Both the position numbers and the translations under genes were made by a program. A stretch of 64,000 bases of DNA from Ensifer adhaerens. Its GTDB lineage: Bacteria; Pseudomonadota; Alphaproteobacteria; Rhizobiales; Rhizobiaceae. Position 1 is the first letter of the stretch, and every line of letters starts with the position of its first letter. The stretch covers positions 434,001 to 498,000 of the forward strand of contig NZ_CP083351.1 in the NCBI RefSeq assembly GCF_020035535.1, read 5' to 3'. Below, piece by piece: positions 1 to 64,000 of the stretch. The notes beneath the pieces were generated by a model. That model searched no databases, was not told the origin of the DNA, and saw nothing but the letters and a program-made list of their open reading frames with translations.

Positions 1-615
1 GTCGTTTTCGGTCTCGGCCTCGGCGTACTTGCCGGCATGCGGGCGGGCTCGCTCCTTGATCGGGTGATTTCGGTCTTTTCCGTCGTGACCACCTCGATAC
101 CGGATTTTGCCTCGGCGGTGTTCCTGTCGGGGATTTTCGTATTCTGGCTCGGCCTTCTACCTGGTGCGAGCACGATGATCTCCGGATTTTCGCTGGCAGA
201 ACTGGTTCTGCCAGTCTCGGTGCTCGGGCTTTATTCGATGGGTTACCTCGCGCGCGTGACGCGTGCTTCGATGGTAGAGGTGATGAACGCGCATTACATT
301 CGCACCGCGCGCCTCAAGGGTGCCGGGATGGGTCGGATCGTGCTGCGCCACGCGCTGCGAAACGCCCTGATTACGCCCGTCACGGTCATCATGCTGCAAC
401 TGCCCTGGCTCTTGTCGGGTGTCATCGTCGTTGAGGTCTTCTATGCCTACAAGGGTTTTGGCACGCTTCTCTACGACGCAGCGCTCAACCAGGACATCTA
501 CCTGATCGAGGCCTGCGCCATGATCTCCGTGCTTGTTGTCGTGGCAAGCCAGGTTCTGTCCGATCTGCTCTACGGTTGGCTTAACCCGCGCATCGCACTG
601 GGGGCTGCGGCATGA
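1..615 (+). CDS. Opp/Dpp-type ABC importer permease, first subunit (5'-truncated)
   Basis: This is an inner-membrane permease of a peptide/nickel-family ABC importer (DppB-like). The reading frame is open from base 1, so the N-terminus lies outside the window. The visible 204 residues contain several hydrophobic segments and the EAA-type cytoplasmic loop (RTARLKGAGMGRIVLRHALR) that docks on the ATPase. The C-terminus ends normally, and its stop overlaps the next start as ATGA, so the two permeases are translationally coupled. The substrate cannot be told from the permease. The family call is firm; the true start is not visible. Confidence 0.9.
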   Translation, partial: VVFGLGLGVLAGMRAGSLLDRVISVFSVVTTSIPDFASAVFLSGIFVFWLGLLPGASTMISGFSLAELVLPVSVLGLYSMGYLARVTRASMVEVMNAHYIRTARLKGAGMGRIVLRHALRNALITPVTVIMLQLPWLLSGVIVVEVFYAYKGFGTLLYDAALNQDIYLIEACAMISVLVVVASQVLSDLLYGWLNPRIALGAAA

Positions 616-1454
616 AGACGATGATCTCGAATTTGGCAAAACCGCTTGTGCTTGTGGGAGGCGTGCTCGCCATCGGCTGGCTGCTGGTCGCCCTATTGGC
701 ACCGCTGATTGCTCCCTACGACCCCTTGCAGACGCTGCAGCCCCTCGCCAAGCCGTTGACGGCGGGAGCCAAGGGGGAATTCTTCCTCTTTGGCACGGAC
801 ATGCTGGGCCGCGACATCTTCTCGCGCCTTGTGTGGGGCGCGCGTACGGTGGTGGTCTACTCCACGCTCGCCACGCTGACCGCCTATGCCTTCGGCCTTT
901 TCTTCGGCCTCATCGCCGGTTATGCCGGCGGGCGGACGGACGCGACCCTGTCGTTCCTCGCCAACGTCGTGCTCAGCTTCCCGGTCCTAGTGCTCTATAT
1001 CGTCATCATTGTCATGATCGGTGCCTCGCCCGTAAACATCGTCATCGCCGTGACGTTCAGCAGCGCGCCCGCTATCTTCCGTATCGTGCGCGGCATTACG
1101 ATCGATGTCGCCAGCCGGGACTTCGTCAAGTCTGCCATCACCCAGGGCGAAAGCACCCTGCGCATTCTCTTCGTCGATATCCTGCCCAACACGACCGGAC
1201 CGCTCGCCGTCGATTTTTGCCTCAGGCTCGGCTATACGGCGATCACCATCGGCACTCTTGGTTTCCTTGGCCTTGGCCTGCCTCCACCGACGCCCGATTG
1301 GGGCGGGATGGTCAACGAGGGCCGCGCCATGGCCATCGCCTTCCCGCATCTCGTCATATTCCCCTGTATCGCCATTTCGTCCCTGACCCTCGGCCTCAGC
1401 CTTTTGGCCGATGGCCTGCGCGAAGTGAACGACGCGAAGGAGCGCCAGGCATGA
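612..1454 (+). CDS. Opp/Dpp-type ABC importer permease, second subunit
   Basis: This DppC-like 280-residue permease pairs with the upstream permease to form the membrane channel of a peptide-type importer. It has an N-terminal membrane segment, a periplasmic stretch with the family motif FGTDMLGRDIFSRL near residue 60, five further membrane segments, and the EAA loop around residues 170-190. The start overlaps the previous stop (ATGA), and its own stop overlaps the start of the ATPase gene (ATGA). It therefore sits in the middle of a tightly coupled operon. Length is normal for the family. Confidence 0.92.
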   Translation: MKTMISNLAKPLVLVGGVLAIGWLLVALLAPLIAPYDPLQTLQPLAKPLTAGAKGEFFLFGTDMLGRDIFSRLVWGARTVVVYSTLATLTAYAFGLFFGLIAGYAGGRTDATLSFLANVVLSFPVLVLYIVIIVMIGASPVNIVIAVTFSSAPAIFRIVRGITIDVASRDFVKSAITQGESTLRILFVDILPNTTGPLAVDFCLRLGYTAITIGTLGFLGLGLPPPTPDWGGMVNEGRAMAIAFPHLVIFPCIAISSLTLGLSLLADGLREVNDAKERQA

Positions 1455-3028
1455 ACCAGCCCCTCTTGAAGATCCGTAATCTTTCCGTGGCCCTGCCGAA
1501 GGGCGCCGACCGTCCTTTCGCGGTGCATGATGTTTCGCTTGAGGTGAAGCCAGCCGAGATCCTTTGCGTCGTCGGGGAATCCGGTTCGGGCAAGTCCGTG
1601 CTGACTTCGGCGCTGATGGGCGCCGCCCCACGCGGTCTTAGTGTTGCGAGCGGCGAGGCGCGCATGGGCGGACGCGATCTGCTCGCACTCACCGAACGCC
1701 AGTGGCGCGATATCCGCGGCAAGGATATCGGCATGATCTTCCAGGAGCCGATGGCTTCTCTCAATCCAGCGCTGACTGTCGCGCGGCAGATTGAGGAGGT
1801 CTTCGAGCTGCATTCCGATTATTCCCGGGCCGAACGTGCCGAACGCGCGCGGCGGCTGGTCGAGGAAATGCACCTGCCCGAACCGGACCGGGTTCTCAAA
1901 AGCTATCCGCACCAGCTGTCGGGTGGCCAGTGTCAGCGCGTGGTCATTGCGATGGCGCTGGCGATGAGCCCGAAGCTGCTGATTGCCGATGAACCGACCA
2001 CGGCGCTCGACGTGACCACCCAGGCCCAGGTGCTGAAGCTGATCCGGGAGCTGCGCGACAATCACGGCCACGGCATCATCTTCATTACCCACGATCTCGG
2101 CGTTGTGGCCGACATCGCCGATCGCATCGCCGTGATGCGGCGCGGCGAGGTGGTCGAAATCGGTAGCGCCGAACAGGTACTGAAGGAGCCTAAGCACGAC
2201 TACACCCGCGCGCTGATCGCTGCGGTGCCGAGCCTCGTGCCGCACTGCCGCCCTACGGTAGAGGCGCAGGACGTGCCGGCGCTTTCGGTCAACGGGCTCA
2301 ACCACAGCTACGGTGCAAAGCAGGTTCTGCATGACATCACGCTTTCGGTCGCGCCCGGAAGGGTGCTGTCGATCGTGGGGGAATCGGGATCGGGCAAGTC
2401 GACCATCGCCAAGAACCTCATCCGCCTTACCGACCCGACCGAGGGGAGGATCGCGGTTGCCGGGCAGGACATACTCGAGCTGAAGGGTGGTGCGCTGCGT
2501 CGCATGCGACGGCGGATCCAGATGATTTTCCAGGACCCCTTCGGCTCGCTCAATCCGCGCCGCAAGGTCGGGCCGATGATAGCGCGTGCCGCCATGCTAT
2601 CAGGCATGGGCCGTGCCGAGGCGGTGGAGCGAGCAAAGGAATTGCTGGAGCTCGTCGGGCTGCAAGGCAATGCCTATGAGCGCCGACCGGCCGCATTTTC
2701 GGGCGGCCAGCGTCAGCGGATCGGCATAGCCCGTGCATTGGCGATGCGCCCCGACGTTCTTGTCGCCGACGAAAGCGTTTCGGCACTGGATGTGTCGGTT
2801 CAGGCCCAGGTGCTCGACCTTTTGGCCGATTTGCAGAAGCGCTTGTCGCTGGCCGTGGTCTTCATCACCCACGACCTCAGGGTGGCCGCGCAGATCAGCG
2901 ACGAGATCGTGGTCATGAGCAAGGGCCGTGTGGTCGAGCGCGGACCCGCAAGCGAGGTCTTGACCCGGCCGCAGCATCCCTATACCCGCGATCTGATCAA
3001 GGCGGCGCCTGGGCGCGGCGCCTTTTGA
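1451..3028 (+). CDS. Fused double-ATPase subunit (DppD-DppF type) of peptide-family ABC importer
   Basis: This 525-residue protein carries two complete nucleotide-binding domains in one chain, the work usually done by separate DppD and DppF proteins. Domain 1 has Walker A GESGSGKS (residues 42-49), signature LSGGQ and Walker B with DEPTTALD. Domain 2 repeats GESGSGKS, SGGQRQR and a Walker B ending DESVSALD. The start at 1451 is chosen because it overlaps the permease stop (ATGA) and gives the expected N-terminus. A longer in-frame opening upstream only shadows the permease gene. The transported substrate is unknown. Confidence 0.93.
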   Translation: MNQPLLKIRNLSVALPKGADRPFAVHDVSLEVKPAEILCVVGESGSGKSVLTSALMGAAPRGLSVASGEARMGGRDLLALTERQWRDIRGKDIGMIFQEPMASLNPALTVARQIEEVFELHSDYSRAERAERARRLVEEMHLPEPDRVLKSYPHQLSGGQCQRVVIAMALAMSPKLLIADEPTTALDVTTQAQVLKLIRELRDNHGHGIIFITHDLGVVADIADRIAVMRRGEVVEIGSAEQVLKEPKHDYTRALIAAVPSLVPHCRPTVEAQDVPALSVNGLNHSYGAKQVLHDITLSVAPGRVLSIVGESGSGKSTIAKNLIRLTDPTEGRIAVAGQDILELKGGALRRMRRRIQMIFQDPFGSLNPRRKVGPMIARAAMLSGMGRAEAVERAKELLELVGLQGNAYERRPAAFSGGQRQRIGIARALAMRPDVLVADESVSALDVSVQAQVLDLLADLQKRLSLAVVFITHDLRVAAQISDEIVVMSKGRVVERGPASEVLTRPQHPYTRDLIKAAPGRGAF

Positions 3029-3114
3029 TACGACCCGGTGGTCGCCATCGGGGCCTGGATCTCAACGCACGCCTGGGGCCGGCCGCCCCGGAGCCATGAC
3101 AGGTATAGCCCGCG

Positions 3115-4002
3115 ATGTCGGTTGCTCCATCCCTCACGTCTCTGCGGGCTTTTTCAGTCGTCGGACAATGTCTGAGCTTCACGCAGGCAGCGCATCGCCT
3201 AGGCGTAACGCAGAGTGCAATCAGCCGGCAAATCCGGCAACTTGAAAGCACGCTCGATGTTGCCCTGTTCCGTCGCATCGGCAACAGCGTTGCGCTGACG
3301 GAAGTGGGTGCGATCTTGCACGAGCGGCTGAGCGTTTCGTTCGACCTGATGGACGAGGCCGTGCGCGAGGTGCGTGCGACCGTGCCGCGCCAGACCCTGA
3401 AGGTTCTCGCTCCTCCGACCTTCGCCGCGCGCTGGCTGGCGCGGCGGCTTGCCTCCTTCCGCCAGCGGTTTCCTGATCTCGATCTGTCGCTGCACATGCG
3501 CGGCGACGAGAATGTCCGCTTTGATTGTGTGATCCGCTTCGGCGCTGGCCCTCGGGAGCGCCACACCAGCACCCGGCTGATGACCGAGCAGCATATCGCG
3601 GTCTGTGCGCCCGGGCTTGAAAAGGATCCAGAGCGGCTACGCAGCAGTTGCCTGCTCTACGTGCTCGACCAATCACGGCGCCTGCCGACCTGGGAGAACT
3701 GGTTTGCCGCCACACAGCGCGACCGGCGCGAACTGCCCGAGAACGCAATGGAGTTCGCCACGCTCGACATGGTGATCCAGGCGGCCCTGACCGGAGCTGG
3801 GATTGCCGTGGTGGACCGCAACATGATCGAAGCCGAATTGCAGGCCGGAAGCCTCATTCAGCTCGATCCGGTGGTCGTCACGGGGCCGGTCGGCTACTGG
3901 TTGGACATTTCCGGAGAACGCCTCGCTCATTCGCGTGTCGTGCATTTCGCGCGCTGGCTGCAGCAGATGGCCGGAGGCGGCCGGGAGCTTGACCTTTCCT
4001 AG
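3115..4002 (+). CDS. LysR-family transcriptional regulator (GcvA-like)
   Basis: This is a 295-residue LysR-type regulator. The N-terminal winged helix-turn-helix (about residues 5-62) contains FTQAAHRLGVTQSAISRQI, the classic LysR recognition helix. The remainder is a periplasmic-binding-protein-like effector domain, with a CIRFGAG-type segment near residue 140 that resembles the GcvA/AmpR branch. It lies 86 bp downstream of the first ABC operon on the same strand and is convergent with the second operon's ATPase gene. It may control the adjacent transporter, but no operator is evident nearby. Confidence 0.92.
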   Translation: MSVAPSLTSLRAFSVVGQCLSFTQAAHRLGVTQSAISRQIRQLESTLDVALFRRIGNSVALTEVGAILHERLSVSFDLMDEAVREVRATVPRQTLKVLAPPTFAARWLARRLASFRQRFPDLDLSLHMRGDENVRFDCVIRFGAGPRERHTSTRLMTEQHIAVCAPGLEKDPERLRSSCLLYVLDQSRRLPTWENWFAATQRDRRELPENAMEFATLDMVIQAALTGAGIAVVDRNMIEAELQAGSLIQLDPVVVTGPVGYWLDISGERLAHSRVVHFARWLQQMAGGGRELDLS

Positions 4003-4196
4003 GACGAATTCAGGCCAAGTACCCGGATACACTGTCCCACAACAATTTAATGTGGTCCCGACCGGCCGGCCCTAACAGGCGCGATAGACCTGGCGCTGGT
4101 CGAGCACCCCATGGAGCGGCAGCCCGACCAAACACCTGGTGAGAAGGCAAAGCATTGCCCGGTTGTTGGCGCGACCCGGCACATCCGGCAGTTATT

Positions 4197-6242
4197 TCAA
4201 AGGGACTGGAGCCGACCGTCTTCGACGGCGGATGATCGGATATGTTTTGGCGAAGGGACGTGCCTCCCAAGAGCGTCAACGGGCAGGTGGCAACGGACAA
4301 AGCCGCTTCCCGTTTCCTGAACGGGAGGACGTGTTTCCGCGCAGAGGCTGCCGGGTTGGCGCGGGCAGCGCCCGGCAAAGGGACAGCCGATTCCCGGCGC
4401 TGCTTTCAATCCGGGTGCAGAAGGCGGGCGAGAGACATGCCCATCCTTGCGCAGGCTTGGCGCGGCTTCCAGCAGCATTTCCGTATATGGATGCAGCGGT
4501 GCGGTGAGGAGGGATACCGCCTTGCTCATCTGCATGAGGTCGCCATGATAAAGGACGGCCACCCGGTCTGCCAGTTGCTGGACGACGGCCAGGTCATGCG
4601 AAATGAAGAGCATAGCAACGGCATGCTTTTCCTTCAGCGACCGCAGAAGCTCGACAATCCGGGCCTGGACCGACACGTCGAGCGCCGACAGGATTTCGTC
4701 GCAGATCAAAAGCTTCGGGTTGACGAGCAGCGCGCGGGCGATGGCGATGCGCTGGCGCTCGCCGCCGGAAAGCTGTTCGGGAATGCGATCGAGATAGCCG
4801 GCATGAAGGCCGACGCTTTCGAGCACGGTTTCAAGCGTCTTGCCTTCTGCGGAAATGCCGAAATGCGTCAAGGGGCGCTTGAGGATCGAACGGATGCTGG
4901 ACCGGGGATTAAGCGACGCGTCGGGGTTCTGGAAGATGTACTGTATCTGGCGCAGTTGCTCGGCCGAGCGATCATGGAGCGCCGGCGAAAGAGGACCGTC
5001 CTTGAGGGTGATCGCTCCGGAGCGCGGCGGCAGCCGCCCGCTGATCGCCCGGGCGATCGTCGATTTGCCGCTGCCCGACTCCCCGACAAGCGCGACCACT
5101 TCTCCGGTCCCAAGTTCCAGGTCGATGTCGCGCACCACCGGCAGGGTCGTACGCCCCAGGATTTTGTCGACGATGCTCGGTTTTCGATAGGAAAGCTGGA
5201 GGCCTGAGACCGCAAGAAGCCGCTCCGACCTCGCAGATGCCCGGCCTTTCGGCTCGGCCGAGACGGCTATCTGATGTTGGGCGGCCGCGTCCCGCCAGCG
5301 CATGCAGGCGACGGTGCGTGCATCGGCGATCGGCTCCAGGAGCTGAGGTGTCGTGCGGCAGGCGGGCGTTGCGAAATCACAGCGCGGCGCGAACTTGCAG
5401 CCGGTCGACATCTGATCACGCCGAAGCACGCCGCGCAGTCCGCGCTGATGCCGGTCGGCGCCGTCCATCGTCGGGATCGAGGCAATCAGCCCGCGGGAAT
5501 AGGGATGGGCAGGGGCCGAAAGCAGCCTGTCGCTTGTCGCCACTTCGACCAGCTGGCCGGCATACATGACGCCGACGCGATCGGCGATCTGGGCGAGCAG
5601 CGCAAGGTCATGGGTGACATAGAGCATCGCCATGCCGATGCGAGCCCTGAGATCGGAAAGAAGGTGGATGATCTGACGCTGTGTGGTGACGTCGAGGCCG
5701 GTCGTCGGCTCGTCGAGAACCAGAAGATCAGGATTGCACGCGACCGCCATGGCGATCGTCACCCGTTGCTGCTGGCCGCCGGAGAGCTCGTGCGGATAGC
5801 GGTGACCGACATCCGGCAGCCCGACGAGCGCAAAGAGCTCGATGATGCGGCGCCCCATCGTGATGCCGTCCGGCAGCGCCTTGTGCGTTGCGATCATTTC
5901 GCGGATTTGCGCACCGACCCGCATGCCGGGGCTAAGCGATGTCGTCGGGTTCTGTGGCACGAGCGCAATGCGGTTGCCGCGCAGGCGTGTCAATGCCGTG
6001 GGCGCGAGCTTCAAGAGGTCGACGCCGTCAAAAAGCACTTCGCCGGTCTGAACGAAGCTGTTGATCGTGCCGTATCCGAGCAGGCGATAGGCAACTGTCG
6101 ATTTGCCACAGCCGGATTCCCCAACCAGTCCGAAGGCTTCGCCCCGGGCGATTTCGAAGGAGACGTTCTGCACCACGTTGGTCAGGCCGGACGCTCCGCC
6201 ATAGGCGATGTTGAGATTGCGAACTTCGATGAGCTTTTTCAT
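4197..6242 (-). CDS. Fused double-ATPase subunit of second peptide-family ABC importer
   Basis: This 681-residue ATPase has two nucleotide-binding domains. Domain 1 shows GESGCGKS (about residues 39-46), LSGGQQQR and DEPTTGLD, followed by the cysteine-bearing oligopeptide-transporter C-terminal motif (CKFAPRCDFATPAC). Domain 2 shows GESGSGKS, LSGGERQR, a Walker B ending DEILSALD, and a second such tail (GCPFAGRCPRQPGSLC). Its start has a good ribosome site (GGGAG, 8 nt away) and lies 3 bp after the permease stop. It is the last gene of the five-gene minus-strand operon 10346-4197. The domains resemble DppD and DppF. Confidence 0.94.
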   Translation of the reverse strand: MKKLIEVRNLNIAYGGASGLTNVVQNVSFEIARGEAFGLVGESGCGKSTVAYRLLGYGTINSFVQTGEVLFDGVDLLKLAPTALTRLRGNRIALVPQNPTTSLSPGMRVGAQIREMIATHKALPDGITMGRRIIELFALVGLPDVGHRYPHELSGGQQQRVTIAMAVACNPDLLVLDEPTTGLDVTTQRQIIHLLSDLRARIGMAMLYVTHDLALLAQIADRVGVMYAGQLVEVATSDRLLSAPAHPYSRGLIASIPTMDGADRHQRGLRGVLRRDQMSTGCKFAPRCDFATPACRTTPQLLEPIADARTVACMRWRDAAAQHQIAVSAEPKGRASARSERLLAVSGLQLSYRKPSIVDKILGRTTLPVVRDIDLELGTGEVVALVGESGSGKSTIARAISGRLPPRSGAITLKDGPLSPALHDRSAEQLRQIQYIFQNPDASLNPRSSIRSILKRPLTHFGISAEGKTLETVLESVGLHAGYLDRIPEQLSGGERQRIAIARALLVNPKLLICDEILSALDVSVQARIVELLRSLKEKHAVAMLFISHDLAVVQQLADRVAVLYHGDLMQMSKAVSLLTAPLHPYTEMLLEAAPSLRKDGHVSRPPSAPGLKAAPGIGCPFAGRCPRQPGSLCAETRPPVQETGSGFVRCHLPVDALGRHVPSPKHIRSSAVEDGRLQSL

Positions 6243-6245
6243 GTT

Positions 6246-7133
6246 TCACGCTCCCGCGACGGGCCGTTGGCCGAGCATGCGCGACAGGCCGTCGGTAAAG
6301 AGGTTGAAGCCGATGACGAGCGACGCGAGGCCGAGGCCGGGCCCGAACACCGTCACCGGGGAAACGATCAGGAGGTTGCGGTTTTCACTAATCATCAGTC
6401 CCCATTCGGGCGTCGGCGGTCGGATGCCGAAGCCGAGAAAGCCGAGTGCTCCGATCAGGATCGGTGCGTAGCTGAGGCGCAGCGAGAACTCGACGAGCAG
6501 CACGTTGGCGGCATTGGGAAGGATTTCCCTAAAGACGATCGACCAAGTGCCTTCGCCACGCAGTTCCGCTACCGCCACATATTCGCGCGTGGCGATCTCC
6601 ATCGCCGCCGCGCGGGCGATGCGGGCAATGCGCGGCGCATAGACAAGGGCAACGACGAAGACGATGAGCACCGGTTCTCCGGCGAGCGCCGGGCCGGCCG
6701 CAATGATCATGACAAGTGCAAGCGCCAGGAAGGGAATGCTGATCGTCGCCTCGACGACGCGCTGCGTGATTTCATCGAACCAGCCGCCGATATAGCCGGA
6801 CAAAAGCCCGAGCGTGGTACCGGCGACCATGCCCAGAATCGTACCGGCGAAGGAGAGCAGCAGCACGATATGGGCGCCGTACATGAAACGGCTGAAGACA
6901 TCGCGGCCGATCTGGTCGAGCCCCATCGGATGGTGAAGGGACGCCCCGGAAAGGGGGAGCCCCGCGCCCATTTCCGCAAAGCCATAGGGTGTCCAGAAGG
7001 CACCCGCGATCGCGAACATTACATGGGCGGCAAGAATGATCGCACCGACCCTGAAGGGGCCGGGCGTCGCACGCCAGAGCGCTTTGTCGAACCAGGCGGA
7101 TCGTGCGGGCAGGTTGGACGTCGTCATGGTCAT
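6246..7133 (-). CDS. Opp/Dpp-type ABC importer permease, DppC-like
   Basis: This 295-residue inner-membrane permease has an N-terminal membrane segment, the periplasmic motif MGLDQIGRDVFSRFMYG and the EAA loop (about residues 190-215). The start at 7133 is chosen because its ATG overlaps the preceding permease stop as ATGA. A much longer in-frame opening upstream only shadows the DppB-like gene. An ATG at 7127 is an alternative. It works with the 7130-8083 permease and the fused ATPase that starts 3 bp downstream. Confidence 0.92.
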   Translation of the reverse strand: MTMTTSNLPARSAWFDKALWRATPGPFRVGAIILAAHVMFAIAGAFWTPYGFAEMGAGLPLSGASLHHPMGLDQIGRDVFSRFMYGAHIVLLLSFAGTILGMVAGTTLGLLSGYIGGWFDEITQRVVEATISIPFLALALVMIIAAGPALAGEPVLIVFVVALVYAPRIARIARAAAMEIATREYVAVAELRGEGTWSIVFREILPNAANVLLVEFSLRLSYAPILIGALGFLGFGIRPPTPEWGLMISENRNLLIVSPVTVFGPGLGLASLVIGFNLFTDGLSRMLGQRPVAGA

Positions 7134-8083
7134 CGGCTTGTCCTCAGGCGCGGTTGAAGCAGGACGGCGAGCACGTCCGCTACCAGGTTGGCGGCGACGT
7201 AGACGGCCGCGCTGATCACTACCGTCGCTTTGATGAGGGGAATGTCGCGCAATTGCAGCGCGTCGATCAGCAACGTGCCGAAGCCTGGATAGGAAAACAC
7301 CCGCTCGACGATGACAACGCCGCCGATCAGGAAGCCGAGGTTTAACGCAGTCACGTTGAGCGCGGGTACGACGGCGTTCGGAAGGGCGTGACGGAAGAGC
7401 ACGGCGCGGGGCCGGAGGCCCTTTAGCTCGGCGAGCCGCACATAGTCCGAGCGCAGTACCTCGATCAGACTGTCGCGCAACACGCGGATGGCATAGACGG
7501 CCATCATGATCGCAAGCGTCACCGCAGGGAGGATCATGGCGCGTAGCGTCTCCTGCCAGGTGCTGGTCTCGGAGATCGTCGCCAGCGCCGGCAGGATCGG
7601 CACGGCGACCGCGAACAGGAAGAGCAGGATGGTTGCGAGTAGGAAATCGGGCAGCGAGAGCAGGAGCAGCGTGATCACGGAGATGACGTTGTCGATGGTC
7701 TTGCCGCGGTTGACTGCCTGGATGACGGCCGGAACGAGCGCCAGCACCAGGTAGATCGCAAAGGCCAGGAGCGACAGAAGCAGCGTGTTGAGGATGCGAG
7801 GCGCCAGAACGTCGGCGATCGGCCGGCCGGTCGCGATCGACACGCCAAGATCGCCGCGCAGGAAATCGCCGAGCCACTGGAAATAGCGCACGAGTGCAGG
7901 CTGGTCGAGATGGAGCTGGCTGCGCAGCACCTCCAGCGCCTTGACGGTTGCGTCGCGTCCTAGAATGCGGGTGGCGACGTCGCCGGGAAGCGCCTCGAGG
8001 ATCAGGAAGATCAGGATCGAGACCAGGAGCAGGGTGAGGGCCGAAAACAGGATCCGGCTGACAAGGAGGCGGACGACACTCAT
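7130..8083 (-). CDS. Opp/Dpp-type ABC importer permease, DppB-like
   Basis: This 317-residue permease has about six membrane segments and the EAA loop LAELKGLRPRAVLFRHALPN near residues 225-245, followed by the DppB-type VERVFSYPGFGTLL segment. The start overlaps the stop of the upstream lyase-like gene (ATGA), and the stop overlaps the DppC-like start in the same way. The tight coupling to a cupin enzyme upstream suggests that the transported compound is also that enzyme's substrate. That link is an inference. Confidence 0.93.
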   Translation of the reverse strand: MSVVRLLVSRILFSALTLLLVSILIFLILEALPGDVATRILGRDATVKALEVLRSQLHLDQPALVRYFQWLGDFLRGDLGVSIATGRPIADVLAPRILNTLLLSLLAFAIYLVLALVPAVIQAVNRGKTIDNVISVITLLLLSLPDFLLATILLFLFAVAVPILPALATISETSTWQETLRAMILPAVTLAIMMAVYAIRVLRDSLIEVLRSDYVRLAELKGLRPRAVLFRHALPNAVVPALNVTALNLGFLIGGVVIVERVFSYPGFGTLLIDALQLRDIPLIKATVVISAAVYVAANLVADVLAVLLQPRLRTSR

Positions 8084-8751
8084 TTCGGGATCGCTCCGGC
8101 TGAGCGCAGGGCCGCCTTGGCGGTCAGCGGGTCGGGAATGAAGGCGGCATCCGTTTCAAGATCGCCTTCCCAGATGTAGAGAAGCACCAGGGGCCTGTCG
8201 GCCGACAGCGTGGCGTGCGGCACCCATGGTGCGTGATGAATGGTTTCGCCGATGCCCCGCATGTCCCAGTCGGCGTCTCCGGCCCGCCAGAAAGAAGGCC
8301 CGGTGACCGTGTAGTAGAGCTCGTCGGCGGGATGATGGTGGAGCGGATAATGGGTCTTGGCCCCTAGGAACATCAGCCCGAAGGCGAGTTCCCGATCCTC
8401 GATCAAGGCCGGCACGCCATTGTCGGGTCCGCAAATCACGCCGTATCCGTAGTTCTCACCGAAATCGCTGCTGGGCGGATTGGCCAGGTAACTCTTGCTG
8501 CGGGTGACATGGATAGCCGGCAGCAGGGCGCAAAGGGCCTGGGCGAGTGCGGATGTGCCGCCATAGGCTGCAAGCTCGTCTTCGCAAGCGGCCTGGATCG
8601 GCACGCGTCCCTTGGGCACGGCGGTGACGGGCGGCAGATGCTGTGCAATCCGGCGCAGCCGGACGGCGTGCGATCGCGACACGGCGCGCTGATCGCGATC
8701 CAGCGCATCGGCAAAAGAGTTCACAAAGGTCGTCAGGGCGGAAATCGTCAT
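8080..8751 (-). CDS. Cupin enzyme of the DMSP-lyase-like family (DddL/DddQ type)
   Basis: This 223-residue protein matches the DMSP-lyase cupin family. The first cupin motif is complete: HYPLHHHPADELYYTVTG gives H138, H140 and E144 as metal ligands, with Y146/Y147 beside them, and the required glycine six residues after the Glu. A second-motif histidine lies at H179 (HAPWVPHATLS). DddQ and DddL cleave dimethylsulfoniopropionate to dimethyl sulfide and acrylate; whether this member does so is untested. The ATG at 8751 is preferred over a GTG at 8769 because AGAGGA lies 7 nt upstream. The gene sits between the binding protein and permease genes of an importer, overlapping the latter. Confidence 0.78.
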   Translation of the reverse strand: MTISALTTFVNSFADALDRDQRAVSRSHAVRLRRIAQHLPPVTAVPKGRVPIQAACEDELAAYGGTSALAQALCALLPAIHVTRSKSYLANPPSSDFGENYGYGVICGPDNGVPALIEDRELAFGLMFLGAKTHYPLHHHPADELYYTVTGPSFWRAGDADWDMRGIGETIHHAPWVPHATLSADRPLVLLYIWEGDLETDAAFIPDPLTAKAALRSAGAIPK

Positions 8752-8819
8752 GCAGCTATCCTCTTCCACGGGACGGCTCGTCCCGTGGATGGGTTGACAT
8801 GAGGGTTGGGAGGGCGGCT

Positions 8820-10346
8820 CTAGTTGCCGCAGGTCAGCTCGGCATAGTCGATACGGTTCACATCGACATTCGGCCGGTAGCCCGAGCAGCCCTTGCGCAA
8901 ACCGGCGACCACCGAGGTGAAGACCGGCAGGATCATGCCGCCTTCATCGGCGACGATCCGTTGGGCATCGCGGTAGAGCTTGTTGCGCTCCGTTTCATCA
9001 GCCGTTTGCCCGGCCTTGACGACGAGCGCATCGAAATCGTCCCGCTTCCAGTGCGTCTCGTTCCATTCGGACTTGCTGTTCAGCGACAGCGTCAGGGCTT
9101 CTGCCGGCGGGCGGGCGCTGGTGTAGGAGATGACCGCCGGCTTCTTCAGCCAGACGGTGTCCCAGTATCCCTCGGCGGGAGAGGTGATCACGTTAACGCG
9201 AATGCCAGCTTCTGCGGCCATCTGCGCATAGACCTGCGCCAGCAGCATCATGCCCGGATAGGAATCCGACGTGTAGAGATCGAAGTCGATGCCATCGGGG
9301 TGGCCGGCTTCGGCAAGCAGCGCCCTGGCCTTCTCGACATCGACAGCCTTCGCCGGCACGCCGAGGCCGAGCGGGGAGGAGAGCGGGATCGGCGTATCGC
9401 CACCGACCTCGCCATAGCCGAGCAGCACCGTATCGAGGATCTTCTGCCGGTCCATCACCAGCCGCAGGGCCTCGCGAACCTTGACGTTGTCGAAGGGCGG
9501 CGTGTCGGTCCAGACGGCGAGATAAAGGGACGTCGCGCCCGGTGTGGCAACGAGTTCGACTGCTGGATTGTCCTTCAGCGTGATCAGGCTCGGCGGATCC
9601 ACCGTCAGGGAGAGATCAACGGTGCCGGACAGAAGGGCGGAAAGCCGCGAGGTGGATTCGAGGCTGGTAGTGATCTCCAGGCACTCGGCCTTCGGCAGGC
9701 CTGGACGCCAGTAGTTCGGATTGCGCCGCATCACGCGGACTGGGCCATTGATGGTGAAGGTCTCCTGCATGAAAGGCCCGGTGCCGTTGCCCCTGGTGCG
9801 AAGATCCTCCGACTTGGCGCCATCGGGCACCATCAAGGCATATTTGGTTGCGATCAGCATCGGCAGTTCGACGACCGGCTCCTTCAACTTGAAGAGCACG
9901 GTATGATCGTCGATCGCCGTGATGCCGTTCTGATCGAGGAAGGCGAGGGTCGAAAAGCCACCGGGCGAGATCGCCGGATCGAGCAGGCGGCGATAGGAGT
10001 AGACCACGTCCTGGGCGTCGAAGTCGGTGCCGTCGTGGAATTTTACGCCCTTGCGCAGGTGAAATGTCCATTCTGTTGCATCGGCGTTGGCTTGCCAGGA
10101 TTCCGCCAGCACAGGCACGGGCTGCATTGTGTTGCTGCGGTCGACAAGCGGCTCGTAGACTGAACGGATATGGTAGACGCTGTCCGTGCCGATGAGGGCT
10201 GCCGGGTCCATCGTCTGCTTCTCGCCGTCGGATTCATAACCGAGCACCCGGACGCAAGCCTGCTGAGCGGCGGCTGCGGTTGCAAAAAGCGCACAGCCGG
10301 TCATGGCCACGGCGAGTGCCGTGGTTCTCATAAGATCCCGTTTCAT
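8820..10346 (-). CDS. Periplasmic solute-binding protein, peptide/nickel family (SBP_bac_5)
   Basis: This 508-residue exported protein captures the substrate for the minus-strand importer. A signal peptide ([20 protein letters not shown], cleavage after AAAA) is followed by a family-5 binding fold: a substrate-pocket region YEPLVDR near residue 65 and [20 protein letters not shown] near residue 85, typical of DppA/OppA. The start has GGGGAA about 6 nt upstream. It is first in the operon and diverges from the LysR gene at 10456. The ligand may be a small zwitterion rather than a peptide, given the downstream DMSP-lyase-like gene; this is inferred. Confidence 0.93.
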
Positions 10347-10424
10347 TTCGGTTCCCCATTCTTGGATTATTCAGGGAGTATGAAAATGGCGCCGGCTGCT
10401 TGCAAACGATTAGAATTAACGTCT

Positions 10425-10443
10425 ACATGAGTAAAATTCATGT
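10425..10443. promoter_or_regulatory. Candidate LysR operator dyad
   Basis: ACATGA and TCATGT form an inverted repeat with a 7-nt spacer in the 109-bp region between the divergent binding-protein gene and the LysR gene, ending 12 bp before the LysR start. Size and position fit a LysR binding site. Binding is inferred. Confidence 0.5.
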
Positions 10444-10455
10444 GGGTTTGAAAGC

Positions 10456-11334
10456 ATGGTCCGCCGCACATTGCCGCCCTTGACGACGCTCAGGGCCTTC
10501 GAGGCCGCGGCACGGTTGTTGAGTTTCAAGGCGGCAGCAGAAGAGTTGCGGGTCACGCAGTCGGCGATCAGCCATCAGGTGGCTTCGCTCGAACGCAATC
10601 TCGGCACGCCGCTGTTTCTCAGACTTCCCGGTCGGGTCGAACTCAGCCAGGAGGGAGCCGTCTATTTTCCCGTCGTGCAGGAAGCGCTCGACAAGGTTGC
10701 GCTCGCCACCGACCTCATCCGCCAGACGAACACGCCGGTATCGCTGACGGTGCAGGTTTATGTTACCGTCGCCGTCCGCTGGCTGATACCGCGCATGCAG
10801 ACGTTCAAGGAGAGTTCCCCCGAGGTTGCCGTCAATCTCGACGCGAGCCTGCTCGACTGGGAGTTCAATTCCGACCGCGCCGACATCGGCTTCATCTACA
10901 CGAAGACGCCGAACCGGCCGACCCTTGCATATACGCTACTGCGCCGCGAGCGCCTTGTTGGCGTCTGCTCTCCGGCCATTGCCAAGGTCATCAATACGCC
11001 CGAAGACTTAAGGCACTTCTCGTTTCTATCGGTCAGCGGCACTGCCGAGGATGCTGCAGCCTGGGCGGCGAGCGTCGGAGCGAGCGGTCTCTCTCAAAAA
11101 TCCTCGCCGCTCTTCGACAGCAATCTGCTCGCAATCGAAGCGGCCGCCAACGGCCAGGGGCTGGTCGTCGTGCCCCAGTTCCTGGTCGAGGCAGATATTG
11201 CCAACGGTACGCTTGCAGTCCCGCTTGCCTCGCAGGTCATGCAACCGGGCGGATGGTACCTTGTGCACCTGGAACGGCGCGCGAACGAGAAGGCGATCCG
11301 CAAGTTTCTGCAATGGATTGAAAGCCAGGTGTGA
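10456..11334 (+). CDS. LysR-family transcriptional regulator, divergent to importer operon
   Basis: This 292-residue LysR-type regulator has an N-terminal helix-turn-helix (residues about 8-64) with SFKAAAEELRVTQSAISHQV, then a GcvA-like effector domain (ADIGFIYTK near residue 137). It is transcribed away from the binding-protein gene with only 109 bp between the starts, the usual layout for a LysR protein that controls its divergent neighbour. The ACATGA-N7-TCATGT dyad lies just before its start. The inducer is probably the importer's substrate or the lyase product; this is inferred. Confidence 0.93.
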   Translation: MVRRTLPPLTTLRAFEAAARLLSFKAAAEELRVTQSAISHQVASLERNLGTPLFLRLPGRVELSQEGAVYFPVVQEALDKVALATDLIRQTNTPVSLTVQVYVTVAVRWLIPRMQTFKESSPEVAVNLDASLLDWEFNSDRADIGFIYTKTPNRPTLAYTLLRRERLVGVCSPAIAKVINTPEDLRHFSFLSVSGTAEDAAAWAASVGASGLSQKSSPLFDSNLLAIEAAANGQGLVVVPQFLVEADIANGTLAVPLASQVMQPGGWYLVHLERRANEKAIRKFLQWIESQV

Positions 11335-12206
11335 AGACGCAAGGGGGATGCTTGCATGTTCCGTTTATGCAGAGCCTGCAGTCACCGCAACAGCATCATC
11401 GGTACATCCATCAGATGCGGACCGAAAATACCGAAAAAGACTTCTGCTGAGGCTCTTATCTCCGCATAGGCTGTTAGAACAGCCAATCCCAGGATTGAGA
11501 TCGCAGATCCGAGCCGGATAGCAGCGCTACCATCACCATCATGAACGTCCGTCGTGGGCGCTGGAGGGTCGGAGGATGGGCGGTTGCCATGGAGAAGGTT
11601 GTCGTTTGCCGCGCGCAACAGGCGGGTGGGTCGCGGATATCGAAGGCGACTTTTCTCGCATATCCCGGGATAAGCCTCGCAGATTGAGTTCGCCATCTGA
11701 CACATCCATGACCAATTTGAACGCTTACAATCTTAGGTGAACCGCTTCGTTTGGCCGTTCCCAGGGTAACTGGGCCCCCCAGTTGGCATTCTCTTGCCAC
11801 GGGCGAAACGCCCCTGTTTTGGTTCTCGAAGGGACTCCTCAATTGGCAACCGCGAGACATCGGCCAAGGGGGCGCGTTCCTTCCCGCGTGACCGGCCTAC
11901 CTGCCTATTGAGCGCCCAACATTGGAGCAATGCATCCCGACGCGGCAGGGAACCAACTGGTCGCGACTGGTGGCTCTCAGCGTTTCGACATTGGATCTGC
12001 GCATATCGTAAGATCGTGGAAGAGGGGTTCATTGACCTTGCAATGGGCATGACACCACCGAATCTTCGCGATTGGCAATTGATGCCGATCTGCGCTAGCT
12101 CAACCGACATCTTGGATCCTGTATACCGGAAGCACACTGGACGCAGGGGCCGGGACAGAAATAGGCGGATGGTACGCTGTCCTCTTATCCTGGCGCCAAG
12201 GACCAA
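11335..12206. other. Gene-poor stretch with no supportable CDS
   Basis: About 870 bp where the open frames on both strands have unnatural composition and no ribosome sites. A short GGGCG-AAA-CGCCC hairpin followed by CTGTTTT lies at 11801-11820 and could be a weak terminator. I recognise no mobile-element end or RNA gene. Confidence 0.5.
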
Positions 12207-12614
12207 ATGCAGGAAGCCGTCGTCGCCCATATCGGGATCCGTATCCGCGCGCGAAGGATCAGGTCGAGAATGTCACGAGCGGAATTGGGCGCAATAGTTG
12301 GCCTGACAGGCGGGCAAGTGGGCGACGTCGAGCGGGGCGTCAGCTGGGTCAGTCCATACCAGCTCTTGTCCATCGCCGACGCGCTGGAAGTGGACGCTTC
12401 GCATTTTTTCAGTGATCAGCACCTCTTACAGCACCTGCTGCGAGGCAACAGGCAGCCTCGGAGTTGGGCGCTGATCCGACCTGTTCGGTCGCTGAGATCG
12501 GCTTCGCATTCGTGCTCCAATAATGGTCGCGGAATTGACTGCGGTTTCGATCGTGCTCAACACCGGTCCTTGTCGAACGCCGAAGTGTCTGCCGGGGCAG
12601 TCCCGTCAGGGTAA
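12207..12614 (+). pseudogene. XRE-type helix-turn-helix regulator, probably frameshifted
   Basis: The first about 70 residues are a Cro/C1-type DNA-binding domain (IRARRIRSRMSRAELGAIVG, then VERGVSWVSPYQLLSIADAL and a VDASHFF ending), preceded by AAGGA and a normal ATG. After residue about 72 the frame becomes rich in Arg, Ser and Pro and looks non-native. Another frame from about 12430 reads natural-looking protein (AARQQAASELGADPTCSVAE) and stops soon after. A frameshift near 12425-12435 would restore a protein of about 110 residues, a usual size for rhizobial XRE regulators. It may also survive as a short functional domain. Confidence 0.55.
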
Positions 12615-12738
12615 GTTTTCAAGGCGGACGCAGCCAGATCAAGGGTCCTTTGGTCGTTCAAATGCCTTGCGACAGCCTCCAACTTCTTGGCACCAGTCGC
12701 GAGATCAAGACTGAGGTTGCGTTCCAAAGGCGACTTTC

Positions 12739-13494
12739 TCAGTGCGCCGTGTAGGCACCATCCACAAGGTGAACGCTTCCTGTGATGAAACTCGCTTGCT
12801 CGGACAACAGAAAACAGATCAAGGCAGCCACCTCGTCGGGCGTGCCGCGCCGTCCCATTGGCTGCAGAGACATTATACGCCTGCTGTTTGCCACATCGAC
12901 ACTTTCTGAAGTGAGCGGCGTGTCGATCCAGCCAGGGGCGACTGCATTGATGCGGATCCCCGTTCGAGCGTACTCGATCGCAGCCGCCTTGGTCAGTCCG
13001 ACCACTGCGTGCTTGGCGGCGGTGTAAGCGGCAGCGGTCGGGAGTGCGACGGCGCCGAGAATGGACGCAGTGTTTACGATCGCGCCGCCGCCTTGCGCTG
13101 CCATCGCTGCAATCTCATGCTTCATGCAGTAAAAAACGCCGTGCAGGTTCACATCCATGAGTGCGTGCCAGCTCTCAAGCGGATAGTCGGCAATCGGCCG
13201 GCGGATCCCGTGGACGCCGGCATTGTTGACAGCAAGATGAAGGCCACCACAGGTCTGCACGGCAAACGTGACCATCTGCTCCACCGCGGCCGGATCGGCG
13301 ACATTGGCCGCGATATCATGGGCCTTGCCTCCGCTCGAACGGATTTCGTCGGCGACCAGGCGCACGGCGCTGGCATCAACATCCGCGGCAACGACTTCGG
13401 CGCCCTCGGCAGCAAGTTGGTGACACACTGCCGCACCAATTCCCGAACCCGCGCCGGTCACAAGCGCGACCTTGCCTGCGAAGCCTAGATCCAT
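12739..13494 (-). CDS. Short-chain dehydrogenase/reductase (FabG-like)
   Basis: This 251-residue classical SDR has the NAD(P)-binding glycine motif TGAGSGIG (residues about 13-20), NNAG near residue 90, and the catalytic Ser plus YTAAK tetrad region near residues 140-160. The C-terminal PMGRRGTPDEVAALICFLLS segment is typical of FabG-like enzymes. An acidic residue after the second strand (AADVDAS) suggests NAD rather than NADP preference. The gene stands alone, with no pathway partner nearby, so the substrate is unknown. Confidence 0.92.
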   Translation of the reverse strand: MDLGFAGKVALVTGAGSGIGAAVCHQLAAEGAEVVAADVDASAVRLVADEIRSSGGKAHDIAANVADPAAVEQMVTFAVQTCGGLHLAVNNAGVHGIRRPIADYPLESWHALMDVNLHGVFYCMKHEIAAMAAQGGGAIVNTASILGAVALPTAAAYTAAKHAVVGLTKAAAIEYARTGIRINAVAPGWIDTPLTSESVDVANSRRIMSLQPMGRRGTPDEVAALICFLLSEQASFITGSVHLVDGAYTAH

Positions 13495-13812
13495 ATGTGT
13501 TCATTCCTAACTTTGCCGTTCCGCGAACGCGCCGTCTTCGCAAGTCATTCTATGAAATGCACCCGAAGACCCGATCTTCCAACCGGACCAGCACAGCAAC
13601 GCATAAGAATGGCGCCAACTTTAGACCCGATTCACGCAGTGCATCTAGGCCCTCTTTTGGAATATACAGCGCTTTCCGTCTAATTCGCGGGACTGTCGGC
13701 AAGAAGCCATTTTCCTATCCTGTCCCCGGACGAAGTTTATTGCAGCTTGGCGGGTAAGTGTTGTAAGTCTAATGGACGATTCGGGGCGTACCATTTTTCT
13801 CAGCAGGTAAGA
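13495..13812. other. Divergent intergenic region without a recognised gene
   Basis: This separates the divergent SDR and L,D-transpeptidase genes and should hold promoters for both. Short open frames across it lack ribosome sites and conserved features. I see no strong dyad or RNA. Confidence 0.4.
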
Positions 13813-14400
13813 ATGGACAATCACCGCATTACACGGAGGTTCCTCCTCGTTGGCAGCCTTAGCCTATTGGCCGGGTGCAGTTCAAATTGGCAGCGCATTT
13901 CCTTTCCCTCCCTGTATGCCGGCACCCCCGGCGTCGATCCGCGCTATCGAAAACAACATGTCCGCTTCGACGGCAATGAGCCAGCCGGCACGATTCTTGT
14001 CGACACCAACCAACGCTACCTCTACGCCATCGAAGAGGGCGGATGGGCGATGCGCTACGGCATCGGTGTCGGCGAGGAGGGCCTGACGCTCAAGGGCCGC
14101 GCCGTTGTCGGGCGCAAGGCCGAGTGGCCATCATGGACGCCGACGGCAAGCATGATCCGCCGCAAACCGGAACTGGCGCAATACGCCGGGGGCGTTTCCG
14201 GCGGCCCTCACAACCCGTTGGGGGCATCCGCTCTATATCTTTATCGCAACGGGCAGGACACCAAGTTCCGTCTGCACGGCACCAACGCACCCTGGACAAT
14301 CGGGCACGCCGTTTCCAACGGCTGCATCCGGCTTACAAACGACGATATCGTTGATCTTTACGCGCGAACTCCGGTTGGAACGCAGGTATTGATCATTTGA
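13813..14400 (+). CDS. L,D-transpeptidase (YkuD) lipoprotein
   Basis: This 195-residue protein has a lipoprotein signal (RRFLLVGSLSLLAGC, lipobox LAGC) and a YkuD catalytic domain. The active-site signature is intact: H155 in LHGTN and C171 in SNGCIRL. YkuD enzymes form 3-3 crosslinks in peptidoglycan or attach proteins to it, acting in the periplasm. The ATG at 13813 is chosen because it directly precedes the signal peptide; an earlier in-frame ATG at 13747 would add 22 residues not expected of a lipoprotein. Short rhizobial YkuD paralogs of this kind are common. Confidence 0.9.
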   Translation: MDNHRITRRFLLVGSLSLLAGCSSNWQRISFPSLYAGTPGVDPRYRKQHVRFDGNEPAGTILVDTNQRYLYAIEEGGWAMRYGIGVGEEGLTLKGRAVVGRKAEWPSWTPTASMIRRKPELAQYAGGVSGGPHNPLGASALYLYRNGQDTKFRLHGTNAPWTIGHAVSNGCIRLTNDDIVDLYARTPVGTQVLII

Positions 14401-14590
14401 TGGCGCCCTCTATGTTAGAGCGGTATTGGAATAGGGCTGACATACTTCTGACGAACTCTTCAAAGTTCGGTAATGATAAATGGACTGACGAGTGTGCCCT
14501 TTCCGCACTAGGCCGAATCTTGAATTGCTACTAATACTATGAATGTTGCCTTCGAATACCCATTCCGATCACAGAGGGAAGGAAATATTG

Positions 14591-14722
14591 ATGAGCAGAA
14601 TTCTAATCGTAACAGTTGCGTTGCTTTCCGTTGCTAGCCTCTCGGCTTGCGGAACAATCGGCAAAGGTAAGGGTAAAGCGCCGCCACCAGTGGCAGCGGA
14701 ACCTGCGCCCGTTTACAAATAG
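14591..14722 (+). CDS. Small lipoprotein, 43 residues
   Basis: This very short gene encodes a signal peptide with lipobox (SVASLSAC, Cys20), then a Gly-Lys stretch (GKGKGK) and a Pro/Ala-rich tail ending PVYK. The ribosome site is GGAAGG, 9 nt upstream of the ATG. Similar tiny lipoproteins of unknown function are recurrent in rhizobial genomes. It lies between a YkuD lipoprotein and another lipoprotein, so this stretch looks like an envelope gene group, although the genes are separately spaced. Confidence 0.7.
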   Translation: MSRILIVTVALLSVASLSACGTIGKGKGKAPPPVAAEPAPVYK

Positions 14723-14737
14723 TGGCTGACCTTGGTT

Positions 14738-14763
14738 CGGGGAGGGCCTCACGGTCCTCCCCG
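14738..14763 (+). terminator. Strong GC hairpin after the small lipoprotein
   Basis: CGGGGAGG at 14738-14745 pairs perfectly with CCTCCCCG at 14756-14763 around a 10-nt loop. It starts 15 bp after the small-lipoprotein stop. No U-tract follows, so it may be a weak terminator or an mRNA-stabilising 3' hairpin. Confidence 0.4.
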
Positions 14764-14848
14764 CCCTGTCTGATCGCGGCTGCGGTGGCAAGCCGCTCAA
14801 GATGGCCGCTTCAAGCGCTCATCTGAATTCAGGAGATATGGCGCAGTA

Positions 14849-15421
14849 ATGACGCTCTCACTAGGTCGCATTCCGTTCGCCGTCATAACCGCCCTGGCGG
14901 TTACCGCGTGTCAATCGCAAGACAAAAGCCCGCAGCCACGCTATGTCTCAACCATTGCAGGCAGTCCAGCGCAACAACGCGATCAGGGCTATTTCATCGA
15001 ATTCCGCTCCCGTTATGCGCTCAGTTACGGTCATACCTATGTGGTCTTTGGCCGCCTGAACGAGTCCGGAGCAATGGTCAATCCGGAAGTCGCGGGACTG
15101 GCTCCAGCAACAAGCGACACCGCTCCCTACGTGCTGGGGCATCTTTTGCCGGTACCTGCAGAAACGGGCGCAAGCGACGGTGATCTTGAGGAGCAATACA
15201 GGTCCGCGAGCTGGCGCGTCATGTTGACTGAAGCGCAATACCGCGACGTCGTCGCCAAAATCCGAAAGCTCAAAGCCAAAGCCCACTTCTGGCACGCGTC
15301 GCTCTATAACTGCAACGCTTTCGTGGCCGATATTGCCCGCTCCATGGGATATAAGACACCTGGTATCTGGCTGAGACCCCAACAGTTTGTCACAAGACTA
15401 CGCGAGATGAATGGCGGCTGA
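14849..15421 (+). CDS. Lipoprotein with a His/Cys papain-like signature, function unknown
   Basis: This 190-residue protein begins with a lipoprotein signal (FAVITALAVTAC, Cys21). The mature part has two conserved-looking sites, H62 in SYGHTYVVFG and C155 in LYNCNAFVADIA. A His before a Cys in this arrangement resembles permuted papain-like folds (LRAT/YiiX-like), so a periplasmic hydrolase or peptidase is possible; that is an inference. The best ribosome site (AGGAG) is 13 nt from the ATG, and a three-codon reading frame (ATG GCG CAG TAA) lies between them, its stop overlapping this start. Confidence 0.75.
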   Translation: MTLSLGRIPFAVITALAVTACQSQDKSPQPRYVSTIAGSPAQQRDQGYFIEFRSRYALSYGHTYVVFGRLNESGAMVNPEVAGLAPATSDTAPYVLGHLLPVPAETGASDGDLEEQYRSASWRVMLTEAQYRDVVAKIRKLKAKAHFWHASLYNCNAFVADIARSMGYKTPGIWLRPQQFVTRLREMNGG

Positions 15422-15620
15422 TCCGCGATCAGCGGCCGATCAGACGGCCTAGGGCCGGCTGGGTATGATTGGCTGCCAGTGCCTGGCGTCGGGCCGGCGT
15501 GAGTTTTGGTGTGCTCAGTTTCACTTTAGCACCTTGTCAGGTAGAGGCGGCGCATGGCAGTCTCGTCCCGGCTTGAAGTTTCGGTAGCCGAAGCAGCAGC
15601 AATAGCTTGGGTGATGCATC

Positions 15621-16214
15621 GTGAACATGTCTGTCCCTTCCATCGGTGAAGCTTTCTGGGTCATAGGCATCGTTGCCTGGTATGTGGTCCGTTACCCGTT
15701 TGAACGCCGGGCGAAGCGGGTGCGCGTGACGACCAGTCGCCGCTCGATGACCGACACGATTGGCCTTGCTGCTGCTTTGCTCGGTCTTGCGATTTTGCCC
15801 GGGTTTTATGTCGCAACCGGTATCCCCCGCTTTGCCGACTACCCCGCACATTCATGGATGGTGGTCCTCGGAGCCCTCATTTTCGGCATGGCTCTATGGA
15901 CCTTCCGCCGCACACACAAGGAGCTCGGCCGGAATTGGTCTATCTCGCTGGAAATCCGAGAAAAACATCAATTGATCAGCAAAGGCCTGTACGCCCTCAT
16001 ACGCCATCCGATGTATACAAGCTTCCTACTGATGGCCATAGGCCAGCTGTTTTTGTTATCAAACTGGCTGGTCGGCCTTGCGGGCGTCGTCGGTTTCTCC
16101 GTGCTTTTTTTCCTGCGGGTCGACAAGGAGGAGCGTCTGATGCTGGAGTTTTTCGGCGCCGAGTACCGTGCCTACATGGACAGGACGAAGCGCATTATAC
16201 CCTATCTGTACTAG
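15621..16214 (+). CDS. Isoprenylcysteine carboxyl methyltransferase (ICMT)-family membrane protein
   Basis: This 197-residue integral membrane protein has about five hydrophobic segments and the C-terminal ICMT/PEMT catalytic region: ALIRHPMYTSF followed by VDKEERLMLEFFGAEYRAY. The bacterial family methylates diverse lipids or carboxyl groups using S-adenosylmethionine; the substrate is unknown here. The start could be GTG 15621 or ATG 15627. It is followed after 10 bp by an E2-fold acyltransferase gene and then an SDR, suggesting one small lipid- or acyl-modifying operon. The 199 bp upstream begins with a GCTGATC-CGC-GATCAGC hairpin spanning the previous stop. Confidence 0.85.
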   Translation: MNMSVPSIGEAFWVIGIVAWYVVRYPFERRAKRVRVTTSRRSMTDTIGLAAALLGLAILPGFYVATGIPRFADYPAHSWMVVLGALIFGMALWTFRRTHKELGRNWSISLEIREKHQLISKGLYALIRHPMYTSFLLMAIGQLFLLSNWLVGLAGVVGFSVLFFLRVDKEERLMLEFFGAEYRAYMDRTKRIIPYLY

Positions 16215-16224
16215 AGGTGGCGTG

Positions 16225-17007
16225 ATGCGGGGCCGACCGGTCAAGCTTTCTGCGGCACGACGCCTCGTCGGGGATCTCATGCGATTTTCGATCGGCGTGC
16301 CGCGGGTTACCGTGCAGCGACAAATGCGTCTCAGCGTGTTGCATGAAGCCAGGACAAACCAATCGGAACGACCCTCTTGGATGGTGCTGTTCTTGAAGGG
16401 CTACGGGCTCCTGTCCAAAGAGATGCCAGAGTTCCGCCGGGCCTATGTCAAGTTGCCGAGACCGCAACTCTATGAATACCCGGGAAGCGTCGCGTCCGTG
16501 GCGCACGAGCGAGAATACCAAGGTGAGCGGGTTGTGCTTCTCAGTACGATCAGGACGCCCGAACGGCGGTCGATCCCGGAGTTGAGCGCCCTGCTTCAGG
16601 AAGCTCGGTCCCGTCCGGTTCTCGAAATCAGGGAGTTCCGTCGAGCGCTGAAGATTGCACGGTTTCCAGCGCCACTGCGGCGGCTGTTGATGTGGCTCAG
16701 CCTCAACATGGGTCGTCAACGGGGACACCGGTTCGGCACGTTCCAGTTGTCGGTCTATTCTGGGCTGGGTGCGGAGTCGCTCAATCCGCTGACGCCTTTG
16801 ACGACGATCTTCAACTATGGCCCAATCGCTGAAGACGGAACGGTCACCGTCCGTATTCACTATGATCATCGCGTCATGGACGGCGCCAATGTCGCGCGCG
16901 CCCTCCTGCGCTTTGAGGAAATCTTAAACGGAGAAATCGCAAACGAGGTGGCCAGTCTTTCCGCGGCCGAATACGCTTCGATTGCGGCGCGAAAGTCCTC
17001 CGTATGA
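16225..17007 (+). CDS. 2-oxoacid dehydrogenase E2-fold (CAT-like) acyltransferase
   Basis: This 260-residue protein resembles the catalytic core of dihydrolipoyl acyltransferases, without lipoyl or E3-binding domains. The active-site motif DHRVMDG is intact, with H215 and D219, close to the C-terminus as in the family. It lacks a signal peptide and is presumably cytoplasmic. The start at 16225 follows AGAGGTGG closely; GTG 16222 is an alternative. Its stop overlaps the start of the SDR gene by ATGA. A stand-alone E2 core next to an ICMT-like methyltransferase suggests acyl transfer to a small or lipid substrate, unproven. Confidence 0.75.
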   Translation: MRGRPVKLSAARRLVGDLMRFSIGVPRVTVQRQMRLSVLHEARTNQSERPSWMVLFLKGYGLLSKEMPEFRRAYVKLPRPQLYEYPGSVASVAHEREYQGERVVLLSTIRTPERRSIPELSALLQEARSRPVLEIREFRRALKIARFPAPLRRLLMWLSLNMGRQRGHRFGTFQLSVYSGLGAESLNPLTPLTTIFNYGPIAEDGTVTVRIHYDHRVMDGANVARALLRFEEILNGEIANEVASLSAAEYASIAARKSSV

Positions 17008-17882
17008 CATCGCGTCATCTTCAACGGCCCGCAATTGTCGTCGTCGGGGCGTCCCGGGGGATAGGCAGAGCGATAGCTGAACTTGCCGCACGAGATGGCG
17101 CGCCGGTAGTCCTCATTGCGCGATCCATCGAGGGTCTCCACGTCGTGGAATCCTCAATCAAACAGGCGGGCGGCCAAGCATTCAGCCTCTCGCTTGATCT
17201 TACATCTCGCGATGCTTCGACCAATCTTGAAGAGTTCCTCTCACACCAGGGGCTCGTCTGCGAAGTTCTTGTCAACAGCGCCGGCTTCGGCTTGCGAGGT
17301 GCGGCCACATCGTTGCCGATTGGCGACCAGGTGGGGATGATCGACGTCAATATGCGCGCTCTTGCTGAAATGACACTGCGCCTGCTACCGGGCATGGTCG
17401 AAAGACGTCGTGGGGGCGTCATCAACATGGCCTCAGTGGCCAGCTTTACCCCTGGCCCCTACATGGCGATGTATTATGCGAGCAAGGCGTTTGTGCGCTC
17501 CTTCTCAGAGGCCCTGTACCAGGAGACGCGAAAGACGGGGGTAACTGTGACCTGCGTGGCGCCGGGACCAGTGTCGACCGAATTCCTCGAAAAATCTGGA
17601 GCCAACAGGGCTGCGCTTTTCAAGGTATTACCGAAAGCCAGTCCCGATTATGTGGCAGCCGCCGCATGGCGCGGATTCAAAGCGGGCCGCCGGCTGGTTA
17701 TTCCCGGCGTTTCTGCAAAATTGGCGATCCTTATGGCTGGGATGCTTCCCTCCCAAGCGCTTCTGCCACTCATCGGTAAGCTGCAACTGCGGGGCAATGA
17801 CCCTTGCCCTTGTGGGTCCGGCAAGCAGCTCAAGCACTGTTGCCGCGCAGGTCCTCCCAAAGGTGGGACTGCATCAGTTTGA
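17004..17882 (+). CDS. Short-chain dehydrogenase fused to a C-terminal SEC-C zinc motif
   Basis: The first about 250 residues form a classical SDR: glycine motif VGASRGIG, NSAG near residue 92, a catalytic Ser in NMASVASF and YYASK. The C-terminus adds a SEC-C zinc-binding motif, with C268 and C270 in DPCPCGSGK and C279-C280 in KHCC. SEC-C is best known from the C-terminus of SecA, where it binds zinc and SecB. Its fusion to an SDR is uncommon. The gene overlaps the acyltransferase gene by ATGA and is the last of a three-gene operon. The substrate is unknown. Confidence 0.88.
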   Translation: MTSRHLQRPAIVVVGASRGIGRAIAELAARDGAPVVLIARSIEGLHVVESSIKQAGGQAFSLSLDLTSRDASTNLEEFLSHQGLVCEVLVNSAGFGLRGAATSLPIGDQVGMIDVNMRALAEMTLRLLPGMVERRRGGVINMASVASFTPGPYMAMYYASKAFVRSFSEALYQETRKTGVTVTCVAPGPVSTEFLEKSGANRAALFKVLPKASPDYVAAAAWRGFKAGRRLVIPGVSAKLAILMAGMLPSQALLPLIGKLQLRGNDPCPCGSGKQLKHCCRAGPPKGGTASV

Positions 17883-18329
17883 CCTACCCTTGGGCGTCGA
17901 ACGCGCCTCATGCTCACGCAGGTCCACTTCAAATTTCTGACGCGTCTTTGATCGCACTCTTATCTTTTCCGCCGTGCAAAAAGCTTGCCGCTGGGCGGTG
18001 CAACGAAACATGCCGGATGCGAATTGAACTTGATCGGACTCTTTGAACCGAACGTCTCAAGTTCATAGTGGCGCACTGAACAAGCCAGGAACGCATATTT
18101 TGCGGGGAAAGACCGTGATCCACTCGGCTTGTTGACGAGATCTGAACTACAAACGAACTCTGTTCATGAGCAGCGGTTCCCTTTGTCATTCTGGGCCGTG
18201 ATCGATTTCGATCAATGATTGGGACCAACACGGACGATCCTATAGCGATTCTCTTGGCTACAGGTGGACAATTATGCCCTTCCGTTTGGGGCCGTTCTTT
18301 TACCTGGAAGCAATCAGGAGGGTCAGGCA
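17883..18329. other. Intergenic region upstream of a small secreted protein
   Basis: About 450 bp without a supportable CDS. It contains an FNR/FixK-like half-conserved dyad at 18202-18215 and presumably the promoter of the gene at 18330. No terminator is evident after the SDR. Confidence 0.45.
18202..18215. promoter_or_regulatory. Possible FNR/FixK-like box
   Basis: TCGATTTCGATCAA differs from the FixK/FNR pattern TTGA-N6-TCAA by one base in the left arm. It lies 114 bp upstream of the start at 18330. One such match can occur by chance, so this is a weak call. Confidence 0.25.
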
Positions 18330-18587
18330 ATGGGCAAGCTGAAACCGCTGTATATAGCGCTATTGGCCGGGATGTTTCTGGCAACTGTACCGGGTGTATC
18401 GTGGTCGACCGATCAAGCACAGCAACGCCGCGCAGGGCGCGACGTCAGGCAAGAGACACGGCAGGGCGCGCGCGAGACGAAGCAAGATTGCCGTGCTGCC
18501 AATCAACAAAGCAACGCGGCATGTCGACAGGACAAGCGGCAGACCAAACAGACTGGTCGACAGACCGCTCGAGATATCAAGTACTGA
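18330..18587 (+). CDS. Small exported charged protein, 85 residues
   Basis: The protein has a signal peptide (LYIALLAGMFLATVPGVSWS) and a mature part of about 60 residues rich in Arg, Gln, Lys and Asp, with repeated R-Q/D-x units (RRAGRDVRQETRQGARETKQ) and two cysteines. The start follows CAGGAGGG by about 7 nt. No domain is recognised. A strong intrinsic terminator follows at 18682, so this is a single-gene transcript. A periplasmic stress or chaperone-like role is possible but not shown. Confidence 0.7.
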   Translation: MGKLKPLYIALLAGMFLATVPGVSWSTDQAQQRRAGRDVRQETRQGARETKQDCRAANQQSNAACRQDKRQTKQTGRQTARDIKY

Positions 18588-18681
18588 ATGTAGGCCGGAG
18601 GAGTAGGCGTTCCAAGGCCGGCTCTGGCCAACGTTGCCCAGAGAACGCGTCGATGCAAGCGTACTCTACGGCTACTGAAAA

Positions 18682-18713
18682 GCCCGCGTCCCAAGACGCG
18701 GGCCTTTCGTTTT
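18682..18713 (+). terminator. Intrinsic terminator
   Basis: A perfect 9-bp stem (GCCCGCGTC / GACGCGGGC) with a CCAA loop is followed by CTTTCGTTTT. It ends the small exported protein transcript. The rest of 18588-18911 holds no gene. Confidence 0.85.
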
Positions 18714-18911
18714 AGAGGACGTCAGTACCATTGTGCGTACGTGATCTTCGCCCACATAGTCGTCCGGGCGCCTTTGGCGCTTTCCGAGCTCCGGTTCAGT
18801 GAACTTCACCTGCACGCAGGGGGTAGGCAAAGATGTGGTCGGCGCCAATCGCTCTCGCGTTGATCGACTTCGAGCCTTCCGGGTTTTCCGATACCTCCTG
18901 ACGTGGGGTTT

Positions 18912-19892
18912 TCAATCGGGCACGACGTCCCATTTGTCGTCGGGATCGAAGCGATCGATGAAGGGCACGATCTCTTCGGTATTCGGCCCGAGATCGCGTT
19001 CGTAGACGATGCCCTGCTGGTTGACGACGAAGGTCTTGACGCCGGTCTCGGCATAGCTGACCGGCGAGGCGATCAGGGCAAAGCCGCCGATCATGTTGCC
19101 GTTGATGACGTAGTCGTACCGGCCGCCGGCGATGTTGTCGCCCTGTGACGTCAGGATGCGGAAACGGTAGCCGAAGTATCCTTGGCCGGCCTTCGCCTTT
19201 TCCAGTGCAGCTTCGCTGATCGCATCGCCGACCGGGCTTTCACCATCGCCCTGGTCAGCCGGCCAGTAGAGCCCGTCCGTCAGGCCCGGGCTGCTGATCA
19301 GCTTCTGGGCATATTCGAGCACGCCATCGCCATCGCGGTCCTTGGAGGCATATTCCCTCTGTGCGTCGACATAGGCCTGAACGGTGTCGATCGCCTGTAG
19401 TTCGTTCTCGCCGACGCGGCGATTGAGAATTTCCTCGAGCCCGACATAGGTGTCGAAGGCCCATTTGCCGTCTTCGCCCTTGGTGATCGGGAACGGCAGC
19501 GGCCAGAGCCGATCACCGATCTGGATGATCTCGCGCCCTTCGAGATCGCGCACGATGACATTGCGGGCTGCACCTTCGCGGATGAGCGCGAAAGTATCCA
19601 TCGCGCCTTCACCGGCTTTGAGCTTTTCCGCATTGAGCCCGAGAAGTTTTGCCAGACCGTCGAAATCATTGGCGGCGAGCTTCGCCTTGAATTCGTCGAC
19701 TGCCTTGGCCGGATCATCGAAGGCCGGAGGATCTTGGTCGGACGCATAGGCGTCGAGGCCGGCCGCCATTTGATCCATTGGTGCCTGCTCCGCCGGCGCC
19801 TTTGTCTGCGCGAAGGAAGTTTTGAGCGGTCCGGCGGCCAGGGTGAGGGCGATCGCCGTTCCAAGGAGAAGCGGATGAAAGAGCTTTGTCAT
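18912..19892 (-). CDS. DUF2950 family secreted protein, copy A
   Basis: This 326-residue exported protein has a signal peptide (LLLGTAIALTLAAGPLKTSF, cleavage near FAQ) followed by the DUF2950 fold, including RLWPLPFPITKGEDGKWAFD and the C-terminal KTFVVNQQGIVYERDLG. The molecular function of the family is unknown. It is encoded 18 bp after the DUF3300 gene, and the two families are often neighbours, so they probably act together in the envelope. It is nearly identical to the protein at 33581-34558. Confidence 0.9.
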   Translation of the reverse strand: MTKLFHPLLLGTAIALTLAAGPLKTSFAQTKAPAEQAPMDQMAAGLDAYASDQDPPAFDDPAKAVDEFKAKLAANDFDGLAKLLGLNAEKLKAGEGAMDTFALIREGAARNVIVRDLEGREIIQIGDRLWPLPFPITKGEDGKWAFDTYVGLEEILNRRVGENELQAIDTVQAYVDAQREYASKDRDGDGVLEYAQKLISSPGLTDGLYWPADQGDGESPVGDAISEAALEKAKAGQGYFGYRFRILTSQGDNIAGGRYDYVINGNMIGGFALIASPVSYAETGVKTFVVNQQGIVYERDLGPNTEEIVPFIDRFDPDDKWDVVPD

Positions 19893-19910
19893 GGTCGTTC
19901 TCCTATCTGA

Positions 19911-21275
19911 CTATCGTCTGCCGCCGCCGCCGCGCCCACCGCCGCCGCCACCGCGTTGGATTGGAGGTTTGCCGCCGCCGCGGGTTGCTTGTGGCCGCCC
20001 GCCGCCACGCTGGCCGCCACCCATGCTCTGTCCACCGCGCTGTGACGAGTTAACCTCGCGACGGCCGGAATTGACGGTGCCGAGCCCCGACGGGTTCGCG
20101 GGTCGGTTCTCGGCCTTGCCGCCCATCTTCGGCTTGCCCGCGGGTCGGTTTGCCGGGGTCTGTTTTGCTTGCGGACGGTTGGTGCCTGCCTTGGCGTCAC
20201 CGGCCTTCGGTCTTGTCGCCTGGCCATCGGCGGGACGGGTCGCTGGCCGCTGCTGCGCCTTCAGCCCATCAAGGGTGTTCTTGCGCACGTCCTTGATCTG
20301 GCCCGCGCTGCCACCGGTAGGCCCTGCGTTCGGGCGATCGCGGTTGATCTCGTTGGCGCGGTTGCGCAGGTTGTTGTTGCCGTCCGCCTTGATATTGTTC
20401 TTGACGTTGGTCCGGTCGAACTTCTGAAACTGAGTGCTGTCGAGCTTGATCTTGCTGCGGTCGACGTTCTTCCAGTCGACGTCGTTCCACTTGACCTTGC
20501 CATTGATGTTGTTGAAGCAATTGTTGCAGTCGATGTCGACATCGCCGCCATTCCAGCGGCCGCCCCACACACCCCAATCGTCCCAGTCGACGATCGCCGC
20601 AAAGGCCGCACCCGTCACCGCACCTGCAAAGAAGGTCGCGCCCGGATACCAATAGGCGGGAGAGGGCTCTTCATAGTAACTGATCGGCGCCGGCGCATAG
20701 TTGGGCTGATACAGCATCTCCGGCGGATACTGCGGCACGTAGATCGTTTCCGGGTTCGCCGCCTGGATGACGACATTGTCGCCTTCCTGGACCACCGTCA
20801 CTTTGTCGTCGGACTTGATGATGTTCTTGGCGACTGCCTCGTCGCGCAGTTGCTGTATCGCGACCAGCACGTCTTTCTGCTGATTGGCGATCGCATCGCC
20901 GAAGGACTGCGTCCAGTCGAGGTCTTCGGCCATCATCTTGACGATCTGGGGATAGTTGAGCAGCGAGATGACGCTGCCGTCCCAATCGTCCTTCGGTTTC
21001 GTGTCGGGCTTCTTCTGGCGGCCCTCAAGGAACCGTTCCGCCTCGACGATCTGCAGCGGATAGAGAGCGGCCGCGGAAATCAGCGCCACCAGCTCGTCGG
21101 GATAGAGCGCGATGCGGGCAATCAGGATCTCGAGTTCGTCGTCGGTGAGCGGTTCCGGCGCCGTTTGCTGCTCGGCCGCCGGCGCGCCTGCCGACTGCTG
21201 CGCGAACACCGGGTTCATGGATGATGAGAGCATCATGGCAACAGCGCTGCCAAGCACGATTATTGTCTTCCGCAC
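19911..21275 (-). CDS. DUF3300 family secreted protein, copy A
   Basis: This 454-residue exported protein (E. coli YacH is a family member) has a signal peptide (IIVLGSAVAMMLSSSMNPVFA) and a helical DUF3300 region with LIARIALYPDELVALISAAA. A PETIYVPQYPPEMLYQPNYA segment and an Asn/Trp-rich section follow, then a low-complexity Arg/Gly/Pro tail ending in RGG repeats. The start is GTG 21275, placed 6 nt after GGAGGTGA. In the paralog the aligned codon one position upstream is ATG, but here it is ATA, so this copy has lost the ATG. Function is unknown. Confidence 0.88.
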   Translation of the reverse strand: MRKTIIVLGSAVAMMLSSSMNPVFAQQSAGAPAAEQQTAPEPLTDDELEILIARIALYPDELVALISAAALYPLQIVEAERFLEGRQKKPDTKPKDDWDGSVISLLNYPQIVKMMAEDLDWTQSFGDAIANQQKDVLVAIQQLRDEAVAKNIIKSDDKVTVVQEGDNVVIQAANPETIYVPQYPPEMLYQPNYAPAPISYYEEPSPAYWYPGATFFAGAVTGAAFAAIVDWDDWGVWGGRWNGGDVDIDCNNCFNNINGKVKWNDVDWKNVDRSKIKLDSTQFQKFDRTNVKNNIKADGNNNLRNRANEINRDRPNAGPTGGSAGQIKDVRKNTLDGLKAQQRPATRPADGQATRPKAGDAKAGTNRPQAKQTPANRPAGKPKMGGKAENRPANPSGLGTVNSGRREVNSSQRGGQSMGGGQRGGGRPQATRGGGKPPIQRGGGGGGRGGGGRR

Positions 21276-21738
21276 TATGATCACCTCCAAGGGTAAAGAC
21301 GGAAAGGGTCGCCCGAAATACTGGTCTCCTTGGGATGCCGGTAAAGCGGCTCGGTGTGTATTGGCTGGGCAGCAGAGCGAGCGCCATCGCCAGCGCCTAT
21401 CTGAACCAACTTCATGACAACCAACCGCCGCATGGCTTCCCCAAGGTCACTCCGAACGGACATTAAGCGGAATATGTCGGCTTGCTGAAGAACGTAACAG
21501 TTACATTGTGCACGGCCGTGCGATTGCTGGCGGTTTCACCGCCGAGAACATTGTCTTCAACTCCTGATCGGGAGGGCTCGACATCTCGAGTGCCCGGGAC
21601 TGGCGGGAAGGCTGAAACGACTTCGAAAGCTAAGGTTACGTCACCAGCAAGCGTGCTAGGTGCTAGGTAAATTTCAAGCCGAGATCGCGCTATGCGGGCG
21701 CCGAAGAGGTGCTTGTGGTCGCCTTTGACAGGCGGAGG
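21276..21738. other. Regulatory region between DUF3300 copy A and the MarC remnant
   Basis: It contains the GTAAC-A-GTTAC palindrome and a putative -10 (ATATTC on the minus strand, 21475-21470). No supportable CDS lies here. Confidence 0.5.
21491..21508 (-). promoter_or_regulatory. Palindromic operator/promoter element, copy 1
   Basis: The core GTAAC-A-GTTAC at 21494-21504 is part of the minus-strand sequence AATGTAACTGTTACG, found four times in this window. It lies 219 bp upstream of DUF3300 copy A. On the minus strand ATATTC follows the palindrome by exactly 18 nt, as it does in copy 3, so the palindrome may overlap the -35 region. Confidence 0.7.
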
Positions 21739-22540
21739 TCACCATTCGATCAAACTCAAACTATGCAGAATGATCTGAAGTCCAAGGGCCGCCTGCGTGA
21801 CACCGAGCACGACCGCCAATACCTGGAGGGAGGTTCCTACCCATTTCAAGATGGTGTCCGCGAACGTCATCGCGAGCCAATCCAGTAACAGGATTAGGAG
21901 CACGATGGCGGCGACGATAAAGCCTTCCGCCTGGCGATCGCCGGCCAGGGTCGTAAAAACGATCACGGCAGCGATACCATAGGGAGGGACGATGATTGGA
22001 AAGGCTAGTGGCGCAAGGGCAAGCCTCTGGTCTTGTGGTCGGCCCACCGCGAGGGTGTGCTCGGTCTGGTTCGCGGATTGCTGCAAGATCGTTCGAAGAG
22101 CCACGAGAAACAGGATGATGCCCCCAGTCATGGCCAGGACCGGCAAGGAAATTTCAAAGTTCTCCAACATTGTGCGCCCAAGCAAGCCGGCGATAGCCAG
22201 GGCACCGGCCGAGAAGAGGATGGCCCTCCCAGCCGGCGGTGATGCTTACAAAGGGTACCAATATCTTGATGGGGCCGAGCATAAGAAAAAGCATCAAGAA
22301 CATTTTTCGCGGGCCAAACTCGACGTCCGGCATACCCGCAGCGTTCAGCGGTTGGGCGAGGGACTGCTCGGCAAAACTGCTTGCGATTATCACGAGTGTG
22401 ATGGTCAAGCCGATAGAATGCCCAGTTCGACGCCATTTTGATTTTTCAAATGCGCCAGGCTTACCGTTCCCGCTGGCGCGTAGCGATATGAGCGTGCGTA
22501 TGAGGTTTGGACATGCCGTCATTTGCCAGTCCCCGATCAC
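21739..22540 (-). pseudogene. MarC-family membrane protein, frameshifted
   Basis: Two overlapping frames together make one MarC/NAAT-type multi-spanning membrane protein. The N-terminal part is in the frame ending near 22215 (KMFLMLFLMLGPIKILVPFV). The C-terminal part is in another frame (RAILFSAGALAIAGLLGRTM, ISLPVLAMTGGIILFLVAL, PLAFPIIVPPYGIAAV). They should join near 22210-22240. The short charged loop that normally precedes the third membrane segment also seems to be missing, so this looks like a small deletion rather than a one-base error. MarC proteins were once linked to multidrug resistance; their function is unknown. Confidence 0.75.
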
Positions 22541-22907
22541 TCCAGAGCCATGGATGTCCTGACCAATTTTCTACCGGCGCTGCCGCGCACCAGGTTCGCC
22601 AATAGGGCCAAGCCGCGTCAAATGGAGCCCTGCGTTGCGGGCGCGCGTGGGTGACTGCCGTCTCAGCGTCTCAGTTGCCGCTCTCGTCAGAGGCCGGTCG
22701 GCCGCTTGGGTAACAACTTCGGCGTCAATCGTAGACAACAAACCCTTGTTCGCTCCGGGAATGCGCAGCCGTATCGGCTCTCAACTCGAAAAGACCAATT
22801 CCCTCGCCCGTTCAGTACGGGTGATTTGCCTTTTTGGGAGCCTGCCACAGATTTCTAATATTCCATACGTCGCAAATCTAACTGCGCAGAAGTTGTTGAG
22901 AGCACAC
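22541..22907. other. Intergenic region without a recognised gene
   Basis: This separates the MarC remnant from the DUF2721 gene. The plus-strand frame open through it has no natural-looking sequence before the DUF2721 start. No dyad stands out. Confidence 0.4.
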
Positions 22908-23360
22908 ATGCAAACACCAGCAATCGTCTCCGATCTTGCCTCTATTGTCCAAACCGCGCTGGCGCCGGTTTTTCTCCTTGCCGGCACGGCAGGTTTCGTC
23001 GGTGTCTACGAGATTCGTCTTGGCCGGGTTTCGGATCGGGTCAACGCGATACAGGAGAAGCGTGAACGGGGGGAAGCTCGACGCACGCAGCTGGACTATC
23101 TGCGCCGGCGTACGCTTGCCCTGGAGATAGCGGTCGCCCTCGGGACATTCGCCGCGATCTGTACTGGTTGGGCTATCCTCAATCTGCTAGCCGGTGCGCT
23201 CCAGTTCGGGTTCCGTGAAGAAAATCTCTTCTGGTTCTTCGGCGGCGCGATCTTGTCGCTCATCGGATCGCTTGTGGCATTCCTTGTTGAGATGTTTATC
23301 GCCGGGCGCAGCATGTTGCGCCAGATACGGATGGACGAGGCGACTCCAGAACGCGACTGA
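22908..23360 (+). CDS. DUF2721 family membrane protein
   Basis: This 150-residue protein has three hydrophobic segments (about residues 10-32, 67-95 and 105-130) with a charged loop (RLGRVSDRVNAIQEKRERGE) after the first, the layout of DUF2721 proteins. The ATG at 22908 is chosen because the frame upstream has no family similarity and the first membrane segment starts right after it. Function of the family is unknown. It is followed by a remnant of a DUF3300 gene on the other strand. Confidence 0.85.
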   Translation: MQTPAIVSDLASIVQTALAPVFLLAGTAGFVGVYEIRLGRVSDRVNAIQEKRERGEARRTQLDYLRRRTLALEIAVALGTFAAICTGWAILNLLAGALQFGFREENLFWFFGGAILSLIGSLVAFLVEMFIAGRSMLRQIRMDEATPERD

Positions 23361-23430
23361 CTGCCATTGGAGCAGGACTTGCCGAAGGTCCGGAGATAAA
23401 ACGCCTTCCAGACCAATCCGCCCAAATCAA

Positions 23431-23682
23431 TCACATGAAACCCAAAGTTCCCGTGAGAAATCCAATCGGGCTCGCACGCCCTTCAACATGGGACCGATAG
23501 TGGCTGGACGGCAGGGCGGCAGCGGGCGCGCGGCAGGCAGGGTTGCCGGCCGGGAGAAAGTTGAATTGCCATCCCTTGATTTTGCGACTTGCGCGGTTTC
23601 GCTGGGCCATGACCGCGGTGATGGGCGTTGAAATCAGCATCGTCACTGCGCTGCCAAGCGCGATGAACGTTTTCCGGATCAT
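23431..23682 (-). pseudogene. Truncated third copy of the DUF3300 gene start
   Basis: Reading from ATG 23682, the first about 27 residues (IRKTFIALGSAVTMLISTPI, then TAVMAQ) match the signal peptides of the two DUF3300 proteins. The following about 55 residues do not resemble DUF3300 and look non-native. The GTAAC-A-GTTAC palindrome lies 152 bp upstream, as at the intact copies. It is either a remnant of a third DUF3300 unit or a short secreted peptide built on its leader. Confidence 0.55.
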
Positions 23683-23830
23683 GATTTGCCCCCAAGTACA
23701 GAGGGGTACTGATTCCCTTAAAGAAATTGAACTCACCTCTGCCTCCATTACCGCGGCAGGGCGAGAGGGCAAGTACGATACAATATTTTGCTTGGGTCAA
23801 TTATGGGCCGATGCGTTGCTCCAGGGAAGA

Positions 23831-23848
23831 TACGTAACAGTTACATTG
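23831..23848. promoter_or_regulatory. Palindromic operator/promoter element, copy 2
   Basis: The core is GTAAC-A-GTTAC at 23834-23844, in the same orientation as the other copies. It is 152 bp upstream of the DUF3300 remnant on the minus strand and 124 bp upstream of the antiporter start at 23968 on the plus strand. The putative -10 seen at copies 1 and 3 is not conserved here. Confidence 0.6.
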
Positions 23849-23967
23849 TCGTGCTTTCGCATGATTGCTGTTGCTTCTTTGAAAGGTGCTGGGCATCATC
23901 ACGTTCAAATAGTGATTAGCTTCAGTCGGCTATCGAATCCAAGGTCCGAGTAATGGGGGGAGGCAGT

Positions 23968-25659
23968 ATGATTGACTGGTTCGTAAGCACGCTTCGCACG
24001 TATCCTGAGATTGCAATATTTCTCTCCCTGGCACTTGGTTACTACTTCGGCTCGTTTACGTACAAGGGCCTCGGCCTTGGCGCGGTAACGGCCACGCTGG
24101 TTGCTGCCGTCATCATCGGACAGATCGGGATTACGATTTCGCCGCCTCTCAAGGCCACGTTCTTTCTGATGTTCCTGTTTGCGATCGGCTACGGCGTCGG
24201 TCCGCAATTCGTGCGAGGTATCGCCAAGGATGGCATCCCGCAGGCGTTGTTCGCAGTCGTGGTCTGCATATTTTGCCTTGGCGCGCCTTTCGTCGCGGCC
24301 AAAGTGGCCGGTTACGATGTCGGTTCCGCACTGGGGCTCTATGCGGGATCGCAGACCATCTCCGCGTCGATGGGCTTGGGAACGGACGCCATCAATCGTC
24401 TCGGCCTTGCGCCCGAGGAGACAAAGCGATTGCTGGATGCGATGCCGGTCGCCTATGCAGTCACCTATATTTTCGGCACCGTGGGATCGGCTATCGTTCT
24501 AGCCCTTTTTGGACCGGCGCTGCTGGGTATCGACCTGGAGGCTGAGTGCAAGCGCTACGAGGCGGAGCAGGGCGGCAAGAAGGAGGCGGGCGGCGCTGGA
24601 ACAGCCTGGCATCATTACGAGTTGCGCGCCTATCGCGTTCGTGCGGATGGCCCTGTCGTCGGCAAGACGGTACGAGAGGCCGAATCCCTCATCCCCGAGC
24701 AGCGCGTGTTCATCGAGCGGATCCGGCGGGGATCTAAGATCGAAGAAGCGACAGCGGATATGGTGGTTCAGGCGGGTGACGTCGTTGCCGTTGCCGGCCG
24801 CCGTGACGTGCTGGTGGGCCTGATCGGTCAGACTGCAGAAGAGGTCGACGACCGCGAACTGTTGGCGGTGCCCATCGAGGGCGTCGACGTCCTGGTGACT
24901 GCCAAGGAAGCCAATGGAAAGACGCTGGCCGAACTGGCGCAGTGGCCGACTTCTCGCGGTGTGTTCCTGCGGCGGATCGCCCGTGGCGCAACGGCGACTG
25001 AAATCCCCATTCTTCCGAACACGGAGATCCATCGCGGTGACATCCTGACGATTGTCGGACGGACGCAGGATACTTCCGCAGCCGCGAAGGCGCTCGGTGT
25101 TGCCGACCGCCCGACCGACGTCGCGGATGTTGCGTTTATTGGTGCAGCGATTGCGATCGGTGGCCTGCTCGGTGCGCTCGTATACAAGGTGGGCGATGTG
25201 CCGTTTACCTTGTCCACGTCCGGGGGCGCGTTGATCTCCGGGCTTTTCTTCGGCTGGTTGCGCTCAGTGCGCCCGAAATTCGGCCGGATACCGACATCGA
25301 CCGTCTGGTTCATGAATTCGGTCGGTCTGAACGTCTTCATCGCGGTGGTCGGCATCTCCTCCGGCCCAGGTTTTGTCGCCGGCCTGCAGCAGCTTGGCTT
25401 CAGCCTGTTCCTTTGGGGGATATTCGCAACGACCGTGCCCCTCGTGCTGGCAATGTATGTCGGAAAGTATGTGTTCCGGTTTCACCCCGCCATTTTGCTG
25501 GGATGCTGCTCGGGCGCACGCACGACGACAGCCTCGCTTGGGATGATCAATGATCGCGCCAAGAGCCAGATCCCTGGGCTCGGCTACACCGTGACCTATG
25601 CCGTCGGCAACACGCTTCTGACGATCTGGGGCATGGTGCTCGTCATGATGATGACCTAG
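23968..25659 (+). CDS. AspT/YidE-type amino acid antiporter (AAE family), first paralog
   Basis: This 563-residue inner-membrane protein has the AAE layout: about five N-terminal membrane segments, a cytoplasmic middle with two TrkA-C (RCK_C) domains (about residues 215-285 and 300-375), and about five C-terminal segments. Conserved glycine-rich parts include [15 protein letters not shown] and [13 protein letters not shown]. AspT of Tetragenococcus exchanges aspartate for alanine, coupled to decarboxylation. The ATG at 23968 is preferred to 23953 because GGGGGAGG lies between them. It precedes an amino-acid decarboxylase gene, and a second AspT-type paralog follows that gene, suggesting substrate/product exchange. 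Confidence 0.88.
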
Positions 25660-25676
25660 TCATTTTCGGTTTGAAT

Positions 25677-25703
25677 GGCGGCGCTTCGGCGCCGCATCTC
25701 TTT
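25677..25703 (+). terminator. Probable intrinsic terminator after first antiporter
   Basis: A 7-bp GC stem (GCGGCGC / GCGCCGC) with a TTCG tetraloop is followed by ATCTCTTT. It starts 18 bp after the antiporter stop and suggests that the decarboxylase has its own promoter. Confidence 0.6.
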
Positions 25704-25835
25704 GCGAAGAACCGCTCCTTTCCGAAGATGCGGCCTCGTCTTGGACACCCATGGTGAGTTGTTCGAAGCTTTTACCGGCAGAAGCCGTGACCGGGTTTCG
25801 AAATTGGTTCGTCTTATTTTTTTGCGTCCATCATA

Positions 25836-25878
25836 GCCGCGGCCACTGAGAAAGAACTGCAGATCAGTGGCCGCTGGC
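25836..25878 (+). promoter_or_regulatory. Large leader hairpin upstream of the decarboxylase
   Basis: GCGGCCACTGA at 25839-25849 pairs perfectly with TCAGTGGCCGC at 25864-25874 around a 14-nt loop, and GCC/GGC extends the stem past a one-base bulge. It ends 31 bp before the ATG and is not followed by a U-tract. It could be a 5'-UTR control element or a protein-binding dyad. Confidence 0.5.
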
Positions 25879-25909
25879 AGCCCATATAAAACTGAGTTGG
25901 GAGCGCGCT

Positions 25910-28621
25910 ATGCCAAGCAAGACCGCACAAGTAGACCAGTTTTTGCTCATCCATTCGGCGCGTGCCGACAACTGGCGTGAGATCACGACGCTTGCAGAGG
26001 CCTGGGCCGCCAATCGCGGCGCACGGGCAGCGCTGGAAGCGGCGATCTCTGCCGTGGCGCCGGCGGAGGAGTACTACGCCTATCCGGGCCGGGGATTGCT
26101 TATGGCTCTGGCGGAGCGCATCGCCACCAATGATGCGGGCGGGGCAGCAAGGCTTGCGCGGCGCATCTCCAATGGGCTGCTGACCCATTCCTATCGGGGA
26201 CGTCAGAGTGAATGGGACGTGCATGACGAGATGTCGGGAACGGAGGTGACCGATATCATGCCGCCTGGAACCGGGGAGGCGAACGGACGCCGGCCCTATT
26301 TCGAAGTTCTGTTTGTCAACAGCCAGCCGGCCGCGCGCTGGGAGACGTTCGCAGCGGAGATCCGCAGGCTCCGGCGACCGGAGGACGGCTTCATCTATGA
26401 GCCTGTTCTGGTCGGGTCCTTCGAGGATGCCTTCTGCGCGGCCGCCCTGAACCCCGATATCATCGCTGTCGTACTCGCGGAAGGCTTTCCTTACCGCTCG
26501 CGCCACGACGCGCCTGTGCTTCGCTCGGTACTCGATCCGCTTGGGGAAACCGACGGACCAGACATGTCGGCGCTCCGCCTGGCACGCAGCTTGAAGCGTA
26601 TCCGGCCCGAACTCGACGTCTATCTGCTTTCCGACCGGCAAGTCGAAAAGATCGCCGGCGACCCGACGGCGGATTCGGTGCGGCGTGTGTTCTACGCGGT
26701 GGAGGAGCCGCTGGAGATGCATCTCGCCATCCTCGAAGGCGTGCAGGCACGCTATGAAACGCCCTTCTTCGACAATCTGAAGAAATATGCACGACGACCC
26801 ATCGGCACATTTCATGCGCTTCCCATCGCCCGCGGCAAATCTGTCTTCAAGTCTGACTGGATCCGCGACATGGGCGAATTCTATGGGCTCAATCTGTTCC
26901 TGGCGGAAAGCAGCGCGACGACCGGTGGTCTCGACAGCCTGCTGGAACCTACCGGCACGATCAAGCGTTCGCAGGAGCTTGCGGCCCGCGCCTTCGGGGC
27001 CGACCACGTCTTCTTCGTGACGAATGGCACGTCCACTTCCAACAAGATGGCGGTGCAGGCGCTTCTGGCGCCCGGTGACATTGCGGTGGTCGATCGAAAC
27101 TGCCACAAATCGCACCATTACGGCATGGTTCTGACCGGTGCGCAGCCCTACTACGTCGAAGCGTTCCCGATGACGGAATACTCGATGTACGGCGCCGTGC
27201 CGCTTTCGACGATCAAGCAAGCCCTCTTGGCATTGAGGGCGGAAGGACGCCTTGATCGGCTGAAACTGCTCGACCTCACCAACTGCACTTTCGACGGGCA
27301 CATGTACAATGTCAGGCGCGTGATGGAGGAATGCCTCGCGATCAAGCCGGACCTCATCTTCCTATGGGACGAAGCGTGGTCCGGATTTGCCAGGTTTTCA
27401 CCCTTCCTGCGTCCACGCACCGCCATGGGGGCGGCCGCCGATATCGAAGACTGGCTGCACGATCCGGCCTCGGTCAGTGCCTATGAAAAGCAGCGCGCTG
27501 ATCTCGGGGATGATCCATCTGACGAAGCGCTGCTTAAAGCACGCCTGATCCCCGACCCACGGCTCGTTCGCCTTCGGGTCTATCAGACCAACTCGACGCA
27601 CAAGTCCATGTCGGCGATCCGGCAAGGCTCAATGTTGCTGGTCAAGGATGTCGACTTTCACACCGTCGAGGCCCAGTTCCACGAGGCGGTGTTCACCCAT
27701 GCTTCCACAAGTCCGAACCAGCAACTGATCGCCAGCCTCGACGTGGCTCGCAGGCAGATGGAGCTCGATGGGTATGGGTTGGTGATGAACGCGATCGAAA
27801 TCGCGCTCAAGATTCGCCGGGCAATCAACGAGCATCCACTGATCTCGAAGTATTTCCGCGTTCTGGGTGCCGATGAGATGATCCCCGCGGAGTACAGGCA
27901 GTCAGGGTTCAAGGACTACCTGGCGCCGGGCGCGACCTGGGCCACGGCGGTGAAGGCGATGAAGGAGGACGAGTTCTACCTCGATCCAACGCGTATGACG
28001 CTGGTGTGCGGAACGGCTGGCTTTGACGGAACGCAGTTCAAGGGGCTGCTAGCCAACGAGTACGATATCCAACTGAACAAGACGTCGCGCAACAGCGTGC
28101 TCCTGCAGTCCAACATCAACAATACCCGCAGCGATATCGCGCACCTCGTTCGTGTCCTGGTCGAGATCTGCAATGATATCGAAAAGCGCCTTGTCAACGG
28201 CGGAGAGGCCGAGCGTGCAGCTTTTGCAGCACGGGTAAAGTCGCTGATGACCGACGTGCCGGACCTCCCCAACTTCAGTCATTTCCATGAGATGTATCGC
28301 GGCGATGCGGGGCGTACGACGCCGGAAGGCGACATGCGAGCCGCCTTCTTCAATGCCTATGACGCCTCCGTGTGCGAGTATGTGCCGCTCATTGGCGCTG
28401 AATGCGATCGGCGCCTGAAGGAGGGGCCAGAAATGGTCTCTGCCAACTTCGTTATCCCCTATCCGCCGGGGTTCCCGATCATGGTTCCGGGTCAGGTCCT
28501 GACGCAGGAGACAATCGACTTCATGCGTAAGCTGGATGTGAAGGAGATCCATGGCTACGAAAAGGCTCGGGGACTGAAGCTGGTCAAACCAGATGCCGTT
28601 GCTGCCAAGGCGAAACGATAG
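25910..28621 (+). CDS. PLP-dependent Orn/Lys/Arg decarboxylase, large form
   Basis: This 903-residue enzyme belongs to the fold-III basic amino-acid decarboxylases (SpeF/CadA/AdiA family). An N-terminal receiver-like wing domain (about residues 125-290) precedes the PLP domain. Landmarks are TNGTSTSNK, a PLP-contact Asp in LWDEAWSGF and the Schiff-base lysine K565 in STHKSMS. A C-terminal domain follows (NFVIPYPPGFPIMVPGQ). Decarboxylation consumes a cytoplasmic proton, so with two flanking AspT-type antiporters this looks like an acid-resistance or proton-motive decarboxylation module. The substrate (Lys, Orn, Arg or other) cannot be fixed from sequence. It is longer than E. coli AdiA (about 750 residues). 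Confidence 0.9.
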   Translation: MPSKTAQVDQFLLIHSARADNWREITTLAEAWAANRGARAALEAAISAVAPAEEYYAYPGRGLLMALAERIATNDAGGAARLARRISNGLLTHSYRGRQSEWDVHDEMSGTEVTDIMPPGTGEANGRRPYFEVLFVNSQPAARWETFAAEIRRLRRPEDGFIYEPVLVGSFEDAFCAAALNPDIIAVVLAEGFPYRSRHDAPVLRSVLDPLGETDGPDMSALRLARSLKRIRPELDVYLLSDRQVEKIAGDPTADSVRRVFYAVEEPLEMHLAILEGVQARYETPFFDNLKKYARRPIGTFHALPIARGKSVFKSDWIRDMGEFYGLNLFLAESSATTGGLDSLLEPTGTIKRSQELAARAFGADHVFFVTNGTSTSNKMAVQALLAPGDIAVVDRNCHKSHHYGMVLTGAQPYYVEAFPMTEYSMYGAVPLSTIKQALLALRAEGRLDRLKLLDLTNCTFDGHMYNVRRVMEECLAIKPDLIFLWDEAWSGFARFSPFLRPRTAMGAAADIEDWLHDPASVSAYEKQRADLGDDPSDEALLKARLIPDPRLVRLRVYQTNSTHKSMSAIRQGSMLLVKDVDFHTVEAQFHEAVFTHASTSPNQQLIASLDVARRQMELDGYGLVMNAIEIALKIRRAINEHPLISKYFRVLGADEMIPAEYRQSGFKDYLAPGATWATAVKAMKEDEFYLDPTRMTLVCGTAGFDGTQFKGLLANEYDIQLNKTSRNSVLLQSNINNTRSDIAHLVRVLVEICNDIEKRLVNGGEAERAAFAARVKSLMTDVPDLPNFSHFHEMYRGDAGRTTPEGDMRAAFFNAYDASVCEYVPLIGAECDRRLKEGPEMVSANFVIPYPPGFPIMVPGQVLTQETIDFMRKLDVKEIHGYEKARGLKLVKPDAVAAKAKR

Positions 28622-28736
28622 CCTGCAACACGGTCGTGCCGGAATTCTCAGCGTAGCCGCTTGCCAATTTTGCATGAGCGTTTCGGTTCGACCGTGATGG
28701 CGTCTTAGCCTCTGGCCGAAGGGGGAGGGGGACCTG

Positions 28737-30431
28737 GTGATAATTTGGATCGAGCAATTCCTGACCAAGTATCCTGAGCTTGCGGTATTCCTTGCTATCA
28801 GCATTGGATATCTGATCGGGGGTCTGAAGTTCGGAGGCTTCAGCCTGGGGCCGGTTACGGGATCGCTGTTTGCAGGTATCCTCATCGGCCAGTTCGCCGA
28901 TGTTCCGATTGCCGGGATGGCGAAATCGCTGCTGTTTCTGCTGTTCCTTTTCGGTATCGGCTACTCGGTCGGGCCACAGTTCCTGCAGGCCTTGAAACGC
29001 GATGGAATGAAGCCGGTCCTGCTTGCGGTGTTTGTGTGCGTGACCGGATTGCTCACAGCTGTCGTGGTTGCCAAATTCCTTGGTCTGGATCCAGGTTTTG
29101 CGGCCGGGCTTTTGTCGGGTGCCCTGACCGAAAGTCCGGCAATGGGCACTGCCACCGAAGCGATCAATGCATTGCCACTGCCCGAGGCGGATCGCGCACG
29201 GTTTGTCGCCCATATCGCTGTGGCCGATGCTGTTTGCTACGTTTTCGGCGCAGTTGGCGTCATTCTGTTTTGCAGCGTCGTCGGCCCGAAACTGCTTGGC
29301 ATCGACCTCGTCGCCGAGGCGCTGAAGCTTGAGAAGGCGTACGGGATAACCCGTAAGACAACCGGGGTCTCCTCCGCCTGGCACCGGTTCGAGATTCGCG
29401 CCTACCGGATAGCGGACGGCGCGCCGATCGTCGGCCAATCGATCGTCGCTGCCGAGGCGACACTTCCAGAGCATAGACTTTTCATTCAACGCTTGCGGCG
29501 GAGGGAGGCTATCCTTGAGGCCGCGCCCGATCTTGTAATTGAACCCGGCGATATCGTTGCGGTGTCCGGAACAAGAGAGGTTCTTGTGACTGTTCTTGGT
29601 CCGCGCTCCGAAGAAGTCGAGGATCGCGAGCTGCTCGACGTGCCGGTCTCGGTTACCGACGTTTTGCTGACGAACCCTGATCTCAATGGCCGAAGCATAG
29701 CGGATGTAGCGACCGAAGGATGGGCAAGGAGCCTCTATCTGCGAACGATCACTCGTGGCGGCCAAGATATTCCCCTTGCGCCCGGGATCACGGTGCAGCG
29801 CGGGGATATCATGCGCCTCGTCGGCCCGGAACCTGTCGTGTCGAGCGCGGCCAAGCGCATTGGTGTCGTCGTCGCGCCGGCGACGGCAACGGACTTCCTG
29901 GTCCTTGGCCTTGCCATCTTCCTTGGCGGGCTTGTCGGCGTTCTCGTCACGTTTCCGATCGGCGATATGCGGATTTCGCTGAGCACCAGTGTGGGCACAC
30001 TCCTCGCCGGACTGATTGTGGGGCACCTGCGTACGCGCTTTCCACTTTTTGGCAGGATTCCGGATGCCGCCGTTTCACTCATGACGGCGCTTGGTCTGGC
30101 TGCCTTTGTCGCGATGACCGGTCTTCATGCCGGACCTATATTTGGCCCCGCTATTGCGGAAGCGGGTGTCGGACTTTTGTTTGGCGGCATGGTCGTCACG
30201 ATGGTTCCGTTGATCGTAGGCCTCTACTTCGGGCGCTACGTACTTGGCATGAACCCCATATTGCTGCTGGGCGGGCTTGCCGGAGCGCAGACCATGACGG
30301 CTGGCATGGCCGCGGTGCAAGACAGGTCCGGGAGCTCTGTTGCAGTCCTTGGCTACACGCCCGCGGTCCCGATCGGCCATATTCTGCTGACGACCTGGGG
30401 GACAGTGATCGTCGGTATCGTCGCCGGATGA
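28737..30431 (+). CDS. AspT/YidE-type amino acid antiporter (AAE family), second paralog
   Basis: This 564-residue paralog of the 23968 gene has the same architecture: about five membrane segments, two TrkA-C domains (about residues 215-290 and 300-375) and about five membrane segments. Motifs such as LLFLFGIGYSVGPQFLQALK and GGLAGAQTMTAGM align with its partner. The start is GTG 28737, supported by the strong ribosome site GGGGGAGGGGG 5 nt upstream. It follows the decarboxylase by 115 bp on the same strand. The paralogs are clearly diverged, so they may carry different substrates or directions. Confidence 0.88.
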   Translation: MIIWIEQFLTKYPELAVFLAISIGYLIGGLKFGGFSLGPVTGSLFAGILIGQFADVPIAGMAKSLLFLLFLFGIGYSVGPQFLQALKRDGMKPVLLAVFVCVTGLLTAVVVAKFLGLDPGFAAGLLSGALTESPAMGTATEAINALPLPEADRARFVAHIAVADAVCYVFGAVGVILFCSVVGPKLLGIDLVAEALKLEKAYGITRKTTGVSSAWHRFEIRAYRIADGAPIVGQSIVAAEATLPEHRLFIQRLRRREAILEAAPDLVIEPGDIVAVSGTREVLVTVLGPRSEEVEDRELLDVPVSVTDVLLTNPDLNGRSIADVATEGWARSLYLRTITRGGQDIPLAPGITVQRGDIMRLVGPEPVVSSAAKRIGVVVAPATATDFLVLGLAIFLGGLVGVLVTFPIGDMRISLSTSVGTLLAGLIVGHLRTRFPLFGRIPDAAVSLMTALGLAAFVAMTGLHAGPIFGPAIAEAGVGLLFGGMVVTMVPLIVGLYFGRYVLGMNPILLLGGLAGAQTMTAGMAAVQDRSGSSVAVLGYTPAVPIGHILLTTWGTVIVGIVAG

Positions 30432-30531
30432 AATCCCGATAGTCTAATCGATCAGCTGCAAAACTGGTGCGTAACTAGAATTCGCAACAGACTTCCAGAG
30501 TAAAGTGGCGAATACTGCTGCGAATCGTCAA

Positions 30532-30542
30532 GGCGAATCGCC
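30532..30542. promoter_or_regulatory. Small palindrome before the porin gene
   Basis: GGCGA-A-TCGCC is a perfect 11-bp palindrome ending 21 bp before the porin ATG. It could be an operator or a 5'-UTR hairpin that masks the ribosome site. Weak call. Confidence 0.25.
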
Positions 30543-30563
30543 GATGAGCTGAAGGTGCTTTTG

Positions 30564-31744
30564 ATGCGGCATGCATTATACGTTGTTTCACCCGCACTTC
30601 TCATGGCGACACTGGCGGGTGCGGGGTCTGTGGCGGCCCAGGAGCCGGCAAAACCAGTGCAGCAGCAAGGGCAAAACAGCAAGGAACCAGAACATTGGAT
30701 TCCGAAGCTGCGGCTCGGCGACGATAATGCCTATTTCGAGTTCTACGGGCAGATCAACAAGGGCCTGCTGATCTACGATGATGGCGGGCAAACGGAAAAC
30801 TATTTTCCAGTCGACAACGGCAACTCGTCTTCACGCGCGGGCTTTCGCATCTATAGCCTCATGGAAAACGACTGGTCTTTCGGGGCCAATCTCGAATGGG
30901 AGTGGAACCCTACTCGACAACCAATGTGAACCAGACGAACGAGGATCACTTCGACTGGGGAACCGACCTTATGCGCAAGGCGGAAATCTATCTGAATTCG
31001 AAGGATTACGGCAAGTTCTGGTTCGGCCAGGGCAGCATGGCCTCCGATACGAGCGCCGAGGTGGATCTCTCCGGCACGGACGTCGTTGGTTATTCATTGG
31101 TGTCGGATATGGCCGGTGGACCGTTTTTCCGCAACGAGGACGGCACGCTGTCGACGGTCCATGTCAAGGACGCGTTCACCAACTATGACGGCCTCAGCCG
31201 CAAGCTGCGCGTCCGGTACGATACTCCATCTTATGGCGGCTTCAGCCTTGCGACGTCGGTGGGAACGCAGGTTGTGCCGGAGACAACCGACGTCACTGTC
31301 TGGGATATGGCGGTTCGATACAATGAGACCTACGATGCCTTCAAGGTTAGCGCGGCTCTTGCTTTTTCAAAGCCAGGCGGCAGCAACTCCATCTACGACG
31401 GGTCCGTTTCCATCCTGCACCTGGATACCGGCCTCAGCCTCACCCTTGCAGCGGGCTATTCCGACAAGGAGACGGTTGATGGGCGCTATGGTTACGTAAA
31501 GGTCGGCTATCAAGCTGATATCTTCGATGTCGGTAAAACTGCATTTTCAGTCGACGCCTATTTCGGCAAGGACATTGCAGGCAAGGGTAGCGAGAGCGAT
31601 TCCTTCGGGGCACAGATTGTCCAGAACCTCGACTATCTGCAGACGGAGCTCTACCTTGGAGCGCGGACCTACTCACTCGATCAGGAGACCGCCGATCTTC
31701 AGGATAGCTTTGCTGTTTTGGGTGGTGCCAGAATAAAGTTCTGA
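30564..31744 (+). pseudogene. Outer-membrane porin, disrupted by a one-base frameshift
   Basis: Two frames make one Gram-negative porin of about 390 residues. The first (30564-30929) has a signal peptide (SPALLMATLAGAGSVAAQ) and YFEFYGQINKGLLIYDDGG. The second (from about 30910 to 31744) has FWFGQGSMASDTSAEVDLSG and ends in a beta-strand with terminal Phe (VLGGARIKF), as outer-membrane barrels do. They join at a C run near 30909-30911; one extra base there restores a continuous protein. It may be a real mutation, phase variation or a sequencing error. It lies just after the second antiporter. Confidence 0.85.
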
Positions 31745-32027
31745 AGCACCGTTGGGCTGGCAAACTCGTACCTGCAACCATTCGCCAATGAAACGACGGG
31801 CTTGACCTTTGAGCTACGGGTCGCACCAAAAAAAGTTTCTCAGGGCGGCAGCTCGTTTGCGCGGGCCATAACTGGGCCAGTGACGGCACGTCCAAGGGGC
31901 GTCGGCACTTGTCGTCAACTTGGCCGGTACGTCATGATGAAGCTTGGCTTGCCAAGCTTGGCCCTGATGGTCCATGCTTTCGACCTGGTCGACCAACATT
32001 CATGTTTGTCGCCGTTGGTCGCCATCT

Positions 32028-33113
32028 TCAAGGGGGGTGCTGCGGCACTGGCGAAGGTACGCCAAGTCGTATCGCCTTCGAGAAGTTCGGCGACAACCCG
32101 TCGGCCCGCGCACGCTGGTCGATATGACTGGCATTTCTGAGCTCCGTGAGCGACACTGACGTATCAACCGCGCCGCGACCATAAGCGTAGTCGGGTAGAT
32201 AGCCGTTGACGATGAGACGCCAGTCGAACGGGACCGTGTCTCCCACAACGCGCATCATCTTGACGACTGTGGTCGTGCAGTTGGTCGTAAGCGAGTTGTA
32301 GAATTGCGGCGTTCTAGCAAGCGCATTGGCGTCTGCAACATACTCGCGCAGAAGCGCACGTGCCTGGTCAGGCGACGCTTTCAGGCGATAGATCTGAACA
32401 TCCTCGCCGCGGAAGTTCGAACGGACGCCCACCACGTCCCGTTCATCGGCTGCGATGATGACCAGAGGATTGCTCTTGAATAAATCTGCAAGCGGCGAGA
32501 ACCCGCCGCCAGCCCGCCGACGGACCTCGATCGACCACGGAAGCTGCTCGCCCCCTTCAAATCCGAAACTGAAAATGACGTGGGCAATCTCTGGTCCCGC
32601 CCAATAAGACATGAACAGGTCGACCGTTTTGAGCTTCCTCATGTCGTAGGTCCGCGTGGTCCACTGCTCGACGAATTCCGTGGTGCTGTGCCATTCGAAG
32701 TTCCGAACATTGGTCAGTGTCAGCAGGTCGCCGTCAAATTCGCCTGTGACCTGTCGCGCGACATCGGGTGCCCAGGATGCGTTTTCGACGGGTTTGATCG
32801 TCCGCCACCACAACAGGACAACTGCGAACGCGACTGCGAACGCCAGGAGAGCTTTGAAACGCCAGCGGCCAAACAGCGCGGCGACCGTGAAAAGCCCGAC
32901 AAGTGCAAAAAGGCCGGCGACAAAGCCTCTTGTGATCTCTGAAACGGGAAGGCGGTACCACAATGCGAGCGTGGCCCATGCAGCGGCCAAGGCTAGTAGA
33001 ATTGCTGGTGGAACAGTCAGGACAGCCAGAGCCAAGCGGCTCCAGCCGCTCTTTTGCATGTTCGCCCCAGGACCGCTCAATAGATCAGTTCCCGCGCTGT
33101 CTTCGGGCCGCAT
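32028..33113 (-). CDS. DUF4105 family membrane-anchored protein
   Basis: This 361-residue protein has three N-terminal membrane segments (about residues 26-45, 61-85 and 88-106) and a periplasmic domain of the DUF4105 type. That domain has FMSYWAGPEIAHVIFSF and the cysteine motif YNSLTTNCTTTVVKMM near residue 280. DUF4105 is thought to have a papain-like fold; its activity is unknown. An internal ATG at 33059 is an alternative start. It has palindrome copy 3 at 153 bp upstream, linking its control to the DUF3300 genes. Confidence 0.85.
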   Translation of the reverse strand: MRPEDSAGTDLLSGPGANMQKSGWSRLALAVLTVPPAILLALAAAWATLALWYRLPVSEITRGFVAGLFALVGLFTVAALFGRWRFKALLAFAVAFAVVLLWWRTIKPVENASWAPDVARQVTGEFDGDLLTLTNVRNFEWHSTTEFVEQWTTRTYDMRKLKTVDLFMSYWAGPEIAHVIFSFGFEGGEQLPWSIEVRRRAGGGFSPLADLFKSNPLVIIAADERDVVGVRSNFRGEDVQIYRLKASPDQARALLREYVADANALARTPQFYNSLTTNCTTTVVKMMRVVGDTVPFDWRLIVNGYLPDYAYGRGAVDTSVSLTELRNASHIDQRARADGLSPNFSKAIRLGVPSPVPQHPP

Positions 33114-33580
33114 TGCTTGGCCTGCCGCTTGCTCATGTCTTACCCCTCTCGTTTACGTTCGAATACTTCGATTGGCTCGGTTCAGGAGCCGTTTGACCGC
33201 CGCAGGATTTCCCCAAGTTCCCTATTCGTCTGCATTATGCTGAATATGGCGTGTCGCTAAAGAGCGTAACGGTTACATTTTTGCACGACCGCGGTGCCGC
33301 CGCGGACTTTTGTTTCGGCGGCGACTTCAATGGGGCGGATGGATTTGCTCTTGAAGCCCGCAAAGAGGGCTGGGGAGAAGGATCAAGCGTCAGCGGCTCG
33401 TGGGAAGCAGGCGTCAAACGCGCCTACTAGCCCAGCTAAATTCAAGGAACTTGCGATAGACTTGCGCCTTGGCCAATCCACAGTCGAAGTTCGAAAAGAA
33501 TTGGCGTGAGCTCAATTCCATTCACCTGCGACGCCGTCGGATTTCGAACCGTTCAACAAGGCCTGTAAGGAGGCATCCTC
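33114..33580. other. Intergenic region with palindrome copy 3
   Basis: It holds the promoter region of the DUF4105 gene, including the palindrome at 33266-33276. The rest, to the DUF2950 stop, has no recognisable gene. Confidence 0.45.
33263..33280 (-). promoter_or_regulatory. Palindromic operator/promoter element, copy 3
   Basis: The core is GTAAC-G-GTTAC at 33266-33276, upstream of the DUF4105 gene. On the minus strand ATATTC (33247-33242) follows 18 nt later, matching copy 1, and similarity to copy 1 extends over about 50 bp. Confidence 0.65.
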
Positions 33581-34558
33581 TCAATCGGGCGCGACGTCCC
33601 ATTTGTCGTCGGGATCGAAGCGATCGATGAAGGGCACGATCTCTTCGGTATTCGGCCCGAGATCGCGTTCGTAGACGATACCCTGCTGGTTGACGACGAA
33701 GGTCTTGACGCCGGTCTCGGCATAGCTGACCGGCGAGGCGATCAGGGCGAAGCCGCCGATCATGTTGCCGTTGATGACATAGTCGTACCGGCCGCCGGCG
33801 ATGTTATCGCCCTGCAACGTCAGGATGCGGAAACGGTAGCCGAAATACCCTTGGCCGGCCTTCGCCTTCTCCAGCGCAGCTTCGCTGATCGCATCGCCGA
33901 CCGGGCTTTCACCATCGCCCTGGTCGGCCGGCCAGTAGAGCCCGTCCGTCAGGCCCGGGGAGCTGATCAGCTTCTGGGCATATTCGAGCACGCCATCGGC
34001 GTCGCGGTCCTTGGAGGCATATTCCTTCTGGGCGTCGACATAGGCCTGTACCGTATCGATCGCTTCGAGTTCGTTCTCGCCGACGCGGCGATTGATGATT
34101 TCCTCGAGCCCGACATAGGTGTCGAAGGCCCATTTGCCGTCTTCGCCCTTGGTGATCGGGAATGGCAGCGGCCAGAGCCGATCGCCGATCTGGATAATCT
34201 TGCGTCCTTCGAGATCATTCACGGTGACATTGCGGGCGGCACCTTCGCGGATGAGCGCGAAAGTATCCATCGTCCCTTCACCGGCTTTGAGCTTTTCCTC
34301 ATTGAGCCCGAGAAGTTTTGCGAGACCGTCGAAGTCATTGGCGGCGAGTTTCGCCTTGAATTCGTCGACTGCCTTGGCCGGGTCATCGAAGGCCGGAGGA
34401 TCTTCGTCGGACGCATAGGCGTCGAGGCCGGCCGCCATTTGATCCGTTGGTGCCTGATCGGCTGGCGCCTTTGTCTGCGCGGATGCGTTGAGCGGTACGG
34501 CGGCCAGTGCGAGGGCGATCGCCGTTCCAAGGAGAAGCGGATGAAAGAGCTTTGTCAT
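33581..34558 (-). CDS. DUF2950 family secreted protein, copy B
   Basis: This 325-residue exported protein is a close paralog of the 18912-19892 product, differing at about 18 positions, mostly in the signal peptide and the first half. It has the same domain landmarks (RLWPLPFPITKGEDGKWAFD near residue 125). It is encoded 21 bp after DUF3300 copy B. Function is unknown; conservation of both copies suggests that both are, or recently were, under selection. Confidence 0.9.
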   Translation of the reverse strand: MTKLFHPLLLGTAIALALAAVPLNASAQTKAPADQAPTDQMAAGLDAYASDEDPPAFDDPAKAVDEFKAKLAANDFDGLAKLLGLNEEKLKAGEGTMDTFALIREGAARNVTVNDLEGRKIIQIGDRLWPLPFPITKGEDGKWAFDTYVGLEEIINRRVGENELEAIDTVQAYVDAQKEYASKDRDADGVLEYAQKLISSPGLTDGLYWPADQGDGESPVGDAISEAALEKAKAGQGYFGYRFRILTLQGDNIAGGRYDYVINGNMIGGFALIASPVSYAETGVKTFVVNQQGIVYERDLGPNTEEIVPFIDRFDPDDKWDVAPD

Positions 34559-34579
34559 GGTCGTTCTCCTATGATCCGT

Positions 34580-35959
34580 TCAACGTCTGCGTCCGCCGCC
34601 ACCACGACCGCCGCCGCCACGGTGAATCGGCGGCCTGCCGCCACCGCGGCTCATTTGTGGCCGTCCGCCGCCGCGCTGGCCGCCGCCCATGCTCTGGCCA
34701 CCGCGGCGTGACGAGTTGATTTCGCGCCGTCCGGGATTGACGTTGCCGAGGCCCGATGGGTTTCTCGATCGGTTCTGCGCCTTGGAGGCCATCTTCTTCT
34801 TGCCGCCCTGACGGTTGACCTGAGAAGGTTTTTTGCCCGAGGGACGATTGATGCTCGGCTTGCCGTCGCCGGCGCGCGCTTTTGCGATCGCCTGCCCGCC
34901 ACCGGCCCCACCTGGTCTGGCTGCCGGCCTCTGCTGGGCCTTCAGCCCATCAAGCGTGCTCTTGCGCACGTCCCTGATCTGACCGCCGCCACCACCGCCG
35001 GGCCGTGCGTTCGGCCGATCGCGGTTGATCTCGGCGGCGCGGTTGCGCAGGTTGTTGTTGCCGTTTGCCTTGATGTTGTTCTTGATGCTGTTTCGGTCGA
35101 AATGTTGAAGCTGGTCGCGGTCGAAGTTGATCTTGCTGCGATCGACATTCTTCCAGTCGACGTCGTTCCACTTGACCTTGCCGTTGATGTTGTTGAAGCA
35201 GTTGTTGCAGTCGATGTCCATGTCGCCGCCATTCCAGCGGCCGCCCCAGACGCCCCAATCGTCCCAGTCGACGATCGCGGCGAAGGCAGCACCGGTCACA
35301 GCACCTGCAAAGAAGGCTGCGCCGGGATACCAATAGGCCGGATAGGGTTCGTCATAGTAGCCGATCGGCGCCGGTGCATAATTCGGCTCGTACAGCATCT
35401 CCGGCGGATACTGCGGCACGTAGATCGTTTCAGGATTGGCTGCCTGGATGACGACGTTGTCGCCTTGCTGGACCACCGTCACCTTGTCGTCGCTCTTGAT
35501 GATATTCTTGGCGACCGCTTCGTCACGCAATTGCTGTATCGCGATCAGCACATCCTTCTGCTGATTGGCGATCGCGTCGCCGAAAGACTGCGTCCATTCG
35601 AGGTCTTCGCTCATCATCTTGACGATCTGGGGATAGTTGAGCAGCGAAATGACGCTGCCGTCCCAATCGTCCTTTGGCTTCATGTCCGGCTTTTTCTGGC
35701 GAGCCTCGAGGAAGCGCTCCGCCTCGACGATCTGCAGCGGATAGAGCGCGGCAGCGGAGATCAAGGCCACCAGTTCGTCTGGATAGAGCGCGATGCGGGC
35801 AACCAGGATCTCGAGTTCGTCGTCGGTGAGCGGTTCCGGCGCCGTTTGCTGCTCGGCCGCCGGCGCGCTTGCCGACTGCTGCGCGAGCACCGGGTTCATG
35901 GATGATGAGAGCATCATGGCAATTGTGCTGCCAAGTACGAGGATCGTCTTCCGGATCAT
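34580..35959 (-). CDS. DUF3300 family secreted protein, copy B
   Basis: This 459-residue exported protein is a close paralog of the 19911-21275 product. It has a signal peptide (ILVLGSTIAMMLSSSMNPVL), a DUF3300 helical region (LVARIALYPDELVALISAAA), PETIYVPQYPPEMLYEPNYA and a low-complexity tail rich in Gly, Arg and Ser. The tail differs from copy A in repeats and indels. ATG 35959 follows GGAGGTGATT directly, giving a normal start that copy A lacks. It probably works with the DUF2950 protein encoded just downstream. Confidence 0.9.
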   Translation of the reverse strand: MIRKTILVLGSTIAMMLSSSMNPVLAQQSASAPAAEQQTAPEPLTDDELEILVARIALYPDELVALISAAALYPLQIVEAERFLEARQKKPDMKPKDDWDGSVISLLNYPQIVKMMSEDLEWTQSFGDAIANQQKDVLIAIQQLRDEAVAKNIIKSDDKVTVVQQGDNVVIQAANPETIYVPQYPPEMLYEPNYAPAPIGYYDEPYPAYWYPGAAFFAGAVTGAAFAAIVDWDDWGVWGGRWNGGDMDIDCNNCFNNINGKVKWNDVDWKNVDRSKINFDRDQLQHFDRNSIKNNIKANGNNNLRNRAAEINRDRPNARPGGGGGGQIRDVRKSTLDGLKAQQRPAARPGGAGGGQAIAKARAGDGKPSINRPSGKKPSQVNRQGGKKKMASKAQNRSRNPSGLGNVNPGRREINSSRRGGQSMGGGQRGGGRPQMSRGGGRPPIHRGGGGRGGGGRRR

Positions 35960-36117
35960 AATCACCTCCGAGCGACTGAAGAACATTGGGTTCTCGGACT
36001 GCTAAGAACTCAGGGCACGTTTCCGTAAACGGTTCCACGAGCATGTGAGCGCCCGCGAAGAACCAATTCTAGCTAAAGATCCACAAGCATTGTGCGGATT
36101 TTGTGCGTTTAATGAAG

Positions 36118-36135
36118 AACGTAACAGTTACATTA
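36118..36135 (-). promoter_or_regulatory. Palindromic operator/promoter element, copy 4
   Basis: The core is GTAAC-A-GTTAC at 36121-36131, 162 bp upstream of DUF3300 copy B. The flank TGAAGAAC is shared with copy 1. A weaker -10-like AAAATC lies 18 nt away on the minus strand. Confidence 0.7.
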
Positions 36136-36236
36136 CCGACGCAATGAGGGCCTCGGCGCCTCCGTCGCCCCCTATTCAGGCATGCGGAAGAATTTCGCGC
36201 GGGAGCGTTTGCGCCCCCTCAATCATCCATTTTGTA

Positions 36237-36250
36237 TTGACGACAATCAT
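36237..36250 (+). promoter_or_regulatory. FNR/FixK-like site upstream of nuoJ
   Basis: TTGAC-GACA-ATCAT matches the pattern TTGAY-N4-RTCAA except for the last base. It is 113 bp upstream of nuoJ. In rhizobia such sites mediate microaerobic activation by FixK-type regulators; here that is inferred. Confidence 0.4.
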
Positions 36251-36363
36251 CTTGTGAAAAATCCGATACTGGCGCACAATTTTAGAACGCATCTGAAGTG
36301 TGGCACTATCTTTTTCAGGCCATCTCGCGCCGAACGATAGTGCGCGCGGGAGGGTTTGCGGCG

Positions 36364-36864
36364 ATGGGCCAGGGGTTCTTCCTTCTGTTCGCTGCAGGGG
36401 CTGTCATCACGGCCCTGACGGTGGTCATCGCGCGCAATCCCGTCCACAGCGCACTGGCGCTGATGGCATGTTTTCTGCAAATCTCGGCAATCTTCGTTTT
36501 GCTTGAGGCGCCGCTGCTCGCGGTCGTCCAGATCTTCGTCTATGTCGGCGCGATCATGGTCCTCTTCCTGTTTGTGATCATGATGATCGACGTGCGCGAA
36601 GCGGTGCTGCAGCGCTTCTTGCCCGGCGGCAATCTTCCGGCTTTGGTCCTGCTCGTCCTTTTGGGGATCGAGATGGCTGTGTTGGCGCTCTGGAGCAACC
36701 GCCTCTCGGTCGGTGAGCCCGTCGTCGCGCGACAAGGCGATACCATCAGGCAACTTGGCACGGCACTTTTCACCGACTACCTGCTGCCATTCGAGGTCGC
36801 TTCCGTGATCCTTCTGGCAGCCCTGGTCGGCGCCATTGTCCTTGCCCGCAAGGAGTGGCGATGA
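36364..36864 (+). CDS. nuoJ: NADH-quinone oxidoreductase subunit J
   Basis: This 166-residue membrane subunit of complex I has five hydrophobic segments. The conserved third segment, with [20 protein letters not shown], takes part in the conformational coupling near the quinone site. ATG 36364 is chosen because GGGAGGG lies 9 nt upstream and the next residues begin the first membrane segment. It is the first gene of the plus-strand cluster, and its stop overlaps the nuoK start (ATGA). Confidence 0.92.
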
Positions 36865-37166
36865 TGGTCCCACTTGGCTGGTACGTCCTGCTTTCAGTCG
36901 TCCTGTTCGTGATTGGGGCGGCAGGTGTTCTCCTCAGGCGCAACATCCTGATCGTGCTGATGTCGCTTGAGCTGCTCTTGAATTCGGTGAACATCAATTT
37001 CATCGCCTTTGGACACTACTACGGTGACCTTCGCGGACAGATCTTCGCGATTTTCGTCATCGCCATCACCGCGGCGGAGGTTGCCGTCGCCCTTGGCATT
37101 TTGGTCGCCCTCGTGAGGAACCGCGCCACCCTCAAGATCGACGACGTTACCTTGATGAAAGGATAG
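36861..37166 (+). CDS. nuoK: NADH-quinone oxidoreductase subunit K
   Basis: This 101-residue membrane subunit has three hydrophobic segments and the two conserved acidic residues of the E-channel: Glu in [14 protein letters not shown] and Glu in [13 protein letters not shown]. The start overlaps the nuoJ stop and has AAGGAG just upstream. Its length is exactly that expected. NuoK is homologous to MrpC, which is notable given the Mrp-like genes that follow. Confidence 0.93.
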
Positions 37167-37170
37167 CGGC

Positions 37171-38634
37171 TTGGAACCGGTGATATCAGTCCGGCCGCTG
37201 CTTGCCGTCGCCGTTGCCGGGCTGGCGGCTCTTTTCATTCTTCTGCTCAACAAACGCGAAAATCTGCGCGACGTCGTCTCCCCGTTGGCGGCGGTCGCCA
37301 TGTTTGCGATCGTCATCTCGATGGCACCGACGGTGCTGGCAGGCGGTACGGTTGAACTGCGTCTGTTTGAGGTCCTTCCCGGGATTGATTTTGCGTTCCG
37401 GGTCGATGCACTCGGCATGGTGTTTGCGACCGTTTCGTCGCTCCTGTGGATCGCAGCGGCAGTCTATTCGATCGGCTATATGAAGCATCTTCACGAGCAC
37501 GCACAGACCCGCTTCTTCGCGTGCTTTGCGACAAGCCTTGCGGCCGCCGTTGGCGGCGCTTTTTCCGCCAATCTGTTCACGCTGGTGATCTTCTACGAGG
37601 TGCTGAGCCTCGTGACCTGTCCGCTGGTCTATCACCACGAGGACGACGAGGCCTGGGCGGGCAGCCGCAAATACCTCGTCTATCTTATGGGCGCCTCGAA
37701 AAGCGTGCTCCTTGCAGCTTTGGCATTGACCTACCAGATTGCGGGATCGCTCGACTTCGTGCCGCAAGGCTTGTTGGCAAGGGTCGATGCTCCAGCGGCG
37801 CTGCTGACGGTCGTCTATTTCTGTTATCTCTTCGGTTTTGCCAAGTCCGCCGTGATGCCGATGCACGCCTGGCTGCCCGCCGCCATGGTGGCGCCGACAC
37901 CGGTCAGCGCGCTGCTGCATGCCGTTGCCGTGGTCAAAATGGGCGTTTTTTGCGTGCTGAGAGTGGTGTTCCATGTCTTCGGCGTGGGCCTGATGGGCAA
38001 CCTGGGGCTCGGCATCGCGACGGCCTATCTTGTCTCGTTCACCATCCTGATGGCGTCGATATATGCGCTGACGCGAGATGACCTTAAGGCGCGGCTCGCC
38101 TACTCGACGGTCAGCCAGCTCTCCTATGTGGTGCTCGGCGCGGTTCTGCTTTCGCCAGTCGCAATGGTCGGCGGCATCCTTCACATCGCCGTGCACGCAT
38201 TCTCCAAGATCACGCTCTTCTTTTGCGCCGGGTCGATCTATTGCGCGTCAGGCAAACGCAACATCAGCGACATGGCCGGCATCGGGCGCAGGCTGCCATG
38301 GACAATGGGGGCATTTTTCGTCGCTTCGCTCAGCATGATCGGCGTGCCGCCGACCGCGGGCTTTATCAGCAAGTGGTATCTGACGCTTGGATCGGTCGAG
38401 GCAGGCGAAATGGCGTTCCTCGCGGTGCTCCTGGCAAGCTCGGTCCTCAATGCCGCCTATTTCCTGCCGGTCAGCTATGTCGCCTTTTTCGGGACGGAGG
38501 CGTCGGAGGGGTCAAAAGCCATCCGCGAAATTCCCATGGTGACAGTTCCGCTGGTCGCGACGGCCGCCCTGTCTGTGCTGATGGGTATCTTCCCCGGCTA
38601 TTTTGTCACGCTTGCAGAAGGAGTGATCCGATGA
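37171..38634 (+). CDS. Antiporter-like complex I subunit (MrpD/NuoN-like), extra copy
   Basis: This 487-residue protein of the proton-conducting antiporter family has about 14 membrane segments. The key charged residues are present: Glu in VIFYEVLSL (TM5), Lys in FAKSAVMP (TM7) and Lys in VVKMGVF (TM8). The start is TTG 37171, 7 nt after AAAGGA; GTG 37180 is an alternative. It lies 4 bp after nuoK. Because clear NuoM and NuoN are encoded further on, this is an additional pumping-type subunit or a NuoL substitute. Similar genes are annotated as cation/proton antiporter subunit D. Confidence 0.85.
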   Translation: MEPVISVRPLLAVAVAGLAALFILLLNKRENLRDVVSPLAAVAMFAIVISMAPTVLAGGTVELRLFEVLPGIDFAFRVDALGMVFATVSSLLWIAAAVYSIGYMKHLHEHAQTRFFACFATSLAAAVGGAFSANLFTLVIFYEVLSLVTCPLVYHHEDDEAWAGSRKYLVYLMGASKSVLLAALALTYQIAGSLDFVPQGLLARVDAPAALLTVVYFCYLFGFAKSAVMPMHAWLPAAMVAPTPVSALLHAVAVVKMGVFCVLRVVFHVFGVGLMGNLGLGIATAYLVSFTILMASIYALTRDDLKARLAYSTVSQLSYVVLGAVLLSPVAMVGGILHIAVHAFSKITLFFCAGSIYCASGKRNISDMAGIGRRLPWTMGAFFVASLSMIGVPPTAGFISKWYLTLGSVEAGEMAFLAVLLASSVLNAAYFLPVSYVAFFGTEASEGSKAIREIPMVTVPLVATAALSVLMGIFPGYFVTLAEGVIR

Positions 38635-38885
38635 TCAAGCGTCTCGTCGACTTCTTCGGGGACGCCCGATACGCAGTGCCGCGCCGCAGGCTGTTCTATC
38701 TGGTCCTGGTGCTCATCGTCGTTGCCGACTTCCTGGTCCCGCGCGAGCACTCCGAATACCTCTGGGAGCGCTTGCCGGGCTGGTCAGCCTTCTATGGTTT
38801 CGGCTCATGTGTGCTTTTGATCTTCGTTTCAAAGTTCCTCGGCCATCAAGGCGGGCTCATGCGGCGCGAGGACTATTATGACTGA
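38631..38885 (+). CDS. Small membrane protein in complex I cluster, 84 residues
   Basis: This protein has two hydrophobic segments (FYLVLVLIVVADFLV and FYGFGSCVLLIFVSKFL) with charged ends. Both its start (ATGA with the preceding stop) and its stop (8-bp overlap with the next start) are coupled to antiporter-like genes. It is not a canonical complex I subunit. Its fixed place between the two extra antiporter-like subunits suggests a structural accessory of that membrane arm. Confidence 0.8.
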   Translation: MIKRLVDFFGDARYAVPRRRLFYLVLVLIVVADFLVPREHSEYLWERLPGWSAFYGFGSCVLLIFVSKFLGHQGGLMRREDYYD

Positions 38886-40638
38886 CTTCGTCCACCCCGC
38901 TTTGCTGTTCATTCTTGGCGCGATAGCGATCCCGGTCCTGAAGGGGGCGATCCGTAAGGCCTATCTGGTTCTGGTCCCGGTTCTGGCCATCGTCTCGGTG
39001 TTGACGATCGAACCTGGCAGCTACGGCGCGGCTCGTTTCGTCGGCCAGGACATCCTGATTGCCAAGGTCGACAAGCTGAGCGTCGTCTTCGCGACCGTCT
39101 TTTCAATCATGGCGCTGATCGGCACGGTCTATGCCCTGCATCTGACGCGCGCAGGCCAGCATGTGGCGGCCTTCGTCTATGTCGGCTGCGCGCTTGGAGT
39201 GGTCTTTGCCGGCGACTACCTGACCCTTTACCTCTTCTGGGAGGGCATGGCATTTGCATCTGCCTATCTGGTCTTTGCGGCGCAAAACGTGCGGTCGACC
39301 CGCGCAGCGTTTCGCTATCTCATGGTCCATGTTACCGGCGGCGTCTTGCTGCTTGGCGGCATCGTGCAACATGGGCTATCGGCAGGCTCCTTCCTCTTCG
39401 GTCCGCTTGCGGGTTCGATGGACACCGGCGCCTATCTGATCCTTGTCGGCTTTCTGCTGAATGCCGCAGTGCCGCCGCTCAATGCCTGGCTGACCGACGC
39501 GTATCCGGAAGCAACCGTGACCGGGGCTGTATTCATGAGCGCTTTCACGACCAAGACGGCCGTCTACGTTCTCGCACGCGCCTTCCCGGGAACGGAACTC
39601 CTCGTCTGGCTTGGCACCGCAATGGCGCTCTACGGCGTCATCTACGCTGTGCTCGAGAACGATTGCCGGCGGCTGCTTGCCTATCACATCGTCAGCCAGG
39701 TGGGTTACATGGTGGCTGGCATCGGCATCGGTACGGAGTTGGCCATAAACGGGGCCACCAGCCATGCCTTTGCCCATATCCTCTATAAGGCGCTGCTTTT
39801 CATGGGGGCAGGGGCGGTGATCCATGTCACCGGGCGCCGCAAGCTCACCGAGCTTGGCGGGCTCTATAAGACGATGCCGCTGACGGTTGCACTTTACATG
39901 ATCGGCGCCTTGGCGATCTCGGCCTTTCCATTCTTCTCGGGCTTCGTCACCAAGTCGATGGTGGTGGCCGCCGCCGGCGAGGATCACCGGGCGTTGGTGA
40001 TGCTGGCTCTGACGATGGCCTCGTCGGGCACGTTCCTGCACACCGGTCTCAAGCTACCCTATTTCATGTTCTTCGGGACCGATCGGCAGATCGAGGCTCA
40101 CGAACCGCCGACCAACATGCTGGTTGCGATGGCGATGGCTGCGGTGCTCTGCATCGCGATCGGCGTGTTCCCGGGGCCGCTTTACGCGCTTCTTCCATAT
40201 CCGGTCGCTTTCGAAGCCTATACCGGGTCCCACATCACCGAGAGCCTCGGCGTGCTGATGTTCACGGCTCTGGCCTTCGTGCTCTTCTTAAGGGTACTCG
40301 ATCCGGAAAACACCGTCAGCCTCGACACCGACTGGTTCTACCGTCGCGGTGCGCGTGCGTTCCTGTGGTTCGCCGAAAAACCGATCGCCCGGTACGAAAA
40401 GGCGACGAGCGAGGTCAGCGAGACCGTGGTACTGCCGTTGCTGCATGGCACGGCGCGCGCCGGGCTCCGCTTCGACCTTGGCGGTGTGGACGCAGCCGTG
40501 AACGGCCTTGCACGAGCCATCCTGGATGGAGGCGGGACGCTGCGACGGCTGCAGACCGGTGTCGTCACCCACTACGCATTGGCAATGATCGCCGGCCTGA
40601 TTGCCGCGACCGCCATATTTGCCGCCGTCTGGCAGTAG
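38878..40638 (+). CDS. Antiporter-like complex I subunit with C-terminal extension (NuoL-position, MrpD-like)
   Basis: This 586-residue protein has about 14 antiporter-fold membrane segments, then a C-terminal extension of about 120 residues ending in a further membrane segment preceded by RRLQTGVVTHY. That ending resembles the lateral helix and last segment of NuoL. E122 (FWEGM, TM5) and K226 (TTKTAVY, TM8) are present, but the TM7 lysine position is N195 (LLNAAVPP). Other MrpD-like members of this group are known with Asn here. It is the best candidate for the terminal, NuoL-like subunit, but it is not a textbook NuoL. Confidence 0.8.
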   Translation: MTDFVHPALLFILGAIAIPVLKGAIRKAYLVLVPVLAIVSVLTIEPGSYGAARFVGQDILIAKVDKLSVVFATVFSIMALIGTVYALHLTRAGQHVAAFVYVGCALGVVFAGDYLTLYLFWEGMAFASAYLVFAAQNVRSTRAAFRYLMVHVTGGVLLLGGIVQHGLSAGSFLFGPLAGSMDTGAYLILVGFLLNAAVPPLNAWLTDAYPEATVTGAVFMSAFTTKTAVYVLARAFPGTELLVWLGTAMALYGVIYAVLENDCRRLLAYHIVSQVGYMVAGIGIGTELAINGATSHAFAHILYKALLFMGAGAVIHVTGRRKLTELGGLYKTMPLTVALYMIGALAISAFPFFSGFVTKSMVVAAAGEDHRALVMLALTMASSGTFLHTGLKLPYFMFFGTDRQIEAHEPPTNMLVAMAMAAVLCIAIGVFPGPLYALLPYPVAFEAYTGSHITESLGVLMFTALAFVLFLRVLDPENTVSLDTDWFYRRGARAFLWFAEKPIARYEKATSEVSETVVLPLLHGTARAGLRFDLGGVDAAVNGLARAILDGGGTLRRLQTGVVTHYALAMIAGLIAATAIFAAVWQ

Positions 40639-40646
40639 GGGATGTC

Positions 40647-42122
40647 ATGACCTTTCCACTGCTCAGCCTCATCATCCTTTTGCCCGCAGCAGGTGCTATG
40701 GCCCTGTTGCTGCTTCGCAACGATGATGCTGTCAGGTGGACGGCACTCGCCTTCACCGTGCTCGACTGTGTGCTCGCACTCGTCATGCTCTTGGGCTTCG
40801 ATCCGACGACCCACGAGATGCAGTTCGTCGAGAGGCGACCCTGGGTGCCCGCACTCGGCATTACCTATGCGCTCGGCATCGACGGCATCAGCGCGCTCTT
40901 TGTATTCCTGACCACATTGCTCGGCTGGATCTGCGTGCTTGCCTCCTGGGTCGCCATCGACCGCAAGGTCAAGGAATTCATGATCAGCCTGCTTGCCATG
41001 CAAGCCCTGATGCTCGGCGTGTTTTCGGCTCTCGACCTCTTCCTCTTCTATGTCTGCTGGGAGGCGATGCTGATACCGATGTATCTGATCATCGGCGTCT
41101 GGGGCGGCGAGGGGCGGGTCTATGCCGCCTTCAAGTTCTTCCTCTATACGCTGACAGGCAGCCTGCTGTTCCTCGTCGGGGTCATTGTGCTCTATCTCCA
41201 GGGCGGCCGGACATTCGACATTCTCGCCCTGATGGCCGCGAACCTGCCGTTTACGACGCAGTCCTGGTTGTTCTTTGCCTTCCTCGTCGCTTTCGCGGTC
41301 AAGGTACCCATGGTCCCGCTCCATACCTGGCTGCCGGATGCTCACGTCCAGGCGCCGACCGCCGGCAGCATTATCCTTGCTGGCGTGCTGTTGAAGATGG
41401 GTGCCTACGGTTTCCTTCGCTTCTCCTTGCCGATCCTGCCGGAAGCATCGGTGCATTATTCGACGCTGATGATGGCGTTGTCGGCGCTGGCGATTGTCTA
41501 TGGCGGCTTCCTCGCGCTGGCACAGGACGACTTTAAGAAACTGGTGGCCTATTCCAGCATCAGCCACATGGGTTTCGTGACGCTTGGGATATTCGCCCTC
41601 AACCGGCACGGCCTTGAAGGCAGCATCCTGCAGATGTTCAATCATGGCGTGACGACCGGCGCCTTGTTCCTTTTCGTCGGCCTGATCTACGAGCGGACCC
41701 ACACCCGCAGCATCTCCAATTACGGTGGTCTGATGAAGGTGGCGCCGGTCTATACCGGGCTCCTCGCGCTGTTCGTGCTGTCGTCGATGGCGTTGCCAGG
41801 CACCAATTCGTTCGTCGGTGAATTGCTCGTGCTCTCCGGCGGCTTTGCCGCCAACCTCGCCATCGGTGCGACAGCCGTTCTCGGCGCCTTGCTTGGCGCG
41901 GCCTATCTGCTTGGAATGTACGGAAAAGTGGCGCTCGGCTCGGTAAATGTCGTCGACCGGTTCAAGATCCGTGACGTCAATGCGCGCGAACTGACAGCGA
42001 TCCTGCCGCTTGCGGTTTTCGTCATCTGGGTCGGGCTCTATCCCAAGCCGTTTCTTGCCATCATCGACAGTTCGGCCACGCATCTCCTGGACGAAGTGCA
42101 CAGCAAGGGGGGAGGTCCATGA
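40647..42122 (+). CDS. nuoM: NADH-quinone oxidoreductase subunit M
   Basis: This 491-residue antiporter-like complex I subunit has the canonical charged residues: Glu in YVCWEAMLIPMYL (TM5), Lys in FAVKVPMVPLHTWLPDAH (TM7) and Lys in GVLLKMGAYGFLRF (TM8). ATG 40647 is chosen because AGGGGAT lies just upstream and it begins the first membrane segment; a longer frame upstream only shadows the preceding gene. The stop overlaps the nuoN start (ATGA). Confidence 0.94.
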   Translation: MTFPLLSLIILLPAAGAMALLLLRNDDAVRWTALAFTVLDCVLALVMLLGFDPTTHEMQFVERRPWVPALGITYALGIDGISALFVFLTTLLGWICVLASWVAIDRKVKEFMISLLAMQALMLGVFSALDLFLFYVCWEAMLIPMYLIIGVWGGEGRVYAAFKFFLYTLTGSLLFLVGVIVLYLQGGRTFDILALMAANLPFTTQSWLFFAFLVAFAVKVPMVPLHTWLPDAHVQAPTAGSIILAGVLLKMGAYGFLRFSLPILPEASVHYSTLMMALSALAIVYGGFLALAQDDFKKLVAYSSISHMGFVTLGIFALNRHGLEGSILQMFNHGVTTGALFLFVGLIYERTHTRSISNYGGLMKVAPVYTGLLALFVLSSMALPGTNSFVGELLVLSGGFAANLAIGATAVLGALLGAAYLLGMYGKVALGSVNVVDRFKIRDVNARELTAILPLAVFVIWVGLYPKPFLAIIDSSATHLLDEVHSKGGGP

Positions 42123-43558
42123 CGGCGGCAACACTCCTATCTTGGATTGTCGCGAGCCTGCCGGAAATCCTGGTGGTCACAGGGGCCTGCATCCTTTTGA
42201 TCGCGGGGCAACTCGTGCGCAAGGACCAGGGACATGTCCTCGCATTGGCTTCAGTCGCGATCGTTCTGGTTGGGGCACTTGCAACATTCATGCTGGCGGG
42301 CGAGGTGCGGCCGGCCTATGCGGGCATGTTCATCGCGGACCGCTTCGCCGCCTTCTTCAAATTCGTGTTTTACCTGGCGACGGTACTCACATTCCTGCTG
42401 TCGCGAAAATATGCCGATATCGAGGACATCGGCAGCAGCGAATATTACGTGATGCTGCTCTTTGCGCTTTCCGGCATGATGATCATGGCTTCGGCGACCG
42501 ATCTCCTGTCGATCTATGTCGGCCTCGAATTGATGGTTCTGAGCACCTACGTGCTGACCGGTTTCCTCAGGCGCGAGCAACGCTCAAATGAGGCGGCACT
42601 CAAATATGTAATCCTGGGCGCCGTCTCGACCGGAATATTCCTCTACGGCGTCTCGCTCATCTATGGCCTCACCGGCACCACGCAACTGGATAAGATGGCA
42701 GAGGCAGCGGCCGGTGGGCCGCTCGACCCGGGATTGCTTCTCGCGGTGGTGTTCGTCGTCGCGGGATTGGTCTTCAAGGTCGGCGCGGTGCCGTTCCATA
42801 TGTGGGTGCCGGATGTCTACGAAGGTGCGCCAACGACGATTACCGCCTTCATGTCGGTGGGGCCGAAGGCCGCCGGTTTTGCGGTGATCCTCCGAGTGTT
42901 CCTCAATCCGCTGGTTGCCGCCTCCAACGTCTGGATCATCGTGGCCGTCATTGCTGTGGTGACCATGGCGCTCGGCAGTTTCGTGGCGCTGGTGCAGGAC
43001 AACTTCAAACGCCTGCTTGCCTATTCCAGCATCGCCCATGCTGGATTTGCCATTTTCGGCATAGTGGCTGGCGGTGCGGATGGGATCGCCAGCGTGATGC
43101 TCTACCTGTTGATCTACGCCTTCATGAACCTCGGCATCTTTGGCGCCGTCATCATGATGCGCAATGGCAACTCTTCGGGCGAACTCATCGACGACTATGC
43201 AGGTTTCGCCAAGTTGCATCCGGGCCTGGCTGTCTTGATGCTGCTCTATCTTTTTTCGCTTGCCGGCATTCCGCCGACGGCAGGGTTCTTCGCCAAGTTC
43301 TACGTGCTTGTTGCTCTCGTCGAGCGCGGTTTCGTCCTTTTGGCGGTGATCGCCGTTCTCTTGAGCGCGGTTGCGGCCTATTTCTACATCCGCATCGTCA
43401 TGGTCATCTTTATGCGCGAGCCCGCAAGAGCGTTCGAGCCAGCGCTGACGCCCATGGTTGGTGCCACGCTGGCGCTAACGGCCGCCGGCACCATCGGCAT
43501 TGGTCTGTTTCCGGCATGGTTTCTGAAGCTTGCTCAACAATCGGTGTTTGGCGGCTGA
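42119..43558 (+). CDS. nuoN: NADH-quinone oxidoreductase subunit N
   Basis: This 479-residue antiporter-like subunit lies next to NuoK in the membrane arm. It has Glu in YVGLELMVLSTYVL (TM5), Lys in FKVGAVPFHMWVPDVYEGAP (TM7) and Lys in GPKAAGFAV (TM8). Its start overlaps the nuoM stop. The next gene, nuoA, begins 153 bp later, a gap large enough for a separate promoter. Confidence 0.95.
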   Translation: MTAATLLSWIVASLPEILVVTGACILLIAGQLVRKDQGHVLALASVAIVLVGALATFMLAGEVRPAYAGMFIADRFAAFFKFVFYLATVLTFLLSRKYADIEDIGSSEYYVMLLFALSGMMIMASATDLLSIYVGLELMVLSTYVLTGFLRREQRSNEAALKYVILGAVSTGIFLYGVSLIYGLTGTTQLDKMAEAAAGGPLDPGLLLAVVFVVAGLVFKVGAVPFHMWVPDVYEGAPTTITAFMSVGPKAAGFAVILRVFLNPLVAASNVWIIVAVIAVVTMALGSFVALVQDNFKRLLAYSSIAHAGFAIFGIVAGGADGIASVMLYLLIYAFMNLGIFGAVIMMRNGNSSGELIDDYAGFAKLHPGLAVLMLLYLFSLAGIPPTAGFFAKFYVLVALVERGFVLLAVIAVLLSAVAAYFYIRIVMVIFMREPARAFEPALTPMVGATLALTAAGTIGIGLFPAWFLKLAQQSVFGG

Positions 43559-43711
43559 TCGATCGTGTTTGCAATGGTCTAAACGACGGAATAAACTAGA
43601 AGTACAAGAAAGGAATGCCCAAAGTCGCTTCCCGGGGCGACCGCGCTTCTGGCCCCATTGGCCGTAACCGCGGCTTGAGCAATGCCCCGACGGGTGACCG
43701 GGCAATGCGAG

Positions 43712-44077
43712 ATGAGTGCAACCGAATTCCTGCCGGTTCTTTTCATGATCGCCGGAATTGTTCTGGTGGCAGGTGCGACGCTTTTTATCTCATCGCTGTT
43801 GCGCCCCTCCAATCCCTACCGGGAAAAAAACATGCCCTATGAGTGCGGCGTGGACCCGGCTGGCGAAGCCGCCGGAGGTCGGTTCAGGGTCCAGTTTTTC
43901 ATCCTTGCGATCCTGCTCGTCGTCTTTGATGTCGAAGCGATGTTTCTCTTTCCATGGGCCGTCGTTCTGAAAGAGATCGGGATCGTCGGCTACCTTGAGA
44001 TGTTTGTCTTCATGGTGCTGCTTCTCGTGGGCTTTGCCTACGCCTGGCTAAAGGGGGCGCTCGAATGGGAGGAATAG
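43712..44077 (+). CDS. nuoA: NADH-quinone oxidoreductase subunit A
   Basis: This 121-residue membrane subunit has three hydrophobic segments and the conserved loop [11 protein letters not shown], which lines the quinone-cavity region, plus [12 protein letters not shown] in the second segment. ATG 43712 gives the usual family length; ATG 43682 would add ten residues with no better ribosome site. It overlaps nuoB by 13 bp. Confidence 0.92.
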
Positions 44078-44568
44078 GAAACGCGATCCAGGACAGTGTC
44101 CTCTTCACCTCGGCCGAAAGCGTCATAAACTGGAGCCGAAGCTCGGCCCTGTGGCCAGAAACCTTCGGCATCGCCTGCTGCGCCATCGAGATGATCTCGG
44201 CCGGGTGCGCGCGTTATGATCTTGACCGGTTCGGAGTGGTGTTTCGCCCTTCGCCGCGCCAGTCCGACGTCATGATTATTGCTGGCACCGTAACGCGCAA
44301 GTTCGCGCCCATTGTACGAAGGCTCTACGACCAGATGCCGGAGCCGCGCTGGGTAATCGCGATGGGCACCTGCGCGATATCGGGAGGGGTCTATAACACC
44401 TATGCGGTGGTGCAAGGGTCGGAAACCTTCGTACCCGTCGACGTTCATGTGCCCGGCTGCCCGCCAAGGCCCGAAGCGCTGATGCATGGTTTCCTGTTGC
44501 TTCAAGAAAAGATTAAGAAGTCCCGTGCGCTCGCCGGGACCAGGCTCGATCGGGCTGAAGCGTCATGA
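44065..44568 (+). CDS. nuoB: NADH-quinone oxidoreductase subunit B
   Basis: This 167-residue peripheral-arm subunit carries the terminal [4Fe-4S] cluster N2 that reduces quinone. The tandem cysteines in [11 protein letters not shown] and the later cysteines in MGTCAISGG and VPGCPPRPE are all present. The length matches the second-copy NuoB of rhizobia. Its stop overlaps the nuoC start (ATGA). Confidence 0.95.
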
Positions 44569-45119
44569 GCGTCGAGCCGTCTCTCAATCGCGCTTTGATC
44601 CTCGCCCGCTTCGGAACGACAATCGAAGATTTGGGGACGGCGCACGGCGTTGATGTCTTTACCGTTCCAATGACGAGCCTCATCGAATTCTGCCAATTCC
44701 TGAAAGAGGACCCGGGGCTGCAGTTTAATTTCCTTTCGGATATCTGCGGGGTCGATCACTATCCCAAAACCCCTCGCTTCGAGACGGTGTACCACCTCTA
44801 TTCGTTGCCCAACCGTTGGCGCGTTCGCATCAAGTGCTTTCTTGGCGACCCGCCGGAGGTCCCAACGGTCACAGGCGTCTGGCGAACCGCCAACTGGCAC
44901 GAACGCGAGGCCTTTGACATGTATGGCATCCGGTTCGAAGGGCATCCCGACCTCAGGCGGATCTATCTCTGGGAAGGTTTCGAGGGCTTCCCACAACGCA
45001 AGGACTTTCCGCTAAAGGGCTACAAGGACAAGCTCAATCCGTTTGGTGCCGACGGTCCGCCGCCGACACAGCCTGATTTGGCCACCCGGGACATTCCATG
45101 GAGCGGGAAGGGGAACTGA
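44565..45119 (+). CDS. nuoC: NADH-quinone oxidoreductase subunit C
   Basis: This 184-residue peripheral-arm subunit of the 30-kDa family has the signature [20 protein letters not shown] followed by [20 protein letters not shown], characteristic of NuoC. It is separate from NuoD, unlike the NuoCD fusion of enterics. A 73-bp gap with an unused AAGGAGG precedes nuoD. Confidence 0.95.
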
Positions 45120-45192
45120 TCGTGCAAAGCTTGGGTCGCGCGACCCAGCGACATTGTAAACCAAGGAGGCCGTTTGACGCCGGAGCGTTGAG

Positions 45193-46407
45193 ATGACCGA
45201 AGTCACCGAGCTCACAAGGCTAGAGGGCGAAGCGCTCAGCAGCAAGGAAGTGCTTCTCAACCTCGGTCCCCAGCACCCCAGCACCCATGGGGTACTCCGG
45301 CTCGTCCTTGAGCTCGACGGCGAGATTGTCGAGCGGGTGGATCCGCATATCGGCTATCTCCACCGCGGTACCGAGAAATTGGCGGAAAGCTTCACCTATA
45401 CCCAGATCTTTCCGCTGACCGATCGGCTCGACTATCTCTGCCCGCCATCCAACAACCTGGCCTTTGCACTGGCCGTAGAGAAGCTGCTTGGCATAAAGGC
45501 TCCGATCCGGGCGCAATATATCCGTGTGATGATGGCGGAACTTGCACGGATCTCGGGCCACCTCCTGATCACCGGTGCACTCCCAATGGATCTCGGCGCG
45601 ATGACCGCGCTGCTTTATGTCATGCGCGAGCGTGAAATGATCATGGATCTTCTGGAAATGATCACTGGCGCACGCATGCACACGTCTTTTTGCCGCGTCG
45701 GTGGGGTGCGCGAGGACCTGCCCGAAGGCTTCTTCCCGAAGATCCGGGAATTCTGCGACATCTTTCCGAGCCGGATACGGGACTATGAGCGTCTGCTTGA
45801 AGACAACCGGGTATTCCTGAAGCGCACGCGGGATATCGGCGTCATCGCCGCAGAAGATGCCATCGACCTCGGCTTGTCCGGTCCGAACCTTCGGGCATCA
45901 GGTGTCGACTGGGACATCCGTCGTGACGAACCCTACGAGATTTATGATCGGCTCGAGTTCAACGTCATCACCAGCACCGACGGCGATTGTTATGCGCGCT
46001 GGCGCTGCCGGGTTGACGAGATGCGCGAAAGCCTAAGGATCATCGAACAGTGCATCGATCAGATGCCCGAGGGGCCATTCCAGATCGACACCCCGACGAT
46101 CGCCTTCCCGGTCGACAAGGAAAGAGTGCACTGCTCGATGGAAGCCCTCATCCAGCATTTCGATCTCTCCGCCTACGGCTTTAACGTACCGGCGGGCGAG
46201 GTCTATTCGGCGATCGAGGCACCCAAGGGGGAACTCGGGTTCTACATCATCAGTGACGGGTCGCCGAAACCGTTTCGCATGAAGGTCCGGGCGCCTTCTT
46301 TCGTCAATCTGCAAGGGATCTTCGGGGTGACGAACGCCCGTTACCTTGCCGATATGATCGCAGTGCTTGGCAGCCTCGACCCGGTGATGGCGGAGGTGGA
46401 CAAGTAA
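45193..46407 (+). CDS. nuoD: NADH-quinone oxidoreductase subunit D
   Basis: This 404-residue 49-kDa-family subunit forms the quinone cavity with NuoB. The N-terminal NLGPQHPSTHGVLRLVLELD includes the cavity His. YLHRGTEKLAE and the C-terminal DPVMAEVDK (the latter replaces the Asp/Arg end of hydrogenases) are typical. The GGAG ribosome site is 7 nt before the ATG. Confidence 0.95.
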   Translation: MTEVTELTRLEGEALSSKEVLLNLGPQHPSTHGVLRLVLELDGEIVERVDPHIGYLHRGTEKLAESFTYTQIFPLTDRLDYLCPPSNNLAFALAVEKLLGIKAPIRAQYIRVMMAELARISGHLLITGALPMDLGAMTALLYVMREREMIMDLLEMITGARMHTSFCRVGGVREDLPEGFFPKIREFCDIFPSRIRDYERLLEDNRVFLKRTRDIGVIAAEDAIDLGLSGPNLRASGVDWDIRRDEPYEIYDRLEFNVITSTDGDCYARWRCRVDEMRESLRIIEQCIDQMPEGPFQIDTPTIAFPVDKERVHCSMEALIQHFDLSAYGFNVPAGEVYSAIEAPKGELGFYIISDGSPKPFRMKVRAPSFVNLQGIFGVTNARYLADMIAVLGSLDPVMAEVDK

Positions 46408-46423
46408 CCAGGAATTGGCCGCA

Positions 46424-46915
46424 ATGACGATGCGCGAAAAGATAAAAGAGGCTGCAACGCGGTATCCCGACCAACGCTCGGCAATCATGCCGGCGCTTCT
46501 CATTGCCCAGCGCGAACATGGCTATCTGCCTGGCCCGGTGCTGGAGGAGGTCGCTGAAATCCTCGGTGTTGAGCGGATCTGGGTCTACGAGCTGGCGACA
46601 TTCTACACACTCTTCCATACCGAGCCCGTCGGCAATTTCCATCTGCAGCTGTGCGACAACGTCTCCTGCATGCTGTGCCACTGCGAGGATCTGTTGCGGC
46701 ATTTGGAGCAAGTGCTGGGGATCGAAAAAGGCGGAACGACCCCGGACGGCATGTTTACGCTGTCGACCGTCGAATGCCTCGGGGCGTGCGAGATGGCCCC
46801 CGTCATGCAGGTCGGCGACAACTATCATGGCAACCTCGATGCCGCGGGCATCGACGCGCTTTTAGACCGGCTGCGGGCTACGGGCGCCGATCTTGTCGCA
46901 ACGCAACCGGGATAG
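46424..46915 (+). CDS. nuoE: NADH-quinone oxidoreductase subunit E
   Basis: This 163-residue thioredoxin-fold subunit binds the [2Fe-2S] cluster N1a. The four ligands are present as C-x4-C in LCDNVSCMLC and C-x3-C in ECLGACEMAP; an extra Cys pair (MLCHC) follows the second ligand. The start may be ATG 46424 or 46430, with AGGA 46409-46412 upstream. nuoF begins 4 bp after the stop. Confidence 0.93.
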   Translation: MTMREKIKEAATRYPDQRSAIMPALLIAQREHGYLPGPVLEEVAEILGVERIWVYELATFYTLFHTEPVGNFHLQLCDNVSCMLCHCEDLLRHLEQVLGIEKGGTTPDGMFTLSTVECLGACEMAPVMQVGDNYHGNLDAAGIDALLDRLRATGADLVATQPG

Positions 46916-46919
46916 CGCC

Positions 46920-48182
46920 ATGTTCGAGCCGGTCCTTTTGAAAAATCTCGATGTTACAGACGCCCATCTCCTGGCGACCTATGAGGCCGGCGGGGGCTAC
47001 CGGGCTCTTGCAAGAGCGCTCAAGGAATATACGCCAGATGAAATCATCGACCTCGTCAAGACATCGAACCTGCGCGGTCGCGGCGGTGCCGGATTTCCAA
47101 CGGGCATGAAGTGGAGTTTCGTGCCGAAGGGGAACAGACAGAAATATCTCTGCTGCAATGCCGATGAAGGCGAGCCCGGCACCTTCAAGGACCGCATTAT
47201 CATGGAGCGCGACCCGCATCAGCTGATCGAGGGCATGGCAATCGCCGCCTACGCGATCGGGGCAGAAGTCGCCTACGTCTATATCCGCGGGGAATATGTG
47301 CTTGCGATGCGTCGGCTCGAACAGGCGATCGCCGAGGCCAGGGCGAAGGGTTACCTCGGTTCGCGGATCCTGGGCTCGGACTTCAATTTTATCGTGCATG
47401 TCCATTGCGGCGCCGGTGCCTATATTTGCGGCGAAGAGACGGCAATGCTTGATTCACTTGAAGGCAAAAGGGCGCAGCCGCGCCTGAAGCCGCCGTTCCC
47501 GGCCGTTGCGGGGCTCTATGCCAGCCCGACCGTCATCAACAATGTAGAAACGCTGGTCTGCGTGCCGCATATCGTTGCCCGGGGTGCTGATTGGTTCCGC
47601 ACGATCGGCCCGGCAAAGAGCCCGGGCCCGAAGCTCTACTGCGTCAGCGGACAGGTGCGCAAGCCGGGGCTCTACGAGCTTCCGATGGGAATCCCGCTGC
47701 GCGAACTGGTCGAGGATCATGCCGGCGGGGTGCCGGCCGGGCGCAGGATCAAGGCGGTAATCCCCGGTGGGGTTTCAGCACCGGTGCTCCCGGAAACCGG
47801 CCTGGATGTCGCAATGGACTTCGACTCGCTTGCAGCCGTCGGTTCGATGCTTGGCTCGGCAGGCGTCATCGTCGTCGACGACACGACATGCATGGTCAAG
47901 GTCGCGACCCGGATCGTCGAGTTCTTCCACCACGAATCCTGCGGCAAGTGCACCCCTTGCCGTGAAGGGCTGAACTGGGCGGTGAAAGTGTTGCGCCGGA
48001 TCGACGCGGGCGAGGGTGCGCCGGGCGACATGGAGCAGCTGGACATGCTTTGCAAAGGCATTTTCGGCAATACGTTTTGTGCCCTGGGAGATGGCGCGGC
48101 CATGGGATTGCGCGCCTCGCTTTTGCACTTCCGGGATGAGTTCGTCGCTCATATCGAAGAACGGCGCTGTCCGTTCCATTAA
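46920..48182 (+). CDS. nuoF: NADH-quinone oxidoreductase subunit F
   Basis: This 420-residue subunit binds NADH, FMN and the [4Fe-4S] cluster N3. The glycine-rich NADH/FMN motif GRGGAGFPTGMKW (about residue 54) is intact, as are the FMN region GAYICGEETAMLDSLEG and the cluster motif ESCGKCTPCREG, with a fourth Cys in NTFCALGD. ATG 46920 is chosen for family length. Confidence 0.96.
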   Translation: MFEPVLLKNLDVTDAHLLATYEAGGGYRALARALKEYTPDEIIDLVKTSNLRGRGGAGFPTGMKWSFVPKGNRQKYLCCNADEGEPGTFKDRIIMERDPHQLIEGMAIAAYAIGAEVAYVYIRGEYVLAMRRLEQAIAEARAKGYLGSRILGSDFNFIVHVHCGAGAYICGEETAMLDSLEGKRAQPRLKPPFPAVAGLYASPTVINNVETLVCVPHIVARGADWFRTIGPAKSPGPKLYCVSGQVRKPGLYELPMGIPLRELVEDHAGGVPAGRRIKAVIPGGVSAPVLPETGLDVAMDFDSLAAVGSMLGSAGVIVVDDTTCMVKVATRIVEFFHHESCGKCTPCREGLNWAVKVLRRIDAGEGAPGDMEQLDMLCKGIFGNTFCALGDGAAMGLRASLLHFRDEFVAHIEERRCPFH

Positions 48183-48212
48183 GAGCACCCTAGGCAAAGG
48201 GGCGTGTAGGTC

Positions 48213-50780
48213 ATGGCTAGCGTTACGATCAATGGACAAACAATTGATGTCGAGCCCGGTTCGACCGTGCTGCAGGTTGCCCGGCGATTGGGCATCGATG
48301 TTCCAACCTTTTGCTACCTGAAGCGCCTGCCGCCTCTTGCCTCTTGCCGCATGTGTCTCGTGGAGATCGAGGGGCTGCGCCGATTGCAGCCATCCTGCGC
48401 CACCGTCGTCACAGACGGCATGGTCGTGCGTACGGACACATCGTTGATCGACGAAACGCGCTCTTCCATGCTCGACATGCTGCTTGCCAATCATCCTCTC
48501 GATTGCCCGATCTGCGACAAGGGCGGCGAGTGCGAGCTTCAGGATATGGTGATGGCCTATGGTCCTGATAAAAGCCGGTTCCGCGATCCCAAACGCGTGT
48601 TCCATTCTCGCGACATTCGCTTGAGCCCCGTCATCATCATGAACGTCAACCGCTGTATTCAGTGTCAGCGCTGCGTGCGAATGTGCGAAGAGGTGGTCGG
48701 TGCTGTCGCGCTCGGAACAATCGAAAAAGGCATGGATACGGCCGTGACCGGATTTGAGGGGAGCCTTGCCAGTTGCGACCAGTGCGGCAACTGCGTCGAG
48801 GTCTGCCCGGTCGGTGCACTGATGAGCTTTCCCTATCGATACAAGGCACGCCCCTGGGACCTTGCCGAAACAGACACGGTTTGCCCGCATTGCGGTACGG
48901 GTTGCCAGCTGACTGTCGGGGCGCGCAAGGGCGAGTTTATGCGGGTCCGCTCCAAGGAGGAACATGGCGTCAACCGCGAAACGCTCTGCGCGCGCGGCCG
49001 CTTCGGCCTCGACTTCATCGAAGGACAAGATCGGATCAGACGGCCAATGATCCGCCATGAGGGCGTCCTCGTGTCGGTCTCCTGGGACGAGGCAGGAAGC
49101 TATCTGCGCCAGCGGCTGGCTCAGGTCGAAGGCAAGGCGATTGGTGGAATTGTCTCGCCACGCCTGCCCAACGAAGTGCTCTATCAGTTCCAGAAGCTGT
49201 TGCGGACCGTCTTCCTCACCAACAACATTGACTGCTCGTCGCGCTGGTCCACGCCCTTCGATGCGCTTGCCCCCATCTTGGCACGCTATACCCGCAGCCC
49301 TCTTAATGAGGTGCTTGGCAAAGAATGTGTGCTCGTTGTCGGCGGAAATCCGACGGAGGAAAACCCGGTCACCGAATATCTGCTGCGGGATGCCGCGAGA
49401 CGACGCAAGACCGTGCTTCTCATGCTGACGACCCGACCGTCCCGTCTCGACGACGATGCGCAAGCGGTGGTCCGCGTGTCGCCCGGCGCAGAAGCGATGA
49501 AACTTCAGGCAGTTGTTGCCGGCCTAGCGGCGGCGGCGGGGGAGAGCCTTGATAGTGAAACACACGCGGCGCTGGGACCGACAATCGCCAGCGCGGCGGC
49601 CGACAAAGACGTCGATCGTCTGGTTGCCGCGCTTAACGATCGAAAGACCGTTTCGATCCTTGTCAGCGTCGACCTCCTGCGGTTGCCCGAAGCGGACGCG
49701 ACATTCCAGCAACTCGCCAACCTCCTGCAACTGCTCGGGCTCCTTGGCAAGGATCCGGCATTGCAGGTGCTTTTTGATCGCGCCAACCAAATGGGGAGCT
49801 GGGATATGGGCGTTCTTTCCGGCGCTTTGCCCGGGATGCGAGCCATCAGCGACGGTGCTGTGCGCAACGCCTTTGGTCGAGACTGGAGTACTGAAATCCC
49901 ACATGAGCCCGGCGCTGACCTCGACGAGATGTTGGATCTTTGCGTCTCAGGAAAGATGGGCGCGCTCTATCTGGTCGGAAGCGACCCCTTGATCGCTTAT
50001 CCGGACCGGGAGTTCGCAGCCCAAGCCCTTGGCACTTGCGATCTTCTGATTGTGCAGGACAGTTTCCTGACAGAGACGGCCGCATTGGCTGAAGTCGTTT
50101 TGCCCGCGGCCGGCTATGGCGAGGAGCCGGGCACCTTCACCAACAATGAGGGGCGCGTCCAGAAGGTCCGCAAGTTCCGAGAGCCCGTCTTCGAAGCACG
50201 AGATAATCTGGCGATCTTCGATTTTATCGCGGCACTGCGCGGCCGCAAATTGCAGCATTCGACACAGAGCGAGATTTTCCATGAGATCGCGCGAATGGTT
50301 CCGGCCTATCAAGGGCTGACCGAAGACGATATTGGCGCCGACGGCGCCTTCACCACAACGAGCGCGATATCGCCTGGCAGCGCATTTTCCGCGTTGCCGC
50401 CTTCTTGCACAACTGCCGACGGCCTCATGCTCGTCACAGGCAACAGCCTGTTCCACAACGGCTACCTTTCGAAGCGCTCGGAGATCCTGAATACGGTCGC
50501 CAACGACCCTTATGTCGCGATGAATGTTGACGATGCTCAAGAACTCGGGCTGTCGGACGGGGACCAGGTGCGTGTTTGCTCGTCCCGAGGCGCACTGGTC
50601 GCGACGCTGAAGGTCGAGAGGCAGTTTCCAAGGCGCCTTGTATTTGTCCCTGAAAACTATAGATCGCTACGCCTCAACAGCCTGATGCGACGCGGTGAGT
50701 ACCCGTGTCCGGTTGAGGTCAAACGTGTCGCGGCGGCGGAGCATACCGAGGCCACGAACCGGGTCTGGCGTGGAGTGTGA
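48213..50780 (+). CDS. nuoG: NADH-quinone oxidoreductase subunit G
   Basis: This 855-residue subunit starts with a [2Fe-2S] ferredoxin domain (CRMCLVEIEG). The His-ligated cluster follows (HPLDCPICDKGGECELQD), then a two-cluster ferredoxin section (CIQCQRCVRMCEE and CDQCGNCVEVCPVGAL). A molybdopterin-oxidoreductase-like domain completes it. The N7 cluster ligands are present (CPHCGTGC and a later LCARGR), a feature kept only in some bacterial lineages. It is the last gene of the plus-strand cluster and converges with the CBS-nuoI-nuoH genes. Confidence 0.95.
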   Translation: MASVTINGQTIDVEPGSTVLQVARRLGIDVPTFCYLKRLPPLASCRMCLVEIEGLRRLQPSCATVVTDGMVVRTDTSLIDETRSSMLDMLLANHPLDCPICDKGGECELQDMVMAYGPDKSRFRDPKRVFHSRDIRLSPVIIMNVNRCIQCQRCVRMCEEVVGAVALGTIEKGMDTAVTGFEGSLASCDQCGNCVEVCPVGALMSFPYRYKARPWDLAETDTVCPHCGTGCQLTVGARKGEFMRVRSKEEHGVNRETLCARGRFGLDFIEGQDRIRRPMIRHEGVLVSVSWDEAGSYLRQRLAQVEGKAIGGIVSPRLPNEVLYQFQKLLRTVFLTNNIDCSSRWSTPFDALAPILARYTRSPLNEVLGKECVLVVGGNPTEENPVTEYLLRDAARRRKTVLLMLTTRPSRLDDDAQAVVRVSPGAEAMKLQAVVAGLAAAAGESLDSETHAALGPTIASAAADKDVDRLVAALNDRKTVSILVSVDLLRLPEADATFQQLANLLQLLGLLGKDPALQVLFDRANQMGSWDMGVLSGALPGMRAISDGAVRNAFGRDWSTEIPHEPGADLDEMLDLCVSGKMGALYLVGSDPLIAYPDREFAAQALGTCDLLIVQDSFLTETAALAEVVLPAAGYGEEPGTFTNNEGRVQKVRKFREPVFEARDNLAIFDFIAALRGRKLQHSTQSEIFHEIARMVPAYQGLTEDDIGADGAFTTTSAISPGSAFSALPPSCTTADGLMLVTGNSLFHNGYLSKRSEILNTVANDPYVAMNVDDAQELGLSDGDQVRVCSSRGALVATLKVERQFPRRLVFVPENYRSLRLNSLMRRGEYPCPVEVKRVAAAEHTEATNRVWRGV

Positions 50781-50829
50781 TCGGTGATCAACCGCTCCGC
50801 GTATCGATGGCCGAAAGGCTCGAAACCCT

Positions 50830-51270
50830 TCAATGATAGCCGGCCCCGGCTATGTAGTCGTGCAGGTGCAGTTCCGTGCGTTGTGCTTCCTCAAGCCGGT
50901 GCTTGACCACGTCGCCGATGCTGACGACGCCGACAAGCGCCTCCTCCTCGATGACGAGCACATGACGTGTGCGCCGCTGGGTCATGATGCCCATGACGAC
51001 CGGCAACCCATCGAGGGCCGAGCAGACTGCGACATTGCGGTTCATGATTTCAGCGACCGGCATCAACGCTGCCTCGGGGCCGTACTCTGCAAGCGCATTG
51101 CAACAATCCCGCTCCGATAGCGTGCCCAGATATCGTCCAGGCGCGTGGCTGACGACCACGAAGCCGATATTGTTGTCCCGAAACAGCCTGAGGACTTCCA
51201 CCATCGACTGGTCTGGAGCAACAGCAATGACGCCGGCACCTTTATCCTTTACGATTTCGCCGACAAACAT
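50830..51270 (-). CDS. Two-CBS-domain protein linked to complex I genes
   Basis: This 146-residue soluble protein consists of a CBS pair (about residues 8-65 and 75-130) and little else. CBS pairs bind adenine nucleotides or NAD(H)-type ligands in many proteins. The strong ribosome site AAAGGAGG lies 6 nt before the ATG. It lies 45 bp after nuoI on the same strand, so it is probably co-transcribed with nuoH and nuoI. A role as an energy-state sensor for this complex I is possible, but CBS-only proteins are common in rhizobia. Confidence 0.88.
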   Translation of the reverse strand: MFVGEIVKDKGAGVIAVAPDQSMVEVLRLFRDNNIGFVVVSHAPGRYLGTLSERDCCNALAEYGPEAALMPVAEIMNRNVAVCSALDGLPVVMGIMTQRRTRHVLVIEEEALVGVVSIGDVVKHRLEEAQRTELHLHDYIAGAGYH

Positions 51271-51315
51271 CTGAGCCTCCTTTCTACGCGCGGCGGCCTG
51301 TCAGATGGCGCGCGT

Positions 51316-51882
51316 TCACGTCCGCCGGATATTCCGCCACCAGTTGTACCCATGCGGTTCCTTCGTCTCGACCAGCACGTTCTCCTTGGTGTTTAGACGC
51401 GCGGCAACAACGCTGCCACCGGTCGATGCCTTTCCCGGTTTACGGAGAAGTTCGTCGCGCGCGATCACCAGATCGCGCGAGGAAAAACTCGAGAACTCGT
51501 ACTGCTGACCGAGCGCGATCGCATCTGCCGGGCAGGCGTCTTCGCACAAGCCGCAAAACAGGCATCGGGCCGTGTCGATCTCGAATTTAGCGGGGTGACG
51601 GTTGCCCTTCTCGTCCTCATAGGGGACGACCTCGATGCAATCGCAGGGGCAAATCCGCGCGCAGAGTTCGCAGGCGACGCATTTGATTTCGCCTTCGTCG
51701 TCGCGTTTGAGGAAGTGGTGCCCGCGATAGCGCGAGTAGGGCAGCCATTTCTCCTTGTCCGGATACTGCATGGTCACGGGCTTGGAGAACATGTAGCCAA
51801 AGGTCAACCTGAGGGCGCGCGCCAGATCGGAAAACAACGCCCAGCCGATCCATGTTGCAGCTTTGTTCAGAACGCGTGCCAT
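51316..51882 (-). CDS. nuoI: NADH-quinone oxidoreductase subunit I
   Basis: This 188-residue peripheral-arm subunit carries clusters N6a and N6b. Both ferredoxin motifs are intact: CVACELCARICPCDC and CLFCGLCEDACPADAI. The N-terminal amphipathic part (LRLTFGYMFSKPVTMQYPD) is typical. It is on the minus strand, opposite to nuoJ-G, 110 bp downstream of nuoH. Confidence 0.95.
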   Translation of the reverse strand: MARVLNKAATWIGWALFSDLARALRLTFGYMFSKPVTMQYPDKEKWLPYSRYRGHHFLKRDDEGEIKCVACELCARICPCDCIEVVPYEDEKGNRHPAKFEIDTARCLFCGLCEDACPADAIALGQQYEFSSFSSRDLVIARDELLRKPGKASTGGSVVAARLNTKENVLVETKEPHGYNWWRNIRRT

Positions 51883-51992
51883 CGCCGCGCCGTCCTACGA
51901 GGCTCCGGTGCGCTTTAAGGCGCCTGAGCCGCCGTAGCCCTTTGGTTTGCTGCGCGTGCCCCAGCACTTCTAAGGACCACGCAGTGGAGCCG

Positions 51993-52988
51993 CTACAGCC
52001 CCTGAGAAAAAGCTATGCCAGTGACAAGTATGTTCGCCAAGGACAGAGGAAGCAAGACTTTCCATCCGATCGCCATCAACTGATCATAGCGATAGCGAGG
52101 CAATGTGAAGCGAAGCCACATGAACAGGTAGACGAAAAACGCCACCTTGAGCAGGAACCACACAAGTGGCGGCAGCGGCAGCAATATTCCGTTCCAACCG
52201 CCGAAAAAAAGGATAACCGAAAGCACCGACACCAGGAGCATGATGACATACTCGCTGACCATGAAGAACGCGAAGCGTATGCCGCTGTATTCGGTATGAA
52301 ATCCGGCGCCGAGATCGCCTTCCGCTTCAGCCAGATCGAAGGGAATGCGTTGCGCTTCAGCCAGGCCGGCAACAAAGAACACGAAGAAGCCGATCGGCTG
52401 ATAAACGATATTCCAGACATCGCTTTGCGCGCGCACGATATCTACGAGGCTCATCGATTGCGCCAGCATGACGACGCCGATGACCGCAAACCCCATGGGA
52501 ATTTCATAGCTGATCATCTGTGCGCAGGTTCTAAGACTGCCGAGCACCGCGTATTTGCTGTTGGCGGCCCAGCCGCCGAAGATGACACCATAGACCTCGA
52601 GACCGATTACCGCGAAAACAAAGAGCAGCGCCACGTTCAAGTTGGAAACGTAAAGCGTAATCTCGGCGTTCAGTATCGAGACTTTCTCACCGAACGGGAT
52701 CGCGACAAAGACGACAAAGGGTGGTGCAAGTGCGAGGATCGGCGCCAACTTAAACAGGAAGCGGTCGGCGTCTGAGGGAATGTGGTCCTCTTTCGTCAGG
52801 AGTTTGATGCCGTCGGCAACAGGCTGCAACAGTCCGTGCCAACCCACGCGCATGGGCCCCATCCGCTGCTGCATGTGACCGGCGATCTTACGTTCCAGCC
52901 AGGTTAGCGGCAGCGGCAATAAAAGCAGGGCCGCAATGAGGAATGCGACCTTGAAGATGATCAGACCAAGGGCGACGGCAAGTTCCAT
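51993..52988 (-). CDS. nuoH: NADH-quinone oxidoreductase subunit H
   Basis: This 331-residue membrane subunit, with about eight hydrophobic segments, forms the quinone-entry site. Conserved parts are LTWLERKIAGHMQQRMGP near residue 30, DGIKLLTKED and the charged loop region FDLAEAEGDLGAGFHTEYSG. It is first in the minus-strand group nuoH-nuoI-CBS. An ATTGTTAACAAT palindrome lies 82 bp upstream of its start. Confidence 0.95.
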   Translation of the reverse strand: MELAVALGLIIFKVAFLIAALLLLPLPLTWLERKIAGHMQQRMGPMRVGWHGLLQPVADGIKLLTKEDHIPSDADRFLFKLAPILALAPPFVVFVAIPFGEKVSILNAEITLYVSNLNVALLFVFAVIGLEVYGVIFGGWAANSKYAVLGSLRTCAQMISYEIPMGFAVIGVVMLAQSMSLVDIVRAQSDVWNIVYQPIGFFVFFVAGLAEAQRIPFDLAEAEGDLGAGFHTEYSGIRFAFFMVSEYVIMLLVSVLSVILFFGGWNGILLPLPPLVWFLLKVAFFVYLFMWLRFTLPRYRYDQLMAIGWKVLLPLSLANILVTGIAFSQGL

Positions 52989-53452
52989 TCCCCGCGCCTA
53001 CGTTTCGAACGGGCTGCGTGACCGGACTTTCAGCCCACATTTGTCCCATTCAATTTACAACGACCTCAAATTGTTAACAATGCCCTCGAAGCTTCGCGGC
53101 ACTCTGACGTCGCGGTTTCCGTCGGAGCCGAGGATGATCCCTTCTTCAAGGGGTGCCAGCAGCATATGCGTGCTTGCGTGCAATCGAGATTTTCGAAAGT
53201 ACGCTCCAGCGACCGCAACATTGGTGTGAGCAGACCGCAAAGGATGTCGGGCGAGGCTTTGACGAGCTCTCACCTTGCGGCACAGCCGACTTGGCCGGGC
53301 TTGCCACCGGATCGACCCTGTCGCGAATGACATGACACGCAGCAGCCTGACTTGGCTCCGGGGCCACTGGTTGCGGCCAGGCGCGGCTGTGCTATCGTTG
53401 TCACCAACCAGCTCTGCAAGGGAGCCCAGTTGACCAACTGGGGCACTATCGA
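52989..53452. other. Divergent intergenic region between nuoH and the cyclase
   Basis: About 460 bp without a supportable gene. It should carry promoters for both neighbours and contains a perfect 12-bp palindrome at 53070-53081. Confidence 0.5.
53070..53081. promoter_or_regulatory. Perfect palindrome ATTGTTAACAAT upstream of nuoH
   Basis: This 12-bp perfect palindrome lies 82 bp before nuoH and could be an operator for the nuoH-nuoI-CBS transcript. The binding protein is unknown. Confidence 0.35.
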
Positions 53453-55213
53453 GTGGTGGAGAAGTCCGTTCAGCGCCGTCTGGCTGCCATCCTCGCAGCC
53501 GATGTGGTCGGTTACAGTCGCCTCATGGGCGTGGACGAGGACGGCACTTTGACGGTTGTGCGGAACCTTCGCGCCGAAGTAATCGAAACGAGCATCGCCG
53601 AGCACCAAGGTCGGCTGTTTAAGTCTATGGGGGATGGCTTTCTCGCGGAATTCCCGAGCGTCGTGAAGGCCGTGGCCTGTGCAGTTGCACTACAAAAGGA
53701 TATTGCAGCACGCAACGCAGAGCTGCCAGAGGGCGGAGCCATCCAACTCCGCATTGGCGTCAACTTGGGGGATGTGATTGCTGAGGATGGCGATGTTTTC
53801 GGTGAAGGCGTGAACGTCGCTGCGCGGATCGAGAGACTTGCCCCGGCGGGCGGCATCGCAGTTACCGGCATGGTTCATGAGAACATCGGAAGTCGCCTTG
53901 ATCTCTCGTTTGAAGATATGGGCGAGCAGCAACTCAAAAATATCGCCCACCCGGTCCGAGTCTATAGTCTGGCAGCTCCTTCAGGCACATCGGTGCGACC
54001 AACAGCGGTAGAACGAATTAAACCGTCCATAGCAGTACTGCCATTCACCAACATGAGTGGTGATCCCGGGCAACAGTACATTTCCGATGGGATCACCGAG
54101 GATATCATCACCGAACTCGCCCGTTTTCGCGGCCTGTCCGTAGTGGCCCGTCACGCGTCGTTTCATTTTGCCAACAAAGGAAAAAGTCATATCGAAGTAG
54201 CGCGGGAACTGGGCGTTGCCTACGTCGTTGAGGGTAGCCTACGCAAATTGGGGGACCGAATACGCATCACAGCCCAATTGGTCGATGCCGTAACCGGCAC
54301 TCACGTCTGGGCCGATCGCTACGATCGCGATGCGCAGGATATCTTCGCTGTCCAGGATCTTGTCGTGGCCGCAATCGTAACAATGCTGGAGGGCCGTATG
54401 TCCGCTGCAGAAGCAGCAAAAGCCCATGCGAAACCAACGACGAGCTGGTCGGCTTATGACTGTCTGCTACAAGGCCGCAATCTATGTGACCATCAGCGTG
54501 ATGCCGAAGCCATACCCTTACTTGAGCGCGCGATTGCCGTCGATCCGCATTTTGCACTTGCTCATGCCTGGCTGGCGATAGCTCTTACAATGAGCAATGT
54601 CATTGTGCTCGATGACGATCAGATGGCCAAGGCTGAGAGCGCTTCGAGACAAGGGCTGGAACTCGATGCCAACGACGCCACGTCTCATTGGGCAAGAGGG
54701 CTCTACTACCTTTGGACAGGCGACCATGACCGTTCACGCTTCCATCTTGACAGGGCGCTGACACTCAATTCGGCCGATATCCAGATTAAGGGCGACTACG
54801 CGAACTGGCAGCGCGCCAGTGGCAGACCGGCGGATGCTTTGGCCACAATCGATGCCGCCATAGGCTTGGGTCCCTTCGTGCCCGATTGGTTTGCAGCGGT
54901 GCGCGGCCTGACGCTCTTTGACCTTACTCGATATGCTGAGGCAGTCGAAGCGCTCGAGAGTGTGCTCGAGAATGTTCCTGTAAAACGCTCCATTGGCTTC
55001 TTGTACCTAGCCGCCGCGCGCGCGCAATTAGGTGACTTAGCCGGTGCAAGTGAGGTGATCGCCAAGGTGAAGTTGGTGAAGCCGGATTTATCGCTTCGGA
55101 ATGTGATGAAGATATTGCATTACGCACGCCCTGAAGCGCAGCAACACTTGATTGATGCCCTGCGGAAGGCGGGGCTGCCGGAGCATTGTCTGCATCCCTG
55201 GCGAGCAAGTTGA
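53453..55213 (+). CDS. Class III adenylate cyclase with TolB-like and TPR regions
   Basis: This 586-residue cytoplasmic protein is typical of the many rhizobial nucleotide cyclases. The N-terminal cyclase domain (about residues 8-180) has the metal Asp in ILAADVVGYSRLM, SMGDGFLAEF and GVNLGDVIAEDGDVFGEGVN. Next is a TolB-like segment (about residues 190-320; VLPFTNMSGDPGQQYISDGI). TPR-like helices fill residues 335-586. The start is GTG 53453 (or the adjacent GTG 53456), with a weak ribosome site. It presumably makes cAMP in response to a protein or small-molecule input through the TPR part; the signal is unknown. Confidence 0.9.
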   Translation: MVEKSVQRRLAAILAADVVGYSRLMGVDEDGTLTVVRNLRAEVIETSIAEHQGRLFKSMGDGFLAEFPSVVKAVACAVALQKDIAARNAELPEGGAIQLRIGVNLGDVIAEDGDVFGEGVNVAARIERLAPAGGIAVTGMVHENIGSRLDLSFEDMGEQQLKNIAHPVRVYSLAAPSGTSVRPTAVERIKPSIAVLPFTNMSGDPGQQYISDGITEDIITELARFRGLSVVARHASFHFANKGKSHIEVARELGVAYVVEGSLRKLGDRIRITAQLVDAVTGTHVWADRYDRDAQDIFAVQDLVVAAIVTMLEGRMSAAEAAKAHAKPTTSWSAYDCLLQGRNLCDHQRDAEAIPLLERAIAVDPHFALAHAWLAIALTMSNVIVLDDDQMAKAESASRQGLELDANDATSHWARGLYYLWTGDHDRSRFHLDRALTLNSADIQIKGDYANWQRASGRPADALATIDAAIGLGPFVPDWFAAVRGLTLFDLTRYAEAVEALESVLENVPVKRSIGFLYLAAARAQLGDLAGASEVIAKVKLVKPDLSLRNVMKILHYARPEAQQHLIDALRKAGLPEHCLHPWRAS

Positions 55214-55604
55214 GTTAACTGCTGCTTATGGCCCATTGCTCTTTTAGCTGCGCTGCAAACGTTGGTCGCTTTCGGTGGATAGCGGTCCGCCCGGCTGGTT
55301 TATGGGTTCAATGCCTAGATGTCCTACGGGATCCAACGCAGACAGGAAAGAAAAGCTGATATCGATCAGCAAAGGAAGAACGTTTCCCAGAGGCGGCAAA
55401 TCGAAGTTGCCTGGTCAGAAGATCTGGCTGGTTGTCCGTGCTTGGCGTTGGCACCTGTATGGATCAAGTCTACGCACCCAAGCTCCGGGAGCGTCGCCTC
55501 GTGCTGCCCCAGCCGCCCTTGTTATTCCATAGAGCATTCGGGGACTTCATCGACGTTGTTCGTTTTTTAACCGTGGGTCATGTCCACTTGATGAGCCATG
55601 GATA
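55214..55604. other. Intergenic region without a recognised gene
   Basis: About 390 bp after the cyclase. Short frames exist, but none has a ribosome site or a recognisable domain. Confidence 0.4.
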
Positions 55605-55985
55605 TCAAATGTGAGTGGCGAGGGTGCAAGGGAGCGCCCGCCAATTGGAATGACGCGCATTGAGCAAAGTCGAATTTCCATCGACCACGAGCCAAAGTTC
55701 GTTGATTAGGGGGCGAACCGTGAGAGGCTTCCGTTTCTCCTGACGACCATTCGCTGCTGTCAGCATATGGCGGTTCGCATTGACGATGCCTCGGTCGCGG
55801 GCACGCGCATTGACCAACCGCCGAAGCTCTATGAGTAGGTACGGCCCGCCAAGGTCGAAGTAGAGCGAAGGATCGTCCGGAAGCTTTGCAAGCGACGCGG
55901 CGATTTCCCGTTTCAACACAAACTCCCCAATAGCGCCGCCAGGCTGGAGAGTGAAATATCTTGGCGAGATTTCTTCAACTGTCAT
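55605..55985 (-). CDS. Hypothetical protein, 126 residues
   Basis: I do not recognise the family. The protein is soluble, without signal peptide or membrane segment. Its composition is natural in the first 70 residues (EISPRYFTLQPGGAIGEFVL, ASLAKLPDDPSLYFDLGG) and more basic afterwards. ATG 55985 is preferred because GAGAGG lies about 8 nt upstream; a longer upstream frame is Arg/Lys-rich and unlikely. Neighbours give no functional hint. Confidence 0.5.
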   Translation of the reverse strand: MTVEEISPRYFTLQPGGAIGEFVLKREIAASLAKLPDDPSLYFDLGGPYLLIELRRLVNARARDRGIVNANRHMLTAANGRQEKRKPLTVRPLINELWLVVDGNSTLLNARHSNWRALPCTLATHI

Positions 55986-56139
55986 GCAGTGCCTCTCGAA
56001 GTGTTTTTTCGCTTTGGCTTTAAACGGCGAGCGCCTTGTCTGCGTTCCACGGTTTGACGGCCTCACAGGCGCATGCCCTCACTGAGGGGCCGTTTCGCCG
56101 TGGGTCTGTGTGCCGCTCTTGGCCACAGTCGCCGGATCT

Positions 56140-56496
56140 CTAAGTCGCAACGCACTGCCGGGCCATGCCGCCGCTGTTTTCCGATGACTGAGCAGGCTGG
56201 CTGGTGATGGAACTCAACCTCGCACCTAAATGTTTTGCTTGCGCGTCCGTCAATCTGAATTGCAGGGACGATACGTCAGTGCGGTCTGGATCAACGCTGA
56301 ATTCGATCCTCAGCAACACGTCGCCACACTCGTCTTCACTGACGACTTCAGCCTTGCAACCGATGACCGCTGACGATCGGATATTGCCTAGTCCGTCTGT
56401 ACTCCAATCATTTCTGTGCAAGCTCACTCCCCCCAAACTGCACAGGCTCCCATGATCATCGATGCGAACCCGCGTGACCGGCTTACGTCCAGACAT
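56140..56496 (-). CDS. Hypothetical protein, 118 residues
   Basis: I do not recognise the family. The sequence begins RKPVTRVRIDDHGSLCSLGG and contains VVSEDECGDVLLRIEFSVDP and a helical LTDAQAKHLGARLSS segment near the end, so the composition looks like a real soluble protein. The start is uncertain: ATG 56496 has only a weak ribosome site, and an in-frame TTG at 56523 is another option. No clear operon partner. Confidence 0.45.
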   Translation of the reverse strand: MSGRKPVTRVRIDDHGSLCSLGGVSLHRNDWSTDGLGNIRSSAVIGCKAEVVSEDECGDVLLRIEFSVDPDRTDVSSLQFRLTDAQAKHLGARLSSITSQPAQSSENSGGMARQCVAT

Positions 56497-56738
56497 TGGC
56501 GCCGGCGAAATGGTGCATACCAATTCAGTTGTAATGGTTATTCATTTGTGACGCATTAAAATTTGCTAATGGAAAAAAATAAGCGCTTCGTTCTTCGCAC
56601 TGTGCACTTGAGTGGTGTAGCCGAGGTGAACCGTCCTCGAGACGCTGGCGTCTGGCACAAATGCGAGTGGAAAACCAAACCGTCTGTTAAATCTCTAACG
56701 GCTAATATGTCTCAAAATGGGATAGGGAAGACATATTG

Positions 56739-57149
56739 ATGAGAACCGCGTCGCCTGCAATGCAACGGCACTTCCTGAACAAGGAAGAGTCCTTCATGTA
56801 CGATCGGGAAGCGAGCTTTCCGATGGAGGATACGCGCAACGAGGCGCGGATCGAGTACACGGAAAAGGGCATGACACAGCTGAGCTCCCGTCGCTGCGAG
56901 ATCCTCAAACTCTCCAAGAGCGGCGCCGTCCTTGGGATCATGACCCACTATCAATTGCCGCAGAACTTCTACCTGGATATTCCAAGTGCCCGTATTCAGA
57001 TGGTCGGCTGCCTTTTGAAGCGCGTGCACACCAACAATGTCGTCGAAGCCCGGTTTCTCCGACCGCTGAGCGACCGCGACCTCAACCGCATCTTCGTCTA
57101 CAGCACGCATCCAAATCATCGGAGCCGCACGCTCGACATTTACCGCTAG
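56739..57149 (+). CDS. PilZ-like domain protein
   Basis: This 136-residue soluble protein resembles short rhizobial PilZ proteins. An N-terminal charged part is followed by a beta-rich section with CEILKLSKSGAVLGI, matching the second PilZ motif (D/N-x-S-x-x-G), here KLSKSGA without the acidic residue. The first motif (RxxxR) is at best degenerate (NEARIEY). Binding of cyclic di-GMP is therefore doubtful. ATG 56739 follows GGGAAG; TTG 56736 is adjacent. Confidence 0.6.
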   Translation: MRTASPAMQRHFLNKEESFMYDREASFPMEDTRNEARIEYTEKGMTQLSSRRCEILKLSKSGAVLGIMTHYQLPQNFYLDIPSARIQMVGCLLKRVHTNNVVEARFLRPLSDRDLNRIFVYSTHPNHRSRTLDIYR

Positions 57150-57645
57150 AAGAAGGCGATGGCCCTGACCTCCCATCGTGGTGGAGGGACAGGGCCGATG
57201 GGAGCGACGAGCGGTAAAAGAGCAGCTGCATCCTCAGTTACCCTGCGTTTGATCGAACCTCGATGCCGAGTTAGTGATTGCAAACTCACAGCCATGTCTC
57301 TCTTTATTGCCGAATAGATCAGAGCTGCCAACGAGATCGAGAAGCTGTCGGCTCATGGGGTAAGCCGCCAGGTCTGTCGACACAATCCGCGAAATGCGCG
57401 AGCAGATCGGGGTCGTGGGTGGCCAGCGCGCACGAGACGTCACGACGCTCTTCCAGCCGCTTCCTCGCGCGCGAAAGAACTCTCACCGGAAGACGCTGGA
57501 GATACTCTCCTCGATGCCGCTTCATCATCGGGGTACTATGAATGATGCAAGACGGTCAGGAATGAGAACCAATGGCCGACATTGCGTACAGCTTTCCGAC
57601 GAAACTGAGCGGCACAGCACCAACAATCTCACCCAATTGGCTTGC

Positions 57646-57673
57646 TTGTTCCATGTTGCTGCGCGCGTATACT
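57646..57673 (+). promoter_or_regulatory. Possible sigma-70 promoter for the candidate sRNA
   Basis: TTGTTC at 57646-57651 and TATACT at 57668-57673 are 16 bp apart. The -10 is a good match to rhizobial and general sigma-70 promoters. The predicted transcript start is near 57680. Confidence 0.35.
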
Positions 57674-57679
57674 TTGCAG

Positions 57680-57774
57680 AGCTGTCCGCCGCAGTGTAGC
57701 CGCTGCGGATTTCGCTCGGGCGGCTTTACACGGCGCAGCTGAGCCTTCGCCCGTAGGGCAGAGGCTCTTTTTTT
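57680..57774 (+). ncRNA. Candidate small RNA, about 95 nt
   Basis: Downstream of a plausible promoter is a short non-coding stretch with an internal hairpin (CCGCAG / CTGCGG) and a strong terminator at 57741. No start codon with a ribosome site lies between promoter and terminator, and no gene upstream needs this terminator. I cannot assign it to a known rhizobial sRNA family. Confidence 0.4.
57741..57774 (+). terminator. Strong intrinsic terminator
   Basis: GAGCCT at 57741-57746 pairs with AGGCTC at 57762-57767, with an inner GCCC / GGGC stem, followed by seven T (57768-57774). This is the clearest terminator in the region. Confidence 0.85.
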
Positions 57775-58066
57775 GCGCTTTGCGATAGTTGATTGCGGAC
57801 GTTTCCGCCTTGAGAGGAACCTCAGTGCTAACGAACGCTAACCCCCGCAATGCGCAAGGGCCATTGTCGCAGCCTCCCCAACGCGCGGTGAGTACGGTTG
57901 AGCCAATGCACGCGCCCATTAGGAACTTATGGCACTTAAAAGCTAAAGGACGGTCGGCTCCCAACCCGATCAAAATCAAAGTTCAACGTCAGCCGTCTGC
58001 ACAAATCGCATCACCGATGCATTGAATGAGACAAATTTGGAGATGTGCGGCACCCAAATAACAGGA

Positions 58067-58095
58067 CCTTGGTCTGAGGTTGCGTCCGACCAAGG
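58067..58095 (+). repeat. Inverted repeat upstream of the DUF1236 gene
   Basis: CCTTGGTC at 58067-58074 and GACCAAGG at 58088-58095 form a perfect 8-bp stem with a 13-nt loop, followed directly by CCCG-TAA-CGGG. It ends 79 bp before the DUF1236 start and could be a leader structure or operator. Confidence 0.4.
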
Positions 58096-58174
58096 CCCGT
58101 AACGGGAACCAATAATCAACCTTTGAATTTAACTTTGGCGGCCATGGAGGTCGCGGCAATCAAAGGAGGACAAA

Positions 58175-58570
58175 ATGGTTCACAAGATCTTCATCGGTGT
58201 CGCTACCACTGCAACCATGCTCGCGGGCGTCGCCCTTGCTCAGTCGTCAACGGTCAACGGTGCGGCGGGTGGTGCCGTTACGGGCGCAATAGTCGGCGGT
58301 CCCGTCGGCGCGGCGGTTGGCGGTGTCGCTGGCGCCATCATCGGTACGGCCATTGACCCGCCGCCTGAACAAGTCGTGACCTACGTTCGCCAGGCACCCG
58401 CTCCCGCGCCGATCGTAATCAAGGAGAAGATCGTGGTCGGCCAGGCTTTGCCGAGCACGGTCGTGGTTACTCCGGTACCTGAGAATCCGAAGTACGCCTA
58501 CGCAATTGTCAATGATGAACGCGTAATCGTCGAGCCGTCGTCTCGCAAGGTTATACAGGTCATCAACTGA
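58175..58570 (+). CDS. DUF1236 secreted protein with glycine-zipper segment
   Basis: This 131-residue exported protein has a signal peptide (FIGVATTATMLAGVALAQ), then a glycine-zipper-like membrane-active segment (AAGGAVTGAIVGGPVGAAVG). The C-terminal DUF1236 domain ends YAYAIVNDERVIVEPSSRKV. The ribosome site AAAGGAGGA is strong. DUF1236 proteins are abundant in Rhizobiales and of unknown function, likely periplasmic or outer-membrane associated. It opens a run of three small envelope genes. Confidence 0.88.
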   Translation: MVHKIFIGVATTATMLAGVALAQSSTVNGAAGGAVTGAIVGGPVGAAVGGVAGAIIGTAIDPPPEQVVTYVRQAPAPAPIVIKEKIVVGQALPSTVVVTPVPENPKYAYAIVNDERVIVEPSSRKVIQVIN

Positions 58571-58702
58571 ACGAAGACACGCAGTCCGCGCTTGGCCCGC
58601 GTCTTGAGTGGTCTGGCGCGGTGCTGCGTCACGGGACAATCCTGGATTTCTTTGAGAATTCAAACAGCGTTACGATCTTAGATATCACGGAGGAATTGCC
58701 AG

Positions 58703-58975
58703 ATGGCTGATCGTGGACCAACAGTTATCAATACAGGCAGCAGTGGCAATGGCGGGTGGGCAGTCGCCATCATTATTGCTCTCGTTGTCATCGGTGGCTT
58801 ATTGCTCTTTACCGGCGTTATCGACATCGGCGCAAGCAGTGGTGGTGGCACCGATGTCAATGTCAACGTTCCGGCAGTCGAGTCCCAGTCGACAGACAAA
58901 CCGGCAACGTCGGCCGAAAAGCCGGCAGCCCCAGCCGACAAACCGGCAACAGCGCCTGCAACGCCGGCCCAATAA
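58703..58975 (+). CDS. Small single-span membrane protein with Ala/Pro/Lys tail
   Basis: This 90-residue protein has one membrane segment (WAVAIIIALVVIGGLLLFTG, residues about 19-38) after a short polar N-terminus. An acidic/Gly linker and an Ala-Pro-Lys-Thr repeat tail (EKPAAPADKPATAPATP) follow. The ribosome site is GGAGGAATT. The tail probably reaches into the periplasm or cell wall. No family function is known to me. Confidence 0.75.
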   Translation: MADRGPTVINTGSSGNGGWAVAIIIALVVIGGLLLFTGVIDIGASSGGGTDVNVNVPAVESQSTDKPATSAEKPAAPADKPATAPATPAQ

Positions 58976-59099
58976 TGGGCTTCGCCCAAGGTCCGGCGGC
59001 TCGCACCGCCGGATCGTGAAACTGCCTGACTTACGCCGCGCAAACGTGGGTTCGTGGCCGTCAGCAAATCCTCAGACATCCGATACCAGGAACGAGACC

Positions 59100-59711
59100 A
59101 TGAAAGCAATTGCATCGCTGGCATTCGGCATTGCTTTGTCCGTTAGCGCCTGTATCGGGACCGCCTCGGTGGCATCCCTGGTATTGGCTGAGCCTGGTAA
59201 ACGTCCCTTGCTCGAGGCGTCGGCTCCTGACCTGTGGACCGCGACGCCGGTTCGGATTGATCCGAGTGAGCAGCATTACGAACGTCTGCCGGCTGTCTAT
59301 TCCACCTATGTCACAAACCCGATCCCAGCAAAATTGGTGACACGGAGATCTCGCACGGTTTGGAAATCGACCGCTACTCCAGACGAGCTTTCGACAGCGC
59401 AGGCCGATGCGTGCTCAAATCGGTATCAATCATACGACCCGGTCACAAACACCTATCGGTCCTACGGTGGGCACAGGCGGACCTGCGGGGCGTCTCACGC
59501 AAACCAGCATAAAAACCAGAAAGGCCGGAGTGCTCAGATCAATCCCCGTTTCGTGGGCTATGGAGCGGACAATCTGCGCATTGCTCAGTGTGCCGCGCGA
59601 TACCAGTCGTACCGCGCCTTTGACAACACCTATCAGCCGTACGACGGTCCTCGCCGTCCTTGCTTGCCACCCTCCGGTGATGTGCGACTTGAAGCTTTGG
59701 AGACGCACTAA
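59100..59711 (+). CDS. BA14K-like secreted protein with two repeats
   Basis: This 203-residue exported protein (signal SLAFGIALSVSACIGTASVA) has two BA14K-type modules: CSNRYQSYDPVTNTYRSYGG with RRTC after it, and CAARYQSYRAFDNTYQPYDG with RRPC after it. The single-module Brucella BA14K protein is an immunoreactive lectin-like antigen. Here two cysteine-bracketed copies are joined by a basic linker. A ribosome site CCAGGAA precedes ATG 59100. It is expected at the cell surface or in the periplasm. Confidence 0.87.
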   Translation: MKAIASLAFGIALSVSACIGTASVASLVLAEPGKRPLLEASAPDLWTATPVRIDPSEQHYERLPAVYSTYVTNPIPAKLVTRRSRTVWKSTATPDELSTAQADACSNRYQSYDPVTNTYRSYGGHRRTCGASHANQHKNQKGRSAQINPRFVGYGADNLRIAQCAARYQSYRAFDNTYQPYDGPRRPCLPPSGDVRLEALETH

Positions 59712-59907
59712 TCGAGCGGTCAAAGTTTAGCCCCTATTCGACCCTAGTTTTTTAGGGGCCGCCTTCAACGTATGGTGCGACCGACCAGACCTTTCACGCT
59801 TCCTTTGAAGCAAACGGCAACCTCGCGGCAAAAAAATCGTAGCTGACCAGAGAGTTGGCTCCACAAGGAAGAGGCCCGTAAAGGGCGCAGCTCCGAGGGG
59901 ATGTTCA

Positions 59908-61110
59908 ATGCTGAATATGCGCGACCGTCAATTGGACGGATTGCGAGCCGCTGCCGTTTCAATGGTTCTGTACGCGCATTTTTTTGCCGCGGGCGGTTCG
60001 CAAATCGGGCACATCGGTGTTCGGCTGTTCTTCGTTCTCAGCGGCTTTCTGATCACACGATTGCTGCTTGATGCCCGCTCCGCCACGCAATTCGAACCGG
60101 AAACGGTTCTCAAATCCTTTTACGTGCGTCGCGCCCTGCGCATCTTTCCACCCTATTTCGGCATGTTGGCAGTCCTGTGGTCGATCAACCTGGAAGGCGC
60201 CAGGGAGGGCTGGTTCTGGCATGCGCTTTATCTCTCGAACTTCTGGTATGCGCTGAAAGACGCCTGGACACCTTGGATCCTATGCCACACCTGGAGCCTG
60301 AGCATTGAAGAGCAATTCTACATTGCCTGGCCGCTGCTTGTTTTAATGACACCGCGCCAACTGCTTGGGCGGCTTTGCGTCAGCGTGATCGCCAGTTCGT
60401 TGGCCTACCGCTTCTATTGGCCGCTGACGGGTGAGCCCTCTCTTGCGCGCGACCTGCTGCCTCCCGCCTCGATGGACGCCCTGGCGGCCGGAGCCCTTCT
60501 CGCAGTTTACCGTTCGACGACCATGTCTTGGCCGCGATGGATGACGGTCAGCTGGGTGCCGCTTTCCATCTTCTCTTTGGCGCTCCTTTGGGCCCGATCG
60601 GCGTCAACGGGCCCCGTGCCCGATTGGCTCGTCTGGATCGGTCTTGAAGCCGTTCCGCTGGTTCCGATTGCTATGTTGGTGGGGGCAGCGTCCACTGGCT
60701 TTGGCGGCCGGGTCGGCAGGTTGCTCGAACTTCAGCCGGTGACGGCGCTCGGGCGCGTCAGCTACGGCGCTTATCTGTATCATCCCGTCGTGCTTGCACT
60801 GGTCGTCAGTGCGCAAGCCTGGATACCGTTCAACGTTGCCGAGCAGGGGCTCGCACGCTTGCTCATCGCCGGCTCCGTCACATTGATCGTGGCTGCTTTT
60901 TCCTGGCACGCATTCGAAAAGCCGCTCAATGCCCTGAAGCGGTATTTCCCCTACGTACGTCCGAACAGCGGCGTTGGAGTCGTCGCGATGACCACGACCC
61001 AAGCGACCGATTGGCTCGCCGGGCAAAAGGGCGAGAGGCAGCATGCGGTTCACCTATCGGGTGAGAGGACCTCTGCCCGAAAGACGCTTCAAGCGTCAGA
61101 TCTGCAATAA
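59908..61110 (+). CDS. Acyltransferase-3 family (OafA-like) membrane acyltransferase
   Basis: This 400-residue inner-membrane protein has about ten hydrophobic segments. The family N-terminus is present: RQLDGLRAAAVSMVLYAHFF with the conserved Arg and His, GVRLFFVLSGFLITRLLL, and HTWSLSIEEQFYIAWPLL. Such enzymes add acetyl or other acyl groups to surface polysaccharides. The ribosome site GAGGGGA is 5 nt upstream. It is followed after 15 bp by glycosyltransferase genes, consistent with modifying an exported glycan. Confidence 0.92.
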   Translation: MLNMRDRQLDGLRAAAVSMVLYAHFFAAGGSQIGHIGVRLFFVLSGFLITRLLLDARSATQFEPETVLKSFYVRRALRIFPPYFGMLAVLWSINLEGAREGWFWHALYLSNFWYALKDAWTPWILCHTWSLSIEEQFYIAWPLLVLMTPRQLLGRLCVSVIASSLAYRFYWPLTGEPSLARDLLPPASMDALAAGALLAVYRSTTMSWPRWMTVSWVPLSIFSLALLWARSASTGPVPDWLVWIGLEAVPLVPIAMLVGAASTGFGGRVGRLLELQPVTALGRVSYGAYLYHPVVLALVVSAQAWIPFNVAEQGLARLLIAGSVTLIVAAFSWHAFEKPLNALKRYFPYVRPNSGVGVVAMTTTQATDWLAGQKGERQHAVHLSGERTSARKTLQASDLQ

Positions 61111-61125
61111 TATTCGAGGTTGTCC

Positions 61126-62235
61126 ATGACCGTTCCGTTGGTTTCCGTCCTCCTGCCTGTCTATAACGCCGAGCCCTATCTCGCAGCGGCGATTGAAAGC
61201 ATTCTGCGGCAGGACCACCAGCGGCTGGAGATCATTGCCATCAACGACGGCTCGCGCGATCGCTCGCTCGAAATCATGCAACGCTACCAGCAAATGGACG
61301 GTCGCATCACCATCGTCTCGCGCGAAAATCGCGGGCTGATTGCAACCTTGAATGAGGGACTGGCGCTGGCGAAGGGCGATCTCATCGCCCGAATGGATGC
61401 CGACGACATTTCCTATCCCTCACGGCTCTCACGTCAGGTGTCCTTGTTCGTTCAGCAGCCGCAGTTGGCGCTCTGCGGCACGGGCATCGACACGCTGCTT
61501 GGCGACCGCATCATTCGTGGCACGCCCGATCCGATCTACCAGCCGGCAAGCCTCAGGGCGTTGTCGAAGTTTTTTACGATCTTCATTCACTCGACCGTTG
61601 TCTACAACAGGCACGTCATCCCGCAAGACATGCTGCGCTATGACGCCCAGTATGTGCATGCGGAGGATTTCGATCTCTTCCGGCGCGTCACCGACCGATT
61701 TCCTGCTAAGATGATTGATGAGGCGCTGATCGCTTACCGCATCCATGGCAACAGCGTGACGAACATGCACAAGCGCCAGATGCGCCGCACGCATCTGGCG
61801 ATCGTCGCCGAAAACCTCGAGCGCGAACGTCTTTGTGACAACCCGGGTGCGCTTAACCACATAGGTCTTGCGGTTACCTCAGAAACGATCCGGCAAGCGG
61901 CCACGTGCATTCACTCCGTCGAAGACAGGATCTCGGCGCTTCCGCCGCAAACCCGCAAAGGCTACGAAGCGGGCGCGTTGAACCTCTTCTATTTTCTCTA
62001 TCAGTTCGTCAGCGACGAACGTCGGCCGGAACTCACTCATGAATTTTTGACGCAAACGGGAAAATGGGGGCTCATCCGTCGTCGGGAACGATATGGCCTT
62101 ATCACGGGGGCGCGTGCCCCGTGGTGCAGCCGCCTGTCACTGGCGGCCACCAGCCGGCTGGACGCTTGGTCGCGATACCGGCGTTCCGTGCCAGCGGCAA
62201 GCGTGCTTCCACTTGTTGGGGAGACGCTGGCATGA
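61126..62235 (+). CDS. Family 2 glycosyltransferase
   Basis: This 369-residue cytoplasmic GT-A glycosyltransferase has the nucleotide-sugar motif SVLLPVYNAEPYLAAAIESI at the N-terminus, IIAINDGSRDRS, and the metal-binding DxD in ARMDADDISYPSR (about residue 90). The acceptor-side YVHAEDFDLFRRV is near residue 175. ATG 61126 is chosen over TTG 61120. The stop overlaps the next glycosyltransferase start (ATGA). The sugar is unknown. Confidence 0.92.
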   Translation: MTVPLVSVLLPVYNAEPYLAAAIESILRQDHQRLEIIAINDGSRDRSLEIMQRYQQMDGRITIVSRENRGLIATLNEGLALAKGDLIARMDADDISYPSRLSRQVSLFVQQPQLALCGTGIDTLLGDRIIRGTPDPIYQPASLRALSKFFTIFIHSTVVYNRHVIPQDMLRYDAQYVHAEDFDLFRRVTDRFPAKMIDEALIAYRIHGNSVTNMHKRQMRRTHLAIVAENLERERLCDNPGALNHIGLAVTSETIRQAATCIHSVEDRISALPPQTRKGYEAGALNLFYFLYQFVSDERRPELTHEFLTQTGKWGLIRRRERYGLITGARAPWCSRLSLAATSRLDAWSRYRRSVPAASVLPLVGETLA

Positions 62236-63260
62236 CCATCGAGGGCCTGAAGCCGACAGCGGTGGAACGGGGTAACATTGCAGAGGCATCGGTGGCCTTG
62301 GCGAAAACGTCAAGTGCGGCGCCTTTCGCAAGCTTTATCGTCTGCACGCGCAACCGCGCCGAAGCGCTCGAGACCTGCGTCCGGTCGATCGAGGCGGCCT
62401 GCGGTGTCGATGCTTTCGTCCGGTGGGAATTGATCGTCGTTGACAACGGATCAACCGATGACACGCCGGAGCGAATTGCTCGGATTATCGCTGCGTCGCG
62501 GCTGACTGTCATGCACCTCGTGGAGAGACGTCCGGGGCTTGCTGCCGCGCGCAACCTTGCCATTTCACGTGCTCGCGGCGGCATCTTAATCTTCATCGAC
62601 GACGATTGCGAAATCGATGCACACTATCTGCGCGATCTGGAATGTCATTACGAAGGCGGCGAAGATGCGCTTATCCGCGGCGGCCGCGTCGAACTGGGAG
62701 ACGTCAGCGACTTGCCCTTCACGATAAAGCGGTCGAGCGCACGCGAACGGTTCACCTCCTCTGTGCATCCGGGCGGGTTCGTTTTGGGTTGCAACATGAC
62801 GATGCATCGCGAGGTGGCGCTGCGCGTCGGGGCCTTCGACGAACGTTTCGGTGCCGGCGCCCCACTGCGTTCGGCCGAAGACACGGATTATCTGGTGCGT
62901 GCCTATCGGCTTGGCATCCCGATCGAATATGTACCCGATATGGTCGTCTTCCATCACCACGGCCGCCGGGCACGGGAAACCATCGAGACGCTTCATCGCA
63001 ATTACAGCTTCGGCAATGGTGCGCTCTGCGTGAAACACATCCGCACCGCACCGTGGCTGCTGCGGCATTTCTATTGGACGGTCCGGTCCGCGTTTGCCGA
63101 GATCTTCGGGGGGCCCAGATTCGACCCCGTCTTGCATCTGTCTCACTGGCCGATCGTGCTGATGAACCTGGTTGGCGCTCTCAAGTTCGTAGGCCTCTTC
63201 GTCGCCGCGCGCAGACTGGGCCAAGTCGAGCAGCGTGCTAAAGAGCAACTCCAGCGCTAA
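62232..63260 (+). CDS. Family 2 glycosyltransferase, second
   Basis: This 342-residue GT-A enzyme has SFIVCTRNRAEALETCVRSI, LIVVDNGSTDDTPE, the triple-Asp metal site in ILIFIDDDCEID, and a later acceptor motif SAEDTDYLVRAYRLG. The start overlaps the previous stop (ATGA), and a longer upstream frame is only a shadow. The C-terminal 60 residues are hydrophobic in places (PIVLMNLVGALKFVGLFVAA), suggesting membrane association. It is part of the polysaccharide locus. Confidence 0.92.
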   Translation: MTIEGLKPTAVERGNIAEASVALAKTSSAAPFASFIVCTRNRAEALETCVRSIEAACGVDAFVRWELIVVDNGSTDDTPERIARIIAASRLTVMHLVERRPGLAAARNLAISRARGGILIFIDDDCEIDAHYLRDLECHYEGGEDALIRGGRVELGDVSDLPFTIKRSSARERFTSSVHPGGFVLGCNMTMHREVALRVGAFDERFGAGAPLRSAEDTDYLVRAYRLGIPIEYVPDMVVFHHHGRRARETIETLHRNYSFGNGALCVKHIRTAPWLLRHFYWTVRSAFAEIFGGPRFDPVLHLSHWPIVLMNLVGALKFVGLFVAARRLGQVEQRAKEQLQR

Positions 63261-63269
63261 GGACTCGCC

Positions 63270-64000
63270 ATGAAGTTTCGTATCCTCCTGCCGAGCCTTC
63301 AGTTGTTGCGCGATGCACTGGGCGGCCAGTTGCGCCTGCTTCCGATCGTCATGGTTCTTGGCCTTTGCAGTGCGGCACTGGAGGGCGTCGGCATCGGCCT
63401 TATCATTCCGATGCTCGGGATCATCGCTGGCCACCAGGACCCGGCGGCGCTGAGCGGCATCTCTGCTCTCTTCCAGCAGGTCGGATCTGGCATGGACGAT
63501 CGTCAACGGCTGGTCGTCATCGCGGCTGCTGCCTTTGCCTTGATTTTCCTCAAGAACGTTTTGGCTTATGCCAATACGGTGCTTGCGGCTTTCATTTACG
63601 GCAAAGCGGGCCATTCAATCCGCGGTGCCCTTGCATCGCAGATCCTGCATGTCGGCTATCCCTTCCTGATGAAGGAGAGCCCGGGACGGTTGCTCAATAT
63701 CATTTCAAACGAGTCCTGGCGCGCCTGCGATGCCGTTCAGACGGTACTTGCGGCATTGGTGAATGGCTCGGCCACCATCATTCTGCTTGCGTTTCTTCTG
63801 CTCCTGTCCTGGCAGATGACGTTGTTCGTGGCGCTCGGCCTCTTCCTGATCCAGTTTCTCCACTACGTCCTCTCCGCAACGCTCACGGGTCCGAGCCGCA
63901 ATGTTACCGTCTTCAACGGCGAACTGGCGGCTCGCATGCTCCATCTGGTTCACGCTGGCCGCTTGATACGGATATTTGGCAAGGAGGTGCGAGAAAGGGT
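63270..64000 (+). CDS. ABC exporter (MsbA/PglK-like), 3'-truncated by window end
   Basis: The frame from ATG 63270 is open to the window end (243 codons). It encodes the membrane half of a type IV ABC exporter: a first segment VMVLGLCSAALEGVGIGLII, then KNVLAYANTVLAAFIYGKAG and a long hydrophobic pair. The NGELAARMLHLVHAGRLIRI part resembles the intracellular loop of polysaccharide or oligosaccharide flippases. The ATPase domain would lie beyond the window. It follows the second glycosyltransferase by 9 bp, so it probably exports or flips the glycan product. Confidence 0.85.
   Translation, partial: MKFRILLPSLQLLRDALGGQLRLLPIVMVLGLCSAALEGVGIGLIIPMLGIIAGHQDPAALSGISALFQQVGSGMDDRQRLVVIAAAAFALIFLKNVLAYANTVLAAFIYGKAGHSIRGALASQILHVGYPFLMKESPGRLLNIISNESWRACDAVQTVLAALVNGSATIILLAFLLLLSWQMTLFVALGLFLIQFLHYVLSATLTGPSRNVTVFNGELAARMLHLVHAGRLIRIFGKEVRER

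Follow-up and report, generated by a model that had tools for sequence, protein, structure and literature searches.

The locus raises the question of whether four copies of a short palindrome in a plasmid region of Ensifer adhaerens are regulatory elements of one set of genes and, if so, which protein reads them. In the window (i.e., the whole stretch of 64,000 nt of contig NZ_CP083351.1 that was analyzed), GTAACNGTTAC was found as an exact match at 21494–21504, 23834–23844, 33266–33276, and 36121–36131, confirming the four copies that an earlier note had described as lying in the same orientation upstream of minus-strand genes. With up to one mismatch allowed, the window contained six matches (0.27 expected; six were reached in 0 of 100 shuffles); inspection of the flanks showed that the one-mismatch matches at 14609 and 17541 lack the extension described below. 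The flanks place all four sites (W1–W4) on the minus strand, about 145–210 bp upstream of the starts of the downstream genes (Table 1). These sites resemble promoter elements belonging to a control network common to some soil bacteria, and the motif is most likely read by an undescribed membrane-anchored switch whose gene lies at another place in the genome.

Table 1. Motif sites, predicted −10 hexamers, and downstream genes in the window. The −10 hexamers are predictions based on the peak of offsets among 87 sites; gene starts were taken from the annotation of NZ_CP083345.1 (98.7% identical) and mapped by a constant offset.
Feature	Sequence	Positions	Strand	Remark
Site W1	GTAACTGTTACGTTCTT	21488..21504	-	upstream of DUF3300 copy A
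Predicted -10 of W1	CTTAAT	21462..21467	-	offset peak
Site W2	GTAACTGTTACGTATCT	23828..23844	-	one inserted base before CTT (as read)
Predicted -10 of W2	CATAAT	23800..23805	-	offset peak
Site W3	GTAACCGTTACGCTCTT	33260..33276	-	upstream of DUF4105
Predicted -10 of W3	CATAAT	33234..33239	-	offset peak
Site W4	GTAACTGTTACGTTCTT	36115..36131	-	upstream of DUF3300 copy B
Predicted -10 of W4	CACAAT	36089..36094	-	offset peak
DUF2950 copy A		18912..19892	-	adjoins DUF3300 A, same strand
DUF3300 copy A		19911..21278	-	start per NZ_CP083345.1 annotation
Hypothetical ORF, putative DUF3300 remnant		23431..23682	-	signal-peptide-like start retained; CTYH.Ch1 counterpart intact
DUF4105 / Lnb_N protein		32028..33059	-	behind W3
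DUF2950 copy B		33581..34558	-	adjoins DUF3300 B, same strand
DUF3300 copy B		34580..35959	-	behind W4

The palindrome represents only part of a directional motif of approximately 17 bp, KTWAC-N-GTWACGTACTT, and the previous reading of the element as a simple palindrome is thus not retained. A genome-wide search with the bare 11-mer, as the earlier note had proposed, yielded 12 occurrences as compared to 11 for the reversed control; the palindrome alone is therefore not enriched and was rejected as a genome-wide motif, but GTTACGTNCTT or a near variant follows the left half at 11 of the 12 places. The twelfth place (L008) is without an extension of this type and appears, from our reading of the ORF, to be seated in a putative transposase. 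Outside the window, GTTAC or TTTAC frequently forms the left half, suggesting a repeat with GTACTT after it rather than a plain palindrome. An AAT 5′ of the palindrome is common to the window copies and absent from the general motif (87-site alignment). Exact GTWACNGTTACGTWCTT presented 128 sites distributed over 16 of 16 same-genus genomes, with no reversed-control match there, and no site (one control match) in 45 other genomes; in the family sample, KTWACNGTWACGTACTT was found 176 times, distributed over 30 of 394 genomes (12 control matches in 11 genomes). The motif is thus patchy within the family; in the order sample, the 376 genomes from outside the family yielded one site in one genome (G760), a number within chance.

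Among 87 dereplicated sites, positions beyond the 17-mer searched exceeded 0.25 bit only at +18, +39, +42, +43, and +44, with A39, T42, and T43 enriched downstream of the motif. Matches to TATAAT in at least four of six positions peaked at offsets 37 (12 sites) and 38 (6 sites), the next highest count being 5 at offset 28 and the other offsets presenting 0–4. The final TT of the motif is predicted to be in the −35 position, with the −10 hexamer 20–21 nt beyond, and the data fit the geometry of a class II sigma-70-type promoter (i.e., an activator site abutting the −35 and a −10 at ~17 bp), which agrees with the overlap with the −35 region that had been suggested for the palindrome. ATATTC, previously proposed as a −10-like sequence 18 nt after the palindrome at W1 and W3, does occur at that position, but was rejected as the general −10, a better supported hexamer lying 8 nt further downstream; because the downstream flanks of W1 and W3 are 54% identical (24–36% for the remaining window pairs), the ATATTC common to both may reflect shared descent.

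The 17-mer sites stand upstream of unrelated gene families; in the same genome, the genes behind the motif include those for sulfatases, a formylglycine-generating enzyme, DUF1254/DUF1214 proteins, MoxR, and DUF3300 proteins, among others. Many of these genes encode exported proteins, and the targets appear to be largely exported or envelope proteins. In the E. adhaerens genome, the predicted regulon would correspond to 14 sites with at most one mismatch, together with W2 and a site at C2:2514883. The hidden regulon that had been proposed is supported. A DUF308 protein, which we take to be HdeD-like, is among the targets in Phyllobacterium, and decarboxylase/antiporter genes lie between W2 and W3 in the window. 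An action of W2 on the plus-strand antiporter gene (aspT), also raised in the earlier note, is unlikely given the orientation of W2 and the conserved W2-equivalent site of E. adhaerens CTYH.Ch1, which is directed at a DUF3300 gene that is intact and runs divergently from aspT. The region directly upstream of aspT in E. adhaerens Casida A contained no site with ≤2 mismatches. In four other same-genus genomes, an aspT homologue (51–52% identical to that of the window) is preceded by a site in the correct orientation. The DUF3300–DUF2950 pair has previously been described as universally co-localised, of unknown function, and induced in both RNA-seq studies used (PMC4653623); the plant-interaction candidates described there are the same gene pair as in the window, and the passage concerned names no regulator or promoter element, while the present analysis proposes both.

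As had been observed, no obvious regulator is encoded in the window; the best candidate appears to be a 589-aa protein (596 aa from an upstream start) encoded outside it, at G000:C2:2503554-2505341. This supports a regulator located outside the window; the candidate is neither of the types named in the earlier note (TetR or response regulator) but a putative membrane-bound, CadC-like protein. All 23 of the 23 genomes that carry two or more sites contained a homologue scoring >180 bits, as did one of seven with one site and none of 40 chosen siteless genomes (Fisher 1e-17, kinship ignored); the 180-bit cut-off, the two-site cut-off, and the upstream window were all set after the data had been seen. 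Within one genus, the regulator was present in 12/12 genomes with sites and 0/8 without, and a subset of 13 previously unused genomes showed 10/10 and 0/3, respectively. A gene for FGE, used as a target control (E 1e-100 or better), was present in 21 of 23 genomes with sites and in 6 of 40 siteless ones; it is linked to the motif more loosely than the regulator is.

The best 80 regulator loci, many of which belong to genomes that the first sample had included, contained 184 sites (≤1 mismatch) and no reversed control in 1.06 Mb. A same-strand site was located 479–755 bp upstream of the matched regulator start in 54 of these loci, and in many genomes a co-conserved small ORF separates the site from the regulator gene; in 19 of the 80, no site was found within the flanks covered (up to 6 kb). 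Two genomes (G159 and G228) each have a single site, which is placed 98 nt away from the matched portion of a divergent paralogue. A second copy of the candidate gene (C3:48375-50108, 75% identical) presented no site with ≤2 mismatches in 12 kb around it, and no site was found in the 7.3 kb around the DUF3300 gene of S. chiapasense ITTG S70, despite a 53% homologue; these absences, like that in the 19 loci, count against the candidate. Covariation between domain residues and motif letters over 53 loci, assessed without permutation or phylogenetic correction, is confounded by kinship.

By prediction, the candidate consists of an N-terminal winged-helix-like domain, one transmembrane (TM) helix, and a large alpha/beta and TPR-like C-terminal half, a modeled layout resembling that of the ToxR-like E. 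coli CadC. The structure model presents four helices and a strand pair (H-H-H-H-E-E), followed by the alpha/beta and TPR parts, with a helix at 160–183 (low model confidence) at the place of the TM segment. All 17 of the 17 proteins compared showed a single hydropathy maximum (KD19 1.83–2.45) at residues 151–183, other values being ≤1.66; with a maximum of 1.8 or more as the cut-off, hydropathy assigns them a single putative TM helix after the N-terminal domain, as in ToxR/CadC-like activators. Foldseek with the model placed CadC periplasmic domains at ranks 3–6 (E 5e-5 to 1.5e-4), with target TM-scores of 0.39–0.41 and rmsd of 18–19 Å, amid many unrelated TPR proteins; VIA-align of the whole model presented TPR-type entries alone among the matches listed. 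Sequence searches of Pfam, NCBIfam, and PDB found no match to the N-terminal domain, which counts against its assignment; Trans_reg_C (Pfam) was not matched in any of seven proteins scanned (E up to 5), and the alignment of the domain gave nothing in PDB at E up to 10. Profile–profile matches to OmpR-type (hhalign probability of 10% for the OmpR-type wHTH) or GerE domains were not significant and were discarded. A wHTH profile from the same genome scored a mean of 4.1 bits on this domain as compared to −1.0 (sd 1.1) for shuffles, and a GerE profile −0.2 as compared to −1.3. Depending on the protein, the domain (~105 aa) is joined to either TPR or WD40-like beta-propeller parts (P0045).

W1–W4 are probably activator-type promoter elements of one regulon, run by a CadC-like, membrane-tethered one-component regulator. 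In this mechanism, the cytoplasmic winged-helix-like domain would bind KTWAC-N-GTWACGTAC, directly adjoining a weak downstream −35 (..TTnC) that is followed after about 17 bp by the −10, and the CadC/TPR-like C-terminal half would sense a periplasmic signal, on which the protein would act as a class II activator and recruit RNA polymerase. The protein would also drive its own operon, consisting of the small ORF (about 80–90 aa) and the regulator gene. The motif, the promoter geometry, the targets, the co-occurrence, and the proximity to the regulator gene are observed here, and the domain layout is predicted; we infer binding, activation, and the sensing of something periplasmic for the candidate protein, the support for binding and activation from co-occurrence, proximity, and promoter geometry being indirect. 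That the signal is low pH is a doubtful guess, prompted by the CadC resemblance, the decarboxylase/antiporter genes, and the Phyllobacterium DUF308 target; an S. meliloti acid-stress passage giving one arylsulfatase a negative value (PMC4941405; column meaning as read) counts against it. A passage in PMC2912261 also gives one arylsulfatase a negative value; for the regulon itself, both are uninformative.

A real regulon in which another transcription factor binds the motif, the CadC-like protein being merely a constant member, is improbable. In its favor, co-occurrence and proximity alone cannot separate a regulator from a constant target, a small ORF intervenes between site and gene, and the hhalign support for the DNA-binding domain is weak. 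However, among the neighbors searched, no second DNA-binding-like protein was noticed as a common member of the clusters, the CadC-like protein follows the motif more closely than does the one target tested, FGE (strongly matched in 6 of 40 siteless genomes, missing in 2 of 23), and the paralogues in G159 and G228 adjoin the sole site of those genomes. A palindrome that arose by chance and was multiplied when a DUF3300 promoter was duplicated locally would explain the lack of genome-wide enrichment of the bare 11-mer and the similar W1 and W3 flanks, yet has next to no probability left: it is already contradicted by the strong enrichment of the 17-mer over the reversed control in genus and family, and the 17-mer lies upstream of unrelated gene families with a common −10 at fixed spacing.

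Reading of the motif by a two-component system (e.g., ExoS/ChvI), or by regulators located amid the same genes in S. medicae, is very unlikely. In S. medicae ml29, arylsulfatase genes, a MoxR operon, DUF3300, and DUF2950 do adjoin genes for two response regulators and an "ATP-binding protein", histidine-kinase-like in our reading; however, that locus has no site with ≤2 mismatches, the best match to the S. medicae response regulator in the E. adhaerens genome is 33% identical, and the motif is patchy in the family, whereas ExoS/ChvI is described across Rhizobiales in the part of PMC4550343 covered. The portions of PMC8343143 and PMC10659215 consulted do not give the letters of the ChvI consensus. 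Ownership of the motif by a response regulator was rejected, that of S. medicae being without a close homologue in the E. adhaerens genome, as was ownership by a TetR protein, since what we read as a putative TetR gene start (L002) adjoins a different inverted repeat.

At low pH, CadC switches on an operon for a lysine decarboxylase/antiporter system (PMC5430869, PMC3096576). Unlike CadC, the candidate regulator of the CadC-like reading has an N-terminal domain not recognized as Trans_reg_C by Pfam, is associated with as many as 24 exact sites in a genome, and has sulfatases and DUF proteins as putative targets. Transmembrane transcription regulators (TTRs) are likewise membrane proteins with a predicted DNA-binding domain; the survey describing them, as far as its accessible part states, found these domains by Pfam models (PMC10269533), and a protein with a domain outside Pfam would probably have been missed. 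The TPR part of the R. rhizogenes homologue presented weak NCBIfam similarity to HilA/EilA-type regulators (E 2e-4), a likeness confined to this part and far below the curated cut-off, from which no functional relation is claimed. In the titles and abstract openings searched, a scope beyond which most subscription papers lie, no description of the motif or the regulator was found.

We lean slightly towards a broader reading, in which the regulator represents a new class of membrane-tethered transcription factors, with a ~105-aa DNA-binding domain outside Pfam that is fused to TPR or WD40-like parts, reads a 17-bp element, and assembles a patchily inherited envelope/acid-response regulon in Ensifer, Rhizobium, Neorhizobium, Phyllobacterium, Pseudaminobacter, and the Ochrobactrum group, giving DUF3300, DUF2950, DUF1254, and DUF1214 a common regulator. 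Named homologues are mostly annotated as "hypothetical" or "tetratricopeptide repeat" proteins, and, with a domain that has no Pfam model, more such regulators are probably hidden under these names. Several families of unknown function would thus become members of one testable regulon, which would account for a plasmid region of orphan genes, and a candidate regulator without a family model can be named together with its putative DNA site. For DUF3300 and DUF2950, reported as induced in the passage of PMC4653623 that offers no functional hint, the regulator could lead to the condition that these proteins serve.

Sequence comparison indicates that the hidden regulon proposed in the earlier note from four palindrome copies is genuine, with a well-supported candidate regulator; no description of this regulon was found in the literature searched. 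The four copies of GTAACNGTTAC are present in the window as described, at a local count far above chance. In the whole 8.1 Mb genome, of which the window occupies G000:C3:434001-498000, the bare palindrome occurs 12 times, as compared to 11 times for the reversed control, and would thus, on its own, fall to the refuting condition that the earlier note had set, a random genome-wide occurrence. The flanks of the palindrome places show the directional extension GTWACNGTTACGTWCTT; 14 places genome-wide carry at most one mismatch from GTAACNGTTACGTNCTT, and 23 carry at most two (control, 11). The 14 places are clustered, with six in 75 kb and one more on replicon C1, four in 9 kb on C2, and three on C3, all three inside the window; W2, the site preceding a DUF3300 remnant, has two mismatches. 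Plasmid p1 of Ensifer adhaerens W2-A is 98.7% identical to the 18 kb queried from the window.

Genes downstream of the window sites encode two DUF3300 proteins, one DUF3300 remnant, and a DUF4105/Lnb_N protein. Elsewhere in the genome, downstream genes encode two arylsulfatases and a sulfatase fragment, an alkyl sulfatase, a formylglycine-generating enzyme (FGE) with a HAD gene behind it, two DUF1254/DUF1214 proteins, a Na/Pi cotransporter, MoxR with DUF58 and VWA genes next in line, a small ORF with the candidate regulator, HlyD paired with what we take to be a DUF3302-like protein, and what we take to be an SH3-type protein. Among the first downstream ORFs at all 124 site places collected, many of them orthologous to one another, the main clusters were sulfatase (21), small ORF (19), FGE (14), DUF1254 (13), and SH3-type (9). 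Phyllobacterium G249 has 20 sites, of which 18 were retrieved; the 16 first ORFs scanned for families include three sulfatases, four DUF1254/1214 proteins, DUF308, HlyD, DUF900, a glycosyltransferase, a short-chain dehydrogenase, and COX1, while two had no family match. A sulfatase C-terminal fragment downstream of one site (see table) is probably a gene remnant whose promoter was kept.

Coordinates of features discussed in the text
Feature	Position	Remark
Candidate regulator	G000:C2:2503554-2505341	own genome
Second regulator copy	G000:C3:48375-50108 (L329)	75% identical; same replicon as window
Small ORF	L040:16081-16356	~80-90 aa; precedes regulator gene in many genomes
Sulfatase C-terminal fragment	L038:11211-12035	downstream of site
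aspT, Orn/Lys/Arg-type decarboxylase, second aspT	window:23953-30431	between W2 and W3
Sinorhizobium medicae ml29 pMl3 cluster	L070:3733-26043	arylsulfatases, MoxR/DUF58/VWA/BatD operon, DUF3300, DUF2950; histidine-kinase-like protein, two response regulators
GTTACCGTAACGTGCTT site, proteobacterial MAG	L232:8052	3' of 30%-identical regulator-family gene
GTTACCGTAACGTGCTT site, Dongia deserti	L237:7935	as in MAG, similar position

The Ensifer form of the motif was found in 16/16 same-genus genomes and 0/45 others. A merged pattern gave 176 sites (control, 12) in 30 of 394 genomes and 12 of 109 genera of the family sample, and one site in one of 376 non-family genomes of the order sample. On R. 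rhizogenes pC6.5b, variants such as TTTACCGTAACGTACTT lie upstream of arylsulfatase, FGE, hydrolase, and transporter genes; sites also precede a small ORF/regulator pair and its divergent neighbour. The MAG and Dongia sites suggest that the motif may reach beyond Rhizobiaceae. The motif was absent from all six retrieved Sinorhizobium loci with DUF3300 orthologues, which were chosen among similarity-search matches, one of these strains having a 53% identical regulator homologue. The S. medicae ml29 cluster, which holds the same gene set, lacks the motif; possibly the regulator was swapped there and the functions remained the same.

The candidate regulator, a CadC-like, putatively membrane-anchored protein encoded downstream of site S11 (589 aa; 596 if an upstream start is used), is well supported by sequence comparison; binding, direction of control, and signal are putative. 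Co-occurrence was assessed in 70 genomes, comprising all 30 with sites and 40 picked, mostly from the same genera, among the 364 without. A homologue scoring >180 bits was present in 23/23 genomes with at least two sites, 1/7 with one site, and 0/40 without (best score, 166 bits); one-site genomes were no commoner than genomes with control matches (11). In Phyllobacterium, the regulator was present in 12/12 genomes with at least eight sites and 0/8 with at most one (10/10 and 0/3 among the 13 genomes new to the analysis). The FGE gene, a target, is linked to the motif less tightly, with strong matches in 21/23 genomes with at least two sites and 6/40 siteless genomes. Its homologue in R. rhizogenes shares 39% identity with the candidate regulator.

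Of 541 regulator-family loci, the best 80 had 184 sites around them and no control match; in 54 of these 80, a site on the same strand precedes the matched regulator start by 479-755 bp, and 19 have none in the flanks examined. G159 and G228 each have a single site, at 98 nt from the part of a divergent regulator paralogue that the match covers. The second regulator copy has no site at up to two mismatches in the 12 kb retrieved with it, and further family members (29-31% identity) are found on C1 and C3. The small ORF, without a Pfam or NCBIfam match, is a possible accessory protein.

Conservation of the regulator is strongest within residues 1-118, a part for which sequence searches of Pfam, NCBIfam, and PDB gave no match. 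In the AlphaFold2 model (mean pLDDT 79), four helices and a strand pair are followed by a helix, modelled at low confidence, where the TM segment would be expected, and by alpha/beta and TPR parts; CadC periplasmic structures took Foldseek ranks 3 to 6 (rmsd 18-19 Å). hhalign placed 'VRVEASRLRAALT' opposite 'IDVHVSRLRSKIE' of an OmpR-type domain at a probability of just 10%; single-sequence scores of the N-terminal domain exceeded those of shuffles.

Promoter anatomy was examined in exact KTWACNGTWACGTNCTT sites among the loci collected, plus W2 and W3 (112 sites; 87 after removal of near-identical flanks), a set in which near-invariance of the core is built into the search. Beyond the core, only weak columns appear (C at +18, A at +39, T at +42, +43, and +44), of which the last four fit a putative -10 element TAnnnT. 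TATAAT matches of at least 4/6 are most frequent at offsets 37 (12 sites) and 38 (six), with five at offset 28 and 0-4 elsewhere; a good -10 is missing from the expected slot at some own-genome sites (e.g., S11 and S12). With a 17-bp spacer, the TT at the motif end would fall within the -35, in line with the overlap suggested earlier, and the element would thus be placed like a class II activator site. An additional upstream half-site (KTWACG) occurs at offset -12 in 8/87 sites (0-1 at other offsets).

W2 had also been suggested to act on the plus-strand antiporter. In CTYH.Ch1, its counterpart, GTATCT variant included, is conserved and faces an intact DUF3300 gene divergent from aspT, which argues against that role; W2 would accordingly, with some probability, be the promoter left behind by a DUF3300 gene that has since decayed. 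An aspartate decarboxylase gene lies near the CTYH.Ch1 site. By gene content, the decarboxylase in the window and the two AspT-type antiporters on either side of it form a cassette for amino-acid decarboxylation, similar in kind to those of acid resistance. From these neighbours and the likeness of the regulator to CadC, we would guess that the regulon may be linked to acidity.
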